Source: Tannerella sp.
GTDB lineage: Bacteria; Bacteroidota; Bacteroidia; Bacteroidales; Tannerellaceae
DNA length: 64,000 bases
Direction: 5' to 3'
Assembly (NCBI GenBank): GCA_031285565.1
Contig: JAITVY010000117.1
Coordinates: 1 to 64,000, forward strand
Shown here: positions 1 through 64,000 of the stretch, piece after piece
Position numbering within the stretch: position 1 is the stretch's first letter
Layout of the letters: each line of letters opens with the position of its first letter
The notes under the pieces: generated by a model
The model's database searches: none
Told to the model about the DNA's origin: nothing
Seen by the model: only the letters and a program-made list of their open reading frames with translations
Translations under genes and position numbers: made by a program

Positions 1-99
1 ACTAATATTCAAAGAGCGCATAAGACCAGATCTACATCCGGGCTTTTAATTCATACGATGGGTAAAATTGCCATCGCTTTTATTTATCTTATTTTTTAA
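1..99 (+). other. possible 3' end of an upstream gene, cut by the window edge
   Basis: Frame 1 is open from the window edge to a TAA at 97-99 (32 codons) and ends in a hydrophobic stretch. Frame 2 is also open, to a TAA at 47-49, so the reading frame cannot be decided here. No domain is recognisable. The tpiA start lies 40 bases after the frame 1 stop. Confidence 0.25.
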
Positions 100-138
100 A
101 TACTGATTCGCATTATTAATTAATAAATACATAAACTA

Positions 139-894
139 ATGAGAAAGAATATTGTAGCAGGCAACTGGAAGATGAATACTACACTTCCTGAAGGCTTAGC
201 ATTGGCAAAAGGTTTAAATGAAGTTTTGAAAGGTAAAACAGTAAACTGTGATGTGATAATCGGGACGCCTTTTACTCATTTAGCAAGTATTGTTGCTGTT
301 ATTGATACTGCCAAAATCGGTGTTGCTGCTGAAAATGTAGCTAATAAAGAAAAAGGTGCTTTTACAGGTGAAGTATCTGCTGCAATGGTTGCATCTACTG
401 GTGCTACTTATGCTATTTTGGGACATTCGGAGCGTCGGGCCTATTATGGTGAAACAGACGCGATTTTAAAGGAAAAAGTATTATTGACTTTAGCGAATAA
501 TTTAACTCCTATTTTTTGTATTGGTGAAGTGCTGGAAGAAAGAGAAGCAGAAAAACATTTTGATGTAGTAAAGTCTCAACTCGAAAATGCTCTATTTGGT
601 CTTTCTGCAGAAGACTTCAGCAAGATTGTTTTGGCATATGAACCTGTATGGGCTATTGGAACAGGGAAAACTGCGACTCCGGAGCAGGCACAGGAAATAC
701 ATGCATTTATACGTAAGACAATAGCAGGGAAATATGGTGAGAGTATTGCAAATAATACGTCCATTTTATATGGAGGTAGTGCAAATGCTGGCAATGCTAA
801 AGAATTATTTTCGAAACCGGATGTTGACGGTGGGTTAATTGGGGGTGCATCGTTAAGTGTAGAAAACTTTTTGCCTATAATAGAAGCTTTTTGA
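139..894 (+). CDS. tpiA: triosephosphate isomerase
   Basis: Interconverts dihydroxyacetone phosphate and glyceraldehyde 3-phosphate in glycolysis and gluconeogenesis; cytosolic. The 251-residue length is normal for a single TIM barrel. The substrate-binding lysine is K11 in NWKMN (9-13), the electrophile is H96 in GHSERR (95-100), and the catalytic base is E168 in [11 protein letters not shown], followed by the flexible loop 6. The phosphate-binding YGGS segment is near residue 213. The ATG at 139 gives the standard N-terminus. A SPOR-domain gene starts 10 bases after the stop and folE follows, so the three genes look co-transcribed. All catalytic residues are present, and identity is secure. 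Confidence 0.98.
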
Positions 895-904
895 ATTCTT
901 GATT

Positions 905-1381
905 ATGAAGCGTTGTTTTTACTTCCTGTTATTCTGTGTTTTTTGTTCCGGAGGATCGATGGCACAATCTTCTGTTTTTGACGGTTTGGCCAGCTCGGGA
1001 GTTGGTCAGGGCAAGATTACAATCAATCAACCGAATGATATTCGTAGATTAGTTGGTAGCCGTTCTGCTAATGAAAAAATAGAAGTTGTTGGTGATAAGA
1101 GTTATTTGGTTGTTCCGGGTTATCGAATACAGGTGTTTTCAGGGAATAATCAACGCAAATCAAAAGATGAAGCCGATTCTAAAAAACGTCAGATTGATCA
1201 ACAATATAGTGGCGTTTCAACATATGTCACCTTCATGGCGCCTTTCTGGAGGCTTCGTGTAGGTGACTATACTACTTATGAAGAAGCGTATTCGATGATG
1301 TATAAACTAATTGAATCGTTTCCTTCGTTTAAAAAAGAAATTCATATAACAAAAGAAGACGTCCGAATCCCCCTGAACTAA
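905..1381 (+). CDS. secreted SPOR-domain protein
   Basis: A small exported protein of 158 residues. Residues 1 to about 21 form a signal peptide (hydrophobic FYFLLFCVFC, then GGSMAQ before the predicted cleavage). From about residue 72 the sequence VVPGYRIQVFSGNNQRKSK starts a SPOR domain, the fold that binds denuded peptidoglycan glycan strands at the septum in well-studied members. The frame also allows a TTG start at 899; I chose the ATG at 905 because it begins directly with the charged signal-peptide n-region. It lies between tpiA and folE with short spacers (10 and 15 bases). Its specific role is unknown; cell-envelope or division-site binding is inferred from the domain only. Confidence 0.85.
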   Translation: MKRCFYFLLFCVFCSGGSMAQSSVFDGLASSGVGQGKITINQPNDIRRLVGSRSANEKIEVVGDKSYLVVPGYRIQVFSGNNQRKSKDEADSKKRQIDQQYSGVSTYVTFMAPFWRLRVGDYTTYEEAYSMMYKLIESFPSFKKEIHITKEDVRIPLN

Positions 1382-1396
1382 AATTCGAAAAGAGAA

Positions 1397-1975
1397 ATGG
1401 CAGAGAATGAATCGTTGCTTGATGTGCAGACCCGATTGGCAGAGCATTATCGTGAGATAATAAAGCTTTTGGGTGAGGATGAATCGCGTGAGGGCTTACT
1501 CAAAACTCCTCTACGTGTTGCTAAAGCGATGCAATCTCTGACACGTGGTTATTATGAAGATCCGGAAGCCGTATTAACATCTGCGATGTTTCAGGAGGAT
1601 TATAAGCAGATGGTGATCGTTAAAGACATTGATTTCTTTTCTCTTTGTGAACATCATATGCTTCCTTTTTTTGGAAAAGCGCATGTGGCATATATTCCTC
1701 GTAAATATATTACCGGATTAAGTAAAATTCCTCGTGTAGTAGATATTTTTGCACATCGGTTGCAGGTACAGGAGCGAATGACTCTGCAAATAAAAGAATG
1801 TATTCAGAAAACGCTTAACCCTTTAGGCGTAATGGTTGTAATTGAGGCACAGCATATGTGCATGCAAATGCGGGGTGTTGAGAAGCAAAACTCTTTAACA
1901 ACTACCTCTGATTTTACAGGTTTTTTCCAACAAGCAAAAACCCGTGAAGAGTTTATGAATTTAATTAAGAAGTAA
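1397..1975 (+). CDS. folE: GTP cyclohydrolase I
   Basis: Converts GTP to 7,8-dihydroneopterin triphosphate, the first step to tetrahydrofolate and related pterins; cytosolic. The 192-residue length fits the type I (FolE) family. The zinc-site and active-site segment [20 protein letters not shown] lies at about residues 81-100, and the second zinc cysteine is in the [17 protein letters not shown] segment at about residues 155-171, the family signature. The central GLSKIPR motif is also intact. It is the last gene of the tpiA-SPOR-folE run and is followed by a hairpin at 2023-2053. Identity is secure. Confidence 0.97.
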
Positions 1976-2022
1976 ACCTTCTATTCTATCTAAATTTCAT
2001 AGTTGTTTGATATATTATTTAA

Positions 2023-2053
2023 CATAAAAAGAAGCTATATGCTCCTTTTTATG
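2023..2053 (+). terminator. stem-loop downstream of folE
   Basis: CATAAAAAGAAGC pairs with GCTCCTTTTTATG over 13 positions with one mismatch, loop TATAT. It starts 47 bases after the folE stop and the descending arm carries the T-run. It probably ends the tpiA-SPOR-folE transcript. Confidence 0.6.
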
Positions 2054-2360
2054 AAGAATTATGCTATTTAGCTCCATATTTTTACGGAAAAAGGAAAAAA
2101 TGAAACGCTTTTTTCTATTATTCGCATTGTTACACTACCAAAATCATATTTTCTTTGTACATATGTTCATTTAGAATCGTGCATCTATTCTCAAAAGCGT
2201 CTTAGCTTGTGAAAGTACAGACGTTTTTATTCTAATCAAAAAGTGTTGGAGCAGGAGAATCTAGAATTGAAAAAGTGTATTTTGTAGTGTTTTAATTGTT
2301 TGTCATAAATCTCTCGGTCAATAGACTTGACTTCTAATGTTTTTGTATTAGTTTAAATTA
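2054..2360. other. intergenic region without a recognised gene
   Basis: About 300 bases between the folE hairpin and the comM terminator. It is AT-rich, has no open frame of useful size and no tRNA-like fold that I can see. I find no promoter with both Bacteroidota elements here. Confidence 0.5.
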
Positions 2361-2398
2361 AAAAAACACTCCTGGCTTGGGAAAGCCGGGGTGTTTTC
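2361..2398 (-). terminator. terminator of comM
   Basis: Hairpin with core GGCTT/AAGCC (2374-2378 and 2383-2387), extended by CC/GG and by CAC/GTG with A-rich and T-rich flanks. Read on the minus strand it ends in a T-run (complement of the A-run at 2357-2366). It abuts the comM stop codon. Confidence 0.75.
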
Positions 2399-3943
2399 TC
2401 ATGTACCCCAGCTTTCACGATCCAGATTGCGGTAGTTGATTGCTTCTGCTAAATGGTATGGTTTGATGTTTTCAGCCTGATCTAAATCCGCAATTGTTCG
2501 GGATACTTTTAAAATCCTGTCGTATGCTCTTGCTGATAAAGCAAGACGTTGCATTGCACTCTTTAAAAGTTTTAATCCATCCTGATCGGGTACGACATAT
2601 TGATGCAAATGGCGTGAAGTCATTTGTGCATTACAATGGATATGGTCGTCACCTGAAAATCGTTGATTTTGTATTTCCCTTGCCTGGATTACACGTTCCC
2701 GGATAGCAGCACTAGGCTCAGATGGTTTTTGTTCTGAGATCTTTTCAAAAGGAACGGGTACAATCTCGATTTGAATATCAATGCGGTCTAATAAAGGGCC
2801 GGAGATGCGGTTCATGTATTTCTGTACACTCCCGGCATTACAAAGACAGGGCCGTTCCGGATGGTTATAATATCCGCATGGACAAGGATTCATGGATGCT
2901 ATAAGCATAAAGCTAGCTGGATAATCAACTGTAAAACGTGCTCTTGATATATTTATATGCCGATCTTCAAGTGGTTGTCGTAGCACCTCCAAAACATTAC
3001 GGGAAAATTCAGGTAATTCATCCAGGAAAAGCACGCCATTGTGTGCTAGACTGATTTCACCCGGTTGGGGAAAACCTCCTCCTCCAACCATTGCAACATC
3101 GGATATGGTATGGTGCGGGGAACGGAAAGGCCGTTGAGCCAATAATGATGTGTTTTTCTCAATCTTTCCGGCAACAGAATGTATTTTAGTGGTTTCGAGT
3201 GCTTCATGTAAGGAAAAAGGAGGGAGTATAGACGGTATACGCTTAGCCAGCATCGACTTTCCACTGCCTGGCGGACCTATCATAATCAGGTTATGTCCTC
3301 CGGCTGCTGCTATTTCTAATGCTCGTTTGACGTTTTCTTGTCCACGTACTTCAGAAAAATCGTTATCAAATAGTTGTTGGCGGGTATAAAATTCTTGGCG
3401 TGTATTTATAATTGTCGGTTCTAATTCTTTTTTGCCACAAAAGAAATGAATTACTTCCGTAATATTTTCAACACCATACACATTCAGGTTATTAACTACA
3501 GCAGCTTCATGTGCATTCTGTTTCGGGAGGATAATGCCTGTAAAATTTTCTTCGCGGGCCTTAATCGCAATTGGTAGTACTCCTTTGATTGGTTGTAGGC
3601 TACCATCCAGCGAGAGTTCTCCCATTAGAAGGTATTCTTCCAAACGTTTTTTATCCATCTCAATTTCTCCTGCAGCTGCTAAAATACCGATAGCTAGTGG
3701 TAAATCATAGGCTGATCCTTCTTTTCGAATATCAGCCGGAGCCATATTTATCACAATGCGGTTACGGGGAAATTTGAAACCATTAACCTGTAATGCTGAG
3801 ATTATTCGCTCATGACTTTCACGAACAGCATTATCAGGTAGTCCTACTAAAAAAAACTGAATTCCTTTTGTACAACTTACTTCAATTGTAATTATTGTTG
3901 CTGAAATTCCTTGAACAGCAGCAGTATATGTTTTTACTAACAT
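2399..3943 (-). CDS. comM: ComM/YifB-family Mg-chelatase-like AAA+ ATPase
   Basis: A 514-residue protein of the YifB/ComM family. In transformable bacteria ComM is a hexameric helicase that promotes branch migration during integration of incoming DNA; in other bacteria the role is less clear. The N-terminal third is the ChlI-type domain (Lon-protease-like fold). Walker A is GPPGSGKS at 223-230, Walker B lies in GVLFLDELPEF at about 305, and the cysteine-rich CPCGYYNHPERPCLC follows near 355. The C-terminal Mg-chelatase subunit domain has the usual SARAYDRILKVSRTIADL segment. It is a single-gene minus-strand unit with its own terminator. Competence itself is not shown by anything in the window. 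Confidence 0.93.
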   Translation of the reverse strand: MLVKTYTAAVQGISATIITIEVSCTKGIQFFLVGLPDNAVRESHERIISALQVNGFKFPRNRIVINMAPADIRKEGSAYDLPLAIGILAAAGEIEMDKKRLEEYLLMGELSLDGSLQPIKGVLPIAIKAREENFTGIILPKQNAHEAAVVNNLNVYGVENITEVIHFFCGKKELEPTIINTRQEFYTRQQLFDNDFSEVRGQENVKRALEIAAAGGHNLIMIGPPGSGKSMLAKRIPSILPPFSLHEALETTKIHSVAGKIEKNTSLLAQRPFRSPHHTISDVAMVGGGGFPQPGEISLAHNGVLFLDELPEFSRNVLEVLRQPLEDRHINISRARFTVDYPASFMLIASMNPCPCGYYNHPERPCLCNAGSVQKYMNRISGPLLDRIDIQIEIVPVPFEKISEQKPSEPSAAIRERVIQAREIQNQRFSGDDHIHCNAQMTSRHLHQYVVPDQDGLKLLKSAMQRLALSARAYDRILKVSRTIADLDQAENIKPYHLAEAINYRNLDRESWGT

Positions 3944-4017
3944 ATTAGAAGGGGGCTAAAAGGTACTATATATAATTTTCTGGAAAATGGAGTAGGTGAT
4001 GTTTTTTAGTCACATTT

Positions 4018-5106
4018 TTAAATTGATTCGCTTAATGCTTGCTTCAATTCATTTCCATTTTCCGTTTTTAAAATTATATCACCATCTTTATTAATTAAGA
4101 AACTTCTGGGTATAGCTTTGATATTAAACAAATCGAGCATTTTTATTGCCTGCCCGGCCGAGTCGGTTACAATGTTCCATTTAATCGAATCATTTTTTAT
4201 TAATTCCCGGACTTCTTTTGGATTTTCATCCAGACTGACTAGTAATATACCTAATGAGTCCTCAGGATATGTAGCTGCAATTTCGTCTAAAAGTAGTTCC
4301 TCTGTTTGGCACATGTCACACCATAATGCTGTAAATGCAATTATAAAAGGACGGCTCGTGTATGACTTTTCAGAGAATATTTTTCCGTAAATATTCCGAA
4401 CATTAAAAGCTGGGACCTTAGCCCCTATCATAGTTTGTTTCGCTTTCTCACTGTATGCCCTTAAGTCTTTCACTATATAAAAGTCATCAAGCTCAGGGTC
4501 TAGTTCATCGAGCAATTGATCTATTTGACCGGGCATATCCGGATCAGAAAAAAAATCTCTGATTAAAATGGCTGATGCTTCTTCGGAAGGATGTTTTTTT
4601 ATAAAAGATTCTGCTTCGCCTCGAATCTCATGGCTGATATTTGCTAACCTCGATGTATTATCTTCTTTTTCTTTGTGTTGCTCATTGCTGTTTTCGGAAG
4701 CAATAAGTGAAGTTTGTTGTTTTAATAAAGGAGCTATTTTTTTTCTGAATTCAGATAATTGGTTGTTTATTTTTCCGCCTTTTATCTGATAAGATAAAGG
4801 ATTGCGTATGTCTCCTGTAATGGTGATTGTTTTTTGAGGCTCCAGATATACGGAAATCCATTGTGCTTGTTTCTCAAAATAAACCGTAAGTGTACGGAAG
4901 TCTTCCTGAACTTGTGTGATAATTATTGCACTGCTTCCATCACAAAAGAGTGTATCAACACTTTTCCTATCTGATGCTTCAAAAATTGCATACAAATTTT
5001 GTGCTTCAAGATTGGATAAGTCTATCTTTATTTGATAACCAGCCTTGTCTTTACATGAAAAGAGTAAAGATAAAATACATCCTATGAATAACAGTTTCTT
5101 TAACAT
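4018..5106 (-). CDS. lipoprotein with DUF4369-like N-terminus and thioredoxin-like C-terminus
   Basis: A 362-residue predicted lipoprotein: hydrophobic signal followed by the lipobox LLFSC with Cys18. Residues about 24-115 resemble the DUF4369 beta-rich domain common in Bacteroidota envelope proteins, followed by a charged helical linker (about 120-215). The C-terminal domain (from about 228) is thioredoxin-like of the TlpA/ResA kind: the redox motif WCDMC puts the active cysteines at 263 and 266, and the cis-proline segment is IPRSF at about 334. A role in reducing or isomerising disulfides in envelope proteins is inferred. It stands alone between comM and pckA on the same strand, and the substrate is unknown. 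Confidence 0.85.
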   Translation of the reverse strand: MLKKLLFIGCILSLLFSCKDKAGYQIKIDLSNLEAQNLYAIFEASDRKSVDTLFCDGSSAIIITQVQEDFRTLTVYFEKQAQWISVYLEPQKTITITGDIRNPLSYQIKGGKINNQLSEFRKKIAPLLKQQTSLIASENSNEQHKEKEDNTSRLANISHEIRGEAESFIKKHPSEEASAILIRDFFSDPDMPGQIDQLLDELDPELDDFYIVKDLRAYSEKAKQTMIGAKVPAFNVRNIYGKIFSEKSYTSRPFIIAFTALWCDMCQTEELLLDEIAATYPEDSLGILLVSLDENPKEVRELIKNDSIKWNIVTDSAGQAIKMLDLFNIKAIPRSFLINKDGDIILKTENGNELKQALSESI

Positions 5107-5203
5107 TCCTAGTATTCCAGGTTAAAAGGAAAAATTCGGAGTAAAGATAAATAATAAAATTCAATACAACAAATATATATAAAAGTAACATGTTTTATAA
5201 AAC

Positions 5204-5238
5204 AAAAAAGGGACAAATTATGAAAATGCCCCTTTTTT
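5204..5238 (-). terminator. terminator of pckA
   Basis: A-run plus GGG pairs with CCC plus a T-run across a 16-base loop, 23 bases past the pckA stop; the T-run lies on the minus strand. Confidence 0.75.
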
Positions 5239-5260
5239 ATCTTATTGTAGTTAAATTGTG

Positions 5261-6868
5261 TTACAATTTAGGGCCTGCGGTAACAAGTGCTTTACCTGTA
5301 TTGGTTCCTGTGAACTTCGCGAAGTTTTTGATGAAACGTGCGGCAAGATCTTTTGCTTTTTCGTCCCATTGAGCCGCATTGCTATAAGTATCACGAGGAT
5401 CCAGAATGTTAGGATCAACTCCCGGCAATGCAGTTGGAACAGTAAAATCAAAATAAGGAATTGATTTTGTCGGAGCAGAATCAATTGAGCCGTCAAGAAT
5501 AGCATCGATAATACCACGTGTATCTTTAATAGAGATACGTTTTCCTGAGCCATTCCAACCTGTGTTTACCAGATATGCCTTTGCTCCTGATTTCTGCATC
5601 TTTTTCACTAATTCTTCTCCGTATTTTGTTGGGTGCAATGATAAGAAAGCTGCACCGAAACAAGCAGAGAAAGTAGGAGTCGGTTCTGTAATACCACGTT
5701 CCGTTCCTGCTAATTTAGCAGTAAATCCAGATAAGAAATAATATTGAGTTTGCTCAGGAGTCAGGATAGAAACCGGAGGTAATACACCGAAAGCATCTGC
5801 TGAAAGGAAGATCACTTTTTCAGCCGGACCTGCTTTTGATACCGGTTTTACGATGTTTTTGATATGATCGATCGGATAAGAAACACGTGTGTTTTCTGTA
5901 ACCGATTTGTCGTTGAAATCAATTTTGCCATTGGCGTCAACAGTAACGTTTTCTAATAAAGCATCGCGTCTGATTGCATTAAAGATATCCGGTTCGCTTT
6001 CTTTATCTAAGTTGATAACTTTAGCATAGCAACCACCTTCAAAATTGAAAACGCCTTCGTCGTCCCAGCCATGTTCATCGTCACCAATCAACAAACGTTT
6101 CGGATCTGTAGAAAGCGTAGTTTTACCGGTTCCGGATAGACCAAAGAAGATTGCCGTATTTTTATTTTGCATGTCAGTGTTAGCAGAACAGTGCATTGAA
6201 GCCATGCCTTTTAATGGCAACAGATAGTTCATATAAGAGAACATCCCTTTTTTCATCTCACCACCATACCAGGTATTTAAGATTACCTGTATTTTTTCTG
6301 TCAGATTGAAAACAACAGCAGTTTCAGAATTTAGTCCTAATTCTTTATAGTTCTCAACTTTAGCTTTAGAAGCATTCATGATGATAAAATCAGGTTCTCC
6401 AAAATTGGCTAATTCTTCAGCTGTAGGGCGGATGAACATATTTGTTACAAAGTGAGCCTGCCATGCAACTTCCATGATAAAACGAAGTTTCAATCGTGAG
6501 TTTTCGTTCGCACCACAAAAAGCATCCACAACAAATAGTTTTTTGTTGGAAAGTTGTTTGGTTGCCAGATCTTTAACTGTAGCCCAGCATTTAGCATCTA
6601 CAGGTTTATTGTCATTTTTATATTCGTCGGAAGTCCACCATACGGTATCTTTACTGGTTTCATCCATTACGAAAAATTTATCTTTAGGAGAACGACCTGT
6701 GTAAACACCAGTCATTACATTTACAGCACCTAACTCGGTAACCTGACCTTTTTCAAAGCCTTCCAATCCGGGTTTTGTTTCTTCCTGGAATAGTTGATCA
6801 AAAGATGGATTGTGGACAATCTCACTTACGCCAGTAATTCCATACTTGCTCAAATCTAAATTTGCCAT
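5261..6868 (-). CDS. pckA: phosphoenolpyruvate carboxykinase (ATP)
   Basis: Interconverts oxaloacetate plus ATP with phosphoenolpyruvate, CO2 and ADP. In gut and anaerobic Bacteroidales it commonly runs in the CO2-fixing direction that feeds succinate and propionate formation. The 535-residue length is typical of the ATP-dependent family. The kinase P-loop [11 protein letters not shown] is at about 243-253, followed by the metal-binding segment with [22 protein letters not shown] near 268-289. The GRSPKDKF segment at about 58-65 contributes to substrate binding. The start matches the family N-terminus. It is a single-gene transcript by context, with a terminator at 5204-5238 and a candidate -7 element upstream. 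Confidence 0.97.
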
Positions 6869-6956
6869 TTTAAATTATAAGATTAAATGATTAATATGAT
6901 AACACTTTTCTCGCATGCTTGCTTAAGATATGAAACGCAATTACTCGTTCATATTA

Positions 6957-6964
6957 CAAAAATA
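6957..6964 (-). promoter_or_regulatory. candidate -7 element for pckA
   Basis: On the minus strand this reads TATTTTTG, matching the Bacteroidota -7 consensus TAnnTTTG, 88 bases before the pckA start. I see no clear TTTG at the -33 position, so confidence is limited. Confidence 0.4.
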
Positions 6965-7054
6965 CTATATTTTTTTGAAATAGGACGGCTGATTAAAGAT
7001 ATTTTTCAGTATTTGTATTGTTTTGTGTGTAGCGTATTTAGGACTATAATAAAG

Positions 7055-7089
7055 AAAAAAGCCCATAATATTTACATTACGGGCTTTTT
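7055..7089 (-). terminator. terminator of the choice-of-anchor L gene
   Basis: AAAAAGCCC pairs with GGGCTTTTT, with ATAAT/ATTAC partly extending the stem. It lies just past the stop at 7109, with the T-run on the minus strand. Confidence 0.8.
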
Positions 7090-7108
7090 GAAATTATATA
7101 AAATCTTT

Positions 7109-9811
7109 TTATTTGATTACGATCTTATAACCGTCTCCATTATTTATCGAAACTACATATATACCGGTAGGTAATGTGGTGATGCTTGTTTCACCTTCTT
7201 TTAATGTAACCGTTTTAACCAGTATACCTGCAATTGTATTTATTTGAGCTATACCAGAGTTGTCGGATGTGATGTAAAGTTTATTACCATTCGACCAAAC
7301 TGTTTTGTCTGTGATCGTTGCATTGCCGGTGATAAAATCAATGGATATCGTGACTGGTTCCTGCACCTGACGTATCCGGATTGTAAATGAGCCGTCGTCA
7401 TTCTTAGTTATAATAATTCCTTCACTATCCGGAATTATTGTCCGGTTTGTTGTGACTACAGGAGTTTTTCCGGCATAAGCATCTCCCGGATAAATAGTGA
7501 ATACAAAATCGTCATAACTGTCTATATAATGTACTCCTGGTTGGGGATCTGTTGTAACGCCTTCAATTACCGGAATCTCAACCGGACGTACAATTGTAGG
7601 AAGTCCTTCTCCTCTTTGTACAAAGATTGTATCGATAGGATAGCATGTATTTGGTTCACGATATAAGATAAAAGCTTCGTCACCCAGATTTGCAATTTGT
7701 GACTTTGTAAATGGTTTAGAAGCTAATTCCCAGGTCAATCCTCCATCAAGGCTGCGATGTAATTGTGGAGATCCTAATGAAATCGGAATTTCCAGTTTCC
7801 CTGCATAATTAGTTGTTGTTTTGTAGTATATCGGCTTGCCAAATTCAACGTGTTGATATAAAGGACGATACATGGCAGTGTCAGTAGCTCCTCCGGTTAT
7901 TTTTACAACAATCCCAACATATTGTCCGTTTTTATAGCCGTCATAATCAGTTGAAAGCTTGAATGGGTAGCGTCGGATCGTATCCGCCATACTGGTGAGC
8001 TGAATGGTGTCGGCATTTAATGTTTTGTCATAGCTGAATAATTTTGACCCATCAAGAGACTGAACCGCATCCGAAGCTATATTAATATATTCAATAACAA
8101 TATTTGAAGTGCCGTTGAGAGCTGAACTTACAGCTGCCGTATCAAATTTAAGAGTTAAAACATATGCATCACAGCCATCATATATGAATCCATTTCCGTC
8201 GGCATCCATACCCAGATAGTCAAAAGGCTCTTTTAAATATGGATTATTCATATCTGCCTCAGGTATACCTAAATTCAAATTTGCTAAGAATACAGACGAA
8301 CCATGATTATTATCAAGGACATAAGATGTCGTACCATCTTTTTGAACAGTCTGAGCAACTGCTAATTTCAAGTGATACCATTTGCCCGGGATCAGTTTAT
8401 CGGCTTTGGCTTGTAATTTAACAGTATATCCGTCATACTCCATCATATCCTGACCAACATGATTGTATTTGAAGAGGTCGGGATTAGTCGGGACATAGTA
8501 GAACGGTCCTGTTGTAGTATTCAGACCAAGTCTGGCATTAACTTCTGTTGCAATTCCCGGACTTGGATCATATCCTGAAATGGATCGGTAAGGTGCTAAG
8601 TCTGCCACTGTCATTGTGTTCGGATCTGCATAATGATAATCAGCCGGGGTGGTAACGCTAAATGGGTTGCTTGTCATTGCTAAGTTATAGATTGCAGTAG
8701 TAATACCCCAGTTTACATAATCGATTCCGACAGGTTTATCATCAGGTAAGCGTGCAATGTTATAACGATAATATAACGTATCTGTACGTGTATGTTCGGT
8801 TATTGTTGTCGGCGCAGCAAAAGAAGGTGATGCTGTTGTATTTTCGATGTCACTTCCCGGAGGTGCATCATAAGGTCCTGTAACGAAAAATCCAAAAACA
8901 TCATTTGCAGAATAAACGCCTTCCGGATATTCATCACTGGCAAATACATAATCAAAAGTCGCAGTCCCTGCTGCCGGCTGAAAATCAAACTCTAAGATAG
9001 AGCCACAGGTAGTCCAGATTATATCATCGGATGTTAATGCATCCAGGTCACGGTCGAATGAGCTATTAGGGGTCCAATAAGTATTATCACCCGGCTCATG
9101 TTTTCTATAAAATTTACCATTACCATGTGGTCCAAGAGCTGTTGGATTAAAACTACCATAACCATGCACTTCCACTCCATGCATCGTATTAGCTCCTGCT
9201 AAAGTTGAATTTGTGGCTTTATTATTAGTCATTCCATCGTTCATTCCATGATTGGTAACATTCGGTCCTTCTGCCATTAATACAGGACCTGTTCCCATCA
9301 ATAGACCACTATCGATTTCAAATCCGGCATTTATACCATTTCCGAAATAAGCTAATGATCGCTCATTCGGATCATAGCTTGTAACAACGCCTTGATTTCC
9401 TGAGTTTCCCGGTTTTCCTGCTTTACCCCATACATTGTAATCCGGTACACGGGCATTTTGTACCCATTGTTTTGTGCTTTGATCCCAGTTCCAACCGCTA
9501 TGTTCTACATTTTGAATACGTTGGGCGTCAGCGGGTGTATGAGAATTCAGCAGGATTTTGCGGACCAAATCTTCCGGAGTATAGCTACTGATTACCGCAT
9601 CACGATTTACATGGATACTGTTAGCCAGAGGTGTGGCCGGACGAGTAGCCTGATAAACAGCATTGGGACCTCCAGATACCGGATCATCATATGCATTCCG
9701 TAATCCGATTCCATTTTTTTCGGGGATGGTATCTTTTTTTATAGGTACCGCAGCTTGTAATGAAAGATTCATTACTAACCCCAAACTTAGTAAAGTAATA
9801 ATTTTTTTCAT
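7109..9811 (-). CDS. secreted choice-of-anchor L protein with type IX sorting domain
   Basis: A 900-residue exported protein with a signal peptide at 1-20 (ends LQAA). A choice-of-anchor L domain is recognisable from its start TPEDLVRKILL near 78 and the signature FDYVFASDEYPEGVY ending at 300. The C-terminal 80 or so residues (GILVKTVTLKEGETS, then LPTGIYVVSINNGDGYKIVIK) match the type A sorting domain of the type IX secretion system, which takes proteins across the outer membrane and usually attaches them to the surface. The about 150-residue C-terminal module is shared with the next gene upstream (10183-11400). It has its own terminator. Role unknown; adhesion or surface display is only a guess. 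Confidence 0.85.
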   Translation of the reverse strand: MKKIITLLSLGLVMNLSLQAAVPIKKDTIPEKNGIGLRNAYDDPVSGGPNAVYQATRPATPLANSIHVNRDAVISSYTPEDLVRKILLNSHTPADAQRIQNVEHSGWNWDQSTKQWVQNARVPDYNVWGKAGKPGNSGNQGVVTSYDPNERSLAYFGNGINAGFEIDSGLLMGTGPVLMAEGPNVTNHGMNDGMTNNKATNSTLAGANTMHGVEVHGYGSFNPTALGPHGNGKFYRKHEPGDNTYWTPNSSFDRDLDALTSDDIIWTTCGSILEFDFQPAAGTATFDYVFASDEYPEGVYSANDVFGFFVTGPYDAPPGSDIENTTASPSFAAPTTITEHTRTDTLYYRYNIARLPDDKPVGIDYVNWGITTAIYNLAMTSNPFSVTTPADYHYADPNTMTVADLAPYRSISGYDPSPGIATEVNARLGLNTTTGPFYYVPTNPDLFKYNHVGQDMMEYDGYTVKLQAKADKLIPGKWYHLKLAVAQTVQKDGTTSYVLDNNHGSSVFLANLNLGIPEADMNNPYLKEPFDYLGMDADGNGFIYDGCDAYVLTLKFDTAAVSSALNGTSNIVIEYINIASDAVQSLDGSKLFSYDKTLNADTIQLTSMADTIRRYPFKLSTDYDGYKNGQYVGIVVKITGGATDTAMYRPLYQHVEFGKPIYYKTTTNYAGKLEIPISLGSPQLHRSLDGGLTWELASKPFTKSQIANLGDEAFILYREPNTCYPIDTIFVQRGEGLPTIVRPVEIPVIEGVTTDPQPGVHYIDSYDDFVFTIYPGDAYAGKTPVVTTNRTIIPDSEGIIITKNDDGSFTIRIRQVQEPVTISIDFITGNATITDKTVWSNGNKLYITSDNSGIAQINTIAGILVKTVTLKEGETSITTLPTGIYVVSINNGDGYKIVIK

Positions 9812-9922
9812 GTAAATTTTTATTAGAAGTTTGATGAATTTGTTGTATGCTGATGTGAAAAAGTGCTGATGTTTAGCTGTTTCTGTGACATTGATTCGCT
9901 TGTAAATAATATAGATTTATGT

Positions 9923-9946
9923 ACGAAAATAAGAAAACATTTTCGT
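9923..9946. promoter_or_regulatory. ACGAAAAT/ATTTTCGT dyad upstream of the choice-of-anchor L gene
   Basis: ACGAAAAT (9923-9930) and ATTTTCGT (9939-9946) form a perfect 8-base inverted repeat with an 8-base spacer, followed by another ACGAAAG at 9954-9960. It lies about 115 bases before the start at 9811. A similar CGAAAA/TTTTCG dyad occurs upstream of aroK. It may be an operator; the protein that binds it is unknown. Confidence 0.4.
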
Positions 9947-10126
9947 TTTATACACGAAAGATTGTTAAAATAGTTTTATTTTTAGGTTAAATTTGTAGAT
10001 AAACTGATAAGTCATATTATTTTTTTGTTTTTGGATACGTGTCTCGTCTTCAATGGACTATATGATATTTTTTGTCCTATATGAAAGATCGATGAGTGAT
10101 TGCAAGAAGATGACAAGGATAGAAAT

Positions 10127-10161
10127 AAAAAAAGGATGACTTCAAAAGTCACCCTTTTTTT
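10127..10161 (-). terminator. terminator of the 405-residue type IX cargo gene
   Basis: A-run plus GGaTGAC pairs with GTCAcCC plus a T-run over a short loop, directly past the stop at 10183. Confidence 0.8.
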
Positions 10162-10182
10162 ATTCAAAATAAATATAGAGAT

Positions 10183-11400
10183 TTATTTCACTGTTACTTT
10201 GTATGCTTTACCATTTACAGTTACAATATAGAATCCTGTAGGAAGGCTTATGCTTGCTGTTTCACCGGCTGCTACGTTTACTGTTTTCACCAATGCACCT
10301 GTAATGCTATAAATGCTTGCTTTGTTGCTCGTTACTGCATTTACATACAATTGACCACCATTAGCCCATACACTACTACTGTTTTCGATAGTAGCATTAC
10401 TTGTTGTAAAGTCGATTGTTAGTGTAATAGCACTTTGTACGCGAACGATTGTAACAAACCAACTACCATCTGAAAGTTGCTTGTAAATAACACCTTCCGA
10501 ATCCGGAATATTGGTACGACCTGTTTTCACTACAGGTACTAAACCTACATTGCTACCGGTTGGAGTGATCGTGAATGAGAAATCTTCACTGGATACTACT
10601 TGTTTTATCCCAGGTTCAACGCTTAAGATCGCATTTGAAACAGTCGGTACGCTTACCGGACGTGTAATAGTTCCGGGAGGTACTTCTTCATTCAGTCTCG
10701 GGATATCTAAAACATATGTTTCCCAAGCTGTTTTTACTGAAATTTTGTCGCCATAATCCAAGTTTGCAACTTCAATGTCAGAGAACGGAACAAATACAGT
10801 TGTATCAGTAAAATATCCATAAATGCTGTCCTTACGTAAGGTTCTTGTCATATAATCACTATAATTCGGATTACTACCTGTTATGTTGGATACACGTAAT
10901 GAACCTTCAAACTGAGATGTTGTAGGCATATATTCTACTGTAAATGTAGGATAGTTATAATATACAGTTGTGTCGCCTAGTAAACCTGCTGATGGAAATG
11001 TTTTGTCGAAACTGGCATAAACAAGACCTTTTGTACCGTTTACAGTATTTGGCATATCCCAGTTATGTTCTACCGTTATAGGGAAAGTTTTAGAAGTACC
11101 AAGTATTGTATCCAGACGTTGAATTTTATAACTGGCAGGAAGTCCCAGATACTCTGCAGTCCCATTATACATAAAGAAAATTGTTGTATCATTACCAGGG
11201 AAAAGATTAATATTATCAAGCGTAATCTTCAAAACTGTTTGTGATACTAACGAACTGCCATCTTTAACTTTCTTTTCATAAAGAGCGCCATCACTACTGT
11301 TAGATATTGATACGGCACTAATCGATTGCGCTTTCAGCGTTGATGAAATACCACCAACCAACATTCCGATAGCTAAAAGAGTAAAAATCCTTCTTTTCAT
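10183..11400 (-). CDS. secreted protein with type IX sorting domain
   Basis: A 405-residue exported protein with a signal peptide at 1 to about 24 (ends STLKAQ). The central part is beta-rich with no domain I recognise. From about residue 280 it parallels the C-terminus of the 900-residue protein encoded downstream: a PDSEG motif, an ITLTIDF segment, a SVWANGGQLYV segment and the terminal sorting domain (GALVKTVNVAAGETAS, then LPTGFYIVTVNGKAYKVTVK). The two genes are therefore paralogues in their C-terminal module, and both should be exported by the type IX system. Each has its own terminator, so they are separate transcripts on the same strand. Function unknown. Confidence 0.8.
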   Translation of the reverse strand: MKRRIFTLLAIGMLVGGISSTLKAQSISAVSISNSSDGALYEKKVKDGSSLVSQTVLKITLDNINLFPGNDTTIFFMYNGTAEYLGLPASYKIQRLDTILGTSKTFPITVEHNWDMPNTVNGTKGLVYASFDKTFPSAGLLGDTTVYYNYPTFTVEYMPTTSQFEGSLRVSNITGSNPNYSDYMTRTLRKDSIYGYFTDTTVFVPFSDIEVANLDYGDKISVKTAWETYVLDIPRLNEEVPPGTITRPVSVPTVSNAILSVEPGIKQVVSSEDFSFTITPTGSNVGLVPVVKTGRTNIPDSEGVIYKQLSDGSWFVTIVRVQSAITLTIDFTTSNATIENSSSVWANGGQLYVNAVTSNKASIYSITGALVKTVNVAAGETASISLPTGFYIVTVNGKAYKVTVK

Positions 11401-11550
11401 ACGTTTAAAATTTTAATGATTATTATTTAGTAATTAATTAATTCAATAACAAAATCAATGTATAGCCTCAAGCTACAAAATCGCATACTTGATGTTTAAG
11501 GCCATTTCAATAGCAAAGATAGATATACTTTTCTGAAAAATTATCTTATT

Positions 11551-11580
11551 ACCTACCTTTTTTGTACAAAAAGGTGGGTT
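11551..11580. promoter_or_regulatory. palindrome upstream of the 405-residue cargo gene
   Basis: CCTACCTTTTTT and AAAAAGGTGGG flank GTAC to give a near-perfect palindrome about 155 bases before the start at 11400. A second inverted repeat, CCCCATTTG (11616-11624) with CAAATGGGG (11658-11666), lies just beyond it. The 11401-11766 interval otherwise holds no gene. Confidence 0.3.
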
Positions 11581-11730
11581 TTCTGTACAAAACCTCTATT
11601 TAACTTTAAATAATTCCCCATTTGGCTCATATTTTATTTAAACTATACGTTGTTTGTCAAATGGGGGAGCTGTTTGTTCGCTGAAAAATCCAGTCTGGCG
11701 ATATAATGCAATATCAATAATTCCCTTTTT

Positions 11731-11762
11731 GTAGCTCCTCTTTGGAAATTAAGAGGAGCTAC
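11731..11762 (-). terminator. stem-loop at the 3' end of korB
   Basis: GTAGCTCCTCTT (11731-11742) pairs perfectly with AAGAGGAGCTAC (11751-11762), an 8-base loop between them, four bases past the korB stop. It lacks a clean T-run on the minus strand, so it may stabilise the mRNA end as much as terminate. Confidence 0.6.
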
Positions 11763-11766
11763 TGTT

Positions 11767-12780
11767 TTATTTAATTTCCCAGGTATTACAACTTTTCAGG
11801 TAATCATGTAACGATCGAATATTCGTTTTCGATTGTACATCTTTTATTTGTGTGGATACGGATGCATCATAGGCTGGCGCTTCTACCTCCCGGATAACTC
11901 CTAATGCTACGGGCAGCTCATCTTTCATCGCAGCCAGCATTCTATGTAATGTAACATCTTTTTCATGCGCATCATGAACAAGGACATTCTCCAGTGTGTA
12001 GCCGTCCTGACCAATAGTAACAGCTTTCAGTTTTAAGCCGTCCAAAATAAGCCCTTTTTCTTTTTCTTTCCCGAAAAGCATCTTTTCTCCATGACGCAGA
12101 TAAATAGTGCGTTCTGCACGAAACGTTTTGTCAGAAATTTGTTTGTGGATGCCATCATTAAAAATTACACAATTAACAAGTACTTCAACAACAGATGTTC
12201 CTTTATGTCGTGCCGAAGCAGTCAAAATATCTGTCAGGTTGGGCAGGTCAACATCAATAGCACGTGCAAAGAAGTTGCCACGTGCACCCAGGGTCAGTTC
12301 GGCCGGAACAAACGGATCCTCAACCGTACCATAAGGAGAACTTTTGGTGACGGCTCCGCGATCTGAAGTAGGGGAGTATTGCCCTTTTGTTAATCCGTAA
12401 ATCTTATTATTCATCAATACGATATTTAAATCGATATTCCGTCGTACTGCATGAATAAAGTGATTTCCTCCGATGGCCAGACAATCGCCATCTCCGGTAA
12501 TTAACCATACACTTAAGTCGGGTCGGGCTGTTTTTACACCGGTAGCAATAGCTGCTCCACGACCGTGGATGGTATGAAATCCGTAGGAACTCATATAATA
12601 AGGCAGCCGTGAAGAACATCCGATGCCGGATATAACGGCTGTATTATGAGGCGCTACACCGATTTCGGCCATTGCTTTATGTATACAATTAAGTGTTGCA
12701 TAATCGCCACAGCCCGGGCACCAGCGGACATACTGATCACTTTTATAGTCTTGAGGTGTATATTTTAGATTTGTATTCAT
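11767..12780 (-). CDS. korB: 2-oxoacid:ferredoxin oxidoreductase, beta (TPP-binding) subunit
   Basis: Beta subunit of a 2-oxoacid:ferredoxin oxidoreductase, most likely 2-oxoglutarate:ferredoxin oxidoreductase (KorAB), which joins 2-oxoglutarate and succinyl-CoA with ferredoxin as the electron carrier. The 337-residue protein has the iron-sulfur and TPP entry motif WCPGCGDY near residue 20, GIGCSSRLPYY near 53, and the TPP/Mg site TGDGDCLAIGGNHFIHAVRR near 95, followed by a downstream NNKIYGLTKGQ segment. It lies 106 bases downstream of korA on the same strand. Substrate choice (2-oxoglutarate or another 2-oxoacid) is inferred from the two-subunit layout and overall similarity, not proven. 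Confidence 0.88.
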   Translation of the reverse strand: MNTNLKYTPQDYKSDQYVRWCPGCGDYATLNCIHKAMAEIGVAPHNTAVISGIGCSSRLPYYMSSYGFHTIHGRGAAIATGVKTARPDLSVWLITGDGDCLAIGGNHFIHAVRRNIDLNIVLMNNKIYGLTKGQYSPTSDRGAVTKSSPYGTVEDPFVPAELTLGARGNFFARAIDVDLPNLTDILTASARHKGTSVVEVLVNCVIFNDGIHKQISDKTFRAERTIYLRHGEKMLFGKEKEKGLILDGLKLKAVTIGQDGYTLENVLVHDAHEKDVTLHRMLAAMKDELPVALGVIREVEAPAYDASVSTQIKDVQSKTNIRSLHDYLKSCNTWEIK

Positions 12781-12886
12781 ATGATAATATTTATTTTTTT
12801 AACGCTGAGGTCACAGGGAACTCACATGATTTTTACTATAATGAACTTTGTCGATTTTACAAAAATCAAGTATCGTTTCATTTTCT

Positions 12887-14740
12887 TTACCCCTCCATAA
12901 TTTTGGTGAATTCTTCAACTAAGCGGGAAACAATAAAAGGTTGTCCTTTAATACGATTGAATGTATATGGATTAAAATCATCAATTTTACTACGTAGATA
13001 CCCGGCAAATTGTCCGTTATTTTGTTCTGCTACGACAACTTTTTTATATCGCTGAAGTATTTCAGCTGTGTTTTTGGGTAACGGATTTATGAAACGGAAA
13101 CTGGCGAATGCGACCTTTTTCCCGTTTTGATGCATAATTTCCATTGCTTCATACAGGTGACCATATGTGCCACCCCAGCCTACAATTAACAGATCTGCAT
13201 CTTCATTACCAGCCACTTCTAATTCGGGTATATGATTAGCGATCTTATTGATTCTTTCCTGTCGTGTAAATACCATTTTTTGGTGGTTGGCAGGTTCGGT
13301 TGAAATGGCGCTTGAGTCAAAATCTTTTTCAAGTCCTCCGATGCGATGGGCAAAGCCTTCGGTTCCGGGTACAGCCCAATAACGGACTAATGATTCCGGA
13401 TCACGTCGATAAGGTTTCCAGGGTGCATCACCATTATAATCGGAAGCATATTGGGGATGAATGTCTGGCAAATTTTCCATATCCGGAATTCGCCATGCCG
13501 CGGCACCGTTTGCAATGAAGCCATCTGTCAGAAGAATAACCGGTGTCATATGTTCAATAGCTATTTTACCGGCCCAGAATGCAGCATCGAAACAATCAGT
13601 CGGTGTAGATGCAGCTATAATAACGGCAGGACTTTCCCCGTTTCGTCCATAAAGCGCCTGTAATAAGTCAGTCTGTTCACTTTTTGTCGGCATACCTGTT
13701 GACGGGCCACCACGCTGTACATCAACAATAACGAGTGGTAACTCAGCAATGACAGCTAATCCGATGGCTTCGCTTTTCAGCGCCAGTCCGGGACCGGATG
13801 TGGTTGTAACAGCTAAGCATCCTGCAAAACTGGCTCCGATAGCCGTGCAGATTCCGGCAATTTCATCTTCAGCCTGTACTGTTATTACTCCTAAATCTTT
13901 ACGTTTGGCCAGTTCCTGAAGTATTTCGGTTGCAGGTGTAATCGGATAGCTGCCCAGAAATAATTGTAAATCCGCTTTTTCGGCAGCGGCAATCATTCCG
14001 TATGCAGTAGCTTCATTTCCATTTACATCCATATAGTATCCGGGTGTAATCTGGCTGCTTTCGATACGATAAGTAGATACTGATGCCTGTATATTATGTC
14101 CGTAGTTATATCCGTCGGTTAACGCTTTGATGTTTGCCTGGGCAATAACAGGTTTTTTTGCAAACTTATTTTGTAGCAGATGCATGGCATTTTCCAATGG
14201 CCGATCAAACAGCCAGCATACCAGACCGAGTGTAAACATATTTTTACAGCGTATAGCCGATTTATTGTCTAACCCGAATTCTGCCAAACCATCCCGTACC
14301 ATCGTAGAAATAGGAGCAGCAACGAGTTGTACATTTGTTAAGCCTAATTCTTTAAATGGATCGTCAGTAGTAAATAGTGCTTTCTCCAGATCCTTTTGCT
14401 GGAAAGAATCTGTGTCAATAATAATGATAGCGTTAGGTTTCAGACGTTTTGCATTCACCTTTAATGCTGCAGGATTCATAGCAACCAATACGTCTGCTTT
14501 ATCTCCCGGAGTATATACTTTTTTTGAGCCCAGGTGAACCTGGAATCCTGATATACCACTTAATGATCCCTGAGGGGCGCGTACTTCGGCAGGATAGTCG
14601 GGAAACGTGGAAATCTCATTCCCGATAATTGCTGACAAGTTGGAGAAGATCGTTCCGGTTAGTTGCATTCCGTCGCCGCTATCACCCGAAAAACGGATGA
14701 TGACTTCTTCTAAGGTTTTTACTTTCGTTTGTTCTGTCAT
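12887..14740 (-). CDS. korA: 2-oxoacid:acceptor oxidoreductase, fused gamma-alpha subunit
   Basis: Partner of korB. The 617-residue protein fuses the gamma domain (residues 1 to about 190, starting VIIRFSGDSGDGMQLTG) to the alpha pyrimidine-binding domain. The alpha part shows ITVQAEDEIAGICTAIGASF near 288, the TTTSGPGLALKSEAIGLA segment near 312, and the family signature RGGPSTGMPTKSEQTDLLQA near 344. The C-terminal third has the transketolase C-terminal-like domain (DLLIVGWGGTYGHLYEA). This layout is typical of KorA in Bacteroidota. A 106-base spacer separates it from korB, longer than is usual for this operon, but there is no terminator in it. Electrons go to ferredoxin. Confidence 0.9.
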   Translation of the reverse strand: MTEQTKVKTLEEVIIRFSGDSGDGMQLTGTIFSNLSAIIGNEISTFPDYPAEVRAPQGSLSGISGFQVHLGSKKVYTPGDKADVLVAMNPAALKVNAKRLKPNAIIIIDTDSFQQKDLEKALFTTDDPFKELGLTNVQLVAAPISTMVRDGLAEFGLDNKSAIRCKNMFTLGLVCWLFDRPLENAMHLLQNKFAKKPVIAQANIKALTDGYNYGHNIQASVSTYRIESSQITPGYYMDVNGNEATAYGMIAAAEKADLQLFLGSYPITPATEILQELAKRKDLGVITVQAEDEIAGICTAIGASFAGCLAVTTTSGPGLALKSEAIGLAVIAELPLVIVDVQRGGPSTGMPTKSEQTDLLQALYGRNGESPAVIIAASTPTDCFDAAFWAGKIAIEHMTPVILLTDGFIANGAAAWRIPDMENLPDIHPQYASDYNGDAPWKPYRRDPESLVRYWAVPGTEGFAHRIGGLEKDFDSSAISTEPANHQKMVFTRQERINKIANHIPELEVAGNEDADLLIVGWGGTYGHLYEAMEIMHQNGKKVAFASFRFINPLPKNTAEILQRYKKVVVAEQNNGQFAGYLRSKIDDFNPYTFNRIKGQPFIVSRLVEEFTKIMEG

Positions 14741-15129
14741 AACTCTGTATCAAATTGCATAAATAAAATAGCAAAAAAAGTTCAATTTCATCAATAGTTT
14801 TTGAGTCGCCTTTGCTCCTCGCTTGTTAATTGCTGCTTAGCAGCACATATATTCCCCACAGCAGCATAATCTAAAGTAAACTTTCTTGAAAGTACGTTTG
14901 CTTGCCTGCTTAACGAAAATGGCCATTTTAAAACCATGATCCTGATTGATGTTTGTTACTATACAAAGGAACAGATTAATTTTTAAAATGAAAGAATCAT
15001 TCGTTAAAATTCTCATTTAATTATTGAATATCTTAGCTTTTATATTCATTCTGAGTCTCTCTTGTATAGAACCAGACATCTTAGTCGCTTTCTTTTATAT
15101 CACAAAGATAGTTTTTATCAGATGATTTT
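14741..15129. other. intergenic region between aroK and korA
   Basis: No gene seen. It contains the palindrome TGCTGCTTAGCAGCA (14831-14845), which also occurs as its reverse complement at 53349-53363, and a minus-strand TATCTTTG (15103-15110) that fits a Bacteroidota -7 element but lacks a -33 partner and would give korA a leader of about 350 bases. Confidence 0.4.
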
Positions 15130-15669
15130 TCATCCTTTTTTGTAACCGGAAAGTGTCTTTTCCAGTTGTTTGCCGAGAGCAATAATATCTGTTTCCGTAT
15201 CCATCATTTCTGCATCAAAAACAATGTCAGCCTGTTCGTAAAAATGGCTACGCTTTTTTAGCGCATCCGTTATGAATAATTCCAGGTCAGTACCCGAAAG
15301 GCCCTTCAAAATAGGACGTGTATTTTTGCTTAGCGAGACCCGTTTAGCTAATTCTTCTACTGTTGCTTTCAAATAGACGGTTGTCCCTTTTTCATTCATG
15401 AATTCCATATTCTGGTGAAAGCAGGGAGCACCTCCTCCTGTAGAAATGATTACATTCTCGAAGTCCGCAACTTCGAGAAGTGTATTCCTTTCTATTTCCC
15501 GGAATGTCTCTTCTCCTTTTTCTTCAAATAATTGCCGGACAGTTTTGTGAAAACGACCTTCAATGAAATAATCCAGATCTATGAATGTCAGTTTCATACG
15601 TTTGGACAACTCTTTTCCCATTGTCGTCTTTCCGGCTCCCATATAGCCTATCAGGAAAATGCGCTGCAT
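15130..15669 (-). CDS. aroK: shikimate kinase
   Basis: Phosphorylates shikimate at the 3-hydroxyl with ATP, the fifth step of the chorismate pathway to aromatic amino acids; cytosolic. The 179-residue length fits. The P-loop GYMGAGKTTMGKEL is at 8-21, the shikimate-binding DLDYFIE at 32-38, and the substrate-binding GGGAPC at about 79-84. The lid region contains the arginine of NTRPIL near residue 116. It stands alone on the minus strand between korA and the two-component system. A candidate -7 element and a 40-base dyad lie upstream. Identity is secure. Confidence 0.95.
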   Translation of the reverse strand: MQRIFLIGYMGAGKTTMGKELSKRMKLTFIDLDYFIEGRFHKTVRQLFEEKGEETFREIERNTLLEVADFENVIISTGGGAPCFHQNMEFMNEKGTTVYLKATVEELAKRVSLSKNTRPILKGLSGTDLELFITDALKKRSHFYEQADIVFDAEMMDTETDIIALGKQLEKTLSGYKKG

Positions 15670-15723
15670 ATATATAACTTTTATTTGCTACTCCAGTTTG
15701 GTTTGCGAATATCTTTATAAGAT

Positions 15724-15731
15724 ACAAAAGT
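15724..15731 (-). promoter_or_regulatory. candidate -7 element for aroK
   Basis: Reads TACTTTTG on the minus strand, matching TAnnTTTG, 55 bases before the aroK start. No clear -33 TTTG is seen. Confidence 0.4.
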
Positions 15732-15807
15732 AAAAATAAGTATAGTTGTTGTCTTTTTCATAGTAAGTAATGTATTGTGCAGGAAATAGGATATATACTT
15801 AATACTT

Positions 15808-15848
15808 TTTTGTGCACGAAAATAATAGTTCTTTTTCGAAACACAAAA
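15808..15848. promoter_or_regulatory. TTTTGTG-CGAAAA dyad upstream of aroK
   Basis: The left arm TTTTGTGCACGAAAA (15808-15822) and the right arm TTTTCGAAACACAAAA (15833-15848) are inverted copies that differ by one base of internal spacing. It resembles the dyad at 9923-9946 in its CGAAAA/TTTTCG core. A two-site operator is possible. The rest of the aroK-rprY interval holds only the rprY terminator. Confidence 0.4.
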
Positions 15849-15921
15849 TGATATTGCAATTTTGAAGCGGGTTTAAAATCCGGATCTGATGGATGATTGA
15901 AATAATGGATAGAATTTGAAC

Positions 15922-15955
15922 AAAAAAAGAGGTCGTCCTTTATTAGGATGACCTC
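15922..15955 (-). terminator. terminator of rprXY
   Basis: GAGGTCGTCCT (15929-15939) pairs with AGGATGACCTC (15945-15955), one mismatch, with a T-run on the minus strand from the A-run at 15922-15928. Confidence 0.85.
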
Positions 15956-15982
15956 TCATATAAGTAATTTTTTATAACTATT

Positions 15983-16711
15983 TTACAATACGATTCCTTC
16001 TTCGCGTGCTTGTTCTTCTCCTGAATGCGTAATTAATTTATACCCTTTTCCGTGGATATTAATAATTTCAATATTCGGATCGTCTTTCAGTAATTTACGA
16101 AGTTTGGTGATATATACATCCATACTCCGTGCATTGAAATAGTTGTCGTCAACCCAGATCGTTTTTAAAGCATAATTACGCTCCAGAATTTCATTTGCAT
16201 GAGCACAGAGCAAACTTAATAATTCACATTCTTTGGTTGTTAATTTGGTAACTTTAGTACCTATAGCTAATGTTTGCTTTTGTGTGTCAAACATAAAACT
16301 GCCTAATTTATAAAATGGTACATCTTTTTGTTTTTTACCTTTAACACGACGAAGAATCGCTTCGATGCGAAGCAGTAATTCTTCCATACTGAATGGTTTT
16401 GTCAAATAATCGTCTGCACCGATTTTAAATCCTTCCAGAATATCTTCCTTCATTGTTTTTGCAGTCAAGAAAATAATAGGAATATCCGGATTAATTGAAC
16501 GTATTTCCTGTGCCAGTGTGAAACCATCTTTTTTCGGCATCATCACGTCCAATACACACAAATCATATGTGCCAGAAGTGAAACCTTTGTAACCAGCTTC
16601 TCCATCGGAGAATAAATCAGTTACATACCCTTTTGCTTGTAAGTACTCTCTTAAAAGCATCCCTAAATTTTCATCATCTTCACAAAAGAAGATTCTCATT
16701 TTTTCTTCCAT
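15983..16711 (-). CDS. rprY: OmpR-family response regulator, RprY-like
   Basis: DNA-binding response regulator of 242 residues. The receiver domain (about 5-120) has the acidic pocket EDD at 11-13, phospho-acceptor D55 in VLDVMMP, and the conserved lysine in LTKPF near 107. The winged-helix effector domain fills the C-terminal half, ending INIHGKGYKLI. It is encoded 3 bases after the histidine kinase, so the two are translationally close and co-transcribed. The pair resembles RprX/RprY of Bacteroides and Porphyromonas, linked there to stress and sodium-related responses. The start could also be the Met at residue 5 (16699). The regulon is not visible here. Confidence 0.85.
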   Translation of the reverse strand: MEEKMRIFFCEDDENLGMLLREYLQAKGYVTDLFSDGEAGYKGFTSGTYDLCVLDVMMPKKDGFTLAQEIRSINPDIPIIFLTAKTMKEDILEGFKIGADDYLTKPFSMEELLLRIEAILRRVKGKKQKDVPFYKLGSFMFDTQKQTLAIGTKVTKLTTKECELLSLLCAHANEILERNYALKTIWVDDNYFNARSMDVYITKLRKLLKDDPNIEIINIHGKGYKLITHSGEEQAREEGIVL

Positions 16712-16714
16712 AGT

Positions 16715-18256
16715 TTACTGTTTTTTAATAAGAGGTAAAGTAATAATAAATTTTGTTCCAATAATTCCATCGCTTTGTTGTTCGGCCCGGATGCTACCTC
16801 CGTGGTCTTCCATAATTTTTCGAACATAAGCAAGCCCTAAACCGAATCCTTTTACATCATGTACATTACCGGTTGGTATCCGGTAAAAACGATCAAATAT
16901 TTTTTTCAAATGTTCCTTTTTCATTCCTATACCATTATCTTCAATGGATATATACAATTTATTGTTGTCGTTTCGTGTACGTGCCATTAGCTTTAATGGC
17001 TCATTTTCCTTTCTGTATTTTACTGCGTTATCTAACAAATTAAACAAAACATTTGTTAGATGCATTTCGTCTGCCTGAATAGTAGAATCCTCTGCTTCAA
17101 GGTCAATATCAATTGTTCCGCCATATTTCTCAACTTTTAAAGCAAAGGTGCTCACAATACCGACCAAAAGATCATTAGCATCAATTTCTTTTAATTTAAG
17201 TGAGGCTCTTTGTTTTTCAAATAATGAAATCTGCAACACTTTTTCTACCAGAAACCCCAATCGTTTAGTTTCATCACTAATCACGCCTGAAATATGTTTA
17301 AATACATCAGGACTTTTAGTAATATCGGTATCTTTTAGCATTTGAGCTGCTAATGAAATGGTAGATACCGGTGTTTTTAATTCATGGGTCATATTATTAA
17401 CAAAATCATTTTTCATTTCCGAAAGCTTTTTCTGGCGAAAGATGGAATGTATTGTAAACGAAAATGTTAGTAGTATGATGAATGAAAAAATCACAGACGG
17501 GACTAGAAATGAAATTGAACTTGAAATATAATCTTTTTTCGTAGGAAAATAGATCTTCAGATAGTTCTGTTTTGATGGTAAATCACCCGGAAATAATACT
17601 TGAGTTACCATTTCAGATGCTTTCGGAGGTTTTTCAAATGCTTCATTCTGATAAATAGTTTTACCGTCTTTATTAACAACCATAAAAATGTATGGAATGT
17701 TTAACTCATTGTTTAAAAGTTCCGACTTAATATAATTATTTAAAGTTTTAAAATCGATACGTTCTTCTATCGGTTTTAAATGTGCGGTATAAATTAAGCT
17801 GTATACCACTTCTTCCACAAGACCGGCCTGGTGTCGATATCGTTTCAGCATATTTTCCTGTCGTTTTTCCGATTCTTTAATAATTGCGTCTTTGCTTGTA
17901 CTATCTCCAGCCTTTTGTGTCGCACTGAAATGGTTAAATTCGAATTGTTGAATTACCCCATTCGCTTCCTGAACCTGTAATTGATATCTGCCTTCTAATG
18001 TAATCTTTTGATTGAGAATCTGTTTGTCCGGAGCATTCTTGTAAAAAAAATGATCCATATCATCTTCCATATATTTGCGTGCTTCATCCTTTTCCAGCAT
18101 TTTTGAAACTTGTACCAAGCTGCGTCTAACAGTCGAGTCAAATTGCTCATTACTAGTTTTAAGAATGATACTTATATAGCTTACTTGTAAGTAAAGTAAG
18201 CCCAAAAAAGCGAACCCCATGACAACGGCAAGCATCCAAATTGTAGATTTCTTCAT
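16715..18256 (-). CDS. rprX: sensor histidine kinase, RprX-like
   Basis: Membrane sensor kinase of 513 residues, partner of the response regulator just downstream. The first transmembrane helix is about residues 5-28, a periplasmic sensor region runs to about 245, and the second helix is about 246-272. The phospho-accepting histidine is H291 in NNMTHELKTP. The ATPase domain shows the N box (NVLFNLLDNAVKYR), G1 (DNGIGM) and G2 (GFGLGLAYVRKI). The size, the N-terminus MKKSTIWML and the gene order fit RprX. The upstream interval (18257-18502) has no gene. Confidence 0.85.
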   Translation of the reverse strand: MKKSTIWMLAVVMGFAFLGLLYLQVSYISIILKTSNEQFDSTVRRSLVQVSKMLEKDEARKYMEDDMDHFFYKNAPDKQILNQKITLEGRYQLQVQEANGVIQQFEFNHFSATQKAGDSTSKDAIIKESEKRQENMLKRYRHQAGLVEEVVYSLIYTAHLKPIEERIDFKTLNNYIKSELLNNELNIPYIFMVVNKDGKTIYQNEAFEKPPKASEMVTQVLFPGDLPSKQNYLKIYFPTKKDYISSSISFLVPSVIFSFIILLTFSFTIHSIFRQKKLSEMKNDFVNNMTHELKTPVSTISLAAQMLKDTDITKSPDVFKHISGVISDETKRLGFLVEKVLQISLFEKQRASLKLKEIDANDLLVGIVSTFALKVEKYGGTIDIDLEAEDSTIQADEMHLTNVLFNLLDNAVKYRKENEPLKLMARTRNDNNKLYISIEDNGIGMKKEHLKKIFDRFYRIPTGNVHDVKGFGLGLAYVRKIMEDHGGSIRAEQQSDGIIGTKFIITLPLIKKQ

Positions 18257-18502
18257 TGCTCTTTGTATCCTCCCTTATAATTCAAACAAATAACGTGCGT
18301 TTTTGTTTAATATTTACACAAAAAAAGTAAAAAACAGAAAGCCTTATTGTTAGTAAATGTTTATTTTGAAAAAATATATCTTTAGCCTAAATTTAAATAA
18401 AATGATGTAATTTATTGTTAGTCTTGTTTTTAATTCTTCGCTGTATTGAGTTTGGTTGTTAATATACGAATAAAATGGTTAACGCAAATTGAGCTATTGA
18501 AA

Positions 18503-19153
18503 TTAAAATTTCCAGCCGATATTTAATTGAAATACTTTATTATGCGTACTTGATATATCTGTCAGATTAACGTCTTCCACTTCAACTTTTTCTGATTTAA
18601 AGAGTTTATTAAGTCCGAAATTGTAGTTGGCAGAAATCAATAACCCAATATCGAATTGATAGCCAAGTCCGATTATACCCGAAAAATCAACTTTATTCTG
18701 ATACTCTTTAATATCATAACTATCGTTGCTTTTCCATTCAGCCAAATCAAAGAAATTTACATTTCCGCTGATATTTAGTTTCGAATTAACAAGAAACCCT
18801 ATTTGTGGCCCTCCATATATGTGCAAGCCTTTATATAGGTATCCTTTAACAAATACCGGAATATTTATATAATCATTGTCTATATCGAAATCCAATATGA
18901 TTAGTTCTTTCCCGTATTCATACTCCATGGTTGTTCCTTGTAATGAGTAGTAAATACCGCTTTCAATGGCAATAGGCCGGATTAATCTGTATTCGACCGA
19001 TAGCCCGGCGTTTATTCCGTGTTTTGTTTTTGCTTCATCCGGAAATCCTGAAATACGCGCTGCATTATATCCGACTTTCGGTATAAAAGAAAATTGCTGA
19101 GCGTATGCCTGCAGGGTTAAAATACTAAATAATATCAACAGTGTCTTTCGCAT
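18503..19153 (-). CDS. outer-membrane beta-barrel protein
   Basis: A 216-residue exported protein: signal peptide 1-18 (ends AYAQ), then alternating hydrophobic strands with frequent glycine and aromatic residues and a C-terminal phenylalanine (QLNIGWKF), all typical of small outer-membrane barrels of the PorT/OMP_b-brl_2 type in Bacteroidota. Early segment FIPKVGYNAARISGF matches the usual first strand. It lies between rprX and purL on the same strand, with about 245 bases on the rprX side. Function unknown; membership of the barrel family is the firm part. Confidence 0.8.
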   Translation of the reverse strand: MRKTLLILFSILTLQAYAQQFSFIPKVGYNAARISGFPDEAKTKHGINAGLSVEYRLIRPIAIESGIYYSLQGTTMEYEYGKELIILDFDIDNDYINIPVFVKGYLYKGLHIYGGPQIGFLVNSKLNISGNVNFFDLAEWKSNDSYDIKEYQNKVDFSGIIGLGYQFDIGLLISANYNFGLNKLFKSEKVEVEDVNLTDISSTHNKVFQLNIGWKF

Positions 19154-19243
19154 TTTACAAGGTATTGTTTTTTATCAGGTATTATAAAGAAAGTGAAACC
19201 AGGGAAAGGTAAAATTTATTTCCATTGCATCTGAAATTACAGA

Positions 19244-19305
19244 TTTAAACGACTCTTTTAAATATCTTCTTCAATTTATGAATATATTGAAAATAGTCGT
19301 TTAAA
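19244..19305. terminator. two-tier hairpin 3' of purL
   Basis: TTTAAACGACT (19244-19254) pairs perfectly with AGTCGTTTAAA (19295-19305), and inside it TTCAAT (19270-19275) pairs with ATTGAA (19286-19291). It lies 20 bases past the purL stop. Neither strand has a strong T-run, so it may be a 3'-end structure or a protein-binding site. Confidence 0.4.
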
Positions 19306-19325
19306 GAGTATCTCAGGATGTAGGA

Positions 19326-22300
19326 TCATTTTTTCCCTTCTATCCATATTCTGGCATTTACAAACGCTTCCATCCATGGTGTTATTTCATCTTTATGTTT
19401 CCGGTTTTCGGGATAATACCCGCATTGCCAGGGGAAAATAGCACGTTCAGGGTGAGGCATAAGTGCCAGATGGCGACCATTTGCTGAACAGATGCCTGCT
19501 ACTGCCCATGGAGAACCATTTGGGTTAGCAGGGTAACCATCATAATTATATCTGGCTACGATCTGATATGCTTTTTCATCATATGGGAAATCAAATTTAC
19601 CTTCCCCATGAGCTACCCATGCTCCTATTTTAGAGCCGCTTAATGAACCGAACATCACAGAATTATTTTTTGGAATTTCCAGACTGACAAATTCTGATTC
19701 AAATTTGTGCGAATCGTTATATAGCATTTTATGTTTCTTTTCATGCTCCGGATAAAGTAATTCCAACTCGGCCATGAGTTGGCATCCGTTACAAATACCA
19801 AGACTCAGCGTATCCTCGCGGGCATAAAAGTTCGCGATTGCTTTTTTTGCTTTTTCATTGTACAGAAAACCGCCTGCCCATCCTTTGGCTGAACCTAATA
19901 CATCGGAATTGGAAAATCCTCCGCAGAAGACAATCATATTCACTTCTTCAAGCGTTTCACGTCCACTCGCCAAATCGGTCATATGGACATCTTTTACATC
20001 AAATCCGGCAAGATATAATGCATATGCTGTTTCACGTTCGCATTGTGAACCTTTTTCACGAATCACAGCAGCTTTAATGCCGGACGGGCCGCGTCGTTCA
20101 GCAGATATACCATACGAGAGAAGATCACCGGTAAAATGTTTATTGAATTTGTATTCAACCGGTTGTACTTTATAGTTTTCAAAACGGTTTCCGGCGCAAA
20201 CGTTTCCGCTTTGTTGAATGTCCAGTTTGTAGGAAGAAGAGTACCATACATCACGCATATAATCGATTCCGAAATGATATTGTTCTCCCTCTTTGGATAC
20301 AATGATATGACGTTCGTCAGTCGGTTTGGCTATAACAGAAAAACCGATGCCTGCATCTTTCATCAATGTCTCGAAAGTCTTTTTGTCTTTTACCTGGACA
20401 ATAATTCCAGGATTTTCCGCAAATAATATTTTGATAAGATCGGACTCTGCAATTGTATCCAGATTGACTTCTAGTCCTCCTTCCGTATTTGCAAAACACA
20501 TTTCCAGCAGAGTTGTAATCATTCCGCCTGCAGAAATATCGTGTCCGGCCAGAATCAAATCTTTCTCAATTGCATCTTGTACGGCATTAAATGCATCACT
20601 GAAATATTCACTGTCGGTAACAGTAGGCACTTGTTCTCCTAATTTGTTTAGGCTTTGGGCAAAGGCTGATCCACCCAGTTTCAGAGAGTCAAATGAGAAA
20701 TCAATATAATATAAAGAGGTTTTGCTGTCGTTAATGATAACCGGAGAAACGATTTTTCGAACATTACTAACTTCTGCACCTGCAGAAATAATTACGGTTC
20801 CGGGAGATAACACTTTTTCATCTCCGTATTTCTGAGTCATCGAAAGGCTGTCTTTGCCGGTAGGGATATTGATGCCTAATGCGCAGGCGAAATCAGAACA
20901 TGCTTCAACAGCCTTATACAGGCGGGCATCTTCGCCTTCGTTACGGCAAGGCCACATCCAGTTGGCGCTTAAAGAAACGCCGGTGAGCTTATCGGTTAAC
21001 GGAGCAAAAACGATATTGGTCAAAGCTTCTGCTATTGAGAGAATTGACCCTGCTGCCGGATCAACCAATGCAGCCTGAGGTGCATGCCCGATAGAAGTGG
21101 CAATACCCTTTTTACCCTTGAAATCCAGTGCCACTGCACCTAAATCACTAAGAGGTAATTGTAATTCACCCTGGCATTGCTGGCGGGCGACTTTTCCGGT
21201 TACCGAACGGTCTACCTTATTTGTCAGCCAATCTTTACAGGCAACAGCTTCCAGTTGCAAGACATTTTCGAGATAATGATGCAACGACGATTTTTTGTAA
21301 ACAACCGGTTGGTATGTTCTTGTTACCGTATGATCAGTCATGACCGTACGAGGCGGTTTCCCGAACATATATTCAAGTTTGAGATTAATCGGTTTCTCTC
21401 CGTCTGCCTGTTCGAAGACCAGCTTCATATCATTTGTCGTTTCGCCGACCACATACATTGGTGAACGTTCACGTTCGGCAATACGTTTTATTCTTTCAAC
21501 ATCTTTTTCTTTTATCAGTAATCCCATTCGTTCCTGACTCTCATTACCAATAATTTCTTTGGCCGATAACGTCGGATCACCAATAGGGAGTTTACTCATA
21601 TCAATATGTCCGCCGGTTGCTTCAATAAGTTCCGAAAGACAATTCAAATGTCCACCTGCGCCATGGTCGTGAATAGAAACAACCGGATTGTCATCCGATT
21701 CGGCTATTGTACGGATTACATTGGCAGCACGTTTTTGCATTTCCGGGTTTGCCCGTTGGACGGCATTTAGTTCAATGCCACTTGTATATTGTCCAGTATT
21801 AACGGATGATACAGCACCGCCACCCATACCGATACGATAGTTGTCGCCTCCCAGGATTACGACTTTTTCTCCCGGAACAGGATCACCTTTCAGTGCATCC
21901 CGTTTGTTAGCGAATCCAACTCCTCCGGCAAGCATAATTACTTTATCGTATGCATATTTCTGATCGTTTTCAGCATGTTCGAAAGTAAGTAACGAACCAC
22001 AAATTAATGGTTGACCGAAATGATTCCCAAATGTTGACGCTCCGTTTGAGGCTTTAATCAGAATTTGCTCCGGAGTCTGATATAACCAGGCTCGCGGGTC
22101 AAGTATTTTTTCCCATTCACGCACTCCTTCGGTTCGCGGATAGGAGGTCATATATACGGCTGTTCCTGCCAGCGGAAGAGATGCTTTTCCACCTCCCAAG
22201 CGGTCACGGATTTCACCTCCCGAACCGGTGGCTGCTCCGTTAAAGGGTTCAACAGTGGTCGGAAAGTTATGTGTTTCTGCTTTTAAGGAAAGTACAGTCT

Positions 22301-23015
22301 CAATGTTTTTAACAGAGTAAAAATCAGGCTTGTCACCCGATAGCGGAGCAAATTGTTCAATCTCGGGTCCTGCGTTGAAGGCAACATTATCTTTGTATGC
22401 TGAAACCAGCTTATTAGGGTTTACTGCCGACGTCTTTTTTATCAGATTAAACAGGCAACTTTCCATTTCTATACCGTCAATAATAAAAGTACCACCAAAT
22501 ATTTTATGACGACAGTGTTCGGAATTGACCTGTGCAAAACCATAAACTTCGCTGTCAGTTAGTTTACGGCCGATTTTTATACTTACTTCATTTAAATAAC
22601 TTACTTCCTCTTCACTAAGCGCTAAACCTTCCTGTTTATTATACGATTCAATATCGTTTATATGAATAATCGGATCCGGTTTCTTATCAATCGTAAATAT
22701 ATGCTGATTCAGGCCGTTATAAATGCGTTGAAGCATTGGGTCATGATCTGTCTCACCTGAAGAAACCGGGGCATATTCTTCTATTCGTGAAATACCTGAA
22801 ATACCCATGTTCTGAGTGATTTCTACAGCGTTTGTGCTCCAAGGGGTTATCATTTCGCGGCGAGGTCCGACAAACCAACCGTTAATTTCCGGAGACACAA
22901 CAGGCAAAGCTCCGCTAAATAACCAGATCAGTTTTTCTGTATCTTTTTCCGAAAAAGCCTGGGAAGTTTCTACAGCCAGTACTGTTTTTATAGAAGACTG
23001 AAAAAATTGAATCAT
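19326..23015 (-). CDS. purL: phosphoribosylformylglycinamidine synthase (single-chain)
   Basis: Fourth step of purine synthesis: FGAR + glutamine + ATP to FGAM; cytosolic. The 1229-residue length is that of the large fused form that carries its own glutaminase. The N-terminal and linker domains come first; the synthetase core has LKAETHNFPTTVEPFNGAATG near 247 and VSIHDHGAGGHLNCLSEL near 452. The C-terminal glutamine amidotransferase domain has the nucleophile C1075 in LGICNGCQLM and the His/Glu pair in PHPER (1187-1191). No frame break is seen. It is a single minus-strand gene with a candidate -7 element about 155 bases upstream. Confidence 0.97.
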   Translation of the reverse strand: MIQFFQSSIKTVLAVETSQAFSEKDTEKLIWLFSGALPVVSPEINGWFVGPRREMITPWSTNAVEITQNMGISGISRIEEYAPVSSGETDHDPMLQRIYNGLNQHIFTIDKKPDPIIHINDIESYNKQEGLALSEEEVSYLNEVSIKIGRKLTDSEVYGFAQVNSEHCRHKIFGGTFIIDGIEMESCLFNLIKKTSAVNPNKLVSAYKDNVAFNAGPEIEQFAPLSGDKPDFYSVKNIETVLSLKAETHNFPTTVEPFNGAATGSGGEIRDRLGGGKASLPLAGTAVYMTSYPRTEGVREWEKILDPRAWLYQTPEQILIKASNGASTFGNHFGQPLICGSLLTFEHAENDQKYAYDKVIMLAGGVGFANKRDALKGDPVPGEKVVILGGDNYRIGMGGGAVSSVNTGQYTSGIELNAVQRANPEMQKRAANVIRTIAESDDNPVVSIHDHGAGGHLNCLSELIEATGGHIDMSKLPIGDPTLSAKEIIGNESQERMGLLIKEKDVERIKRIAERERSPMYVVGETTNDMKLVFEQADGEKPINLKLEYMFGKPPRTVMTDHTVTRTYQPVVYKKSSLHHYLENVLQLEAVACKDWLTNKVDRSVTGKVARQQCQGELQLPLSDLGAVALDFKGKKGIATSIGHAPQAALVDPAAGSILSIAEALTNIVFAPLTDKLTGVSLSANWMWPCRNEGEDARLYKAVEACSDFACALGINIPTGKDSLSMTQKYGDEKVLSPGTVIISAGAEVSNVRKIVSPVIINDSKTSLYYIDFSFDSLKLGGSAFAQSLNKLGEQVPTVTDSEYFSDAFNAVQDAIEKDLILAGHDISAGGMITTLLEMCFANTEGGLEVNLDTIAESDLIKILFAENPGIIVQVKDKKTFETLMKDAGIGFSVIAKPTDERHIIVSKEGEQYHFGIDYMRDVWYSSSYKLDIQQSGNVCAGNRFENYKVQPVEYKFNKHFTGDLLSYGISAERRGPSGIKAAVIREKGSQCERETAYALYLAGFDVKDVHMTDLASGRETLEEVNMIVFCGGFSNSDVLGSAKGWAGGFLYNEKAKKAIANFYAREDTLSLGICNGCQLMAELELLYPEHEKKHKMLYNDSHKFESEFVSLEIPKNNSVMFGSLSGSKIGAWVAHGEGKFDFPYDEKAYQIVARYNYDGYPANPNGSPWAVAGICSANGRHLALMPHPERAIFPWQCGYYPENRKHKDEITPWMEAFVNARIWIEGKK

Positions 23016-23168
23016 ATTATTGTGTAAAAAAAGATTTTATAATTGGTCTTGTAAATGTAGAAAGAAATCTATCAACATCTTTGGATGATAAGATGCTATA
23101 AATGAGATTATCGTGCAATAAATGAACCACTTGATAATATTATATTTAGTATTTCTGCTATTTGTACG

Positions 23169-23176
23169 CAAAGATA
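23169..23176 (-). promoter_or_regulatory. candidate -7 element for purL
   Basis: Reads TATCTTTG on the minus strand, an exact match to TAnnTTTG, 154 bases before the purL start. A second near match (GATCTTTG) lies at 23225-23232. No clear -33 partner. Confidence 0.4.
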
Positions 23177-23330
23177 TAAAATTATTTTTATATGCTATAT
23201 ATAATCTAATGGTTCTTCCGGGGCAAAGATCTAAAAAAGTTTCTGATGCTATTTTCTCTTCTGATGTCTAAATTCAATGATTTTTTTGTCAGTTGTAATC
23301 TGCTAATTCTTATGATTCTATAGTTGTTAA

Positions 23331-23363
23331 ATTCGGCACTAATTCGGCACTAATTCGACACTA
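23331..23363. repeat. three tandem copies of an 11-base unit
   Basis: ATTCGGCACTA at 23331-23341 and 23342-23352 and ATTCGACACTA at 23353-23363, end to end in the purL-ThuA interval (23016-23569). The remainder of this interval holds no gene. Spacing of one helical turn could suit cooperative protein binding, or it may be a simple slippage repeat. Confidence 0.7.
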
Positions 23364-23509
23364 AAACTGCAATATCCGTATTAATACGAATTTATTCCGA
23401 ATTTGCTCAAAATATTATTCTAAGAGTATAATAGAATAAATATTGTTTATACCGGAAGAGAATTCTTCTCTTATGAAAAATTTGAATTGTTCGTTAATAT
23501 CATTTCCGA

Positions 23510-23541
23510 TTTGTAACGTTTGATTATTATTAATAATTTTG
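23510..23541 (+). promoter_or_regulatory. promoter of the ThuA-like lipoprotein gene
   Basis: TTTG (23510-23513), 20 bases, then TAATTTTG (23534-23541): a full match to the Bacteroidota sigma-ABfr promoter form. The ATG follows 28 bases later, after AGAGAG. Confidence 0.7.
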
Positions 23542-23569
23542 TAGTTCTAAACTAAAAAAGAGAGTCCTT

Positions 23570-24319
23570 ATGAATAAGCTTTTTCCCGGATTAATAATAG
23601 TTCTTATAAGTGTTTTTGTCGGAGTTGTTTTTTTTTCCTGCAATACGGAAAAGAAAATAAAAGTATTGGTGGTAACCGGAGGACACGATTATGATAAGGA
23701 AGGGTTTGAAGAATTACTGGCAAAGCTGCCTGGTTCTTACGATCAGGTGGAGCATCCGAATGCGTTGGCAATGCTGAATTCGGAAAAATTCGCATCCTAC
23801 GATGTAGTCCTATTTTATGATATGCCGTTGAAAAGCGAATCAAATACGGCTGTTTGTTTTTATGAGTTAACAGACGCCGGGAAAGGTATAATTGTGCTTC
23901 ATCATGCTTTTTGTAGTTATAATGCCTGGCCGGAATATGAAAGGATGATAGGAGGAAGTTATTACCGATATCCATGGAAAAAAGATGGTGTTGCACAAGA
24001 TGCTTCTACATATACACATGATGTTACTTTTGATGTCAAAGTTGAAGATCCCAATCATCCTGTTACAGAGGGAGTATCTGACTTTCAGATTACAGATGAA
24101 ACCTATGGGAATGTAGATATTATGCCCAATGTATATCCGTTACTTTCTACCACAGAGCCAAGCAGTGCACTTTTAGTCGGATGGACAAATATTTATCGTA
24201 ATTCCAGGGTTGTTACATTAACCTTGGGGCATGACAGGAGTGCATGGGAAAATCCATCATTCATACAAATTCTTTCACAGGCTGTTAAATGGACGGCAGA
24301 GAATGACAAAACCCATTAA
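23570..24319 (+). CDS. ThuA-domain lipoprotein
   Basis: A 249-residue protein with an N-terminal signal and lipobox VVFFSC (Cys24). The rest is a ThuA-like class I glutamine-amidotransferase-fold domain: VLVVTGGHDYDKEGFEELL near 33, GIIVLHHAFCSYNAWPEYER near 109, a middle HPVTEG segment, and GHDRSAWENPSFIQILSQAV near 223. ThuA-like proteins occur with trehalose and other sugar or glycan genes; the biochemical activity of most is unproven. It has its own promoter and is convergent with the ECF sigma gene, only one base apart at their 3' ends. Association with the neighbouring glycan locus is possible but inferred. Confidence 0.85.
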   Translation: MNKLFPGLIIVLISVFVGVVFFSCNTEKKIKVLVVTGGHDYDKEGFEELLAKLPGSYDQVEHPNALAMLNSEKFASYDVVLFYDMPLKSESNTAVCFYELTDAGKGIIVLHHAFCSYNAWPEYERMIGGSYYRYPWKKDGVAQDASTYTHDVTFDVKVEDPNHPVTEGVSDFQITDETYGNVDIMPNVYPLLSTTEPSSALLVGWTNIYRNSRVVTLTLGHDRSAWENPSFIQILSQAVKWTAENDKTH

Positions 24320-24320
24320 T

Positions 24321-24899
24321 CTATTTCATTATAAAATACAACAGGGTAGAGATTAATCCCGTTTCGATTAAGCATTGACGTATGTCTGTAAGTGCTTTTG
24401 ATATATGTTTTTCTACAGATTTTTCGCTGATGTTCAGTAGTCTGGCTATTTCTTTATGCTTTAGATAGTTCTGACGACTTAGTAGGAACACATTTTTACG
24501 TTGGGGAGGGAATGTCTCAACGCACCTATGAATTGTGTCTGTAATATCTTTCAATAAAAGCGTCTCATACGGATCGCAATCACTGATTTCCATGCTTATT
24601 AGAAAATCAATATCTTCCGTATTGTCGATACGTCGTTGTACAGAAAACGAATTCAGGTAATTGATAGCCCTGTTATGGATAAGCTTGTATAAATAAGGTC
24701 TTATGGAATCTTTAAAATTGAGTGTAGTACGTTTTTCCCAGACTATGAAAAAAACATCCTGCACAACATCCTCCGCAGCAGATCTGTCGTTCACAAATTT
24801 ATATGCATACGCAAGCAATTCTCGATAATAGTTCTGAAACAATTCCTCAAAACAGGCTATTTCGTTCATTTTATCATGCTCATTTCTGTGTTTTGTCAT
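24321..24899 (-). CDS. ECF RNA polymerase sigma factor of the glycan locus
   Basis: A 192-residue sigma-70 family ECF factor. Region 2 is in the N-terminal half (LFQNYYRELLAYAYKFV, then AAEDVVQDVFFIVWEKR with region 2.4), and region 4 in the C-terminal half (PPQRKNVFLLSRQNYLKHKEIARLLNISEKSVEKHISKA, an HTH). This is the form found with FecR anti-sigma factors and SusC transporters that carry an STN domain. The anti-sigma gene is 1.8 kb away and divergent, with a polyferredoxin gene between, which is not the common side-by-side order. An internal Met at residue 11 is an alternative start. Presumed target: the susC promoter. Confidence 0.88.
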   Translation of the reverse strand: MTKHRNEHDKMNEIACFEELFQNYYRELLAYAYKFVNDRSAAEDVVQDVFFIVWEKRTTLNFKDSIRPYLYKLIHNRAINYLNSFSVQRRIDNTEDIDFLISMEISDCDPYETLLLKDITDTIHRCVETFPPQRKNVFLLSRQNYLKHKEIARLLNISEKSVEKHISKALTDIRQCLIETGLISTLLYFIMK

Positions 24900-25216
24900 A
24901 GACGATAGACGGTCCTTATTCTGTATTAAATAGAAATATCGTGATTGTAAGTCTTATACCAACAGAGCGTTAGCAGAAGTTTGAGAGGGCTTGAGTAACG
25001 GTTTGGTGACCATTCTTATTTCCGCGCTTTGCGGTGCAATGCTATCAATAACTTGGCTGTAAAGTTAGGCATTTCTTGGAAATTTCAAACATATATATTC
25101 CCTTTTTGTCTGATAAACACCCCTCTTATGAAAAGTATGAATAAGGCCTGGCTTTTAGCTGAAATACGCTTTCGAGGAATGAGAAAAGAAAATTTCTGCA
25201 AAAAATCATTTAAACC

Positions 25217-25246
25217 TTGACATTTTATTCTTAGAACATATCTTTG
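25217..25246 (+). promoter_or_regulatory. plus-strand promoter with no downstream coding gene
   Basis: TTG (25217-25219), 19 bases, then TATCTTTG (25239-25246). This matches the Bacteroidota promoter well, yet the next gene on the plus strand starts 1.4 kb later and the adjacent gene is on the minus strand. Confidence 0.55.
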
Positions 25247-25252
25247 TGTTCA

Positions 25253-25332
25253 GATAAGACTGGGATTTATTTATTTTTTTGTTAAAATTAATCCAATACC
25301 ATCCACTCAGGACATAAATGCCTGATGTTTTT
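25253..25332 (+). ncRNA. candidate small RNA of about 80 nucleotides
   Basis: It starts about 7 bases after a consensus promoter (25217-25246) and ends at a hairpin with a T-run: CAGG-a-CAT (25308-25315) pairs with ATG-CCTG (25318-25324), followed by TTTTT at 25328-25332. No open frame is apparent within it. It lies in the 24900-25371 interval between the ECF sigma gene and the polyferredoxin gene. This is a prediction from sequence pattern only. Confidence 0.4.
25308..25332 (+). terminator. hairpin plus T-run ending the candidate small RNA
   Basis: Seven base pairs with one bulged A and a very tight loop, then ATG and five Ts. The loop is short, so the real loop probably opens one or two pairs. 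Confidence 0.4.
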
Positions 25333-25371
25333 ACAATATAGAGGAGCAGTTATATAAGTTACATATTTTCG

Positions 25372-26346
25372 TCAGTTCTTTGAATGGCCGGAAGAACTCC
25401 ATGTAAGGCCAAGCGCATTCTTAGGACAGACATCCACACATGTCTGACATAGTATACATTCCGACGAATTAACTCTGTGACCGGAATTTATATAACCCAT
25501 AATTTCTATATCCATCGGACAGCGTTTTTCACAAAGTTTACAATCAATACATTCTTCATCGGTTTTATCAACTTTGAGGAGAGACCTTTTCGAACCTACT
25601 TTCATGAAAACAGGTATCGGACACAAATATTTGCAGAATGCTCTGTTGTCCTTAAGCACGAAAGCCAAACCTATGCCGACAGCATAATACAGAATGTTCC
25701 CTCCAAGGAACCACCATAGCTCCGGTATACGTGAAAAATAGATTGATATCACTTCGGAAAATTTCCATCTCTGTTCCAAATCAATTTGTCGTAAGGTTTC
25801 CGGCAAACCATACTTAAAACCGAAGAAAAGTACGAAGACTACAGTTGCACTTAAAGCGAAATGAATATATCTGATCCTCCTGTATTTTAAAGGCCTTTTT
25901 ATTTTATTTACTTTCCATGGTAGAATATCAAGTATCGCAGCGGTCCAACATGCCCAGCCACACCATGCGCGATTGAATATCAGAGGACCTATAATCTTTG
26001 CGATCGCATAATGTATAACCCCAGCCATAAACACTCCGGATAAAAGCCAGAGCCAGAATCCTTCTATCTGCATATTCTCAGGCATAATATATCCAAACAT
26101 CATGTATATCAGTCCGCATCCAAGGCCAAAGAACATATAGCCTCCTACTAATGCCTGCGAAATCAGGCGGGCCTTATTCTTTTTGTTCTTTGGGAATACA
26201 GGCCACAACCCCATACCAAGCCCGAGGGCAGTGCCGATAATAATAAAGTTGTAAAGGTAAAATATTTCTCCTGTAGCCAGCCAAAGGACAACAGCAATAA
26301 GATAGAACAAAAGTGTTATTGTAATAAATGATTTATATTTTTTCAT
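25372..26346 (-). CDS. NapH/CcoG-like membrane polyferredoxin (4Fe-4S binding)
   Basis: A 324-residue inner-membrane iron-sulfur protein. Hydrophobic helices lie near 8-27, 30-50, 63-86, 96-118, 160-178 and 212-230. Two 4Fe-4S ferredoxin motifs follow on the C-terminal side: C266, C269, C272, C276 and C297, C300, C303, C307. Two further CxxxC pairs, C129/C133 (CGWAC) and C238/C242 (CKYLC), are the extra motifs typical of the NapH/NosR/CcoG group. Such proteins pass electrons between the quinone pool or a flavoprotein and a partner. It sits inside the glycan locus, between the sigma and anti-sigma genes. A link to radical-SAM sulfatase maturation is conceivable but not shown. Confidence 0.85.
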   Translation of the reverse strand: MKKYKSFITITLLFYLIAVVLWLATGEIFYLYNFIIIGTALGLGMGLWPVFPKNKKNKARLISQALVGGYMFFGLGCGLIYMMFGYIMPENMQIEGFWLWLLSGVFMAGVIHYAIAKIIGPLIFNRAWCGWACWTAAILDILPWKVNKIKRPLKYRRIRYIHFALSATVVFVLFFGFKYGLPETLRQIDLEQRWKFSEVISIYFSRIPELWWFLGGNILYYAVGIGLAFVLKDNRAFCKYLCPIPVFMKVGSKRSLLKVDKTDEECIDCKLCEKRCPMDIEIMGYINSGHRVNSSECILCQTCVDVCPKNALGLTWSSSGHSKN

Positions 26347-26440
26347 TAAACCAGAGAATTAAAGTAGATTGTTGTTTTTCTCGCCAAATTTAGCAAATAT
26401 CTGTCAACCAACTATAATTATATCTTAAGACCTTTACTTT

Positions 26441-26458
26441 TATCCTCTTGTGAGGATA
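26441..26458. promoter_or_regulatory. perfect palindrome in the divergent polyferredoxin/fecR interval
   Basis: TATCCTC, loop TTGT, GAGGATA. It lies 95 bases upstream of the polyferredoxin start, between two divergent genes (interval 26347-26704). It could be an operator or a transcript hairpin. The interval holds nothing else that I recognise apart from a short G-rich run. Confidence 0.35.
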
Positions 26459-26704
26459 TGTTAAACGGGGGGGCGTGCGGGGTAATGATTTAGAAACCTT
26501 CTGTCTGTATTATTCTGCTTAAATTGTCTTTTCCGGCAATCGAAGAATGAAATAATACAAGGTCTTTTGTGTTGATCGTCAATTGATTGTTGTATTTATC
26601 CTGAATTCGCTTTCCATGTTGGATGTTTTACCTGAAGAACAAAAATAGTAGTTTTTTTCAATAAGAGGTAGGGATAATACATTTTCATTTGTGGTATATA
26701 TAGA

Positions 26705-27700
26705 ATGAATATGAATGAAATTATAGTCAGGTATCTGAACGGTGAAGCTACCCTGGAAGAAAAACAGCAGGTGCTTGCCTGGCTCAGGAAAGACCGGGAG
26801 AATAAAAAAATATTCTCAGAGATAAGAGATATATGGATAGCTTCTATTTCGTCAGCGATCTCTGATGAAGAGGTGTGTGATGCATTTGCATATTTCGAAC
26901 AGCGTATTGATAGGCATGAACGAAAAGGAATAAAACATACGAGATATTCCTTATGGCATATTGCAGCTGCTGCAGCAATTTTATTACTGTGTTCATTGAG
27001 TGGATATTTTTTTGGAAAGCAGAGCGCTTTTACCGGCACAACAGAAAATATGTTTGTAATGAACCAGGTGATAATGGGGGATGAAAGTAAAGGTAATATT
27101 ACATTACCTGACGGAACAAAAGTTTGGCTGAATGCGAATAGTAAGATAAGCTATCCTGAAATGTTTCTACAGGATGTTCGTAAAGTAAAACTGGAAGGTG
27201 AAGCATATTTTGATGTAATACATAATGCACAGTCTCCTTTTATCGTGGAATCAGACCGGATGGAAGTGAATGTGTTAGGAACACAATTTGATACTAAAAA
27301 TTATGCGACCCAGTCCTATTCGGAAACGACCTTACTGACCGGAAAGGTGGAAGTCCGTTTTTCTTCGGATAGTGAGTTTATTTTGTTGGAGCCAAATCAT
27401 ACCATTTCATTTGATAAGCAAAAGAACACATTTTCAATTCATGAGGTAAAAGCCAAGGATTATATAATCTGGACAAATGATAAACTGACTTTTACCAACG
27501 AACTGTTGTCGGATATTTTATATAAAATGGAAAAATGGTATAACATTCGGATCACTTGTGCAGACGGCGTGCCTCTGGATCAGCGATTATCATTTACTAT
27601 TCGTAGAGAACCTAAAGAAGAAATATTTAAGTTACTGGAACTGATTGCACCTATTAAATCGAATGTAGAAGGATATAATGTATTTATCCGGAAAAAATAA
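26705..27700 (+). CDS. FecR-family anti-sigma factor
   Basis: A 331-residue single-pass inner-membrane regulator. The cytosolic N-terminus (about 1-80, IIVRYLNGEATLEEKQQVLAWL) would hold the ECF sigma factor; the transmembrane helix is about 81-101. The periplasmic FecR domain follows (about 120-215, with LPDGTKVWLNANSKISYP and VKLEGEAYFDV), then a DUF4974-like C-terminal domain (about 255-331, LTFTNELLSDILYKMEKWYN). It would sense the STN domain of the SusC gene 320 bases downstream on the same strand. The cognate sigma factor is most likely the divergent gene at 24321-24899. Confidence 0.9.
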   Translation: MNMNEIIVRYLNGEATLEEKQQVLAWLRKDRENKKIFSEIRDIWIASISSAISDEEVCDAFAYFEQRIDRHERKGIKHTRYSLWHIAAAAAILLLCSLSGYFFGKQSAFTGTTENMFVMNQVIMGDESKGNITLPDGTKVWLNANSKISYPEMFLQDVRKVKLEGEAYFDVIHNAQSPFIVESDRMEVNVLGTQFDTKNYATQSYSETTLLTGKVEVRFSSDSEFILLEPNHTISFDKQKNTFSIHEVKAKDYIIWTNDKLTFTNELLSDILYKMEKWYNIRITCADGVPLDQRLSFTIRREPKEEIFKLLELIAPIKSNVEGYNVFIRKK

Positions 27701-27752
27701 ACACACAATTATTACTAACCTCAAAATCAAATTGCCTATGATAATGAATCAA

Positions 27753-27900
27753 TATTTTAAGTAGTGAGAGCAGAAGTCAACTTTTACGAGGGTGAGAGCA
27801 GAAGCCGAACTTGTTCGGATTATGCCGAGACAAGTAAATGCACTTTTAAGAAACTTGTTCGGATTATACCGAGTCACGCAAAATGACTAATGGAATTGAA
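27753..27900. repeat. dispersed intergenic repeat, about three partial copies in a row
   Basis: Consecutive partial copies of a unit that reads roughly GAGnGCAGAAGYC, a short hairpin, GGATTATGCCGA, and ACGCAAAATGACTAAT. The hairpin CCGAAC-TT-GTTCGG is at 27804-27817. The tail recurs at 47570-47596 and nearly the whole unit at 59600-59670. It lies in the fecR-susC spacer and is not part of a gene that I can see. Confidence 0.65.
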
Positions 27901-27921
27901 GAATAAGATGCTATAATGAAA

Positions 27922-27950
27922 ACAGACGGATGCTGGTAACATCCGCCTGT
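27922..27950 (+). promoter_or_regulatory. hairpin in the susC leader region
   Basis: ACAGACGGATG pairs with CATCCGCCTGT (10 of 11 positions), loop CTGGTAA. No T-run follows. A second stem, ATTGCCC (27968-27974) with GGGCAAT (27989-27995), ends 29 bases before the susC start. Leader structures of this kind could act in attenuation or mRNA processing; this is inferred. Confidence 0.4.
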
Positions 27951-28023
27951 GAGTGAATCTAATTAACATTGCCCCAAATAGACAAGCCGGGCAATATCGT
28001 ATCATTAAATACAATACAAATCT

Positions 28024-31000
28024 ATGAAAAAAAAGTCTATGGAAGGGTTCTTTATGTCCTTTCTTAACATTAATTCATTTCGTAAAATGAAAGTCTTAAT
28101 TTTACTTGTTGCCTTATCAATCGTCCAGATGACAGCCATGGAAACACAAGCCCAGGAAACGAAGATCAGTTTCGAACTGTCTAATATTACATTAAATGAG
28201 GCGATTAAAACGATTGAGGAAAATACGCAGTATGTGTTTTTCCTCAACAACTCTGAAATTGATTTGAATAAAAGAGTCAGTTTAAATGTGAAAAATGCAG
28301 GTATCGAAGAGGTCCTGAAGCAAATGTTGAATAACTATAATTATAAGGTAGAAAGCAACAAAATCATTTTATTATCAAATGCCAGATTGCAGGATAAGAT
28401 GATTAAAGGGATCATATTGGATGAGACGGGTATACCTGTTATTGGTGCAAACGTTGTTATTAAAGGAACTACCAATGGCACGATTACAAATATTGATGGA
28501 GAGTTTTCTCTTCAGGCTTCTCCCGGTGCGGTAATACAAGTCTCTTATATCGGATATTTAAGTAAGGAATTTACAGTTACTGATAAAGCAGATTACCAGG
28601 TTCAACTGGTTGAAGATTCTCAGGCGCTCGAAGAAGTAGTAGTCGTAGGTTATGGTATCCAGAAAAAAGTAAATGTGATTGGTTCCATAGCCCAGGTTGG
28701 GAGTAAAGAATTAAGTAATCGTTCAACTCCTTCGTTATCAAATGCATTGGCAGGTCAGATGCCGGGTATAAGTGTAATTCAGCGTTCGGGTAGGCCTGGA
28801 GATAGCAATGGAACTATTCGTGTGCGCGGAGTCGGCTCTATCTCCAGTGGAACAGATGATGCCGCTAAAGATAAAGATACAAAATCAGATGCGTTAGTCC
28901 TGATCGATGGTATTCCCGGAGACCTGAATACTATTAATATGGAGGATGTGGAAAGTATATCTGTCCTAAAGGATGCTTCTTCTGCAGCTATCTATGGTTC
29001 GCGTGCGGCAAATGGAGTAGTGCTCGTTACCACTAAAACCGGAAATGAAGGGAAGATATCGGTATCATATAATGGCTATGCCGGATATAATGAAGCTACT
29101 ACACTACCTAAGTTTGTAAATTCCTGGGAATGGGCAACATTATACAACAGGGCTGTAGGACGCGAAGAATATTCAGCTGATGCAATACAGAAGTTAAAGG
29201 ATGGTAGTGATCCGGATAGATATGCCAATGAAAACTACCTGAAACGAATGATCGGTAATAAAGGTTTTCAGACAGGTCATAATGTTGCAGTAAACGGAGG
29301 TAGTAAGCAAAACCGTTATATGTTGTCTGTAGGTTATTTATCACAGGATGGAATTGTTGATAAAAATAACTATAGCCGTTACGATGCGCGAGTGAATATA
29401 ATTAATGAATTAGCTTCCAAATTGACTTTGACAAGCCGCTTCTCAGGGACATATGGGAAACGAAAAGAACCGAATGTTCCGGGTGGTGATGATGCTGATG
29501 GTATGGTCGGAGCGATTCAAAAGGCGCTTCGTTTTCCCGGATTGTATCCAACGGTTCTTTCGGATGGAAGTTTCGGTACGGGACCGGAGCAGCATGCTAC
29601 TCCAATGGCCTGGATTATGAGTCCTTCCTTTTATGAAAAACCGGAATTCTCAGTAAATGCAAATGTACGGTTAGATTACGAGCCAATTAAGGATTTGAAG
29701 ATTGCGGGTATTGGCGCCTACCAGTATACGAATGGAGAAGAAAGAAGTTATAAATCGACCCTTAAGTTGTCAGACGGCAGGACTTTAGGGCCTTCTGTGA
29801 TGTCGGATATGATGGATAAGACGATTTATAAAACATTTCAGGCTACGGCAGACTATGCTAAATCATTTGGATCACATAACCTGGGAATATTGGCAGGTTA
29901 TTCCTGGGAAGATCAGGAGTATCGCAAACTTAAAGGAAGCCGTGATAATTTCCCGGGAAATTCATTGCACGAGTTGGATGCAGGTTCTCCAGATAATCAG
30001 AAAAATGAAGGAACAGGCTATGAATGGGCGTTGCAGTCATATTTCGGACGCTTACAATATAATTATGCAGAGCGTTATCTTTTCGAAGCTACTATGCGTT
30101 ACGATGGTTCTTCACGATTCCCCAACGATAATAAGTTTGCCTTTTTCCCATCGTTGGCAGGCGGATGGAAAATATCGGAAGAATCTTTCATTAAAGAAAA
30201 TGCCTCTTTTGACTGGTTATCCAGCTTAAAGCTTAAAGCGTCATGGGGACGGTTAGGAAATCAGAATATAGGTAACTATCCCTATCAGACAATGTATGTC
30301 CTAGGAGAGAATTATCCGTTCGGCGATAATTACTATCAGGGGGCAGCCGTAAAAACGGCTACTGATCCGAATATTAAATGGGAAGAGACAGAAACCATCG
30401 ATGGAGGTATTGAAACCATATTCTTGCAAGGAAAATTAAGTGTAAATGCATCTTATTTCTATCGTAAAACATATGATATTCTTTATAAACCTTCCGGAAG
30501 TATATCCAGTGTATTGGGACAGGAAATCTCTTTTACGAATACCGGAGAATTGAAAAATGTAGGTTGGGAGTTTGAAGTGGGGCACCGGAACCGGGTCAAC
30601 GATTTTAATTATTCCGTTAATGCGAACCTAACTTACCTGAAGAATGAAATTACGACATTGGGTTTGGGGAATGTAGATCAGCCGAATGGTATGGTTGGAA
30701 ATGGCAGTGATCTTTTCATTGGTTACCCTATGCAAATGTATTATGGTTACCAGGCAGACGGTGTTTTTCTGGATCAGGCAGATATTGATGCATGGCATGA
30801 TCAGTCAGGCGTTACGCCTAATCTTAAGCCGGGAGACATTCGTTATAAAGACATAAGTGGCCCTGATGGAGTGCCCGATGGTAAGATAGATGCTGAATAC
30901 GACCGTGTATATTTGGGTTCGCGTATTCCTAAATATTCATTTGGATTAAGCTTGGGGGGAGGATACAAAGGATTCGACCTTTCAGTACTTATTCAGGGAG

Positions 31001-31416
31001 TTGCAGGAGTAAAAGGTTTACTGGATGGATTCGCCCGCTATGCATTAAACAGTAATAACGGAAATATTCAGCGGTGGCAGGCCGACGGTGCGTTCGATCC
31101 GGAGAATCCGGTACGCAATCCGAAATATCCGCGTATGGAAACCGTCTCAAATACGGGTTCTGGAAATTACGAAAGATCTGATTTTTGGGTATTGGATGCT
31201 TCGTATGTCCGTTTGAAAAATATTCAGGTTGGATATACACTACCAAAGAAAGTATTGAATTATATGCATCTGTCGAATTTACGGGTGTATGCGCAGGGAG
31301 AAAATTTATTCTCCTGGAATAAATATCCTGACGGCTGGGATCCTGAGATCAACACGGGAGGGTCGTATTACCCGATATTGAGAACGATAACATTTGGTCT
31401 TAATCTTAAATTCTAA
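28024..31416 (+). CDS. SusC/RagA-family TonB-dependent glycan transporter with STN domain
   Basis: Outer-membrane channel of 1130 residues that with SusD imports oligosaccharides using TonB energy. After the signal peptide (ends QAQ near 40) comes an STN domain (about 45-105, ISFELSNITLNEAIKTIEEN), which contacts the FecR anti-sigma factor, then a carboxypeptidase-regulatory-like domain (about 127-205), then the plug starting at VVVGYGIQKK near 207 and with DASSAAIYGSRAANGVVLVT near 318, then the 22-strand barrel ending ITFGLNLKF. The susD gene starts 5 bases after the stop. Together with the four sulfatases downstream, this points to a sulfated glycan as ligand. Confidence 0.95.
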   Translation: MKKKSMEGFFMSFLNINSFRKMKVLILLVALSIVQMTAMETQAQETKISFELSNITLNEAIKTIEENTQYVFFLNNSEIDLNKRVSLNVKNAGIEEVLKQMLNNYNYKVESNKIILLSNARLQDKMIKGIILDETGIPVIGANVVIKGTTNGTITNIDGEFSLQASPGAVIQVSYIGYLSKEFTVTDKADYQVQLVEDSQALEEVVVVGYGIQKKVNVIGSIAQVGSKELSNRSTPSLSNALAGQMPGISVIQRSGRPGDSNGTIRVRGVGSISSGTDDAAKDKDTKSDALVLIDGIPGDLNTINMEDVESISVLKDASSAAIYGSRAANGVVLVTTKTGNEGKISVSYNGYAGYNEATTLPKFVNSWEWATLYNRAVGREEYSADAIQKLKDGSDPDRYANENYLKRMIGNKGFQTGHNVAVNGGSKQNRYMLSVGYLSQDGIVDKNNYSRYDARVNIINELASKLTLTSRFSGTYGKRKEPNVPGGDDADGMVGAIQKALRFPGLYPTVLSDGSFGTGPEQHATPMAWIMSPSFYEKPEFSVNANVRLDYEPIKDLKIAGIGAYQYTNGEERSYKSTLKLSDGRTLGPSVMSDMMDKTIYKTFQATADYAKSFGSHNLGILAGYSWEDQEYRKLKGSRDNFPGNSLHELDAGSPDNQKNEGTGYEWALQSYFGRLQYNYAERYLFEATMRYDGSSRFPNDNKFAFFPSLAGGWKISEESFIKENASFDWLSSLKLKASWGRLGNQNIGNYPYQTMYVLGENYPFGDNYYQGAAVKTATDPNIKWEETETIDGGIETIFLQGKLSVNASYFYRKTYDILYKPSGSISSVLGQEISFTNTGELKNVGWEFEVGHRNRVNDFNYSVNANLTYLKNEITTLGLGNVDQPNGMVGNGSDLFIGYPMQMYYGYQADGVFLDQADIDAWHDQSGVTPNLKPGDIRYKDISGPDGVPDGKIDAEYDRVYLGSRIPKYSFGLSLGGGYKGFDLSVLIQGVAGVKGLLDGFARYALNSNNGNIQRWQADGAFDPENPVRNPKYPRMETVSNTGSGNYERSDFWVLDASYVRLKNIQVGYTLPKKVLNYMHLSNLRVYAQGENLFSWNKYPDGWDPEINTGGSYYPILRTITFGLNLKF

Positions 31417-31421
31417 AGACG

Positions 31422-33062
31422 ATGAAACGAAACATTAAATCAATCAAATATATCATATGTGGACTGTTTGTATCTTTCTTTTTCATCACTTCATGCGATT
31501 TGGAAAGAAATCCGTTAGATCAGTTTGCCGAAAATGACTTTTGGACGGACGAAGATAATGCGCTATTGGCGCTTACAGGCATTTATAAAACGGAAATATT
31601 GTTTAATTCGCCGGAGTACACTCCTACTGACTGGTGGAGCTACGGAGGACTTGTTTTTATGGAATTTCCAACGGATAATGCATACGATCGGCGGGGAGCC
31701 AATTCCAACTTCCATCGTATGACAAACGGTACTTTGCTGGCAAATAATGCCTATATAAATGCCTATTGGTCAAATTCGTATAAGAAAATAGCCCGTTGTA
31801 ATCGTTTCCTGGAGGGAATTGATCAATTAACCGATTCTCCGGAACTGGCGGCACGTTTAAAAGCGGAGGCACAATTTCTTCGTGCATCGCAGTATTTCTA
31901 TTTATCGCAGTTTTTTGGGGATGTTCCATTAGTCACTAAAACATTAACACGGGATGAAGCTAATGTTGTTCCTAAAAATGCTAAGGCGGAAATTATGTCA
32001 TTCCTGGTTGATGAGTTTACCAAGAGCGCAGCCGGGCTTCCGCGTTTTAAAGATTTAGAGGCAAGCGAGACCGGAAGAGCATCCAAACAAGCAGCCCTTG
32101 CTTTTCTGGGGAGGACGCTTTTGAGTGAGAAACGGTATGCTGAAGCAGCCAAGGCTTATGAAGAAATTATCGGTTATGGCGATAATATAATTGATCCGGA
32201 TTATAGTTCATTATTTATCCCTTCAAATGAAAATAGTGCAGAAAATATTCTTTCAATGCAGTATTTACAGGATCTGGCTGGTAATGCAATGCCACAGCAT
32301 GCTTATCCGGTAAAAGACGGAGGATGGTGTCTAATAAATGTAGGGGGCTCTCTATTCGAAGCATATGATTTTATTGATGGAACTTCGTTTAGTTATGAAA
32401 GTTCGCTATATAATCCGGAAAATCTGGGTGAAAATAGAGATCCGCGTTTAGATTATACAATGTACTATGATGGGGCAACTTTCAAGGGCTCAAAATTTAA
32501 TTGTCATCCCGATTCGGATAGTAAGGATAAAATAGCTTCCGGGCAAACTACACAAACCGGGCTTATGATGCGGAAGTATTTTGACGAAGGGTTCAACGGC
32601 AACTTAAATAGTTACGGAGCGAATATTCCGATCATCCGATATGCAGAAGTATTACTGAGTTATCTGGAAGCAAAACTGGAAGCCGGAGACCCGATAAGCC
32701 AGGATTTACTGGATCAAACCATAAACCGGGTAAGGGGGCGTAGTTCGGTTGGTATGCCTCCTGTTACGGTAACAAATGCTGACCAGCTTCGTCCGGTATT
32801 GCGAAACGAACGTAGGGTGGAATTAGGTATGGAAGGTATTCGCTACTGGGATTTGTTACGTTGGGAAATTGCGCATGAGGTATTGAACGGACCTATTTTA
32901 GGAGCGCCTTACCCTGGTTCTACCAGAGTGAGTCCATTACCTGACGGTACGATTGATAAATATGGAAGATGGTATGTGCTTTCACGGGCATTCAGGAAAG
33001 ACCAGGATTATCATTGGCCTATTCCTCAGAGTGAACAAAATATTAATCCTAATTTGAGGTGA
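31422..33062 (+). CDS. SusD/RagB-family surface glycan-binding lipoprotein
   Basis: A 546-residue outer-membrane lipoprotein that caps the SusC channel and binds glycans. Signal peptide and lipobox FFITSC (Cys25), then the SusD N-terminal domain (NPLDQFAENDFWTDEDNALLALTGIY) and the RagB/SusD C-terminal domain, with the family-typical RNERRVELGMEGIRYWDLLRW near 463 and the tail RKDQDYHWPIPQSEQNINPNL. Co-transcribed with susC. A long palindrome at 33133-33188 lies 70 bases past the stop and separates the transport pair from the sulfatases. Confidence 0.95.
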   Translation: MKRNIKSIKYIICGLFVSFFFITSCDLERNPLDQFAENDFWTDEDNALLALTGIYKTEILFNSPEYTPTDWWSYGGLVFMEFPTDNAYDRRGANSNFHRMTNGTLLANNAYINAYWSNSYKKIARCNRFLEGIDQLTDSPELAARLKAEAQFLRASQYFYLSQFFGDVPLVTKTLTRDEANVVPKNAKAEIMSFLVDEFTKSAAGLPRFKDLEASETGRASKQAALAFLGRTLLSEKRYAEAAKAYEEIIGYGDNIIDPDYSSLFIPSNENSAENILSMQYLQDLAGNAMPQHAYPVKDGGWCLINVGGSLFEAYDFIDGTSFSYESSLYNPENLGENRDPRLDYTMYYDGATFKGSKFNCHPDSDSKDKIASGQTTQTGLMMRKYFDEGFNGNLNSYGANIPIIRYAEVLLSYLEAKLEAGDPISQDLLDQTINRVRGRSSVGMPPVTVTNADQLRPVLRNERRVELGMEGIRYWDLLRWEIAHEVLNGPILGAPYPGSTRVSPLPDGTIDKYGRWYVLSRAFRKDQDYHWPIPQSEQNINPNLR

Positions 33063-33132
33063 AAGAGAGCTACCTTTAAATCTCCCAGAGGAGAAAACTT
33101 AGGGAGAAAGTAATGGTGAGCCATCTGAAAAG

Positions 33133-33188
33133 AATTGTCATGTCTGGTTTCCACCCCAATATTGGGATGGAAACTCAGTATGACAAAT
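33133..33188 (+). repeat. 56-base in-register palindrome between susD and the first sulfatase
   Basis: The two halves meet at 33160/33161. The inner helix (33147-33160 with 33161-33174) pairs at 13 of 14 positions, and the outer helix (33135-33141 with 33180-33186) at 7 of 7, with G-U pairs and two mismatches between. No T-run follows, so it is not a simple terminator. It may reduce sulfatase expression relative to susCD or protect the mRNA end. The rest of 33063-33379 holds no gene. Confidence 0.6.
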
Positions 33189-33379
33189 TAATATCAAAAT
33201 TACCTTTATTCTGTGCTTTTCTTATGGTAATCAATTATTATCTCCATATATTTGTTAGCTTATGCGTTATGAAGTGAATAAGCATGAACAGAGGGGGAGC
33301 TTTCCGCTTTTCTGATTAATATTTGTGGCTTAATTGTTTGGATGATATATATGTATTAAAATGAAATAGATCGTTGTCT

Positions 33380-34747
33380 ATGAAAAAAATTATAAAATAT
33401 TCGCTGATTACAACTTCGGCATTCATAATGACTGGCAATGCTCAGGAAACCCAAACGAATATTATACTTATTAATTGCGACGATCTGGGTTATGGCGACT
33501 TAGGCTGTTATGGACATCCGACTATAAAAACTCCCAATCTGGATCAAATGGCGTGTGAAGGACAACGTTGGACCAGTTTTTATGTCACATCCGCGGTGTC
33601 GTCTCCCAGCCGTGCCGGGTTAATGACTGGTCGTCTGGGTGTCAGAACCGGTATGTATGGCGATAACCGAAGTGTTTTGTTTCCGGATTCTCCGGAAGGG
33701 TTACCTCCAAGCGAACAAACAATCGCTACATTAATAAAGCAAAAAGGCTATATTTCGGCATGTGTTGGAAAATGGCATTTGGGGCATAAAGAAGAATCAT
33801 TACCATTAAAACATGGATTTGATTATTTTTATGGTATTCCGTATTCAAATGATATGAGTAAAAAAGAGCAAAACTTAATGGGTAATAATTATTACAACAC
33901 AGAGTTGCCCTTTTATCAACAGGAGAAAATTATTGAAACGGATCCGGATCAAACTCAATTGACAAAGCGTTTGACAGAATATGCTGTTACCTTTATAAAA
34001 AAGCAAAAGAATAAACCTTTCTTTTTATATTTGGCCCATCCGATGCCGCATATACCTTTGTATGCTTCTGAAGCTTTTCAGGGGAAGTCAATTCGCGGAA
34101 AGTATGGAGACGCTGTTGAAGAAATTGACTGGTGTGTCGGACAATTATTAGACGCTTTAAAAAAATATAACCTGGATAGTAATACGCTTGTTATATTTAT
34201 TTCTGATAATGGCCCCTGGTTATCGTATGGCATTGACGGAGGATCAGCCGGATTACTAAAAGACGGAAAAGGTTCCACATGCGAAGGAGGCTTCAGGGTT
34301 CCATGCATTGTGTGGGGAAAGAATATAATGCCTGGAGTTGTGACGGACATGGCTAGTACCCTTGATTTATTACCGACATTTTGCGAATTGGCAGGAGTGA
34401 AGATGCCTAATGACAGGGTATATGATGGAGGAAGTTTGACACCGGTTTTATATCATAAAACTGAATGTTTCCGTGAGATATATCCATTCTTTAGGGGAAA
34501 GGAAATGTATGCTTTTCGAAAAGGAAAATATAAGATACATTTTATATCGCGGCCGGCCTATGGGCCTGATGATCGTACGATTCATAGAATGCCCTTGTTG
34601 TATGATATTGAAAATGATCCTGGTGAGCAATATAATATAGCTTCCAAATATCCGGATATTGTAAAAGAACTGTCTGAAAAAGCTAAAGAATATTTGTCAA
34701 CGCTGGAAATAAAAGAGAGTCTGTTTGATCTGGAACCTGAAAAGTAA
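33380..34747 (+). CDS. sulfatase 1 (serine-type formylglycine motif)
   Basis: An alkaline-phosphatase-fold sulfatase of the S1 type, 455 residues, exported by a signal peptide ending near GNAQ (about 21). Metal-site residues appear in NCDDLGYGDLGCYG (32-45). The maturation motif is S74-S-P-S-R, so Ser74 should become formylglycine, which under anoxic conditions needs a radical SAM anaerobic sulfatase maturase. CVGKWHLGH and FISDNGP are also present. The frame allows a TTG at 33374, but the ATG at 33380 begins the signal peptide directly. First of four consecutive sulfatase genes. The sulfated sugar is not deducible here. Confidence 0.92.
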   Translation: MKKIIKYSLITTSAFIMTGNAQETQTNIILINCDDLGYGDLGCYGHPTIKTPNLDQMACEGQRWTSFYVTSAVSSPSRAGLMTGRLGVRTGMYGDNRSVLFPDSPEGLPPSEQTIATLIKQKGYISACVGKWHLGHKEESLPLKHGFDYFYGIPYSNDMSKKEQNLMGNNYYNTELPFYQQEKIIETDPDQTQLTKRLTEYAVTFIKKQKNKPFFLYLAHPMPHIPLYASEAFQGKSIRGKYGDAVEEIDWCVGQLLDALKKYNLDSNTLVIFISDNGPWLSYGIDGGSAGLLKDGKGSTCEGGFRVPCIVWGKNIMPGVVTDMASTLDLLPTFCELAGVKMPNDRVYDGGSLTPVLYHKTECFREIYPFFRGKEMYAFRKGKYKIHFISRPAYGPDDRTIHRMPLLYDIENDPGEQYNIASKYPDIVKELSEKAKEYLSTLEIKESLFDLEPEK

Positions 34748-34786
34748 GATGTTGAATTGATATAAAATATATTTAACGAAGAAATA

Positions 34787-36199
34787 ATGAGAACTGCAGA
34801 TTTTATTTATTTATCGGGAATACTTCTTCCTGTTTTTGTGGGATGTAAGGAGAAAAAAACATCTCCTGAAGAGTCAACCCCTCTGAATGTAATTTACATT
34901 CTGGCTGATGATCTGGGGTATGGTGATATCGGATGTTACGGACAATCTATCATAAAAACGCCTCATCTGGACCGGATGGCTACTGAGGGAATGCTTTTTA
35001 CACAGCACTATGCAGGATGTACAGTGAGTGCGCCTTCACGGGCTTCTTTAATGACCGGATTTCATACCGGACATACGCAAATTCGTGGAAATAAGGAGGT
35101 AAACCCCGAAGGGCAAACTCCAATGAAAGGAGATACCTATACATTAGCAAAATTATTTAAGAGTAAAAACTATGCTACAGGCATCTTTGGAAAATGGGGG
35201 TTAGGTTATCCTGGATCGGAATCGGAACCTAATGCGATGGGTTTTGATGAATTCTATGGATATAATTGTCAGCGGGAGGCACATTCCTATTATCCGGGTC
35301 ATTTATGGCATAACAGGGAGAAAGTTGAATTTCCGGAAAATGTTGACCCGGGGCGTCAGACGTATTCACATGATCTGATTCATCAGCAAGCCCTACAATT
35401 CATCCGGAATCAGAAAGATGCGCCTTTTTTTGCTATGCTGACGTATACGCTTCCTCATGCAGAACTTAATCTTCCACATGATTCCATATATCGGATGTAT
35501 GAAAATCAGTTTGAAGAGGCTCCTTACGACCAGTCCGGCAGTTATTTCCGTTCGGATAAGCCACGGGCATCGTTTGCAGCTATGGTTTCACAGTTGGATA
35601 TGTATGTGGGGGAGATTATGGATGAATTGAGAAGACAGGGACTGGATAAAAATACAATCATATTTTTTACGAGTGATAACGGGCCTCATCAGGAAGGAGG
35701 GGCTGACCCCGCATTTTTCAACAGTGGAGGTCCGTTGAAGGGAGTTAAGCGTGATTTGTATGAAGGAGGTATTCGGGTTCCGTTGCTCGTCTGGTCTCCC
35801 GGACATGTAAAAGCCGCTGTTGTCTCTGACCATGTTTCTGCATTTTGGGATATGATGCCGACATTTGCCGGGATGATAGGAGCCGAATTGTCCCAACCAA
35901 CTGATGGAATCTCTTTTTTGCCTACCTTGTTTGGAGAGGGTAATCAACAAACGCATGATTTCCTGTACTGGGAGTTTCACGAACAAGGGGGCCGTCAAGC
36001 CATCAGGAAAGACAACTGGAAGCTGATCCGACAAGGTATATCTGCAGAAGGTGGTACTTGGCTTGAGTTGTATGATTTAAATACAGATAAGCATGAAGAC
36101 ACTAACCTGGCGGAGGCAGAACCGGGAAAAGTAAAAGAATTAGCAGGGATAATGGATAATGCCCGTACTGAATCGGAACTTTTTAATTTTGGGAGGTAA
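34787..36199 (+). CDS. sulfatase 2, lipoprotein (serine-type)
   Basis: S1-type sulfatase of 470 residues with lipobox VFVGC (Cys20), so probably anchored to a membrane. Metal-site motif ILADDLGYGDIGCYG begins at 38; the maturation motif is S81-A-P-S-R, with formylglycine expected at Ser81, followed by ASLMTG. FGKWGLG takes the place of the more common GKWHLG, and FTSDNGPHQEGG holds the second metal-site segment. It starts 39 bases after the first sulfatase and is likely co-transcribed. It differs enough from its neighbours to suggest another sulfate position or sugar. Confidence 0.92.
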   Translation: MRTADFIYLSGILLPVFVGCKEKKTSPEESTPLNVIYILADDLGYGDIGCYGQSIIKTPHLDRMATEGMLFTQHYAGCTVSAPSRASLMTGFHTGHTQIRGNKEVNPEGQTPMKGDTYTLAKLFKSKNYATGIFGKWGLGYPGSESEPNAMGFDEFYGYNCQREAHSYYPGHLWHNREKVEFPENVDPGRQTYSHDLIHQQALQFIRNQKDAPFFAMLTYTLPHAELNLPHDSIYRMYENQFEEAPYDQSGSYFRSDKPRASFAAMVSQLDMYVGEIMDELRRQGLDKNTIIFFTSDNGPHQEGGADPAFFNSGGPLKGVKRDLYEGGIRVPLLVWSPGHVKAAVVSDHVSAFWDMMPTFAGMIGAELSQPTDGISFLPTLFGEGNQQTHDFLYWEFHEQGGRQAIRKDNWKLIRQGISAEGGTWLELYDLNTDKHEDTNLAEAEPGKVKELAGIMDNARTESELFNFGR

Positions 36200-36312
36200 G
36201 ACCCCCGGCCCCTAAAGGGGAAAAATAGACTCCAAACCCTTGGAGCGGTTTTAGAAGAAAGGGGAAGGAGATTTAATGCTGAAATCTTGAATATTAAATA
36301 TTTAATTTACAT
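36200..36312. other. spacer with short C/G hairpins
   Basis: Between sulfatases 2 and 3. It contains CCCCTAAAGGGG followed by AAAAA (36209-36225), which could form a weak hairpin. The purine/pyrimidine-skewed text resembles degraded intergenic repeat sequence rather than a gene. Confidence 0.35.
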
Positions 36313-37851
36313 ATGAAACAAAAAGTGATACTTGGAATAGGAACAACTATGCTTGTGGCCTGTTCCGGAAATGCAAAAAAAGCAACAGAAGAACCTGTTG
36401 CCGAAACGAAGCCAAATGTAATTATTATTCTGGCGGATGACATCGGATATGGAGATTTAGGTTTTAATGGTGAAAAAACAATCCGGACACCTAATGCCGA
36501 CCGGTTAGCTTCGCAAGGTATCCGGTTTACGGATGCACATGCTGTTGCCGCGACAAGTACTCCATCCCGCTATTCTTTATTAACCGGACACTATGCCTGG
36601 AGACGCAACGATACCGGAATTGCTGCCGGTGACGCAGGTATGATCATTCGTCCGGAGCAAACAACAATGGCAGATATGTTCCGGGATGCAGGTTATACGA
36701 CTGGCGCCGTAGGCAAATGGCACCTAGGATTGGGAGATACCCAGGGATCGCAGGACTGGAATGGATTTATTACTCCCGGACCTACGGATATAGGTTTTGA
36801 CTATTCGTATATAATGGCTGCAACGGGCGATCGCGTGCCATGTGTATATGTAGAAAACCAGCGGATTGTCAATCTTGACCCCAATGATCCGATTGAAGTC
36901 AGTTACAAAGAACCTTTTCCGGGTGAACCTTTAGGAAAAGATCATCCGGAATTATTGACAGTCTTAAAACCAAGCCTGAATCATGGTCATGATATGGCTA
37001 TTGTCAACGGAGTCTCACGCATCGGATATATGAAAGGTGGTAAGAGCGCTTTGTGGTTGGATGAAAATATCGCAGACAGTATTACCTATAAGGCCGTAAG
37101 GTTTATCGAGAATAATAAAGACAATCCGTTTTTCCTTTATTTTGCGACCAACGATATTCATGTACCTCGCGTACCGCATCCTCGTTTCGTAGGCTCTACA
37201 ACGATGGGAGCGCGTGGCGATGCGATTATGGAATTCGACTGGAGTGTCGGACAGATCCTGGAAACTCTTGACAGGTTGGGTTTAACTGAAAATACATTGA
37301 TCGTACTGACAAGTGATAATGGTCCGGTGGTAGATGATGGATATGCAGACAGGGCGGTTGAATTGTTAGGAGAACATCGTCCATGGGGAGATTTCCGCGG
37401 AGGAAAGTATAGCAGTTTTGAAGCCGGAACACGGGTCCCGTTTCTCGTAAGCTGGCCGGCACAAATAAAACCTGCAGTTTCGGACGCACTTGTTTCACAT
37501 ATAGATTTGTTTGCTTCATTTGCAGGATTGCTGGACCAGTCGTTGCCTGGAAATGTGGCGCCTGACAGCAGGAACCAATTGGATGCATTTACAGGAAAAA
37601 CAGTGGAGGGGCGCGATTATATTATTGAGCAAGCCGGTTCGCTGTCTGTTTCAACAGCAGAATGGAAATATATTTCTCCGAGTGACGGAGCGCCTTATAA
37701 TGCGTTGACCAATACCGAGATGGGGAATGATAAAGAGCCTCAGTTATATAATCTGAAACAAGATATCGGGGAAAAGAAAAACTTAGCTACAGAAAATCCT
37801 GAAAAAGTAAATGAATTAAAATCTGTTCTGGAAAAGGAACGTTCTAAATGA
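36313..37851 (+). CDS. sulfatase 3, lipoprotein (serine-type)
   Basis: S1-type arylsulfatase-like enzyme of 512 residues with lipobox MLVAC (Cys17). Metal-site motif ILADDIGYGDLGFNG near 39; the maturation motif is S82-T-P-S-R followed by YSLLTGHYAWRR. VGKWHLGLG near 133 and LTSDNGPVVDDGY near 335 complete the active site. A long insertion between GKWHLG and the DNGP motif (with GDRVPCVYVENQ) distinguishes it from sulfatases 1 and 2. Its stop overlaps the start of sulfatase 4 by four bases (ATGA), so the two are translationally coupled. Confidence 0.92.
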   Translation: MKQKVILGIGTTMLVACSGNAKKATEEPVAETKPNVIIILADDIGYGDLGFNGEKTIRTPNADRLASQGIRFTDAHAVAATSTPSRYSLLTGHYAWRRNDTGIAAGDAGMIIRPEQTTMADMFRDAGYTTGAVGKWHLGLGDTQGSQDWNGFITPGPTDIGFDYSYIMAATGDRVPCVYVENQRIVNLDPNDPIEVSYKEPFPGEPLGKDHPELLTVLKPSLNHGHDMAIVNGVSRIGYMKGGKSALWLDENIADSITYKAVRFIENNKDNPFFLYFATNDIHVPRVPHPRFVGSTTMGARGDAIMEFDWSVGQILETLDRLGLTENTLIVLTSDNGPVVDDGYADRAVELLGEHRPWGDFRGGKYSSFEAGTRVPFLVSWPAQIKPAVSDALVSHIDLFASFAGLLDQSLPGNVAPDSRNQLDAFTGKTVEGRDYIIEQAGSLSVSTAEWKYISPSDGAPYNALTNTEMGNDKEPQLYNLKQDIGEKKNLATENPEKVNELKSVLEKERSK

Positions 37852-39410
37852 AACGAAGAACTTTCTTAAAAACATCTCTTGGTACCGGATTGGGATTAAG
37901 TACCGGGACATTGTTATCCCAAACGGTATCCAGGGCAACTTCTGCCGGAAACGGAAAGAAGAAGCCCCATGTTATCTTTATAATGACTGACCAGCATCGT
38001 GCCGATGCATTGGGTTGTATGAGTAATAAAGCTGTTATTTCTCCTCATATTGACAAGCTGGCTAAGGAAGGTACATTGTTTATTTCGGGTTATTCTTCTT
38101 CACCAAGTAGTACACCGGCGCGAAGCGGTCTGTTGACAGGTCTTTCGCCATGGCATCATGGGATGTTAGGATATGGACAGGTCGCTAAGCAATATAAATA
38201 CGAAATGCCCCAAATGATGCGTAACCTGGGTTACTATACTTTTGGTATTGGTAAAATGCATTGGTTTCCACAAAAATCATTACACGGTTTTCATGCTACC
38301 CTGGTTGACGAGAGTGGGAGAGTGGAAAGTCCTGACTTTATCAGTGATTACCGGGAATGGTTTCAATTGCAGTCTCCGGGAGCAGATCCTGATTTGACAG
38401 GTATCGGATGGAACGATCATCGTGCAGGCATATATAAGCTTGACGAGAAGTTACACCCGACCACCTGGACAGGACAAAAGGCATGCGAATTAATTCGTAA
38501 TTATAAGGATGATAAACCTTTATTCCTAAAAGTGTCTTTCGCCCGTCCACATAGTCCATATGACCCGCCTGAACGTTATCTGAATATGTATAAAGATGTT
38601 GAGATTCCGGCGCCTTTTACCGGTGACTGGTGTGGAGATTTAAGTACCCCCTTGGATCCGGAAAAAGCTGCTCCTGATGCTGCTTTTGGGAATTTTGGAG
38701 CCGACTATGCCAAAGAATCACGGCGACATTATTATGCAAACGTCACATTTATAGATGACCAGATCGGTGAAATTATACGGACGTTGAAGGAAAAGGGTAT
38801 GTATGATGATTCAATCATCTGTTTTACTTCCGATCATGGGGACATGCTGGGCGACCATTATCACTGGCGAAAAACATATCCTTATGAAGGCTCAGCTGCT
38901 ATTCCTTATATCGTGAAATGGCCGGGAAACCTGCCAAGAGAAAAAAATACTTCTGTAATTAGTCAACCAGTAGAATTAAGGGATTTTCTTCCTACATTTA
39001 TCGATCTGGCAGGAGGAGAAGTTCCTCCTGATATGGATGGTATGTCTTTACGGAAGCTGGTTCAGGGAAAGCAGGATGAATGGAGAACTTATATTGATAT
39101 GGAACATGCAACCTGTTACCGGAATGAGAATTACTGGTGTGCATTAACAGACGGGAAAATAAAATATATCTGGAATTTTAATACAGGATCAGAACAGTTG
39201 TTTGATCTGGAGAAAGATCCCAAGGAACTTATAGAGTGCTCAAAAAATAAAAAATATGCAGTTACGATAGAGAAAATGCGTAAGGCTATGATTGAACATT
39301 TATCGGAACGGGGAGATGATTTTGTGAAAAATGGTCGGTTGGCAACCCGTATATCCACAATGTTATATAGCCCTTATTATCCGCAGATAAAAGACGTATC
39401 GAAAAGCTAA
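37848..39410 (+). CDS. sulfatase 4 with twin-arginine-like signal (serine-type)
   Basis: S1-type sulfatase of 520 residues. The N-terminus MKRRTFLKTS matches the twin-arginine export consensus, unlike the lipoprotein or Sec signals of the other three. Metal-site motif FIMTDQHRADALGC near 44; the maturation motif is S88-T-P-A-R followed by SGLLTG, again serine-type. FTSDHGDMLGDHYHWRK near 326 has a DHG variant of the usual DNG. It overlaps the preceding gene by 4 bases. If it is really exported folded by Tat, its formylglycine would be made in the cytosol before export, which fits radical SAM maturation. Confidence 0.9.
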   Translation: MKRRTFLKTSLGTGLGLSTGTLLSQTVSRATSAGNGKKKPHVIFIMTDQHRADALGCMSNKAVISPHIDKLAKEGTLFISGYSSSPSSTPARSGLLTGLSPWHHGMLGYGQVAKQYKYEMPQMMRNLGYYTFGIGKMHWFPQKSLHGFHATLVDESGRVESPDFISDYREWFQLQSPGADPDLTGIGWNDHRAGIYKLDEKLHPTTWTGQKACELIRNYKDDKPLFLKVSFARPHSPYDPPERYLNMYKDVEIPAPFTGDWCGDLSTPLDPEKAAPDAAFGNFGADYAKESRRHYYANVTFIDDQIGEIIRTLKEKGMYDDSIICFTSDHGDMLGDHYHWRKTYPYEGSAAIPYIVKWPGNLPREKNTSVISQPVELRDFLPTFIDLAGGEVPPDMDGMSLRKLVQGKQDEWRTYIDMEHATCYRNENYWCALTDGKIKYIWNFNTGSEQLFDLEKDPKELIECSKNKKYAVTIEKMRKAMIEHLSERGDDFVKNGRLATRISTMLYSPYYPQIKDVSKS

Positions 39411-39458
39411 AAAATGTTCCATTTTATTCATTTCTGCCTATAATTGCTTAAATGAACG

Positions 39459-39466
39459 TATCTTTG
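39459..39466 (+). promoter_or_regulatory. -7 element of the LysE-type exporter gene
   Basis: TATCTTTG, an exact TAnnTTTG match, 26 bases before the ATG at 39493. The -33 region is weak. Confidence 0.5.
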
Positions 39467-39492
39467 CAATTTGAATTGCAACGCCATCTGGC

Positions 39493-40113
39493 ATGTTAGG
39501 ATTAGTAACGAAAGGCATAATTATTGGAGTTTTGGTATCAGCACCTATGGGGCCTGTGGGTATACTTTGTATTCAACGAACACTAAGTAAAGGCCGTTGG
39601 CATGGTTTTGTGTCCGGATTAGGTGCGACAGTTTCGGATGTGATATATGCTGCTTTGACTATTTTTTTCATGGGGCTGGTCATTAATTTTGTAGAAACGA
39701 ACCAGCGTTACCTTGAAATTTTCGGAAGTATTGTTTTAGGTCTCGTCGGATATTATATTTTCCGTAGTAATCCGGTTAAGAGCCTCCAAAAGAGCCAGTC
39801 AAGAAAACGAACCTACCTGCAGGATTTTGTTACGGCATTCTTACTTACATTTAGTAACGTGTTGATTGTCCTGATGTATATTGCACTATTTGCCAGGTTT
39901 ACATTTATATTACCAACTCACTCAGTCTGGCAAAGTCTCGAGGGTTTATCAGGAATTGCGTTAGGGGCAATATTATGGTGGTTTGTGATAACCTTTATTG
40001 TTTCTAAGTTACGCCGCTGGTTTAATATTCGCGGTATTCGTTTGTTAAACCAGACAGTGGGAGGAATTATCCTTGTTTTATCGGTTGCAGGGCTTATTTA
40101 TTCAATTGTATAA
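39493..40113 (+). CDS. LysE-family transporter
   Basis: A 206-residue inner-membrane protein with about six hydrophobic segments. It has the LysE/RhtB-type start (KGIIIGVLVSAPMGPVGILC, then QRTLSKGRWHGFVSGLGATVSDVIYA). The family exports amino acids and related small molecules. It has its own promoter and a shared convergent terminator, so it is probably a single-gene unit. Its position just before the peptide-modification cluster is suggestive, but LysE exporters are not known for peptide export, so I do not assign it to that system. Confidence 0.85.
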   Translation: MLGLVTKGIIIGVLVSAPMGPVGILCIQRTLSKGRWHGFVSGLGATVSDVIYAALTIFFMGLVINFVETNQRYLEIFGSIVLGLVGYYIFRSNPVKSLQKSQSRKRTYLQDFVTAFLLTFSNVLIVLMYIALFARFTFILPTHSVWQSLEGLSGIALGAILWWFVITFIVSKLRRWFNIRGIRLLNQTVGGIILVLSVAGLIYSIV

Positions 40114-40114
40114 C

Positions 40115-40148
40115 AAAAAGGAGAGTATCCCGGGGAACTCTCCTCTTT
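40115..40148. terminator. convergent terminator
   Basis: AGGAGAGT (40119-40126) pairs with ACTCTCCT (40137-40144), with an A-run on the left and a T-rich tail on the right. It can serve both the LysE gene (plus) and the small membrane protein gene (minus). Confidence 0.75.
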
Positions 40149-40176
40149 AGAAGCTATTTTGAGCTTTTTTTCGTGA

Positions 40177-40599
40177 TTACTCCTCTTTCTTTTTATTCTT
40201 CAATTTCAATTCGACCAGAAAAGATACCAGAAGCCCTATCCCACCAAATAATAAAACGGAGGCTCCATAAGCAGTACCATATAATTCACTTTCTCTGTAG
40301 TCGTGCATGTTGTAACCATCAGAAACCAACGCGGTGCTAATCATTAATCCGACAAGTAATCCCAATCCGAGGCCGATTAATAAGCATCCGATTTTTAGTC
40401 CGCTAAATGACGTTTTAAAATTTAAACCTCCTCCGAACATACTGTTCAGGTTATTCCCAAGTCTGGTAAGATCTAATTTATCTCCAATCTTTTCAATGAT
40501 AGCCACACGTTCTTTACGTCGAACAAATAGTTCAAATAATTTATACGTTCCTAAAACAATGATTCCCACAACTAGCGGGGCTGTAATAAAATCCATCAT
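40177..40599 (-). CDS. small membrane protein, DUF6249-like
   Basis: A 140-residue protein with an N-terminal helix (about 5-22), a basic cytosolic stretch (RRKERVAIIEKIGDKLDL), a glycine-rich hairpin helix (about 66-90) and a third helix (about 112-132) ending in a run of lysines. The pattern matches small Bacteroidota membrane proteins often found with ECF sigma operons. Consistent with this, a GTAACC-N15-CGTC motif at 40693-40717 precedes it, the same as in front of the ECF sigma operon at 47631. Biochemical role unknown; family assignment is from memory of the sequence pattern. Confidence 0.7.
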   Translation of the reverse strand: MMDFITAPLVVGIIVLGTYKLFELFVRRKERVAIIEKIGDKLDLTRLGNNLNSMFGGGLNFKTSFSGLKIGCLLIGLGLGLLVGLMISTALVSDGYNMHDYRESELYGTAYGASVLLFGGIGLLVSFLVELKLKNKKKEE

Positions 40600-40692
40600 A
40601 ATATATTTGTTTTTAAAGTGTTAATTAAATTACGTTTATGATCTCTTTGTGAAATAATTTAAATTTATTTTTTAAGCTTATTTTAATCTTTT

Positions 40693-40717
40693 GACGCATC
40701 CATCTTTTAAAGGTTAC
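40693..40717 (-). promoter_or_regulatory. candidate ECF promoter of the small membrane protein gene
   Basis: On the minus strand it reads GTAACC, 15 bases, CGTC, with the wider -35 text TGTAACCTTT. The same motif with the same spacing stands before the ECF sigma operon (47388-47412). The start codon lies 93 bases downstream. Confidence 0.6.
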
Positions 40718-40804
40718 ACATTTTCTCAAGGAATCATTTTAGAATATATCAAAAAATACATTTTGGCGTTTTTTATCCTCCCACTTTTTATCAGACAATA
40801 ATGA

Positions 40805-40828
40805 AAATACCCCATAAATGGGGTATTT
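40805..40828. promoter_or_regulatory. palindromic operator-like site before the peptide cluster
   Basis: AAATACCCCA, loop TAAA, TGGGGTATTT: a perfect 10-base inverted repeat. It covers the place where the -33 element of the promoter at 40847-40854 should be, so a bound protein there could block or recruit polymerase. No T-run follows, so a terminator is less likely. Confidence 0.5.
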
Positions 40829-40846
40829 CAGGTGCTTGAATTACCT

Positions 40847-40854
40847 TATTTTTG
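40847..40854 (+). promoter_or_regulatory. -7 element of the peptide-modification operon
   Basis: TATTTTTG, matching TAnnTTTG, 35 bases before the ATG at 40889. No good -33 element is present; that region is occupied by the palindrome at 40805-40828. Confidence 0.5.
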
Positions 40855-40888
40855 TATTGGACAGTTGAACTATTAAAATGACGCTATA

Positions 40889-41314
40889 ATGGATAAACCA
40901 ATAAACAGGAGGGACTTTTTGTACAAACTTGGTCTCAGGACTTCTTTGACAATAGCCGGTTTTTTTACGTTTGATAAACTATTGTCTGATCAGGGAGAAG
41001 ATATTTCTGAACTGGAAAACCAGTTCTCAGATATACCTTGTTTGGCTGCAGATGTGAGGAGAGACTACGAGAACGGACATATTGTTCTGTCGGGGCAAAG
41101 TTCGAAATGTTTTGCTAATGAAACCGGTGAGAAAATTATTGACTGGATGGATGGCAAAAACACGTTGCCGGATATTACTTCCAATCTTTCTGAATATTAC
41201 TCTATTGATAACACCGAATCGTTAGAAGCATCTGTAGCGACTTTCATTTGCCAGTTGGCTACAATGGGCTTTCTTACTTCACCTTTTTATGTTACTCTAT
41301 ATGAAAATTATTAA
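40889..41314 (+). CDS. PqqD-like peptide-binding protein with twin-arginine-like N-terminus
   Basis: A 141-residue protein. Residues about 55-132 fit the PqqD fold, the RiPP recognition element that holds leader peptides for modifying enzymes: CFANETGEKIIDWMDGKNTL, then ITSNLSEYYSID, then VATFICQLATMGFL. Unusually, the N-terminus is NRRDFLYKLGLRTSLTIAGFFTF (first residues 6-25), a twin-arginine-like motif followed by a hydrophobic stretch, which suggests membrane association or export. It is the first gene of a tight run and overlaps the radical SAM gene by 14 bases. Recognition of the Cys-rich protein two genes down is inferred. The PqqD fold is likely; its location in the cell is open. Confidence 0.75.
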   Translation: MDKPINRRDFLYKLGLRTSLTIAGFFTFDKLLSDQGEDISELENQFSDIPCLAADVRRDYENGHIVLSGQSSKCFANETGEKIIDWMDGKNTLPDITSNLSEYYSIDNTESLEASVATFICQLATMGFLTSPFYVTLYENY

Positions 41315-42662
41315 GAAACCAGCGGAAATAAATAATGAATTGTATGTCATCAACCGAGGTGATAATTCATTCATTCTTTACTCTCCACTAAATAAAAAAG
41401 TGGGTGTTATTAATGGTTCGGGCGCTAATACTATAACCAAATATTTTAGTGAAGAATCATTGGGTAATGAAGAAGAATTATTTATTGAAAACCTGTATCA
41501 AAATGATTTTCTCAATGAGACTGCACTTGAAAAACCGGTATTCCCTTCTACATTCGAATTTTTGCCCACTGAAGTAACCCTGTTTGCAACCAGTAGATGT
41601 AATCTCCGTTGTCGGTATTGTTACGCTGATGCAGGGAAGAAAAGTGAAGATATGTCATTGGAAACGGCCAAAGCGGCAATTGATTTGGTCGCATATAATG
41701 CCGGGTTGGCGGGATTGTCACATTTTGTTGTTGGTTTTCATGGAGGTGGAGAGCCTACTGTAGCCTGGGATCTGGTGTCGGCTGCTACAGAATATGCTCA
41801 TGAAGTAGCTCTTCAAAAGGGTTTGGATGTTGAAATTTTTGCGGCTACCAATGGTACATTTAATAAAAAACAAAGGGAGTTTATTCTGAAATATTTTACC
41901 AATCTCAATATATCAATTGATGGTCCTGCTGATGTTCAGGATTATAACAGGCCAATGATCAATGGTTCCGGATCTTTTCAGGTTATAAAGGATAATTTGA
42001 AGTTTTTTGATGAACATGGTTTTGATTATGGAGTCCGATCCACTATTACGGAAAAAGATGTACACCGGATAGAAGAAATTGTTGAATGGTTCAAATCAGA
42101 GTTTAATATTTCGTTTTTACACTTAGAGCCTGTTTGGTTATGTGGTAGATGTATGACAAGCGGAGAAGTACCTCCAACTGACATTGATTTTATCAGTAAC
42201 TTTACGAAAGCTGCCGATAAAGCCGAAGCGATAGGTGTAAATCTAATATACAGTGGCTTGCGGTTGGATTCATTAATCTCTAAATTTTGCGCTGCAGCCG
42301 GCGATGGTTTTAATGTGCTGCCTGATGGGACAGTGACTTCGTGTTATGAGATTACGGAAAATGATAGTCCTAAAGCGGAACTTTTTCATTATGGACGATA
42401 TGATTCCGGTAGTAAACAGTTTATATTTGACAAAAATAAAATAAAACGTCTACAAAAATATTCTGTAGAGAATATTGCTCATTGCCAGGATTGTTTTTGT
42501 AAATGGCATTGTGCCGGCGATTGTGTTTCGAAGGTTTTTGATATGAGTCAATCATTTGAACATCATGGAAGTCCGCGCTGTTACCTGAACAGGCAGCTTA
42601 CAATCTGGCAACTCGAAAAATTATTAGCAAAACAAAATACAAATGTCTATGAAACCAGATGA
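41301..42662 (+). CDS. radical SAM/SPASM peptide-modifying enzyme
   Basis: A 453-residue radical SAM enzyme. Residues 1 to about 75 resemble a PqqD-like winged domain (YVINRGDNSFILYSPLNKK). The cluster motif CNLRCRYC binds [4Fe-4S] and SAM through C100, C104 and C107. GFHGGGEPT follows near 147. The C-terminal SPASM/twitch region is cysteine-rich: C395, C398, C400, C404, C408 and C427 in CQDCFCKWHCAGDC and beyond, for auxiliary clusters. Such enzymes form thioether or C-C links in peptides, or mature sulfatases. The neighbours (PqqD-like, Cys-rich small protein) favour peptide modification. The start could be the ATG at 41289. It overlaps both adjacent genes. Confidence 0.85.
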   Translation: MKIIKKPAEINNELYVINRGDNSFILYSPLNKKVGVINGSGANTITKYFSEESLGNEEELFIENLYQNDFLNETALEKPVFPSTFEFLPTEVTLFATSRCNLRCRYCYADAGKKSEDMSLETAKAAIDLVAYNAGLAGLSHFVVGFHGGGEPTVAWDLVSAATEYAHEVALQKGLDVEIFAATNGTFNKKQREFILKYFTNLNISIDGPADVQDYNRPMINGSGSFQVIKDNLKFFDEHGFDYGVRSTITEKDVHRIEEIVEWFKSEFNISFLHLEPVWLCGRCMTSGEVPPTDIDFISNFTKAADKAEAIGVNLIYSGLRLDSLISKFCAAAGDGFNVLPDGTVTSCYEITENDSPKAELFHYGRYDSGSKQFIFDKNKIKRLQKYSVENIAHCQDCFCKWHCAGDCVSKVFDMSQSFEHHGSPRCYLNRQLTIWQLEKLLAKQNTNVYETR

Positions 42663-43059
42663 TAAACCTAAAAAAATAGAGGATGCTTTTGAAAATCCTA
42701 AGTTGTATGTAATTGTTGGTGGCGAAGCTTTTCCGCGAACCGGACTGGAAACTGCTTTTATTGATTATTCAGATATTGATTTGGAATCAACGAATGAAGG
42801 TACCACTTTATCGGAAGTGACCGTTAGTTCTTCGTCAACTGTAACTGGTGGCACTCATAAAACAGGTTCTTCCCGTATTGTGCAGGTACAGGATACTATA
42901 AAAACAGTAAAACAGATAAAAATAGTAGGGTGTGCCTGTAATACTGTAGGAAGGTCGATTTGTATCTGCAACAAAGTAAGGGTCTGCGGTTGTGTTGGAT
43001 ATACTCAACCATCTACAAGAACAGTTACGACGGGATGTAGCTGTGCTCCGGTGCATTAA
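42643..43059 (+). CDS. candidate precursor peptide with four Cys-x-Cys motifs
   Basis: A 138-residue protein that I do not recognise from any family. The first 90 residues lack cysteine: an acidic, lysine-rich start, a VIVGGEAFP segment near 23-31, and a Ser/Thr-rich stretch. The last 43 residues hold all eight cysteines as four CxC pairs: C97/C99, C107/C109, C115/C117, C132/C134. This leader-plus-Cys-rich-core layout, and overlap with a radical SAM/SPASM gene by 20 bases, suggest a RiPP precursor (sactipeptide or ranthipeptide-like thioethers are possible). An ATG at 42649 is an alternative start. A metal-binding protein is the main alternative. Confidence 0.65.
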   Translation: MSMKPDDKPKKIEDAFENPKLYVIVGGEAFPRTGLETAFIDYSDIDLESTNEGTTLSEVTVSSSSTVTGGTHKTGSSRIVQVQDTIKTVKQIKIVGCACNTVGRSICICNKVRVCGCVGYTQPSTRTVTTGCSCAPVH

Positions 43060-43085
43060 TGTAAAAAATAATATATCGTATGAAA
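43056..43085. repeat. 30-base direct repeat, copy 1
   Basis: Begins with the stop region of the Cys-rich gene (TTAATG) and ends in ATGAAA. An identical 30-base copy lies at 43149-43178, where its ATGAAA is the start of the next gene. Copy 1's ATG opens an 11-codon frame (43080-43115). Confidence 0.9.
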
Positions 43086-43148
43086 CGAAGCATGAGAACA
43101 AGATTTTCACCATAAGAGAATGATATATATGCTGAGTCCTATACATCC

Positions 43149-43178
43149 TTAATGTAAAAAATAATATATCGTATGAAA
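43149..43178. repeat. 30-base direct repeat, copy 2
   Basis: Identical to 43056-43085 and 93 bases from it. It contains the start codon of the helical-repeat gene at 43173. The pair looks like the footprint of a tandem duplication or of a deletion between repeats. Confidence 0.9.
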
Positions 43179-44024
43179 TCAATTTATTTTATCATATCGG
43201 TCGCTGTGCTTTTTCTTTGGAACATGCCTGCAACAGCACAGAAAATGGAATCCAAAGAGCGACAAATGGATCTACGCGATCCGCATGCATACAATACGGC
43301 TGCTGAAATGCTTATGTGTGCTGATACGTTACCATATACGGAGGCAATAGATATCATACTGGACCTTATATCCGATAATATCAACGCAGGAATGTTAATT
43401 GAAGACGAACAAATATGGAAGTTACTTAAGAAACTGGAACCGTACCGGATGACAGAACAAGTACAGATGGCCGTAAATGTATGGATTGATAAAACACTGG
43501 AAAATATTGCTGAAAAGCAGAAGGATAAGATGGTGCCAGCCAAACATATGCAATCTATGTCTATCGCATATAAAGAAAAGGATTTTGAAAAAGCGGTGAA
43601 TATAGCCTGCGATCTTCTGTTGGATATCCCCAATACACTTGATACAAGGAATAATTTGGCTTTAGCGCTTATGCATCTGAATTATGATTTGTGTGCCCAA
43701 ATAGAATTGGAGATTATTCGTAGAATGAGTGATCAGTATGCTCCGGGATTGATTAACCTGACGGTTTTGAATGAACGTATGAACAGAAGTGACTATGCAA
43801 GAGGACTTTCCAGAGAACTTCTACTTTCTTCCAGAGAAGAATCTTCAGATGTACAACTGGCACGTTTTAATGCAGCATGGTATTTGAATGAAGAGGGTGA
43901 TTATAAGGAGGCAGATTTAGTCCTTAACAAGATAAAGGAACCGGCTTATAATAAGATAAAAAAATATACTGATTTGAAAGCGGCAAATAAGAAACAGTTG
44001 AAGGAAGTTGGAAAGGTAAAATAA
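43173..44024 (+). CDS. secreted helical-repeat (TPR-like) protein of the peptide cluster
   Basis: A 283-residue exported protein: signal peptide 1-22 (ends ATAQ), then almost all alpha-helix. Segments such as MQSMSIAYKEKDFEKAVNIACDLL, NTLDTRNNLALALMHLNYDL and ARFNAAWYLNEEGDYKEADLVL have the spacing of tetratricopeptide repeats (first residues of each quoted only as landmarks). TPR proteins act as binding scaffolds; here the partner could be the modified peptide or an envelope enzyme. It lies 5 bases before the B12-type radical SAM gene. No enzymatic motif is seen. Confidence 0.7.
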   Translation: MKSIYFIISVAVLFLWNMPATAQKMESKERQMDLRDPHAYNTAAEMLMCADTLPYTEAIDIILDLISDNINAGMLIEDEQIWKLLKKLEPYRMTEQVQMAVNVWIDKTLENIAEKQKDKMVPAKHMQSMSIAYKEKDFEKAVNIACDLLLDIPNTLDTRNNLALALMHLNYDLCAQIELEIIRRMSDQYAPGLINLTVLNERMNRSDYARGLSRELLLSSREESSDVQLARFNAAWYLNEEGDYKEADLVLNKIKEPAYNKIKKYTDLKAANKKQLKEVGKVK

Positions 44025-44028
44025 ACGT

Positions 44029-45576
44029 ATGAATTCAATCAAGACCATGCGCTGGGTTTTAATCCGTCCGCTGAATCGAAGCCTATTCTATGATCCGGAA
44101 ATACAAGAGCCTCTAGGCCTGGAGTACCTTTCTGCTACTTTAAAAAAAAGCGGTTGTCAGGTTCTCTTATTGGATAGTGCATTAAATAATTTGCATGACA
44201 TTAAACTAGCCCGTAGGGTAGCTTCTTTTCAGCCGGATGCAATTGGCTTTTCCATAACTACCGACCGTGAACTGGAATCGGTGAATGCAATCTATACTAC
44301 ATGTAAGGAGATTTTGCATGATAAACAGCTGTTCTGGATTGCCGGAGGTAATTATGCTACTTCTGAATTTAACAATGCATGTAAAGTGCTACCTACTGAG
44401 ATGCACATCCTTAAGTATGAAGGAGAAGTCTCAATAAAAAAAATCTGTTCGCTATGGATGGATGGATTAATTGATACTTTGCCCAGGGTGATTCATGGAG
44501 AACCTGCTGTATTAGATGAACTTCCATTCCCCGAAAGGCCTTATCATCATTATGTGCTCAATTTTGGATTTGCTTTTAATGTTCAGGGATCCCGTGGATG
44601 TTGCAGCGCCTGTAAATACTGTGCATCTAAAGGAATGCGTGGTGGTAAATTATATTCATGGAGGGGACGTAGCCCGGAGAATATGGTCAGTGAACTGGCT
44701 TACCTGTACCAGAATTATGGAGCACGTTCTTTTAATTTTGTCGATGAAGATTTTCTGGGTCCTCCGGCCGGTGCACTCGAACGTTCGGAACGTTTCATGA
44801 ACGAGATAAAAAAGCACAATCTGAAAATTACAATCGGTATTCAGGTGAGACCTAATTCCCTGTCTGAAAAGATAATCGACAATCTGTATGCGTCCGGATT
44901 AACGTATGTGTTTATGGGCATAGAATCGGATAATCCGGAAGATTTTAAAAAATGGGGAAGGAGTTTTTGTAAGGATACATGGCAACTGGTGGATTGTTTG
45001 CAGCAGAGAGGAATCGAAATAAATGCGGGTACTTTATTGTTTCATCCTGACTGTACGTTTGAAGGTATTCGGAATTTTTCCGTTCGGTTACGTCAATATG
45101 GTTTGCTCAACAGCCGGACAGCTACTAACCGCCTGGATGCAATGCCCGGATCTTTTTTTTATGAACAATACTTCTCCGAACATCCCGAAGACAAGACACA
45201 GGGAGTTATTCGTTTGCCATTCAAAAATCCGGATATAGAACCTTTTTTTCAAATTGTTCGTGAAGTGTTGGCTCCCATCGAAATACCTTCTATGCATGCA
45301 TTATGTATTATGCCAATCATTCAAACAGGTAGAGTCTTTGAAAATCTGGAAGAAAAGTATCAACTTTTAAAATCAATTAATTCCGATTGTGATGATCAGG
45401 TATCTTCTTGTTTCTTTTCTGTACTTGAGATGTTTGAAAATGATTGTTATTCCAGGCCTGAAATAGATAGTATGATAAACAATAACATCGAATTCGGTAA
45501 GATTACAATGGATCGTTTAATAAAAAGCGGCTTTCATGAAAACCTATCGCATAGTAGCACCAATTTGTTCGGTTGA
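44029..45576 (+). CDS. B12-binding-type radical SAM enzyme
   Basis: A 515-residue protein with the class B layout. The N-terminal Rossmann domain (about 8-140: EPLGLEYLSATLKKSGCQVL, then LLLDSALNN) has the cobalamin-binding fold, but the DxHxxG loop is not seen, so cobalamin would bind without the lower histidine, as in several family members, or not at all. The radical SAM motif GCCSACKYC gives C191, C195 and C198. FNFVDEDFLGP near 238 and FMGIESDNPE near 307 fit the core fold. Members methylate unactivated carbons or do ring chemistry. It overlaps the next gene by 41 bases. Target unknown; the Cys-rich peptide is the natural candidate. Confidence 0.85.
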   Translation: MNSIKTMRWVLIRPLNRSLFYDPEIQEPLGLEYLSATLKKSGCQVLLLDSALNNLHDIKLARRVASFQPDAIGFSITTDRELESVNAIYTTCKEILHDKQLFWIAGGNYATSEFNNACKVLPTEMHILKYEGEVSIKKICSLWMDGLIDTLPRVIHGEPAVLDELPFPERPYHHYVLNFGFAFNVQGSRGCCSACKYCASKGMRGGKLYSWRGRSPENMVSELAYLYQNYGARSFNFVDEDFLGPPAGALERSERFMNEIKKHNLKITIGIQVRPNSLSEKIIDNLYASGLTYVFMGIESDNPEDFKKWGRSFCKDTWQLVDCLQQRGIEINAGTLLFHPDCTFEGIRNFSVRLRQYGLLNSRTATNRLDAMPGSFFYEQYFSEHPEDKTQGVIRLPFKNPDIEPFFQIVREVLAPIEIPSMHALCIMPIIQTGRVFENLEEKYQLLKSINSDCDDQVSSCFFSVLEMFENDCYSRPEIDSMINNNIEFGKITMDRLIKSGFHENLSHSSTNLFG

Positions 45577-46510
45577 TGAAATTGAGCCTGTATTAGAGGC
45601 CGGGGCTTCCGAGGTTTATTTTGGAATTATGCCTGAAAAATGGGAGAGGGAATATGGAAGTATGGATTTTATTACCCGGCGTCAGAACAGACAGGCGCAT
45701 ATTGCAAGTTACGATGATTTAAAGGAGATCGTTCATATAGTCAACGATAGAAATGCGACAGCTACTTTGGTACTGAATGCAGGTTATTCAAGCAATCAAA
45801 TCCCATTTGTTTTTGAGATTTTGAAACAATGGGAAACTTGCGGGGGACATGCTGTTATGGTTTACGATATCGAAATTCTGCTTTGGCTGAATAGCACAGG
45901 TAGCAAACTGGAACGACAACTTTCTGTTATGTCCGGAGTCTTTAACAGTCATAGTATAGATTTTTTTAAGCAATTCAATATATCCAGGGTTGTTCTTCCC
46001 AGAGAATTATCACTGAGTGAAATAGATGAATTTGTAAGAAGCGCGGGTCAGGAGGTTGGCTATGAGAGTATTGTGATGTTTCAAAAATGCGAATTCATAG
46101 ATGCCTTCTGCCAATTTTATCATGCAGTCTGTTATCAACCCTATGTTGTTGAAAACTGTTCGGGTTTATCCGGAAAATATCTACCGGTTATTGAAAGCTA
46201 CGATCCTTATTATGAGGGTCATGGATGTCAAATGGATTTTTTGTGTAAAAACCGGAAGATTAAACATCTTGAAAATAATGATTTTCAGACCCCTTATTGT
46301 GCGGCTTGTTCATTGGATTTTTTGCTGAAAAAAGGTGTCAATAATTTAAAAATTGCAGGTAGGGGCTATCCGGTAAAACTGATTGCGGATACCGTACGAT
46401 TTATAAAGAGAACAATAGAACGACCAGCTACACAATCTGATATGATTAAATCTGATTATCTGTTAACATTCGGTTGTACTTGTCAGTTAATGAATTGTTA
46501 TTATCAATAG
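45536..46510 (+). CDS. U32-family protein, UbiU-like
   Basis: A 324-residue member of the so-called peptidase U32 family. The start RIVAPICSVDEIEPVLEAGA and ASEVYFGIMPE fit the TIM-barrel N-terminus, and FNSHSIDFFKQFNISRVVLP with RELSLSEID is the conserved middle. Cysteines cluster in the second half (C185, C192, C199, C208, C231, C237, C255, C258), enough for an iron-sulfur cluster as in UbiU, TrhP and RlhA, which hydroxylate substrates without O2. Its stop abuts the start of a second U32-like gene, so the two probably form a heteromer like UbiU-UbiV. O2-independent hydroxylation of the peptide is inferred, not shown. Confidence 0.75.
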   Translation: MKTYRIVAPICSVDEIEPVLEAGASEVYFGIMPEKWEREYGSMDFITRRQNRQAHIASYDDLKEIVHIVNDRNATATLVLNAGYSSNQIPFVFEILKQWETCGGHAVMVYDIEILLWLNSTGSKLERQLSVMSGVFNSHSIDFFKQFNISRVVLPRELSLSEIDEFVRSAGQEVGYESIVMFQKCEFIDAFCQFYHAVCYQPYVVENCSGLSGKYLPVIESYDPYYEGHGCQMDFLCKNRKIKHLENNDFQTPYCAACSLDFLLKKGVNNLKIAGRGYPVKLIADTVRFIKRTIERPATQSDMIKSDYLLTFGCTCQLMNCYYQ

Positions 46511-47362
46511 ATGAAGAATCCGGTTGAGATGGAAATCGCTTATATGGTTGATCTCAGGAAAGGTAATAAACTTGAGATACCGCCCTGTAAACGAATCTAT
46601 TTCGGACATGAAACCTGTGAAAAATTGTTACCTGTATGGGATGATTGTCAGCCACTAATGGATATTTCCTTTAAACAAAACCTTGAATTGACTTTTATAA
46701 CTCCTTTTTTAACAGACAGAGGGTTCGAGAAAACCACGAAGTTTTTGGAACAATTAAAAACGGTAAAACCCACGATAGAGATTGTAACTTCAGACTGGGG
46801 GCTACTGAATTGGGTAGTGAATCAGAAATCATTAATTCCGGTTATCGGACGATTCCAGATAGGTCAACAACTTGATTTCCGCTTAATGAGGTTGGGAAAG
46901 GCAGATAGAGAAGAGCGGACTATAATGGTGGATGGGAAATTTTTCAGATTGTTACCTAAGGAACAAACAATGGCGTTGAAAGATCATCTGTCGTCTTGTA
47001 CGTTATTAAAAGAAAATACGATGGAAATGTTCGCACAATTGTCAATTAATCGATTTGAGGTAAGTAATACCTTTCAGTCTGTGCAACTTGTCAATAAAGA
47101 AGGGCTTCACTACTCTTTGCATGTCCCTTATGTTCCGCTTACAATTTTCAGATCCTGTCCGGACAATTTAAATTTTAAAGAAAAAAGAAGCTGTAATATC
47201 AACCGGTGTCTGAACAACCGGTCTAAATGGCTCAATGAAACCTATGGGTGCGATATTTACTGTATTGATAATGCTCTTTATTACAGTAATACCTGTTTCT
47301 ATGGGCATACAAAATCAAATCCGGGTATTGATCGGCTCGTTTTTCATGAAACATTTAATTAA
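46511..47362 (+). CDS. U32-like partner protein, UbiV-like
   Basis: A 283-residue protein starting at the base after the previous stop. The middle part (IEIVTSDWGLLNWVVNQKSL, then PVIGRFQIGQQLDFRLMR) matches the U32 family, where a short barrel segment is followed by a conserved arginine region; FEVSNTFQ resembles the position that reads as ELS in homologues. The C-terminal third is rich in cysteine (RSCPDN, then KRSCNINRCLNN, CDIYC and NTCFYG), as in UbiV. Alone I would call it only weakly; its adjacency to the clearer U32 protein raises confidence. It is the last gene of the run. Confidence 0.6.
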   Translation: MKNPVEMEIAYMVDLRKGNKLEIPPCKRIYFGHETCEKLLPVWDDCQPLMDISFKQNLELTFITPFLTDRGFEKTTKFLEQLKTVKPTIEIVTSDWGLLNWVVNQKSLIPVIGRFQIGQQLDFRLMRLGKADREERTIMVDGKFFRLLPKEQTMALKDHLSSCTLLKENTMEMFAQLSINRFEVSNTFQSVQLVNKEGLHYSLHVPYVPLTIFRSCPDNLNFKEKRSCNINRCLNNRSKWLNETYGCDIYCIDNALYYSNTCFYGHTKSNPGIDRLVFHETFN

Positions 47363-47387
47363 CTTGCAATATTTTTAAATAGGGGGT

Positions 47388-47412
47388 GTAACCTTTTTCT
47401 GCGGTTTGCGTC
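47388..47412 (+). promoter_or_regulatory. candidate autoregulated ECF promoter
   Basis: GTAACC (47388-47393), 15 bases, CGTC (47409-47412), with the wider text TGTAACCTTT. The same motif and spacing stand upstream of the small membrane protein gene at 40599. The sigma gene starts 218 bases further on, leaving a long leader. Confidence 0.6.
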
Positions 47413-47569
47413 ATAAGTATGTAAACATTTTAAATAGTGGAGGCAGAGTTAAACTAACAACTAGTGGTAAATGATTAGTGGTAAGTGTAAATCAGAGTCA
47501 AGTAATAGATTGAATCGTTTAATTGTAAACTTTGAATTTTGAACCTGAAACTCTGAACTACTTAAATGC

Positions 47570-47596
47570 CGGGTCACGTAAAATGACTAATGAAAT
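47570..47596. repeat. dispersed intergenic repeat, tail fragment
   Basis: The text GGGTCACGTAAAATGACTAA matches GAGTCACGCAAAATGACTAA at 27871-27890 and the tail of the copy at 59600-59670. Only the tail is present. It lies in the leader of the ECF sigma operon. Confidence 0.55.
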
Positions 47597-47630
47597 TAGA
47601 CACATAAAATATGTCGAATAATTAAACCGA

Positions 47631-48185
47631 ATGGAATTATTTACGGACATCTACTATATAACAAAAATACAAACCGGAGAAACAGAGCATTTTGCTCATC
47701 TTTTGGAGCGTTATAGCCAACCGGTTTTTTCGTTGATAAATAAAATAGTAGGAAGTCGTGAAGATGCAGAAGAGTTGACACAGGATGTGTTTATGAAAGT
47801 TTTTCGTTCGTTGGATTCGTTTCAGAGAAATAGTACTTTCTCAACATGGCTATACCGGATTGCTTATAATACTGCGATATCGGCCATGAGGAAAAGAAAA
47901 CATGAATGGATTACTCTCGAAGAATCCCTAGTCGGTGATTTAGACGAGGACGAAGACGGATATGGAATAGGAAATATAAATGAAGAGCAAATACATTATT
48001 TGGAAGTAGCATTGCAACAATTACCGCTTGAGGAACGGACATTGATATTGTTGTTTTATATGCAGGAAAAAAGTATTGAAGAAATAGTGATAATTACGGA
48101 TCTGAGTGTTTCGAATGTAAAAACGAAATTACATCGTACCCGGAAAAGATTATATAAGATAATGAATAATTTGAAGCAACCATAA
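47631..48185 (+). CDS. ECF RNA polymerase sigma factor
   Basis: A 184-residue ECF sigma factor. Region 2: HFAHLLERYSQPVFSLI, then REDAEELTQDVFMKVFRSL, and STFSTWLYRIAYNTAISAMR for 2.3-2.4. Region 4: LPLEERTLILLFYMQEKSIE, then EIVIITDLSVSNVKTKLHRTRK (helix-turn-helix). Only 1 base separates it from the next gene, a small membrane protein that could be its anti-sigma factor. The motif at 47388-47412 suggests that it drives its own transcription and that of the membrane protein gene at 40177-40599. Whether it also controls the peptide operon is unclear, as that operon's promoter has the housekeeping form. Confidence 0.92.
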   Translation: MELFTDIYYITKIQTGETEHFAHLLERYSQPVFSLINKIVGSREDAEELTQDVFMKVFRSLDSFQRNSTFSTWLYRIAYNTAISAMRKRKHEWITLEESLVGDLDEDEDGYGIGNINEEQIHYLEVALQQLPLEERTLILLFYMQEKSIEEIVIITDLSVSNVKTKLHRTRKRLYKIMNNLKQP

Positions 48186-48186
48186 T

Positions 48187-48546
48187 ATGAATACGAATCA
48201 AACAGAAAGTGATCTTTTGCGAGCATTATTTCGACGTTTGCCGGAAGAAAAATTGTCGTCTGCATTTCAGCAGGAGATGATGATGCGTATACAGAAAGAA
48301 GCAATTCGTACCAGACGAAGGAATAGGATTCTTCTTATTGCTGCATATACATTTGCGTTAGCCCTGTTTGCCGGGTTGACAATAACTACCTATATTTATC
48401 TGGAAATTCCGAAAATAGAAATTGAAATCCCTCGTATTTCAGTTTCGGGCTTTTATATATTTCTTGGAGTTATTTCTATTGTTTTACTTCTGGCAGATTA
48501 TATATTCAGGCGGTCATTTTATAAGCGGCATCCTGATCTGGAATAA
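48187..48546 (+). CDS. small membrane protein, probable anti-sigma factor
   Basis: A 119-residue protein. The N-terminus is hydrophilic with arginine-rich text (LLRALFRRLPEEKLSSAFQQ) like the sigma-binding segment of small anti-sigma factors, then a helix at about 47-70, an isoleucine-rich external segment (EIPKIEIEIPRISVSG), and a second helix at about 83-101 ending in basic residues. It starts one base after the sigma stop. Anti-sigma function is inferred from position and topology; no known domain is certain. Confidence 0.65.
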   Translation: MNTNQTESDLLRALFRRLPEEKLSSAFQQEMMMRIQKEAIRTRRRNRILLIAAYTFALALFAGLTITTYIYLEIPKIEIEIPRISVSGFYIFLGVISIVLLLADYIFRRSFYKRHPDLE

Positions 48547-48730
48547 TTTAAATAGTAGAAGGAGAAAGAGTCAAGCGGTGGACTATCTCTTTTTTCCATT
48601 CTCATAAAAAGTCTTTTCGAAAATTAGACTGCAGATGGGCTTTATTTGCTTTGGATTATAGGCTGTTACTGATCATAATAATAAATTGAAAATAAATACT
48701 TGTTTGTAGAATTGTTCTGCAAAAAAGTAT

Positions 48731-48738
48731 TACCTTTG
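48731..48738 (+). promoter_or_regulatory. -7 element of rpsA
   Basis: TACCTTTG, an exact TAnnTTTG match, 69 bases before the rpsA ATG. The -33 element is not at optimal spacing. Confidence 0.55.
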
Positions 48739-48807
48739 CGTCACTTTTTAAGAGAGTATTAACTGATTGTCTAACTTTTAATTAAAAACAAGAGTATTAA
48801 CTTTAAA

Positions 48808-50652
48808 ATGGAAAATTTAAAAAACATTTCTCCGGTCGAAGACTTTAACTGGGATTCGTATGAAAAAGGAGAAACCTTTAGCGAAACAAGCAAAGAAGAG
48901 CTTGTAAAAACTTACGATGACACACTGAATACCATGAAAGACAAAGATGTTGTAATGGGTACAGTGACAGCATTAAACAAACGTGAAGTTGTAGTAAATA
49001 TAGGCTTCAAATCAGACGGCGTTGTGCCAATGTCTGAATTCAGATATAATCCTGAACTAAAGATAGGTGACGAAGTAGAAGTATTTATTGAAAATCAGGA
49101 AGATAAAAAAGGACAATTAATCCTTTCACATAAGAAAGCGCGTGCATCACGTTCATGGGATCGTGTAAATGAAGCACTTGAAAAAGATGAAATTATCAAA
49201 GGTTTTGTAAAATGTCGTACAAAAGGTGGTATGATCGTAGATATCTTCGGTATCGAAGCGTTCTTGCCGGGATCTCAAATTGACGTAAAACCGATTCGCG
49301 ACTATGATGTATTTGTGGGTAAAACGATGGAATTCAAGATTGTGAAAATTAATCAGGATTTCAAAAACGTTGTTGTATCACACAAAGCATTGATCGAAGC
49401 AGAGCTTGAACAACAAAAGAAAGAAATTATCTCCAAACTGGAAAAAGGACAAGTCTTGGAAGGAACTGTCAAAAACATCACTTCTTACGGCGTATTTATC
49501 GATTTAGGTGGCGTAGATGGTTTGATCCATATTACAGACCTTTCATGGGGACGTGTTTCTCATCCGGAAGAAATTGTTCAGTTGGATGAAAAAGTGAATG
49601 TTGTAATTCTTGATTTTGATGATGATAAAAAACGTATTGCGCTTGGCTTGAAACAATTGACTCCACATCCATGGGATGCATTAAGTGCTGACCTGAAAGT
49701 GGGTGATAAAGTACAGGGTAAAGTGGTTGTGATGGCTGACTATGGTGCATTTATCGAAATTGCTCCGGGTGTAGAAGGCTTGATTCACGTATCTGAAATG
49801 AGCTGGACACAACATTTACGTAGCGCTCAGGACTTCATGAAAGTGGGTGATGATGTAGAAGCTGTTATCCTTACTTTGGATCGTGAAGAACGTAAAATGT
49901 CTTTAGGTATCAAACAACTGAAACCGGATCCATGGGAAAATATCGAAGAAAAATTCCCGGTTGGTTCCAAGCATACAGCAAAAGTACGCAACTTTACCAA
50001 CTTTGGTGTATTTGTTGAAATCGAAGAAGGAGTTGACGGCCTGATCCATATTTCTGACCTTTCATGGACAAAGAAAATCAAACATCCGAGCGAGTTTACA
50101 CAAATCGGTGCTGAAATAGATGTACAGGTATTGGAAATTGATAAAGAAAATCGTCGTCTGAGCTTAGGACACAAACAATTGGAAGAAAATCCATGGGATG
50201 TTTTTGAAACATTGTTTACTGTCGGTTCTATCCACGACGGAGTAATTATCGAAATGCTTGATAAGGGTGCTGTAATCTCATTGCCTTATGGCGTTGAAGG
50301 ATTTGCAACTCCTAAACATTTGGTGAAAGAAGATGGAGCGTCGGCTGTTATTGATGAAAAATTGCAGTTTAAAGTAATAGAATTCAATAAAGAAGCAAAA
50401 CGTATTATTCTTTCTCATAGCCGTATCTTTGAAGATGAGCAAAAGGCCAAGGGCAAAGATGGAGGTGAAAAGAAAGCAAAATCATCTAAAAAAGAAACTG
50501 TTGAAAGTTTGACTCCGGCTGTTGAAAAAACAACATTAGGTGATATTGAAGAGTTGGCTGCTTTGAAAGAAAATCTGCTGAAAAAGGAGGAGAGTCCTAA
50601 AAAAGAAGAAGCTAAAAAAGCTGATGCAGAAGAAGCAAAAACGGAAGAATAA
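48808..50652 (+). CDS. rpsA: 30S ribosomal protein S1
   Basis: RNA-binding ribosomal protein that helps mRNAs dock on the 30S subunit, important where Shine-Dalgarno sequences are weak, as in Bacteroidota. The 614 residues contain six S1 OB-fold repeats between about 45 and 555; repeats 3-5 are the clearest, each with a version of GVFIDLGGVDGLIHITDLSW and a trailing KRIALGLKQL-type strand. The N-terminal about 40 residues are acidic, and the C-terminal about 60 are a lysine/glutamate-rich tail (KKEESPKKEEAKK). Single gene with a terminator at 50677-50708. Identity is secure. Confidence 0.96.
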   Translation: MENLKNISPVEDFNWDSYEKGETFSETSKEELVKTYDDTLNTMKDKDVVMGTVTALNKREVVVNIGFKSDGVVPMSEFRYNPELKIGDEVEVFIENQEDKKGQLILSHKKARASRSWDRVNEALEKDEIIKGFVKCRTKGGMIVDIFGIEAFLPGSQIDVKPIRDYDVFVGKTMEFKIVKINQDFKNVVVSHKALIEAELEQQKKEIISKLEKGQVLEGTVKNITSYGVFIDLGGVDGLIHITDLSWGRVSHPEEIVQLDEKVNVVILDFDDDKKRIALGLKQLTPHPWDALSADLKVGDKVQGKVVVMADYGAFIEIAPGVEGLIHVSEMSWTQHLRSAQDFMKVGDDVEAVILTLDREERKMSLGIKQLKPDPWENIEEKFPVGSKHTAKVRNFTNFGVFVEIEEGVDGLIHISDLSWTKKIKHPSEFTQIGAEIDVQVLEIDKENRRLSLGHKQLEENPWDVFETLFTVGSIHDGVIIEMLDKGAVISLPYGVEGFATPKHLVKEDGASAVIDEKLQFKVIEFNKEAKRIILSHSRIFEDEQKAKGKDGGEKKAKSSKKETVESLTPAVEKTTLGDIEELAALKENLLKKEESPKKEEAKKADAEEAKTEE

Positions 50653-50676
50653 TAAAAAAATCTTTAGATAAGTAAG

Positions 50677-50708
50677 AAGCTGTTCAGGTAATCTGGGCAG
50701 CTTTTTTA
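50677..50708 (+). terminator. terminator of rpsA
   Basis: AAGCTG (50677-50682) pairs with CAGCTT (50698-50703), extended by TCAG/CTGG, then a six-T run. It lies 24 bases past the rpsA stop and could also help the convergent symporter gene. Confidence 0.75.
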
Positions 50709-50757
50709 TTGCGAAAAAAATCACATTTCTAATTTCCTAAAAGTATTCTTTCTTCTT

Positions 50758-52284
50758 TTACCTTTCCCCTTTTACCTTATCTGTTCTCCACTCATTTGTA
50801 TTTCGGATATGTAACTTTTCCGGATTGAAAGTTGGTTGTATACTACCGGCCTTAAGTTGTGATTCGTAGTCATAAAATGTTTTCAATGCTACAGATTGCA
50901 GTAATAAGACTGCAATGAGGTTAAACCACGCCATGAGTCCTACACCGATATCTGCCATATCCCACGCCAGGGTCATTTTATTGATAGCCGTAAAATAAGT
51001 AATTCCCAACATGATGATTCGAAGTAAGTTTATGGCATAGAAATTTGTTTTTTTCTTTCTGAAGAGGAAGTAAACATTCGTCTCAGCCTGGAAATAATAA
51101 CTCATAATGGTCGTGAAAGCAAAAAAGAAAAGGGCAAAAGCAACGAAAGGGGAACCAAAGCCCGGGATATGAGAGTCAACAGCCAGTTGGGTATAAATAG
51201 GGCCATATTCGTTCATTGTAGCAGATAATCCCATGCCATCCATTACGACAGTAGTCGCTTCGGCTGAATCAAAGACCTTGTACATCCCGGTTATTAAAAT
51301 CATAAAAGCTGTCGCAGAACATACCAATAACGTATCTACATAGACTGAAAATGCCTGGACTAATCCCTGGTTGACAGGATGAGGTACTTCAGCTGCAGCA
51401 GCTGCATGAGGCGCAGTACCCTGGCCGGCTTCATTAGAGAAAATCCCCCGTTTGACTCCCATTGTGATTGCTGCACCGACAATACCACTCAGCGCTTCAT
51501 GAAATCCGAAAGCGCTTTTTACAATCAGCGCAAACATAGCCGGGATCTGTTGGTAATTAATGGCTAATATGATAAGTGCAATAATGATATAACCGATGGC
51601 CATAAAGGGGGTGATGATTTCTGCAACCCTGGCTATCCTGCGTACACCACCGAAAATGATCAATGCTAGTAAAAAAACGACTATTCCTGCGGTTATGCGT
51701 TTGTCGAGAGTGAAAGAATTGTAAAAAGCATCGCCGATAGCGTTGGCTTGTAGCCCAGGCATTAACGTTCCCAAAGCGATAATCGTAATAATAGAAAATG
51801 CGATCGCATACCATTTACTACCCAGTCCTTTCATGATATAAAAAGCCGGGCCACCACGATATATGCCGTCGATTTTTTCTTTATAGATTTGTCCTAAAGA
51901 TGTTTCGATATAAGCTGTCCCGGCTCCAAAAAAAGCTATGATCCACATCCAAAATACGGCTCCAGGCCCTCCCAATGCAATGGCAGTTGCAACTCCTGCA
52001 ATATTACCGGTTCCTACCCTACCTGATAATGCCAGGACAAATGCCTGAAAAGAAGAAATCCCCGATTGGGAAGATTTTCCCCGGAATAATAATTTCATCA
52101 TACGCTTTATGTAGCGGATTTGGAAAAAACGTGTCCGGATAGAAAAATATAAACCGGTTGCCAGGCAAAGAATAACAAAGGGCCAACCCCATACCCATGA
52201 GCTGATGATTTCAATGCATTTAGAAAAGTCCATTCGTAGTTTTTTTATAGAAGATATTGGTATATATTTGATTTTATCACTCAT
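50758..52284 (-). CDS. AGCS-family sodium:alanine/glycine symporter
   Basis: A 508-residue inner-membrane transporter with about 11 hydrophobic helices. Family signatures: SSFQAFVLALSGRVGTGNIAGVATAI near 78 (contains the Na+ site motif GxVGxGNIAG), GPGAVFWMWIIAFFGAGTAY near 106, and GVKRGIFSNEAGQGTAPHAAA near 272. It co-transports a small neutral amino acid with sodium. The first 17 residues are basic and unusual; the Met at residue 18 (52233) may be the true start. A YgjP-like peptidase gene lies 47 bases upstream on the same strand. The exact amino acid is not deducible. Confidence 0.92.
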   Translation of the reverse strand: MSDKIKYIPISSIKKLRMDFSKCIEIISSWVWGWPFVILCLATGLYFSIRTRFFQIRYIKRMMKLLFRGKSSQSGISSFQAFVLALSGRVGTGNIAGVATAIALGGPGAVFWMWIIAFFGAGTAYIETSLGQIYKEKIDGIYRGGPAFYIMKGLGSKWYAIAFSIITIIALGTLMPGLQANAIGDAFYNSFTLDKRITAGIVVFLLALIIFGGVRRIARVAEIITPFMAIGYIIIALIILAINYQQIPAMFALIVKSAFGFHEALSGIVGAAITMGVKRGIFSNEAGQGTAPHAAAAAEVPHPVNQGLVQAFSVYVDTLLVCSATAFMILITGMYKVFDSAEATTVVMDGMGLSATMNEYGPIYTQLAVDSHIPGFGSPFVAFALFFFAFTTIMSYYFQAETNVYFLFRKKKTNFYAINLLRIIMLGITYFTAINKMTLAWDMADIGVGLMAWFNLIAVLLLQSVALKTFYDYESQLKAGSIQPTFNPEKLHIRNTNEWRTDKVKGER

Positions 52285-52331
52285 TTCTGAGTCGGTATAA
52301 AGGTATTTGCAAAAAATGAGTTACACAAATT

Positions 52332-53033
52332 TTATGGCATCCGGTAATTCCTTAGTTCACGCCGGTATGCTTTAGCTCGACCATCCGTGACTTTGTCCAT
52401 TAGCTGCCAGAAATGCTCTCCATGATTCATTTCAACTGTGTGACATAATTCATGTAGCAAAACGTAGTCGACCAAATGTATGGGTAAATGCATTAGTGAG
52501 AGTGAAATGCTAATATTCTTTTTAGAGGTGCAACTGCCCCAACGTGTTTTGGAATTCCGTATTGTGACTTTATCAAAACTGAATTTATATAATCGGGAAA
52601 GTTCCTCCAAACGGGTGGGTATAAAACGGGTCGCCTCTTTCCGAAGCGATTCCTGCAAAATAAACTGAAGTTTCTGTTGTACGCTGTCGTTGGAGAAATC
52701 TGTATTTTCAGGACAAGCGATATGAAGTATTCTGTCTTTTAGTGCCGTATAAAAGTTTGTTCGTGATGTACGAAAAATATGCAGTCGAAAAGTCAGCGTT
52801 TGTAAATCCGTATTTTCATCTAATAACGTACGCTTCGGACTTTTTTGCAACATCATGATGAGTTTTCTGCGTTGTTCATTGATAAAAGTAAGCATATTTT
52901 GTTCGGTTCCGTTGCGGGGAATTGTCGCGATAATTTTCCCATCCCGGATACGTATCGAATAACGTTTGGACCGGATATTTTTTCGAAGAGTAATTTCGCC
53001 AAGTTGGCTATCCTTGATTTTCTTTTCGACCAT
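52332..53033 (-). CDS. YgjP/SprT-like zinc metallopeptidase (DUF45)
   Basis: A 233-residue putative cytosolic metallopeptidase of the YgjP family. The zinc motif HELCH is near residue 190 (HELCHTVEMNHGEHFW), with the third ligand histidine in the following NHGEHFW segment. The preceding RNSKTRWGSCTSKKNISIS is the family hallmark. The length is normal. It is followed 47 bases later by the symporter gene on the same strand. The substrate is not known for most members. Confidence 0.9.
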   Translation of the reverse strand: MVEKKIKDSQLGEITLRKNIRSKRYSIRIRDGKIIATIPRNGTEQNMLTFINEQRRKLIMMLQKSPKRTLLDENTDLQTLTFRLHIFRTSRTNFYTALKDRILHIACPENTDFSNDSVQQKLQFILQESLRKEATRFIPTRLEELSRLYKFSFDKVTIRNSKTRWGSCTSKKNISISLSLMHLPIHLVDYVLLHELCHTVEMNHGEHFWQLMDKVTDGRAKAYRRELRNYRMP

Positions 53034-53101
53034 ATAAATTACTTGTAAAAGTAATACATTATCAGTATTATAGAACTTATTATCGTAATGCTACTCTTCA
53101 A

Positions 53102-53236
53102 ATGTCATCTGTTAAGTTTTATGATTGCACTGTCGGAGTAACTTACAAATACGATCAGAAAGGTAAGATGATAAATGAAAATGAATTTTACCACCACCTT
53201 GCAGGATTTGGCTACAAAGATACGGAAAGAATATGA
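53102..53236 (+). CDS. possible small protein of 44 residues
   Basis: ATG at 53102, TGA at 53234-53236. The product is hydrophilic and rich in Tyr and Lys (KFYDCTVGVTYKYDQKGKM, then FYHHLAGFGYKDTERI). I do not recognise it. A hairpin with a T-run lies 105 bases downstream, which supports a transcribed unit, and the text looks more protein-like than random AT-rich spacer. A second short frame (53175-53261) overlaps in another phase. It could be a decayed gene remnant. No strong promoter is seen. Confidence 0.35.
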   Translation: MSSVKFYDCTVGVTYKYDQKGKMINENEFYHHLAGFGYKDTERI

Positions 53237-53340
53237 TCTGGATATTTATGATAAAAAGTAAGTTTAAGCGTATTTCATGTAATTACTCCCGGTTATAAAA
53301 TAGAAGTAACTTATGAGAATTGAAAATTGGCCATAACCAA

Positions 53341-53376
53341 ACAGCGTTTGCTGCTAAGCAGCAAAACGACTGTTTT
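53341..53376 (+). terminator. hairpin with T-run
   Basis: GTTTGCTGC (about 53345-53353) pairs with GCAGCAAAAC, with TAA as the loop, followed by GACTGTTTTTA. It is oriented better for the plus strand, where only the small frame at 53102 precedes it. Confidence 0.55.
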
Positions 53377-53438
53377 TAATGAATAAAAAATATTCTCATA
53401 TTATTCATTTATGATATGAAATGTTTTAATAGGTAAAA

Positions 53439-55130
53439 TTACTTTTTAATTATCTTCCCTGAATAGGAGGCATTGGAGGATTCTATACGATAGAAGTATA
53501 TTCCTTGTGATAGATTTTTCAGGGAGATAAAACTTTGATGTTGAATTGGTTGTTGAATTAATAGCTGTCCTGTCATTGAATAAATCGAAATAATCAGGTC
53601 GGCGTTTTCTTCTACTTCAACCCACAGCAGGTCTGTGACCGGATTGGGATAAATTTTTATGTTTTGTTTAGAGATAGAAGGAACTTGAGTGTCGTCATTT
53701 AGTGCAAAAAGTTTATCTAAATACGCAATTCTTCTTTCTGTCCAGTCAAGAATATAGTTTAGCTCATTTTCGTCAAACACATAGTTTTTCCATGCCAATT
53801 TTTCTCTTTCATAAGTGCCATTCTGCTTTAAATATGAATAATGCTCAAAAAAACGATTATAAATACTTTCCGGTGTAATTACAGTCTTACGTAGATCACT
53901 CCAGCGTTGTTTGATTTTAGCATAAAATCCGTCTGTAGCACGGTCTTCCCATAAACGGTTATAAAGCCCATTGGAAAGTTGCATCGTTACTGAATCGTAA
54001 CGAGATCCGTCATAATATCTTCCGAAAACTCCATCCAAATCCCAGGGAACAAAAAAATAAGGTTCATTAGCGTTATATCGTGCAGTATAAATATTTTTTC
54101 CTGCATTATCTACTGCATTCAACAAATTGAGAAAAATATAATAATCAACGGCATTATCCGGTTGCACTTTTGATTTGTAATTAGCATAGAATACGTTGTT
54201 TTCTGCATTAATAACAAAGTCTACAAATCCGAAAAGATTATTCCATTGTGGTGCTATTTCATCAGGATAATCGTATTCAAAGCCCGACCAACGTACATCT
54301 CCATTTTTAAAAGGAGGGAGATCAGTAAAAGTAGGTGCGCCCCATGACACTCCTTTATATAACTCGCCTCTGATTTTTCCATTGTGTTTTTTTAATTTCA
54401 GCTGTTTACGGTCAATCCGTTCGCCAACTGCATAAATGCCTTTGTAAGACGAATTAAGGAAAAGCTCCGCATATTCCATTCTTACACCGTTAATAGCTTC
54501 CGGTTCGGAACTTTGATAATAAAGTGTATTAATCTCTCTCCATAATTCAAAAGAAGTCTTATTTCGCAGTCGTAAAGGTTCGTTGTACATGGCTTGCAAA
54601 TTCCAGTCATCATCGGAACGCATACCTAAGAGTTGATAGTCTAAAGTTTCTTCACCTTTGTCATCCGCCCAAAACTCAATGCGATACGATTTCTTAGGAT
54701 AACTTTGTGAAGAACCACCCCGTACTTCAATTCCCAGTTTGGAGTCGGTCTTATTGCCATTGGATTCAACCATAGTAAAATGAGAAAGAACACGAGGCTC
54801 GTCCGGAATTTCGGTGTCGCAGTCAATTTTAATAATCGGCAATTGTGTAAAGTAAAGAGCAAATTCGGTATTTGTTATTTGATTTTTTACCAGATAACTT
54901 TGCCCGGTAGCAAACTCATTTACAGAGGAAGTAAGCTGATAATTTGCATCTAAATAAAGTGTTTGTTTGGCTTGAGGGTGGTTGGAATTTATTATGTTGA
55001 CAGACTGATTGATAACAATCATCTTTTTTTCTGTGTCAATAGAAAAATGATCAGTAGGAACTGTAATAGTTTGTCCTGAAAGTTGGATTTGAAAAAGTGG
55101 AAGTAAAATCCATAAAAAGATATGTTTCAT
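53439..55130 (-). CDS. CotH-kinase-family secreted protein with type IX sorting domain
   Basis: A 563-residue exported protein with a signal peptide at 1-19 (ends LSGQ). The central region is a CotH-like atypical kinase domain: KLGIEVRGGSSQSYPKKSYR near 112 (nucleotide-binding arginine/lysine region), RMEYAELFLNSSYKGIYAVGERID near 208, and YFFVPWDLDGVFGRYYDGSR near 348 with the metal-binding DLD. The C-terminus (IYPNPVTDLLWVEVEENADL, ending GKIIKK) is a type A type IX sorting domain. CotH phosphorylates spore-coat proteins in Bacillus; the role in Bacteroidota is unknown. It is the third type IX cargo gene in the window. Confidence 0.85.
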   Translation of the reverse strand: MKHIFLWILLPLFQIQLSGQTITVPTDHFSIDTEKKMIVINQSVNIINSNHPQAKQTLYLDANYQLTSSVNEFATGQSYLVKNQITNTEFALYFTQLPIIKIDCDTEIPDEPRVLSHFTMVESNGNKTDSKLGIEVRGGSSQSYPKKSYRIEFWADDKGEETLDYQLLGMRSDDDWNLQAMYNEPLRLRNKTSFELWREINTLYYQSSEPEAINGVRMEYAELFLNSSYKGIYAVGERIDRKQLKLKKHNGKIRGELYKGVSWGAPTFTDLPPFKNGDVRWSGFEYDYPDEIAPQWNNLFGFVDFVINAENNVFYANYKSKVQPDNAVDYYIFLNLLNAVDNAGKNIYTARYNANEPYFFVPWDLDGVFGRYYDGSRYDSVTMQLSNGLYNRLWEDRATDGFYAKIKQRWSDLRKTVITPESIYNRFFEHYSYLKQNGTYEREKLAWKNYVFDENELNYILDWTERRIAYLDKLFALNDDTQVPSISKQNIKIYPNPVTDLLWVEVEENADLIISIYSMTGQLLIQQPIQHQSFISLKNLSQGIYFYRIESSNASYSGKIIKK

Positions 55131-55415
55131 AATGTTTTATATTTAAGAACAATAGTGTCCTGTATGAATAAAGTGAAAGGTCTGGAATTTGATTCCTCAT
55201 AATTACTATTGAGGTTGAAAGACAAAAAAGACCTTTCGTGACAAAAGTAACATTATTTGTGTAGAAAAGAAGTATACTTAATGAGGGAATATTTAATTAT
55301 ATCTCAGGGAATGGTTGGATTACAATTGTTTTTTTGCTTTTTTTATTCTACCAACGGGTTAATGATATAGTTTTTGTTTATGACTGCCTGAGGAAGACCT
55401 GCTTTCGTTTATTAT

Positions 55416-55446
55416 TTTGTACTACTCTCAGCTTGTATTATTTTTT
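55416..55446 (+). promoter_or_regulatory. decayed upstream copy of the gpmI promoter
   Basis: TTTG (55416-55419), 19 bases, TATTTTTT (55439-55446). It shares the spacer text with the active-looking copy at 55495-55525 (TACTnCyCTCAGCTTGyAy), but the -7 element has lost its terminal G. Confidence 0.55.
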
Positions 55447-55494
55447 TTAAATAGGCTACGCCTCGACATTAAAAATAAAAAGTAAACTTTTCAT

Positions 55495-55525
55495 TTTGTA
55501 CTGCCCTCAGCTTGCACTATCTTTG
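55495..55525 (+). promoter_or_regulatory. promoter of gpmI
   Basis: TTTG (55495-55498), 19 bases, TATCTTTG (55518-55525): a full consensus match. The predicted start of transcription (about 55532) precedes the ATG at 55565. This rules out translation starting at 55496. Confidence 0.75.
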
Positions 55526-55564
55526 CGTGATAAAGACAGAAAAGTAACAGTAAAATATATGATC

Positions 55565-57088
55565 ATGAGTAAAAAAGCACTTTTAATAATCTGTGACGGA
55601 TGGGGGATTGGTGATAAACAAAAAGACGATGTGATTTATAACACACCGACTCCGTATTGGGATTATCTTTTACAAACATATCCAAACTCACAATTGCAGG
55701 CTTCGGGCGAGAATGTTGGTTTGCCCGACGGGCAAATGGGTAATTCGGAAGTTGGGCATTTGAATATCGGCGCCGGACGTATTGTTTATCAGGATTTGGT
55801 AAAAATAAACAGAGCCTGCCGGGATAATTCGATTCTGGAAAATCCGGAGATTAAGCGTGCTTATGAATATGCCAAAAATAATAACCAACAAATCCATTTT
55901 CTTGGATTGGTTTCGGATGGTGGTGTACATAGTTCATTGGAGCATTTATCTAAACTAACGGAGATTTCTAAGAAATATGGTATCACGAAATCGTATGTAC
56001 ATTGTTTTATGGATGGACGCGATACGGATCCAAAAAGTGGAAAAGGCTTTATAGAACAACTCGAAGATCACCTGAAGACTACAGGTGGAAAGATTGCTTC
56101 TATTATCGGAAGGTATTATGCTATGGACCGTGATAAACGTTGGGAACGCGTTAAAGAAGCCTATGATTTATTGGTTAACGGCGTTGGTAAACCGGCAGAA
56201 TGTATGGTGACTGCCATGGAAGAATCGTATGCAGATGGTGTAACGGATGAGTTTATCAAACCGATCGTTCATGTTGAAAACGGTAAGCCTGTTTCTGTAA
56301 TAGAAGAAGGAGATGTGGTGATATTCTTCAATTTCCGTAATGACCGTGCTAAAGAACTAACAGTTGTTCTGACTCAACAGGATATGCCGGAAGCAGGTAT
56401 GCATACTATTCCGGATTTGCAATACTTTACTATGACTCCATATGATGCTACATTTAAAGGGTTGCATATATTGTTTGATAAAGATAATGTAAATAATACA
56501 TTAGGCGAATATTTGGCGGCACAGGGCAAAACGCAATTGCATATTGCCGAAACGGAAAAATATGCGCATGTAACTTTCTTTTTCAATGGCGGACGGGAGA
56601 CTCCGTTTGAAGGAGAAGAACGTATATTGGTAGCTTCGCCTAAGGTTGCTACGTATGATCTTAAGCCTGAAATGAGTGCTTATGAAGTGAAAGATAAACT
56701 GGTTGATGCTATCAATGCACAGAAGTATGATTTTATTGTCTGCAACTATGCAAACGGCGATATGGTGGGGCATACAGGTATATATGACGCAATAGAGAAA
56801 GCTGTTGTTGCTGTGGATGCTTGTCTGAAGGATACTGTAGAGGCCGCAAAAGCAAATGGTTACGATGTTATTATTATCGCAGATCATGGAAATGCAGATC
56901 ATGCTCTTAATGAGGATGGTTCGCCTAATACAGCACATTCGTTGAATCCGGTTCCGTTTGTATATGTGACTACGAATGCTTCTGCCAAAGTTTCGAATGG
57001 TGTGCTTGCAGATGTAGCTCCGTCATTATTACATATAATGGGAATAGGACAGCCGAAAGAAATGAGTGGGAAGAATTTAATTGGTTAA
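55565..57088 (+). CDS. gpmI: 2,3-bisphosphoglycerate-independent phosphoglycerate mutase
   Basis: Interconverts 3- and 2-phosphoglycerate in glycolysis without bisphosphoglycerate, with two metal ions. The 507-residue length fits. The first metal site is in LLIICDGWG (6-14), the catalytic serine in [12 protein letters not shown] (Ser61), and the second half has the metal ligands in [12 protein letters not shown] and [11 protein letters not shown]. The frame extends back to 55496, but that would start inside the promoter; I chose the ATG at 55565, which gives the family's [14 protein letters not shown] start (an ATG at 55559 would add two residues). A DUF3109 gene begins 2 bases after the stop. 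Confidence 0.96.
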
Positions 57089-57090
57089 TC

Positions 57091-57669
57091 TTGCTACAGA
57101 TAGACGATAAATTAGTCAGTTTAGACTTAATAGAACGCTTTTTCCTTTGTGACCTTTCGTGTTGTAAAGGAGCGTGTTGTGTAGAAGGGGATGCAGGTGC
57201 TCCGCTTGAAAAAGCGGAGTTTGATCTGCTTCGTAAAATACTTCCTGAAGTGTGGGATGACCTTTCTCCTGAAGCGCAGGCTGTAGTTAAAAAACAAGGG
57301 GTTGGGTATATCGATCAGGAGGGTGAAATTGTGACTTCTATTGTAAATGGTAAAGACTGTGTTTTTACATATTATGATAAAAATGGTATTTGCAAATGTG
57401 CAATAGAAAAGGCATATCACGAAAAGCGTATCGATTTTTACAAACCGATTTCATGTCATCTGTATCCGATACGAGTAGCACGACTTAGGACTTTACAGGC
57501 AGTTAATTATCATCGTTGGAAGATTTGTTCGGCAGCAGAAATGCTGGGTAGGCAGGAAAAGGTTCCGGTATATCGTTTTTTGCGTGAACCGTTGATCCGT
57601 AAATTCGGACAGGCATGGTATGATGAATTGGATACTTGTGCACAGATATATCTGGCTCAAAAAAAATAA
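57091..57669 (+). CDS. DUF3109-family cysteine-rich protein
   Basis: A 192-residue protein of a Bacteroidota-typical family (DUF3109). It is rich in cysteine at conserved-looking places: FLCDLSCCKGACCVEG near 18-33, then KDCVFTYYDKNGICKCAIE near 92, YKPISCHLYPIR near 120, and KICSAAE near 141. This pattern suggests an iron-sulfur or zinc centre, but function is unproven. The start appears to be TTG at 57091; no ATG lies near the conserved N-terminus, and the stop of gpmI is only 2 bases upstream, so translational coupling is likely. Confidence 0.82.
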   Translation: MLQIDDKLVSLDLIERFFLCDLSCCKGACCVEGDAGAPLEKAEFDLLRKILPEVWDDLSPEAQAVVKKQGVGYIDQEGEIVTSIVNGKDCVFTYYDKNGICKCAIEKAYHEKRIDFYKPISCHLYPIRVARLRTLQAVNYHRWKICSAAEMLGRQEKVPVYRFLREPLIRKFGQAWYDELDTCAQIYLAQKK

Positions 57670-57687
57670 ATTAAACGTTGTTCTTTA

Positions 57688-58641
57688 TTATAATTTCTCG
57701 TCTTTCTCTTCCGTTTCTTTTAAAAATGTTTCAATATGTCTTTTTTTCTTTTCTTCCAGAATTTCGTCTATAGCAATTAGTATTCCTGTTTCTTCAACTT
57801 TTCCGAATTCATGATTGATAGCAGTGCCGAATACGCGCATTTTGGGTGAAAGACTCATATAGGCGCTTATTAACGGTGGAACATTAATCCCATACTTGCG
57901 TACTTCATGATTCAGTATCTTGTAATTGTCTTTAAAGTTGTCGAAATGAAACAGACTCTTCATCTTTGTCGGATCCATTTCGGTCTCGAGCGGATGAATT
58001 GGTTTTAGTAGCTCTTCCATATCAGGGAAATGTGTATTAAGGAAGTATAAGATCATATCCCTGGCGTCAACATTATAATTGCTGTACATTGTTACTTTTC
58101 CGTAAAAGTATTTTAAGGAGGGATCAATAACGGTCAGAGCGCCTAGGCCATCCCAGAGGTTATCTAAAATGAAAAGACCTTTAGAACGTCCTAATGTTAT
58201 CTGGTAATCTAATGTTACAAAAGATCGTCCCAGTTCAACCGTATATGGAAGGTAATCTTTTAAGAATCGATCGGAGAAATTAAATAAATGGGAGGTTGCA
58301 AGTTTAGGTTTGCCGTTTGAGTCGAATTTAGCATCAGCGCCACACAGAAACCGATAACCACCCAGAATTTGTTCATCTTCAGGGCTCCAGACGATTAGCT
58401 GCCTGTATTCGTCTTCCATCGTATCAAATTCGTCAATGTCGGCTGATAAACCAGTTCCTCCACCATAGTGACGGAAAGCAATTTCACGCAAACGTCCAAT
58501 TTCTTTCATTACGTTAGGTGAATTCTGAGCCGTAATGATATAGATTTCGTTTCCTGATTTATTGGTTCTTCTTAATCTTTTATCCGGCGTTAATTCTTGT
58601 TTGAGTAATGCCCGTTCTATAGGTTTAATGATCTCCTGCAT
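57688..58641 (-). CDS. glsB: GlsB-like N-acyltransferase of glycine lipid synthesis
   Basis: A 317-residue GNAT-fold acyltransferase related to OlsB and hemolysin-like proteins. Landmarks: EIGRLREIAFRHYGGGTG near 47, LGGYRFLCGADA near 92, and VELGRSFVTLDYQ near 134 with the acyl-donor strand. In Bacteroides, GlsB N-acylates glycine with a 3-hydroxy fatty acid, the first step of glycine lipid synthesis, and GlsA then O-acylates it. The neighbouring upstream gene is the GlsA-like acyltransferase, which supports the assignment. The last 40 residues are highly charged. Acting at the inner face of the cytoplasmic membrane is expected. Confidence 0.8.
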   Translation of the reverse strand: MQEIIKPIERALLKQELTPDKRLRRTNKSGNEIYIITAQNSPNVMKEIGRLREIAFRHYGGGTGLSADIDEFDTMEDEYRQLIVWSPEDEQILGGYRFLCGADAKFDSNGKPKLATSHLFNFSDRFLKDYLPYTVELGRSFVTLDYQITLGRSKGLFILDNLWDGLGALTVIDPSLKYFYGKVTMYSNYNVDARDMILYFLNTHFPDMEELLKPIHPLETEMDPTKMKSLFHFDNFKDNYKILNHEVRKYGINVPPLISAYMSLSPKMRVFGTAINHEFGKVEETGILIAIDEILEEKKKRHIETFLKETEEKDEKL

Positions 58642-58729
58642 ATTGGTTTTATTTTTATAGCATATATAGAATGTGTTTCGGATATCTTTACGAGCAAGCT
58701 CATACGATAGCTCTCAACTTTTACTATAT

Positions 58730-59548
58730 TTAACTCATATCATACACTTTTTCTTCTACCCAGCGAGCCCATTCTTTGAAAGTTTTGGTTTTATCAAAAG
58801 TTTCCCAGGGTATAGGCTTGCCAATGTGGATGGGAAATGTATGATGTTTCTTCTTGAACATTTCATCCGGCAAATATAACATTTCATAATTCATTTTGAG
58901 GCCTAGACGAGTCCGAATGTTGGCCATCCGGTAAAAAAAGTTTGAATTCTCCCCTCCGAAGTGAATGGGAACAATATCCCGTTGGTGTTTTATTGCTTTT
59001 TGGATAAACGATTTTTTCCATGGAAGATCTTTCACGATTCCGTGGTATTTACGGGAACAATAACCGGAAGGAAATGTTAGTATCTGATTGTCGGAAGCGA
59101 ATGCTTCTTCGATTTTGCGAGTAGCATCTTTCCCTTGTGGACCGGATTTGTTAATCGGAACGAAAATCGAGTGAAGATTATGAATATAGAGTAAGAGGTC
59201 ATTTACCAGATAGCGGATCTTATTCTCATATTTTTCGCCTAAAATAGCAGCTAAGCTAATGCCGTCGAGCGCTCCTAAAGGATGATTGGCCGCGAAAATA
59301 TAACGTCCACCAGGGGGAGGAAGGTTCTCTTCTCCAATTATTTCCAGTGTTAAATCAAATTCTTTGATTAATGCTTGCATAAAAGCAACTCCGTCAAGAT
59401 GTCCTAAACGGTTGATGATATCGTTAACATCGTCCTGGTGTACGAGACGGATAAGGTAATCGACCGCAAATTTTGGAATTTTTTTTGCGATCTTAGGCGC
59501 TTTATGCTGCAATACTGCCTTGACATCAATTAGTTTTTTTTGCTCCAT
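58730..59548 (-). CDS. glsA: GlsA-like O-acyltransferase (PlsC family)
   Basis: A 272-residue lysophospholipid-acyltransferase-like enzyme. The catalytic HxxxxD motif is in AANHPLGALDG (about 89-99), and the acyl-acceptor motif FPSGYCSRK follows near 154, with FVPINKSG near 124. Paired with the GlsB-like gene 88 bases downstream on the same strand, it fits the second step of glycine lipid synthesis, O-acylation of N-acyl-3-hydroxy-acyl glycine. A general 1-acylglycerol-3-phosphate acyltransferase role is the alternative. Confidence 0.8.
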   Translation of the reverse strand: MEQKKLIDVKAVLQHKAPKIAKKIPKFAVDYLIRLVHQDDVNDIINRLGHLDGVAFMQALIKEFDLTLEIIGEENLPPPGGRYIFAANHPLGALDGISLAAILGEKYENKIRYLVNDLLLYIHNLHSIFVPINKSGPQGKDATRKIEEAFASDNQILTFPSGYCSRKYHGIVKDLPWKKSFIQKAIKHQRDIVPIHFGGENSNFFYRMANIRTRLGLKMNYEMLYLPDEMFKKKHHTFPIHIGKPIPWETFDKTKTFKEWARWVEEKVYDMS

Positions 59549-59568
59549 ACGTTACTTATTGCCCGCCG

Positions 59569-59576
59569 CAAAGATA
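59569..59576 (-). promoter_or_regulatory. candidate -7 element of the gls genes
   Basis: Reads TATCTTTG on the minus strand, 21 bases before the start codon at 59548. No clear -33 TTTG. Confidence 0.45.
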
Positions 59577-59599
59577 AGCAAAATTAAAAAAATTGAACG

Positions 59600-59670
59600 T
59601 TTTAAGTAACGAGTGCAGAAGTCAAACTTATTTGAATTATGCCGGACCATGTAAAACGACTAATTTAAAT
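59600..59670. repeat. dispersed intergenic repeat, near-complete copy
   Basis: Matches the family at 27753-27900: GAGTGCAGAAGTC, hairpin TCAAACTTATTTGA, ATTATGCCG, then ATGTAAAACGACTAAT. Relative to the 27.8 kb copy, the outer hairpin pairs have changed on both sides (C-G to T-A, G-C to A-T), which preserves pairing. Confidence 0.65.
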
Positions 59671-59807
59671 GAATGTTTTTAGTTGCGGAATGTCTTTGGA
59701 CTTGTTGAAAACTTTTTTCTCAAATTGCTGACTATAAGGCTAAAAATGTATAATTTTACGGTCATTAATGATGAATGTATGCAGTAGGCTGGGTGAAAGG
59801 CTTGAAA

Positions 59808-60725
59808 ATGAGTGAAAAAGGGCAAACTTATCATACTCCGGCGTTGTTGGAAGAAAGCTTGAAAGGTTTGAATATTCAATCTTCGGGTATTTATGTTGAT
59901 GTTACTTTCGGAGGAGGTGGGCATTCGCGCGCTATACTGGAGTGTTTAGGGAATGAAGGAAAACTATATGGTTTTGACCAGGATGCTGATAGTAAGGTGA
60001 ATATTACTCTCGATGATAGATTTGTATTTGTTCATAGCAATTTCCGGTATCTGCAAAATTTTATGCGTTATCATGGTGTTCCTCAGGTAGGCGGAGTCTT
60101 AGCTGATTTGGGTGTTTCTTCCCATCATTTTGATGATGAAACCCGTGGGTTTTCATTTCGTTTTGATGGAGAATTAGATATGCGTATGAATGGTCGATCG
60201 GAAAAGACGGCATACCAAATAATAAATAATTATCCGGAAGAGGTACTTGCGGATATTTTTTATACCTATGGAGAATTGAAGGAGGCCCGAAGGGTGGCAA
60301 ATCAGATTGTTAAATCGCGTATAGTAAAACCGGTTGATTCAATTCATGAGTTATTGGAAATTCTACGTCCCTTTTCAGCTAGAGAAAAAGAAAAAAAGTT
60401 TCTGGCTCAGGTTTTTCAGGCTTTACGAATTGAGGTGAATGACGAAATGGAAGCTTTATGCGATATGCTGATGCAGGCACAAAAGATTCTGAAGCCGGGT
60501 GGACGATTTGTTGTAATTACCTATCATTCTTTGGAAGATCGATTGGTAAAGAATTTTTTTCGGACCGGGAATTTTAAGGGAAATGAAGAGCAGGATTTTT
60601 TTGGAAATCGGGTTACTCCTTTTCGGATAGTAAATAAAAAAGTAATCGTTCCTTCTGCTGAAGAAATCCAAAGGAATCCCCGTGCACGTAGTGCAAAGTT
60701 ACGAATTGCAGAAAAGGTTGTGTAA
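59808..60725 (+). CDS. rsmH: 16S rRNA (cytosine-1402 N4) methyltransferase
   Basis: Methylates N4 of C1402 in 16S rRNA and is usually the second gene of the division/cell-wall cluster. The 305-residue protein has the SAM-binding motif VDVTFGGGGHSRAIL at about 27-41, DQDADS near 61, LADLGVSSHHFD near 93 and the conserved FVVITYHSLEDRLVKNFF near 236. The frame allows an ATG at 59775; I chose 59808 because MSEKGQTYHTPALLEE is the usual start and GAAAGG precedes it. ftsL-like follows 2 bases after the stop. The expected mraZ is missing upstream. Confidence 0.95.
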   Translation: MSEKGQTYHTPALLEESLKGLNIQSSGIYVDVTFGGGGHSRAILECLGNEGKLYGFDQDADSKVNITLDDRFVFVHSNFRYLQNFMRYHGVPQVGGVLADLGVSSHHFDDETRGFSFRFDGELDMRMNGRSEKTAYQIINNYPEEVLADIFYTYGELKEARRVANQIVKSRIVKPVDSIHELLEILRPFSAREKEKKFLAQVFQALRIEVNDEMEALCDMLMQAQKILKPGGRFVVITYHSLEDRLVKNFFRTGNFKGNEEQDFFGNRVTPFRIVNKKVIVPSAEEIQRNPRARSAKLRIAEKVV

Positions 60726-60727
60726 TT

Positions 60728-61078
60728 ATGGACGAAGAGATTAAAACTGAAAAAAAAAGGAAGAATAAAAGAGCTTCTTTTTTATATTTTTTAAGCGGAG
60801 GCATTTTAAAAGAAGGTTTTGTCGTCAGACATACTCGTTTTATTGTGTTTATTGTGATTCTATCATTCTTTTTTATCAGTAACCGGTATGCTTGTTTATT
60901 AAAACTTCGCGAGATCGACAGATTGCAGCAGAGATTACAGGATGTTAAGCAGGAATCAGTAGCTCTATCGGGTGAACTGACCGGAAGTAATCGTTTGTCT
61001 CAAATGGAAGAATTGGTAAGAAAACAAGGTGTTGATCTGGAAGCACCCCAGTCTCCACCTTATATATTACATAAGTAA
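60728..61078 (+). CDS. FtsL-like division protein
   Basis: A 116-residue single-pass membrane protein: basic N-terminus (KTEKKRKNKRAS), a transmembrane helix at about 38-55, then an extracytoplasmic coiled-coil (LREIDRLQQRLQDVKQESVAL, quoted in part) and a short tail. This topology, size and position between rsmH and the penicillin-binding protein gene identify the FtsL-type subunit of the septal FtsQLB complex, which activates FtsWI. Sequence conservation in this family is weak, so the call rests mainly on position and topology. Confidence 0.82.
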   Translation: MDEEIKTEKKRKNKRASFLYFLSGGILKEGFVVRHTRFIVFIVILSFFFISNRYACLLKLREIDRLQQRLQDVKQESVALSGELTGSNRLSQMEELVRKQGVDLEAPQSPPYILHK

Positions 61079-61080
61079 AT

Positions 61081-63231
61081 ATGTCTGAAGCTGAAAATAA
61101 TAAAGGGAAAATGCCGGGTAACAACCAGATTCTGGGGCGTTATGCGATAGTTCTTGCTTTGTTGTCCCTGGTTATTATCGGAATTGTATTTTTTACATTT
61201 AAAGTTGCATTTAAAGAAAAAGGTCAATGGGAAAAGCTTGAGCAGGGCTTGCAGAAACCAAGTACACAAATAAATGCTGCGCGGGGTAATATTTATTCTG
61301 CAGAAGGCAAATTAATGGCAACAAATGTTCCCTACTACTATCTTTATATAGACTTCAAAGCAGAAGGTTTTAATGTGGATACGTTTTTGAATTCGAAAAC
61401 GAATGGTATCGATTCATTATCCCATTATTTATCAAAGAAGTTAAAAGATCGTACTCCGGCAGGATATAAGGCTCATTTGAAAGCCGGATTAAAATCAAAA
61501 AGCCGTGAATTTGAGGTGTCCAAAAAGCGTGTTACTTATCTTGATTTGAAAGATATTAGTAGGTTCCCGTATTTTCGCAGAGGTAGAAACAGGAGTGGAT
61601 TTTATACAAAAGAGATCGTTTCCAGGCAAAAACTTTTCGGATCGTTGGCTTCGCGTACTATCGGAGATATAAGAACCGAGTTTTATGACGGGTATTCGAA
61701 AGGCCGGCATGGATTGGAATTACAATATGACTCTTTGTTGCGGGGTGAAACAGGACTCCGAACACTTGTTAAAGTTGGAACCGGATGGACCAATGTGATA
61801 TTGGAGGATCCTGTCAGCGGATATGATATACATACAACTATTGATATTCAAATTCAGGATTTTACCGAAAAGGCTTTATCAGATAAATTAAAAGAAATTG
61901 ATGCGGAATCAGGTACTGCAGTCATAATGGATGTTCATACCGGTGAGATTAAAGCAATTTCTAATTTAACCCGTATTCGTAGTGGGGTTTATGCTGAAAT
62001 AAAAAACCATGCCATTGCAGATGAGATTGAGCCGGGATCTACATTTAAAGTGGCTTCTATGATGGTGGCTTTGGAAGATAAAGTGTGTTCGCCTGATGAA
62101 ATAGTAGATACAGGTAATGGAGTGTATACTTATATGAGAAATAATATTGTGGACCATAATGCGAACAAAGGAGGTTATCACCAGATAACTGTTGCTCAAT
62201 CCATATGGTATTCTTCCAATATTGGTGTTGCAAAAGTGATTCTGCGGGGATATGGGCAGGACCCTCAAAAGTTTGTTGATGGTCTTTCGCGGATTGGTCT
62301 TGAGGAGGATCTGAAGATTGAGATTCCGGGAGCGGGACGGGCAAAAATCCGGAAACCGGGGGATCGTCAATGGTCAAAAACAACACTACCCTGGATGTCT
62401 TTTGGATATGAAGTACAGATACCACCGATATATACACTCGCTTTTTTTAATGCGATTGCTAACGATGGCAAAATGATCCGTCCGATCTTTGTTAAAGAAA
62501 TCTGTGAGGATGGAAAGACGGTAGAACGATTTACAACAGAAGTTATACGTTCAGCCATATGTTCGCGTGAGACATTGGATCTTATTAAAGATATGCTTGT
62601 TAATGTTGTTGAAAAAGGAACAGGCTCACCGGTTCATTCGGATGTCGTTTCGATTGCCGGCAAAACAGGAACCTCCCAAATTGCCGTAGGAGGTGGATTT
62701 CAGTCACATAATGTTTCTTTTTGCGGTTATTTCCCGGCTGAAAAGCCTCAATATACAGGCATAGTGGTTGTTCGTCGCCCACGTATCGGATATCCGTCGG
62801 GAGGAACAATGTCAGGTGGCGTATTTAAAACAATAGCCGAAAAAGTATATTCGCATCAGGTAAAACTGGATATCCGTACTATTGACAACGATTCGGCAAA
62901 AGTAGAAATACCTGAGGTGAAAAATGGAGATACAAAATCATTAAAGTTTGTATTGAATGAGTTAAATATTAAAACAAAATTAGATCAGATCTCAACCGAT
63001 TATGTGTTGGGTGAACAAAATAACAACGCTCTGGAAGTGAAAGAGCTTAATGTACAGAAAGGGCTGGTGCCACGTGTGATAGGCATGGGCGCTAAGGATG
63101 CAGTGTATCTATTGGAAAATAGTGGATTACGCGTGAATTTTTCCGGCAAGGGGAAAGTAATATCTCAGTCTATTGCACCCGGACAGCGAGTAACGAAAGG
63201 ACAAACAGTTTTGATTGTTTTAAAAGATTAA
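61081..63231 (+). CDS. ftsI: septal penicillin-binding protein (FtsI/PBP3) with PASTA domain
   Basis: Class B transpeptidase that cross-links septal peptidoglycan; 716 residues. One N-terminal membrane helix (about 20-42), a dimerisation domain (about 60-215), then the transpeptidase domain with SxxK at S320-T-F-K323, SxN at 378-380 (SSN) and KTGT near 530 (AGKTGTSQIA). The last about 60 residues form a PASTA domain (VPRVIGMGAKDAVYLL to the end), common for this protein in Bacteroidota. It starts 2 bases after the ftsL-like gene, and murE follows 3 bases after its stop. Confidence 0.93.
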   Translation: MSEAENNKGKMPGNNQILGRYAIVLALLSLVIIGIVFFTFKVAFKEKGQWEKLEQGLQKPSTQINAARGNIYSAEGKLMATNVPYYYLYIDFKAEGFNVDTFLNSKTNGIDSLSHYLSKKLKDRTPAGYKAHLKAGLKSKSREFEVSKKRVTYLDLKDISRFPYFRRGRNRSGFYTKEIVSRQKLFGSLASRTIGDIRTEFYDGYSKGRHGLELQYDSLLRGETGLRTLVKVGTGWTNVILEDPVSGYDIHTTIDIQIQDFTEKALSDKLKEIDAESGTAVIMDVHTGEIKAISNLTRIRSGVYAEIKNHAIADEIEPGSTFKVASMMVALEDKVCSPDEIVDTGNGVYTYMRNNIVDHNANKGGYHQITVAQSIWYSSNIGVAKVILRGYGQDPQKFVDGLSRIGLEEDLKIEIPGAGRAKIRKPGDRQWSKTTLPWMSFGYEVQIPPIYTLAFFNAIANDGKMIRPIFVKEICEDGKTVERFTTEVIRSAICSRETLDLIKDMLVNVVEKGTGSPVHSDVVSIAGKTGTSQIAVGGGFQSHNVSFCGYFPAEKPQYTGIVVVRRPRIGYPSGGTMSGGVFKTIAEKVYSHQVKLDIRTIDNDSAKVEIPEVKNGDTKSLKFVLNELNIKTKLDQISTDYVLGEQNNNALEVKELNVQKGLVPRVIGMGAKDAVYLLENSGLRVNFSGKGKVISQSIAPGQRVTKGQTVLIVLKD

Positions 63232-63234
63232 GAA

Positions 63235-64000
63235 ATGAATTTATCAGAGTTGATAGCCGGTATTCCGGTAAAAGAGAAGAATTCAGGCAATGCAGATATT
63301 GTAATTTCCGGTATTCAATCGGATTCCAGAAAGGTGGAAGCTGGTGTTCTTTTTGTTGCAGTTAAAGGAGAAACGGTTGATGGTCATGATTATATCGAAG
63401 CAGCAATTGAAAAAGGAGCTTCTGCAGTCGTATGTGAACAAATACCTGGGTCGATAAAGGGTTATGACAATTTTATTGTCGTGAATGACTCGTCGGACGC
63501 TTTAGGGCAATTATTGGATATATGGTTTGATCATCCATCGAAAAAAATGACGTTGGTTGGGGTAACCGGAACAAATGGAAAAACAACGATTGCCACTTTA
63601 TTATATGAGCTTTTTCGAAAACTGGGATATAAAGCCGGATTATTATCTACTGTTTGCAATTATATAAATGATGAGGCTATACCAACCAGTCATACAACGC
63701 CTGATGCTATAACGCTTCAGACATTATTGGCAAATATGGTTGAAGCTGGATGCGAGTATGCTTTTATGGAGGTTAGTTCGCATGCTGTAGCTCAGAAACG
63801 AATCAGCGGATTAACGTTTCAGGGAGGTGTTTTCACTAATCTGACCCGTGATCATTTGGATTATCATCATACTGTTGATAATTATTTGAAAGCGAAAAAG
63901 AAGTTTTTTGATGATTTGCCGGATACTGCATTTGCTTTGACGAATACTGATGATAAATCCGGATTGGTGATGCTGCAAAATACAGCTGCACGAAAATTAA
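63235..64000 (+). CDS. murE: UDP-MurNAc-tripeptide synthetase, 5' part
   Basis: The start of MurE, which adds the third residue (usually meso-diaminopimelate) to UDP-MurNAc-L-Ala-D-Glu in the cytosol. The frame is open from the ATG at 63235 to the window end (255 codons, roughly half of a normal MurE). The uridine-binding segment [19 protein letters not shown], the ATP site [16 protein letters not shown], the substrate segment [11 protein letters not shown] and [15 protein letters not shown] are all intact. It lies 3 bases after ftsI in the division/cell-wall cluster. The C-terminal specificity motif is beyond the window. Confidence 0.95.

Follow-up and report, generated by a model that had tools for sequence, protein, structure and literature searches.

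UbiU and UbiV hydroxylate ubiquinone precursors without O2. Their genes are adjacent, U before V, and their cysteines follow the patterns CX6CX16CX38C (UbiU) and CXnCX12CX3C (UbiV). In PQQ and other PqqD systems, a PqqD-like protein is encoded separately, next to a SPASM radical SAM enzyme and a small substrate. The SCIFF or six-Cys maturases (TIGR03974; CteB) and PapB, which matures a ranthipeptide (NF047865), are likewise SPASM radical SAM enzymes, and PapB acts on a Cys-rich substrate with a Cys-X3-Asp motif (PMC9413430). Here we describe, in the stretch of 64,000 nucleotides that was analysed as a whole (the window), a cassette of seven genes from gut Bacteroidota, A to G, at positions 40889-47362. 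With a probability of roughly 0.6, we read it as a RiPP-type peptide-modification system in which A would bind the leader of a small protein C, B would modify the CxC core of C, E and the F/G pair would tailor the peptide, and the product would be exported.

Table 1. Features of the cassette and its surroundings in the window.
Feature	Position	Strand	Length	Basis or remark
Hairpin, 11-pair stem	40804..40829	.		upstream of the cassette
Putative Bacteroides-type -7 motif, TATTTTTG	40847-40854			consensus match; after the hairpin, before A
A, PqqD-like (RRE-type)	40889..41314	+	141 aa	Pfam PqqD E 1.3e-7, above cut-off
B, SPASM radical SAM protein	41289..42662	+	457 aa	Pfam Radical_SAM 2.1e-16, above cut-off
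C, presumed substrate	42643..43059	+	138 aa	leader, spacer, CxC core; no Pfam hit at E 1
C-D intergenic stretch	43056..43178	.		exact 30-base direct repeat at both ends
D, putative exported TPR-type protein with N-terminal signal-like stretch	43173..44024	+	283 aa	homology to a protein of locus L011
E, B12-binding-type radical SAM protein	44029..45576	+	515 aa	Pfam Radical_SAM 1.9e-11, above cut-off
F, U32 protein, UbiU-like	45536..46510	+	324 aa	Pfam Peptidase_U32 1.5e-21, above cut-off
G, probable divergent UbiV-like partner	46511..47362	+	283 aa	weak profile match, Cys pattern, F-G fusion

All seven open reading frames were found on the plus strand, and the coordinates confirm the originally predicted arrangement of overlaps and short gaps. 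Neighbouring genes overlap by 26 (A/B), 20 (B/C) and 41 bases (E/F), D and E lie 4 bases apart, F and G abut, and the sole larger gap, the 113 bases from C to D, is flanked by the direct repeat, whose copies (43056-43085 and 43149-43178) take in the last 4 bases of C and the first 6 of D, the second one holding the start codon of D. Five genomes from a single family, that of the window and four more, carry these seven genes in unchanged order, and the unit is intact in at least four differing flanking contexts. Two of these cassettes (L009 and L010) are near-duplicates with 89-94% DNA identity by gene and were counted as two, and in a third (L016) F and G are fused. Gene G is present in 5 of 123 family genomes, the window's included. 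In a comparison of two near relatives, dN/dS ranged from 0.08 to 0.44 for all seven genes. The cassette showed no foreign composition (GC 0.380 versus 0.382 for the window). Stems of at least 8 pairs were found within 200 bases before A in four of the five cassettes (missing in L016), their sequences differing except between the near-identical L009 and L010, and TAnnTTTG, the Bacteroides-type -7 consensus, was found in the same interval in three of the five.

The domain set of the original prediction was largely recovered, PqqD (A), radical SAM (B and E) and one U32 domain (F) lying above the Pfam cut-offs, but the SPASM domain of B (15.9 versus 21.5 bits, with a SPASM-type cysteine spacing) and the B12-binding domain of E (31.6 versus 32.1 bits) are sub-threshold, and neither D nor G has a Pfam hit at E 1. 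The TPR assignment of D stands through homology (31.7% identity, E 1e-5) to a clear TPR protein (Pfam TPR) of the Planctomycetota locus L011, although D has no such hit of its own. Its N-terminus is hydrophobic in all five copies, and D carries a hydrophobic C-terminal extension in L015 and L011. Of the two predicted U32 proteins, F has a Pfam hit above the cut-off and a strong match to UbiU, and G is UbiV-like through a weak profile match, its cysteine pattern and the F-G fusion.

Protein C consists of a conserved leader, ENPKLYVIVGGEAFPRTGLETAFIDYS, a variable spacer and a core with four CxC pairs (CACNTV, CICNKV, CGCVGY and CSCAPV) that ends in GCSCAPVH in the window; across the family the core ends in GC[SR]CAPVH, and the copies have in common four or five CxC pairs and the CAPVH end. 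All eight cysteines of the window copy sit in CxC pairs, and four CxC from eight cysteines were reached in 7 of 20,000 composition shuffles, which is beyond chance. C is included in all five family cassettes, so that a protein with leader and core, as in RiPP precursors, lies beside modifying enzymes in five genomes, overlapping B in the window. A search of 295 order-level genomes with C matched two, C itself and one other (L003); the latter match (66 residues, 30%, E 0.004) is a frame with one cysteine and no CxC and was taken as chance. No match to C was obtained in a plasmid search. C is thus not mostly found without the cassette, a finding that the RiPP reading survives.

Enzyme B carries the radical SAM motif CNLRCRYC and a SPASM tail C-x2-CFCKWHCAGDC, the cysteines of both being invariant in 8 aligned members from four phyla. 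Its nearest NCBIfam family is PapB (134 bits, cut-off 340), followed by the SCIFF maturases (108 bits, cut-off 425), both of them thioether-forming families, and none of the four B-family members tested scored above the cut-off of any family in NCBIfam 20.0. This kind of cassette is not named in the libraries searched. The best solved relative of B is PDB 5wgg (E 3e-20), which we take to be CteB. Three sulfatase genes lie upstream of the cassette at 34787-39410, and B shows weak similarity to the anaerobic sulfatase maturase model TIGR03942 (64.9 bits, cut-off 349.45), so that B might be the maturase of these sulfatases, with C incidental. We consider this extremely improbable and rejected it, because the window's genome encodes a separate true maturase (484.8 bits), because B falls in a clade without that maturase (SH-aLRT 96, in a quick tree with long branches), and because relatives of B adjoin CxC proteins. 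The RiPP reading therefore also survives the maturase comparison.

Relatives of B were found beside CxC-dense proteins in Planctomycetota, SAR324, Myxococcota, Chloroflexota and Pseudomonadota. A CxC-dense open reading frame lies within 2.5 kb on the same strand at 12 of 13 B-family loci, as opposed to none of 7 other radical SAM loci and none of 699 background frames; the first two counts follow the split given by an eight-row profile, A1, and the boundary of the family is a judgement. With A1, family members scored 289-794 bits and the other radical SAM proteins compared 37-264 bits, the lowest members (289-352 bits) being L028, L029, L031 and the Planctomycetota places L024/L045 and L025/L046. 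When the profile was limited to Tannerellaceae, no sharp gap separated the outermost members (217-229 bits) from L030, L027 and a second L029 protein (188-204 bits). In some of the scans, scoring covered the five or six best candidates of each genome. L014 and L017, which share contigs with L010 and L009, were excluded from the counts, as were L024 and L025, which are the same places as L045 and L046. The sole family locus lacking a CxC-dense frame is L045, where the contig ends within the WD40 gene beside B. Reading by eye, we saw P-[KRQ]-[LIV]-[FY] as a leader motif at nine of the CxC-bearing loci (the window, L009, L010, L011, L012, L013, L015, L016 and L029) and did not see it in L028, L031 and L046. 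The B-C core is not confined to the seven-gene combination. No match to B at E 1e-20 was found among 50,697 phage records; one viral contig, L027, carries a distant B relative and a 62-residue frame whose CxC pairs are too few for the CxC density test.

At three of the relative loci the CxC pairs are carried as tails on Tat-signal proteins, mostly WD40 proteins, which look structural or redox-related rather than antibiotic. CxC is a common metal-binding arrangement, and with every cysteine of the window C placed in such a pair, C could instead be a metal- or Fe-S-binding protein (metallothionein-like or a scaffold) that A and B lightly modify or load, the operon building a metal- or redox-carrying surface protein. 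This is rather unlikely, since C is constantly accompanied by a SPASM radical SAM enzyme, neither Pfam nor NCBIfam pointed to a metal transporter or an Fe-S assembly protein among the cassette genes, and a leader accompanied by a PqqD protein is what peptide-maturation systems have.

Protein A provides the recognition element of a RiPP system by its Pfam PqqD match, although it stays below the NCBIfam PqqD equivalog cut-off (29 versus 46 bits) and had no significant match in PDB (PqqC/D protein 0.16, retron ATPase 0.79, TfuB1 0.99). Its N-terminus is Tat-like, with RRDFL followed by a hydrophobic stretch, and RRxF with a 15-residue stretch of mean Kyte-Doolittle value 1.2-1.8 occurs in all five copies; the call is a motif match, as A gave no Pfam TAT_signal hit at E 1. 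No AxA site was seen by eye in the window copy. TatC is encoded in the window's genome. As originally noted, no peptidase or exporter was recognised among the cassette genes. Export may nonetheless be less unusual than was thought, in view of the Tat-like N-terminus of A and the Tat signals on some relatives of C.

Radical SAM protein E has its CxxxCxxC motif at C191-C195-C198, is 58-69% identical to its four family copies and 27% to the L011 homologue, in which the B12-binding domain reaches 68.8 bits, and matches best, in NCBIfam, lipid and tetrapyrrole B12 radical SAM families. Protein F is strongly predicted to be UbiU-like: it matched a profile of eight UbiU proteins at E 1.3e-21, and nine of its cysteines, including a CX6C, are conserved in the five copies. 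It scored 69 bits against the NCBIfam UbiU equivalog (cut-off 440), and a PDB profile search returned no U32 structure, just a 28-residue match to a dehydrogenase (0.0023). G is not an ordinary domain hit, lacking a Pfam match, and is probably a divergent UbiV. Its match to the UbiV profile is weak (E 0.0045 with a probability of 7.7 in local mode, 0.32 in global mode), an unrelated control pair, F versus E, reaching 0.016 in the same comparison; against the single E. coli UbiV it gave E 0.043, and PDB returned no U32 structure and nothing below 0.42. Its cysteines (C36...C216-X11-C228-X4-C233) form a similar pattern, C...C-X11/12-C-X4-C, that is invariant in five copies, and the fusion of F and G into one frame in L016 implies a partnership. 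The name Peptidase_U32 and the absence of any other recognised peptidase in the cassette would fit true peptidases that cut the leader off C; the match of F to UbiU and the UbiU/UbiV-like cysteines of both proteins, which in such sets hold [4Fe-4S] clusters (PMC6747719), make this very unlikely.

Homologues of F and G were found at none of the 11 non-Tannerellaceae loci searched (profiles of F, G, UbiU and UbiV; E 0.01), and those of E and D at L011 alone, so that the wider B family does not need D to G, whose products could have a different substrate. A 792-residue SAR324 protein with a Pfam U32 hit under the cut-off (E 0.0076) is a lead. Two neighbouring pathways could therefore be at hand, A to D forming a peptide system and E to G making or hydroxylating a quinone- or lipid-like small molecule, as the resemblance of F/G to the ubiquinone hydroxylase pair and the nearest families of E would suggest. 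We regard this as possible but unlikely, given that E follows D by only 4 bases and overlaps F, that A to G stay together in five genomes across differing contexts, and that L011 again has E and D homologues beside B and C.

The RiPP-type system originally predicted is thus the best reading, with C not occurring mostly outside the cassette and B not grouping with sulfatase maturases. According to this reading, A would bind the conserved N-terminal leader of C, and B would most likely join a cysteine sulfur of the core to a carbon in the side chain of a neighbouring residue, giving a ranthipeptide-like thioether; other chemistry (C-C, C-O or alpha-thioether) is conceivable because every named family has a cut-off far above the score of B. 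E and F/G might then act on the peptide, F/G hydroxylating a residue without O2 by analogy with UbiU/UbiV, which would suit an anaerobic gut. The product would leave the cytoplasm, possibly carried as a hitch-hiker by the Tat-like N-terminus of A, and D, predicted to be exported, may hold it. We propose only tentatively, and with more doubt than belief, that the U32 pair hydroxylates a ribosomal peptide without O2, perhaps using prephenate oxygen by analogy, on top of CxC cross-links and that export proceeds via a Tat-bearing PqqD protein. If true, peptide biosynthesis would gain a new class of enzyme and a new route of export, and the cassette would belong to a wider cross-phylum family, some members of which place a CxC tail on folded Tat/WD40 proteins. 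With C as the substrate of F/G, the reaction would be anaerobic peptide hydroxylation by Fe-S enzymes. Two further points matter: UbiU/UbiV-like proteins stand as a pair among the genes of a peptide cassette, and the radical SAM family has a signature by which its substrates can be recognised, CxC repeats close to the enzyme in six phyla as we split them.

In titles and abstract openings of mostly non-subscription literature without bioRxiv, neither a U32 protein nor a WD40 protein with CxC repeats was found in connection with RiPPs, and the main text of a Bacteroidales RiPP-mining paper (PMC10352776) does not contain 'U32'. Compared with TIGR04463 (rSAM_vs_C_rich), the cassette shares, judged from the family name only, a SPASM enzyme and a Cys-rich peptide, but B reaches 72 bits versus a cut-off of 525. 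PQQ and other PqqD systems share the separate PqqD-like protein beside a SPASM enzyme and small substrate; the cassette differs in the Tat-like N-terminus of A and in its CxC substrate, and A is below the PqqD equivalog cut-off. The SCIFF maturases are like B in being SPASM enzymes, with B below their cut-off, and their substrate presumably differs from C in size and motif. PapB is the nearest by score and also has an adjoining Cys-rich substrate; unlike it, the window cassette adds PqqD, B12 radical SAM, TPR and U32 genes to an enzyme below the family cut-off, and its substrate motif is CxC[DN]xV-like, no cysteine of the window C having, by reading, Asp or Glu four positions on. Finally, seven plasmid UbiUV pairs adjoin an SCP2-domain (UbiT-like) gene, whereas the seven cassette genes gave no SCP2 hit in Pfam, and F and G stand in a Bacteroidota peptide cassette, F under the UbiU cut-off; they nevertheless keep the U-then-V order, with CX6C common to F and UbiU, the remaining conserved cysteines at other spacings, and CXnCX11/12CX4C in G beside the CXnCX12CX3C of UbiV.

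The seven cassette genes, designated A to G in window order, were found in the identical order in all five G-bearing genomes, which include the window's own, and in one of these (G313, locus L016) F and G are fused into a single ORF of 642 residues. The sequences flanking the cassette differ among the window, the near-duplicate loci L009 and L010, L015 and L016, the downstream side being common to L009 and L010, and we therefore regard A to G as the unit. At the family level G was present in 5 of 123 genomes, the window's own counted, and at the order level in 1 of 295, namely the window's own. When L009 was compared to L010, dN/dS values below 1 were obtained for all seven genes (A 0.44, B 0.08, C 0.21, D 0.14, E 0.10, F 0.17 and G 0.18). 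The genes are tightly packed: A/B, B/C and E/F overlap, D and E are spaced by 4 bases, and F and G abut. The sole larger gap (113 bases, between C and D) has an exact repeat on both sides; its copies, 93 bases apart from start to start, reach from the last bases of C to the first bases of D, and this looks like a local duplication that accounts for most of the gap. The GC content of the cassette equals that of the window (0.380 versus 0.382). The region upstream of the cassette is apparently a sulfated-glycan utilisation locus, and no link between this locus and the cassette was found. Hairpins of 8–11 pairs occur in the 200 bases before A in four of the five cassettes (window, L009, L010 and L015); their sequences differ between cassettes, except for L009 and L010, and they could be regulatory elements or terminators.

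Features of the cassette, its surroundings and related loci (window coordinates unless a locus is named)
Feature	Position	Strand	Description
Cassette	40889-47362	plus	seven genes, A to G
A			PqqD-like
B			SPASM radical SAM
C			138 aa, CxC
D			TPR-type
E			B12-type radical SAM
F			U32-type
G			U32-type
Direct repeat, first copy	43056-43085		exact, 30 bases
Direct repeat, second copy	43149-43178		exact, 30 bases
Upstream region	26705-39410		FecR-type regulator, SusC/SusD pair, three sulfatase genes
SAR324 protein	L012:14028-16403		792 aa; HemN/HutW-like radical SAM half; N-terminal half with U32 match below threshold
Methylocystis plasmid protein	L031:8173-8559		Asp/Glu-rich CxC protein, nine CxC motifs, some overlapping; adjoins B relative

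Three parts make up the presumed substrate C: a conserved leader (consensus FEDPKLFVVIGEExFPRTGLETAFIDYS), a spacer of variable length and sequence, and a Cys-rich core. All five C proteins terminate in GC[SR]CAPVH. The core contains eight Cys residues arranged as four Cys-X-Cys (CxC) pairs in the window, L009, L010 and L015, and eleven in L016, where five pairs are formed and one Cys is unpaired. These CxC counts were matched by 5 to 11 of 20,000 composition shuffles for each protein. A CxC-dense ORF was located on the same strand within 2.5 kb of B at 12 of the 13 loci of the B family, which comprises the relatives separated from other radical SAM proteins by an eight-row profile. Such an ORF was detected at none of seven other radical SAM loci, and none of 699 background ORFs more than 5 kb away from B was CxC-dense.

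The B family extends over several phyla. Scanning a collection of genomes from 84,980 species for B yielded 25 pattern matches, and five loci were confirmed: two in Tannerellaceae and one each in Planctomycetota, SAR324 and Myxococcales. With an eight-sequence profile at E 1e-80, B was detected in 3 of 294 Planctomycetota, 1 of 247 Bacteroidota (B itself), 1 of 282 Myxococcota and 1 of 52 SAR324 genomes, and B is therefore rare among these sampled genomes; several loci were recovered from MAGs. Five plasmid records contained a B-type protein, and relatives of B were found in Caballeronia, Chlorohelix (Chloroflexota) and Methylocystis. More distant relatives on Edwardsiella and Salmonella plasmids lie beside small proteins without CxC pairs.

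In the Planctomycetota locus L011 the B relative is accompanied by a peptide of 132 residues in which [DNQ]TV comes after five of the nine CxC pairs and which ends in CRCVPVRAH. Next to it come another radical SAM protein, an E homologue of the B12 radical SAM type and a TPR-protein homologue of D (order B-C-x-E-D), so that B, C, D and E recur jointly outside the Bacteroidota. In L012 (SAR324), L013 (Myxococcales) and L029 (Chlorohelix, two genes), the CxC stretch is located towards the C-terminal end of a protein, WD40 or other, whose N-terminus shows a leader-like P-[RQ]-[IV]-F motif ahead of a twin-arginine signal. The Caballeronia protein (L028) likewise has a twin-arginine signal, followed by CSCNKESGCACVGHERCVCIGN, which is close to CICNKVRVCGCVGYT of the window. 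The twin-arginine signals on these relatives thus point to a CxC stretch that appears to be modified in the cytoplasm and then exported. No signal of this type was seen in C by eye. The PqqD protein A (Pfam) starts with RRxF and a hydrophobic stretch in all five copies, and TatC is present in the window's genome (rated 83% complete); A could carry C through Tat. SAR324 has at A's position an ORF of 137 residues with a twin-arginine start and without Pfam support. Additional SPASM-type radical SAM genes are present at the WD40/CxC loci L012, L013, L029 and L045 (Planctomycetota). Three of their products, one each from L012, L013 and L029, formed their own clade (SH-aLRT 99) in a quickly built, midpoint-rooted tree with long branches, which suggests a second conserved maturase in this branch.

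We also compared the enzymes to known systems. B has the canonical radical SAM motif and SPASM-type Cys residues (C334, C352, C399, C402, C408, C412 and C431) which, together with an extra C404, are invariant among eight aligned members. Its scores are far under the cut-offs of the named families (PapB 134/340, SCIFF 108/425, sulfatase maturase 64.9/349.45), as are those of the Planctomycetota, SAR324 and Myxococcales members. The likeliest product of B would be a thioether, because its two nearest named families form thioethers. F matched a profile of eight UbiU proteins with E 1.3e-21 and one of eight UbiV proteins with 1.5e-7. G matched the F profile with 6.6e-4 (probability 27; 0.55 for F-G in global mode), the UbiV profile with 0.0045 (probability 7.7; only 0.32 in global mode), and the UbiU, B, E, A and D profiles with 0.08–0.8. 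For the control pairs the values were 0.21 (F-B) and 0.016 (F-E). Given the weak global scores and those of the control pairs, the profiles by themselves are suggestive of a UbiV-like G. Searches at E 0.01 revealed no homologues of F or G in 11 non-Tannerellaceae loci, so among the loci examined the pair is confined to one lineage. The invariant Cys residues of G are C36, C163 and C216-X11-C228-X4-C233, with X12 instead of X11 in the other four copies, and the pattern described for UbiV is CXnCX12CX3C (PMC6747719); the segment surrounding C36 (RIYFGHETCEK) can be aligned to the one around C39 in UbiV. UbiU and UbiV are described as a heterodimer with one [4Fe-4S] cluster per protein (PMC6747719), and O2-free hydroxylation by the two proteins has been reported (PMC10470549).

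What the first reader, a model, noticed from the sequence alone, without database searches (positions are those of the whole stretch)
40889..47362. Candidate new RiPP-type system: PqqD-like + radical SAM/SPASM + CxC peptide + TPR + B12-type radical SAM + two U32 proteins
Seven plus-strand genes run with overlaps or short gaps (largest gap 113 bases, inside a repeat). Known family roles: PqqD-like domains bind leader peptides; SPASM radical SAM enzymes form thioether or C-C links; B12-type radical SAM enzymes mostly methylate; UbiU/UbiV-type U32 pairs hydroxylate without O2. One small Cys-rich protein lies among them. I know of no described peptide pathway with this combination. No dedicated peptidase or ABC exporter is seen, so maturation and export would be unusual.
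Basis: partly seen in the sequence, partly recalled or inferred. Interest (0 to 1): 0.92.

Follow-up and report, generated by a model that had tools for sequence, protein, structure and literature searches.

The report
Tat-linked cysteine-repeat modified-peptide system
A compact gene set, found in several very different groups of bacteria, that appears to chemically modify a small cysteine-rich protein inside the cell and then send it out through the pathway normally used for folded proteins; this would be a new way of making and exporting a modified peptide.

Summary
In detail: seven plus-strand genes (A PqqD-like, B SPASM-type radical SAM, C CxC protein, D exported TPR-like, E B12-type radical SAM, F and G U32-type) at 40889-47362. 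The same genes in the same order occur in four family genomes and in Verrucomicrobiota, Nitrospirae and delta-proteobacterial MAGs. Two Coriobacterial genomes hold A-B-C-D without E and without close F or G relatives, so E-F-G are optional. No listed NCBIfam model reaches its cut-off.
By my own rule A begins with a twin-arginine (Tat-like) signal in 18 of 18 copies, against 0 of 58 other PqqD proteins. In one Clostridiales genome TatA and two TatC genes directly precede A. In a sister lineage 13 of 14 CxC precursors carry the signal themselves, some on WD40 proteins; 0 of 19 in this lineage do. Curated Tat models, however, match only 2 of 18 A proteins.
Best reading: a radical-SAM RiPP pathway whose matured CxC protein leaves through Tat, here as passenger of its leader-binding protein. 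Chemistry and co-export are inferred.

The parts
40889..41314 (+). Gene A: PqqD-like (RiPP recognition element type) protein, 141 aa, with N-terminal twin-arginine segment NRRDFL followed by a short hydrophobic stretch
   Evidence: PF05402 32.3 bits over cut-off 23.4; RR invariant in 18 sequences; own Tat rule met in 18 of 18; not matched by curated Tat models
41301..42662 (+). Gene B: SPASM-type radical SAM enzyme (probable start 41301, 453 aa)
   Evidence: PF04055 61.0 bits; best NCBIfam PapB 134.1 bits, below its cut-off of 340; invariant C99-C103-C106 and C-terminal Cys set in 12 sequences
42649..43059 (+). Gene C: substrate protein, 136 aa: leader-like N terminus (PKLYVIVGGEAFPRTGLETAF) and four CxC motifs ending GCSCAPVH
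   Evidence: Start by comparison with relatives; 161 relatives at E<=1e-3, 120 of the 120 listed hold CxCxPV in the last 25 residues; no Pfam or NCBIfam family
43173..44024 (+). Gene D: exported TPR-like protein with N-terminal signal peptide
   Evidence: N terminus read by eye; relatives show signal peptides, lipobox-like sites or transmembrane anchors by eye and some TPR matches
44047..45576 (+). Gene E: B12-type radical SAM enzyme (ORF opens at 44029; relatives start at MRWVLIRP, 44047)
   Evidence: PF04055 44.8 bits; B12-binding 31.6 of 32.1; C191, C195, C198 invariant in 10 sequences
45536..46510 (+). Gene F: U32 protein, UbiU-like
   Evidence: PF01136 77.2 bits; NF047963 UbiU 69.0 bits, cut-off 440; seven invariant Cys in 9 sequences
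46511..47362 (+). Gene G: divergent U32 partner, UbiV-like; fused to F in L010
   Evidence: hhalign F vs G probability 90.8; AlphaFold model and Foldseek; fusion 642 aa in L010
43056..43085 (+). Direct repeat copy 1 (30 nt) at the end of C and in the C-D gap, contains an ATG
43149..43178 (+). Direct repeat copy 2 (30 nt), contains the start codon of D

Best explanation
This is a RiPP-type maturation and export operon for CxC-repeat proteins. Protein A (PqqD-like) binds the N-terminal leader of C and presents it to B, which modifies the C-[ST]-C-x-x-[VYH] repeats, most likely with thioether cross-links. In this branch E (B12-type methyl or C-C chemistry) and the F/G pair (oxygen-independent hydroxylation) add optional further changes. 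The matured C has no export signal of its own. It leaves the cytoplasm bound to A, whose twin-arginine signal takes the A-C complex through the Tat translocase (hitch-hiker export), and it is held at the outer face of the membrane together with the exported TPR-like protein D. The likely role is a membrane-tethered thiol-rich metal- or redox-binding element; this last step is the weakest. Shown by sequence: operon conservation, the optional status of E-F-G, the RR segments, the Tat genes beside A in one genome, and the placement of Tat signals on the precursor in a sister lineage. Inferred: every chemical step, leader binding, co-export and function.
For: Conserved order A-G in four family genomes and three other phyla. 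RR plus hydrophobic stretch in 18 of 18 A proteins versus 0 of 58 other PqqD-family proteins from Bacteroidota (30, 28; my own rule). RR are two of seven invariant columns of A. TatA and two TatC-family genes end 49 bases before A in L020, and those two are the only TatC matches in that genome. In the sister lineage 13 of 14 precursors carry RR signals of their own, 9 of 14 with a lipobox-like site, while 0 of 19 precursors of the first lineage do. A Caballeronia sp. NK8 plasmid copy has B plus a precursor with its own RR signal directly before the CxC motifs. D has export-type N termini by eye. C is predicted disordered, with its best-scored part a short hairpin in the leader. B is nearest to thioether-forming maturases.
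Against: Curated Tat models match only 2 of 18 A proteins even at E<=1 (TIGR01409; PF10518) and not the window's A, whose hydrophobic stretch is short (about 11 residues); they match 8 of 11 sister-lineage and NK8 precursors at the same threshold. The signal is not strictly on one side: in the sister locus L145 both the precursor and the PqqD-like protein meet my rule. TatC is present in 114 of 123 genomes of the family, so its presence in the window's genome says nothing. 2 of 13 system-bearing genomes show no TatC (one is 58% complete, the other of unknown completeness). Tat genes lie in 1 of 33 loci only. L194 has a CxC precursor with neither a Tat signal nor a detectable A. No binding, chemistry or export was measured.
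Confidence: 0.55

Rival explanations
1. A is Tat-exported and works outside the cytoplasm (a periplasmic receptor or anchor), but the modified peptide reaches it by another route; there is no co-export.
For: Lipobox-like sites follow the RR signal in two Coriobacterial A proteins (L021, L023), so A itself is probably anchored outside. D also looks exported. In L145 both the PqqD-like protein and the precursor meet the Tat rule, so the PqqD-like protein may be exported for its own sake.
Against: C has no Tat signal in 19 of 19 loci, and the recurring genes A-G include no other exporter; not every flanking ORF was annotated. In the sister lineage the precursor itself carries the Tat signal, which points to Tat for the cargo.
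Confidence: 0.2
2. The RR segment of A is a hydrophobic docking helix and no export signal; the product acts in the cytoplasm, for instance as an Fe-S or metal-binding protein.
For: Curated Tat models miss most A proteins. Two sister-lineage PqqD-like proteins (L144, L196) have RR-x-F without a long enough hydrophobic core.
Against: Tat genes beside A in L020, lipobox-like sites in L021 and L023, and RR signals, many of lipoprotein type, on the sister precursors.
Confidence: 0.12
3. Protein-derived cofactor maturation, as in quinohemoprotein amine dehydrogenase: C is a cross-linked subunit of an exported enzyme and the F/G pair replaces the flavin hydroxylase.
For: Cys-rich substrate, a related radical SAM enzyme (TIGR03906, 90.7 bits, cut-off 453), hydroxylase-type genes and export. 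The analogy to QhpD/QhpG rests on a search listing and abstract start (PMC7876137) and on recall.
Against: The recurring genes A-G hold no obvious catalytic subunit; D is TPR-like. Two genomes have the core but no E and only weak U32 hits. CxC number varies from 2 to 12, unlike a fixed active-site subunit.
Confidence: 0.1
4. A secreted antimicrobial or signalling peptide of ordinary RiPP type.
For: Patchy spread: 5 of 123 genomes in the family, none of the others listed in the window's own genus.
Against: The recurring genes include no evident immunity, ABC exporter or leader peptidase gene; WD40 and S74 domains on sister precursors suggest proteins, not small diffusible peptides.
Confidence: 0.07

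Closest known systems
Ranthipeptides / SCIFF and PapB-type radical SAM thioether maturation
   Same: B scores best against PapB (134.1 bits) and the SCIFF maturase (108.6 bits); solved relative 5wgg (129.1 bits; recalled to be the SCIFF maturase CteB); Cys-rich substrate with leader.
   Different: B is far below the curated cut-offs (340 and 425). Substrates are CxC repeats with conserved ends (CxCxPV or HYWxP). The leader binder carries an RR segment; extra E, F, G.
Bufferins and other MNIO-modified RiPPs
   Same: Exported Cys-rich RiPP precursors, some with predicted lipoprotein signals, with an RRE-type partner protein (PMC12452194, passages read).
   Different: [quoted passage not shown] Here the enzymes are radical SAM and the signal is Tat-like, on the RRE-type partner or on the precursor. 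'Twin-arginine' does not occur in the main text of two MNIO papers (PMC12452194, PMC12636315).
Quinohemoprotein amine dehydrogenase gamma-subunit maturation
   Same: Radical SAM cross-linking of a Cys-rich protein, a hydroxylase, and export (search listing and abstract start of PMC7876137; rest recalled).
   Different: No evident catalytic partner subunit among the recurring genes; CxC number varies.
UbiU/UbiV-type U32 pairs
   Same: F resembles UbiU (NF047963, 69.0 bits); G is a divergent U32 partner; fused in L010.
   Different: Below the UbiU cut-off of 440; sits beside a peptide substrate rather than quinone genes.
Tat hitch-hiker export (for example PaoABC)
   Same: A partner without a signal crosses with a signal-bearing partner (PMC4273604, abstract start in listing).
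   Different: Here the signal-bearing partner would be a RiPP leader-binding protein.
GeoRSP/geopeptide systems (NCBIfam)
   Same: Radical SAM plus PqqD family set; weak score for L020 A (TIGR04302, 17.7 of 100).
   Different: All listed scores far below the curated cut-offs.

Membership tests
RiPP pathway (general) | Gene-encoded precursor beside its modifying enzyme | tested here: met
   C next to B in 19 of 19 loci; the loci were found through B or G, so this is a one-way test
RiPP pathway (general) | Leader-binding RRE/PqqD-type domain | tested here: met
   PqqD model matched at E<=1 in 17 of 18 A proteins; the window's A is over the Pfam cut-off. Binding itself not tested
RiPP pathway (general) | Post-translational modification of the precursor | not testable with these tools
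   needs mass spectrometry
RiPP pathway (general) | Leader removal by a dedicated peptidase | tested here: inconclusive
   none among the recurring genes A-G; not every flanking ORF was annotated, and host peptidases may serve
Ranthipeptide maturases (PapB, SCIFF) | Score over the curated family cut-off | tested here: not met
   134.1 of 340 and 108.6 of 425
Ranthipeptide maturases (PapB, SCIFF) | Thioether to a non-alpha carbon | not testable with these tools
   chemistry unknown
Anaerobic sulfatase maturases | TIGR03942 cut-off | tested here: not met
   64.9 of 349.45, despite three sulfatase-like ORFs upstream in the window (by eye)
UbiU/UbiV | NF047963 UbiU cut-off | tested here: not met
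   F 69.0 of 440; G no match
U32 fold (G) | Homology or fold match to U32 | tested here: met
   hhalign F vs G 90.8%; highest TM-score among the 50 listed PDB chains to U32 5d88, which is tenth by E-value
Tat substrates (A) | Twin-arginine motif followed by an uncharged hydrophobic stretch near the N terminus | tested here: met
   18 of 18 by my own rule; 0 of 58 controls (30, 28)
Tat substrates (A) | Match to curated Tat models | tested here: inconclusive
   2 of 18 at E<=1 in each of NCBIfam and Pfam; 8 of 11 for sister-lineage and NK8 precursors
Bufferins (MNIO RiPPs) | MNIO (DUF692) enzyme | tested here: not met
   no MNIO match listed for the seven proteins
PQQ biosynthesis PqqD | TIGR03859 cut-off | tested here: not met
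   29.1 of 46

The most novel reading that the evidence does not exclude
A widespread, unnamed RiPP class in which the leader-recognition protein doubles as the Tat export ticket: the radical-SAM-matured CxC protein is exported as its passenger, and the Tat signal has moved between leader binder and precursor during evolution (with L145, where both carry it, as a possible intermediate), in one branch onto WD40 proteins that carry the modified CxC tail. It would be a RiPP route through Tat, which none of my paper searches showed, and would tie peptide maturation to Tat folding control.
Probability: 0.45. Interest if true: 0.9.

Novelty: new variant of a known kind. Interest (0 to 1): 0.8.

Why it matters
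RiPP export is thought to run mainly through dedicated exporters (recalled) and, rarely, Sec: a 2025 paper calls Sec signals on RiPP precursors a rare feature (PMC12452194, passages read). A Tat route would mean the peptide crosses the membrane already modified and folded or bound, which would explain how radical SAM, B12 and hydroxylase chemistry can be finished inside before export. It also gives an unnamed family of at least 549 radical SAM proteins a substrate, a proposed path and a testable export signal. The small version on a plasmid of Caballeronia sp. NK8 makes the question easy to test.

Tried and rejected
Rejected: sulfatase maturase (scores); anti-phage defence (only generic viperin-type matches, 42.1 and 28.2 bits, and one weak match of E); phage cargo (no viral contigs relative of F; no phage record for the NK8 B protein at 1e-40).

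Led nowhere: PDB sequence searches with F and G profiles gave no meaningful hit; the viral structure library for G gave a chitinase and weak matches; AlphaFold of C is low confidence (pLDDT 53), so no fold of the CxC region is claimed. TatC presence as supporting evidence in the window's family was dropped, because 114 of 123 genomes have TatC.

Rows and limits: L016 is the contig of L008 and was not counted twice. In one search, 120 of the 161 C proteins (those listed) were examined. In one search only 7,996 candidates were scored, so 549 is a lower bound. The 18 A, 19 C and 14 sister precursors are those of the loci I fetched, not a random sample, and the profiles used were built from part of the same loci. 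One search scanned 11 proteins: 10 of the 14 sister precursors plus the NK8 one.

Corrected on review: the Tat control grew from 30 to all 58 other matches; 'never on both sides' was wrong (L145 has both); flanks of L008 and L011 are shared; the C-to-B test is one-way. I left the odds as they were: the larger control and the lost exclusivity pull in opposite directions.
Full report
WHAT IS THERE. Seven plus-strand genes occupy 40889-47362. A (40889-41314) is PqqD-like; B (41301-42662) a SPASM-type radical SAM enzyme; C (42649-43059) a 136-residue protein with four CxC motifs; D (43173-44024) an exported TPR-like protein; E (44047-45576) a B12-type radical SAM enzyme; F (45536-46510) a UbiU-like U32 protein; G (46511-47362) a divergent U32 protein.

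IT IS A UNIT. Searching the family with G gave 5 of 123 genomes, the window's included, and 2 of 393 in the order: the window itself and G441, which has two F/G-like pairs alone. In the four other family genomes all seven genes are present in the same order; in one (L010) F and G are fused into a single 642-residue protein. By eye their flanks differ from the window's, though L008 and L011 share a downstream flank. A scan of named genomes with B found the same seven genes in a Verrucomicrobiota (L017), a Nitrospirae (L018) and a delta-proteobacterial MAG (L019), and variants in Clostridiales (L020), Coriobacteriia (L021-L023) and Planctomycetota (L024). Whole-genome searches with B at 1e-70 gave 13 of 246 genomes in the class of L023 (five of them sister-lineage), 1 of 245 in the class of L020 (itself), 4 of 257 in the class of L019 (itself and three sister-lineage) and 6 of 387 in the phylum of L017 (itself and five sister-lineage). 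At least 549 B-like proteins exist at E<=1e-90 and 161 C-like proteins at E<=1e-3. No listed NCBIfam model reaches its cut-off for the window's seven proteins or for the B and C relatives tested.

CORE AND OPTIONAL PARTS. Among 19 loci found through B or G (W, L008-L011, L017-L024, L132-L137): B, C and D are found in 19 of 19; A in 18 of 19 (the L024 contig ends before it); E in 16 of 19 fetched stretches (in L134 it lies about 10 kb away); F in 16 of 19; G in 12 of 19 by profile, three of them fused to F (two of these weak, 29.3 and 16.2 bits). L021 and L023 lack E, F and G in the fetched stretch. Their genomes, of unknown completeness, have no E at 1e-30 and only weak U32 hits (best 92.9 and 67.5 bits, against 392.7 for L020's F). 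So A-B-C-D is the core, and E, F and G are optional tailoring.

THE SUBSTRATE. C has a leader-like N terminus (for example EDPKLFVVIG...FPRTGLE or LPKPQIEIIVDG...FKPGMKTYF) and a C-terminal run of CxC motifs. Of 120 listed relatives, 120 hold CxCxPV within the last 25 residues; CxC number is 2 to 12; the commonest spacing of motifs is 6, and the unit reads C-[ST]-C-[DVENQ]-[SPTG]-[VYH]. AlphaFold finds C mostly disordered, with its best-scored part a short hairpin in the leader, as expected of a RiPP precursor.

THE EXPORT SIGNAL THAT WAS MISSED. The two arginines are among seven invariant columns in an alignment of 32% mean identity. In L021 and L023 a lipobox-like site follows. Against this, curated Tat models match only 2 of 18 A proteins even at E<=1, and the window's own signal is short; the call 'Tat-like' is therefore mine and not a library's.

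TAT GENES BESIDE A. In the Clostridiales locus L020, a TatA and two TatC-family genes directly precede A. They are the only TatC matches in that genome. Among 33 loci this is the only one with Tat genes (phmmer). Of 13 system-bearing genomes 11 have TatC, but so have 114 of 123 genomes of the window's family, so presence alone is not evidence.

A SISTER LINEAGE WITH THE SIGNAL ON THE PRECURSOR. More distant B relatives (305-461 bits) sit beside CxC proteins that carry the RR signal themselves: 13 of 14 precursors in 13 loci (L138-L145, L193, L195 with two, L196, L197; the exception is L194). A curated Tat model matches 8 of 11 proteins scanned at E<=1, one of the 11 being the NK8 precursor. 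Their N termini start with a similar leader by eye (EEPKVFRI, EQPEIYGI) followed by the RR signal, 9 of 14 have a lipobox-like site, and seven carry a WD40 propeller between signal and CxC tail (Pfam for L144, L145, L193 and L196; the two of L195 and that of L197 by eye); L193 also has a Peptidase_S74 domain. None of the 19 C proteins of the first set has such a signal. Of three PqqD-like proteins seen in the sister lineage (L144 and L145 by weak profile hits, L196 by eye only), all keep RR-x-[FY] at the N terminus; L144 and L196 fail the rule, L145 meets it. So the signal is usually on the leader binder or on the precursor, and in L145 on both. A named plasmid of Caballeronia sp. NK8 carries a small version: B plus one protein in which an RR signal is followed by three CxC motifs and a DUF1344-like stretch (21.6 of 23.1 bits); no A was detected in that stretch.

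HOW IT MOST LIKELY WORKS. Established for the families involved (recalled): PqqD-type domains bind leaders; SPASM enzymes near PapB and SCIFF maturases make thioethers; B12-type radical SAM enzymes often methylate; UbiU/UbiV-type U32 pairs hydroxylate without oxygen; Tat exports folded proteins and can carry passengers. Put together: A binds the leader of C, B modifies the CxC repeats, E and F/G add optional changes, and A then carries the finished C through Tat to the outer face of the membrane, where D is probably also found. In the sister lineage the precursor has its own ticket. Function is the weakest point: a tethered, Cys-dense, exported element most resembles metal-binding bufferins (PMC12452194, passages read), but no metal binding was tested.

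PHYLOGENY. A tree of 46 B sequences puts the 32 family members together (94/96) apart from other SPASM enzymes, with three lineages: the window's (99/100), the Clostridia-Coriobacteria one (96/80), and the sister lineage including L024 (84/87). Outgroup rows are short, so the root is unsure.

LITERATURE. Searches for radical SAM with U32 and RiPP, with twin-arginine and RRE or precursor peptide, UbiU/UbiV with peptides, GeoRSP and PqqD/SPASM, and CxC/WD40/ranthipeptide listed no paper that by title or abstract start describes this system; only open-licence papers are held, lists were cut, and few papers were opened. In a survey of Bacteroidales RiPP clusters (PMC10352776, passages) 'U32' and 'twin' do not occur; two RRE papers contain no 'twin-arginine' (PMC12710340 and PMC7470986).

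Noticed in passing
window 43056-43085 and 43149-43178: A perfect 30-nt direct repeat, spacing 93, each copy with an ATG; the second holds D's start codon, so the translation start of D was probably duplicated.
   Followed up: partly
L014 8246-12414 (G441): Two tandem F/G-like U32 pairs, without a radical SAM or CxC gene evident in the listed ORFs close by, in a genome of another family of the order.
   Followed up: partly
L193 9489-11204: A Tat-signal WD40 protein with a CVCIPV motif followed by a Peptidase_S74 (endosialidase chaperone) domain: a possible self-processing precursor.
   Followed up: no
L024 1986-3365: An additional radical SAM gene between C and E in the Planctomycetota variant.
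   Followed up: no
L144 6699-9431: A 910-residue fusion of a SPASM-like domain with a HemN/HutW-like radical SAM domain next to the CxC cluster.
   Followed up: no
L145 12842-14161 and 14667-16184: Both the PqqD-like protein and the WD40-CxC precursor meet the Tat rule: the only locus seen with the signal on both.
   Followed up: partly
L198 9815-11799: Small version (B plus RR-signal CxC protein with DUF1344-like tail) on a 1.68-Mb plasmid of Caballeronia sp. NK8; the gene table used has no gene there.
   Followed up: partly
window 34787-39410: Three sulfatase-like ORFs in a row upstream of the operon (by eye); B is nevertheless not a sulfatase maturase by score.
   Followed up: partly
L009 3381-4535: The D relative has an extra C-terminal stretch with about three transmembrane segments (by eye), suggesting that D can be membrane-anchored.
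   Followed up: no
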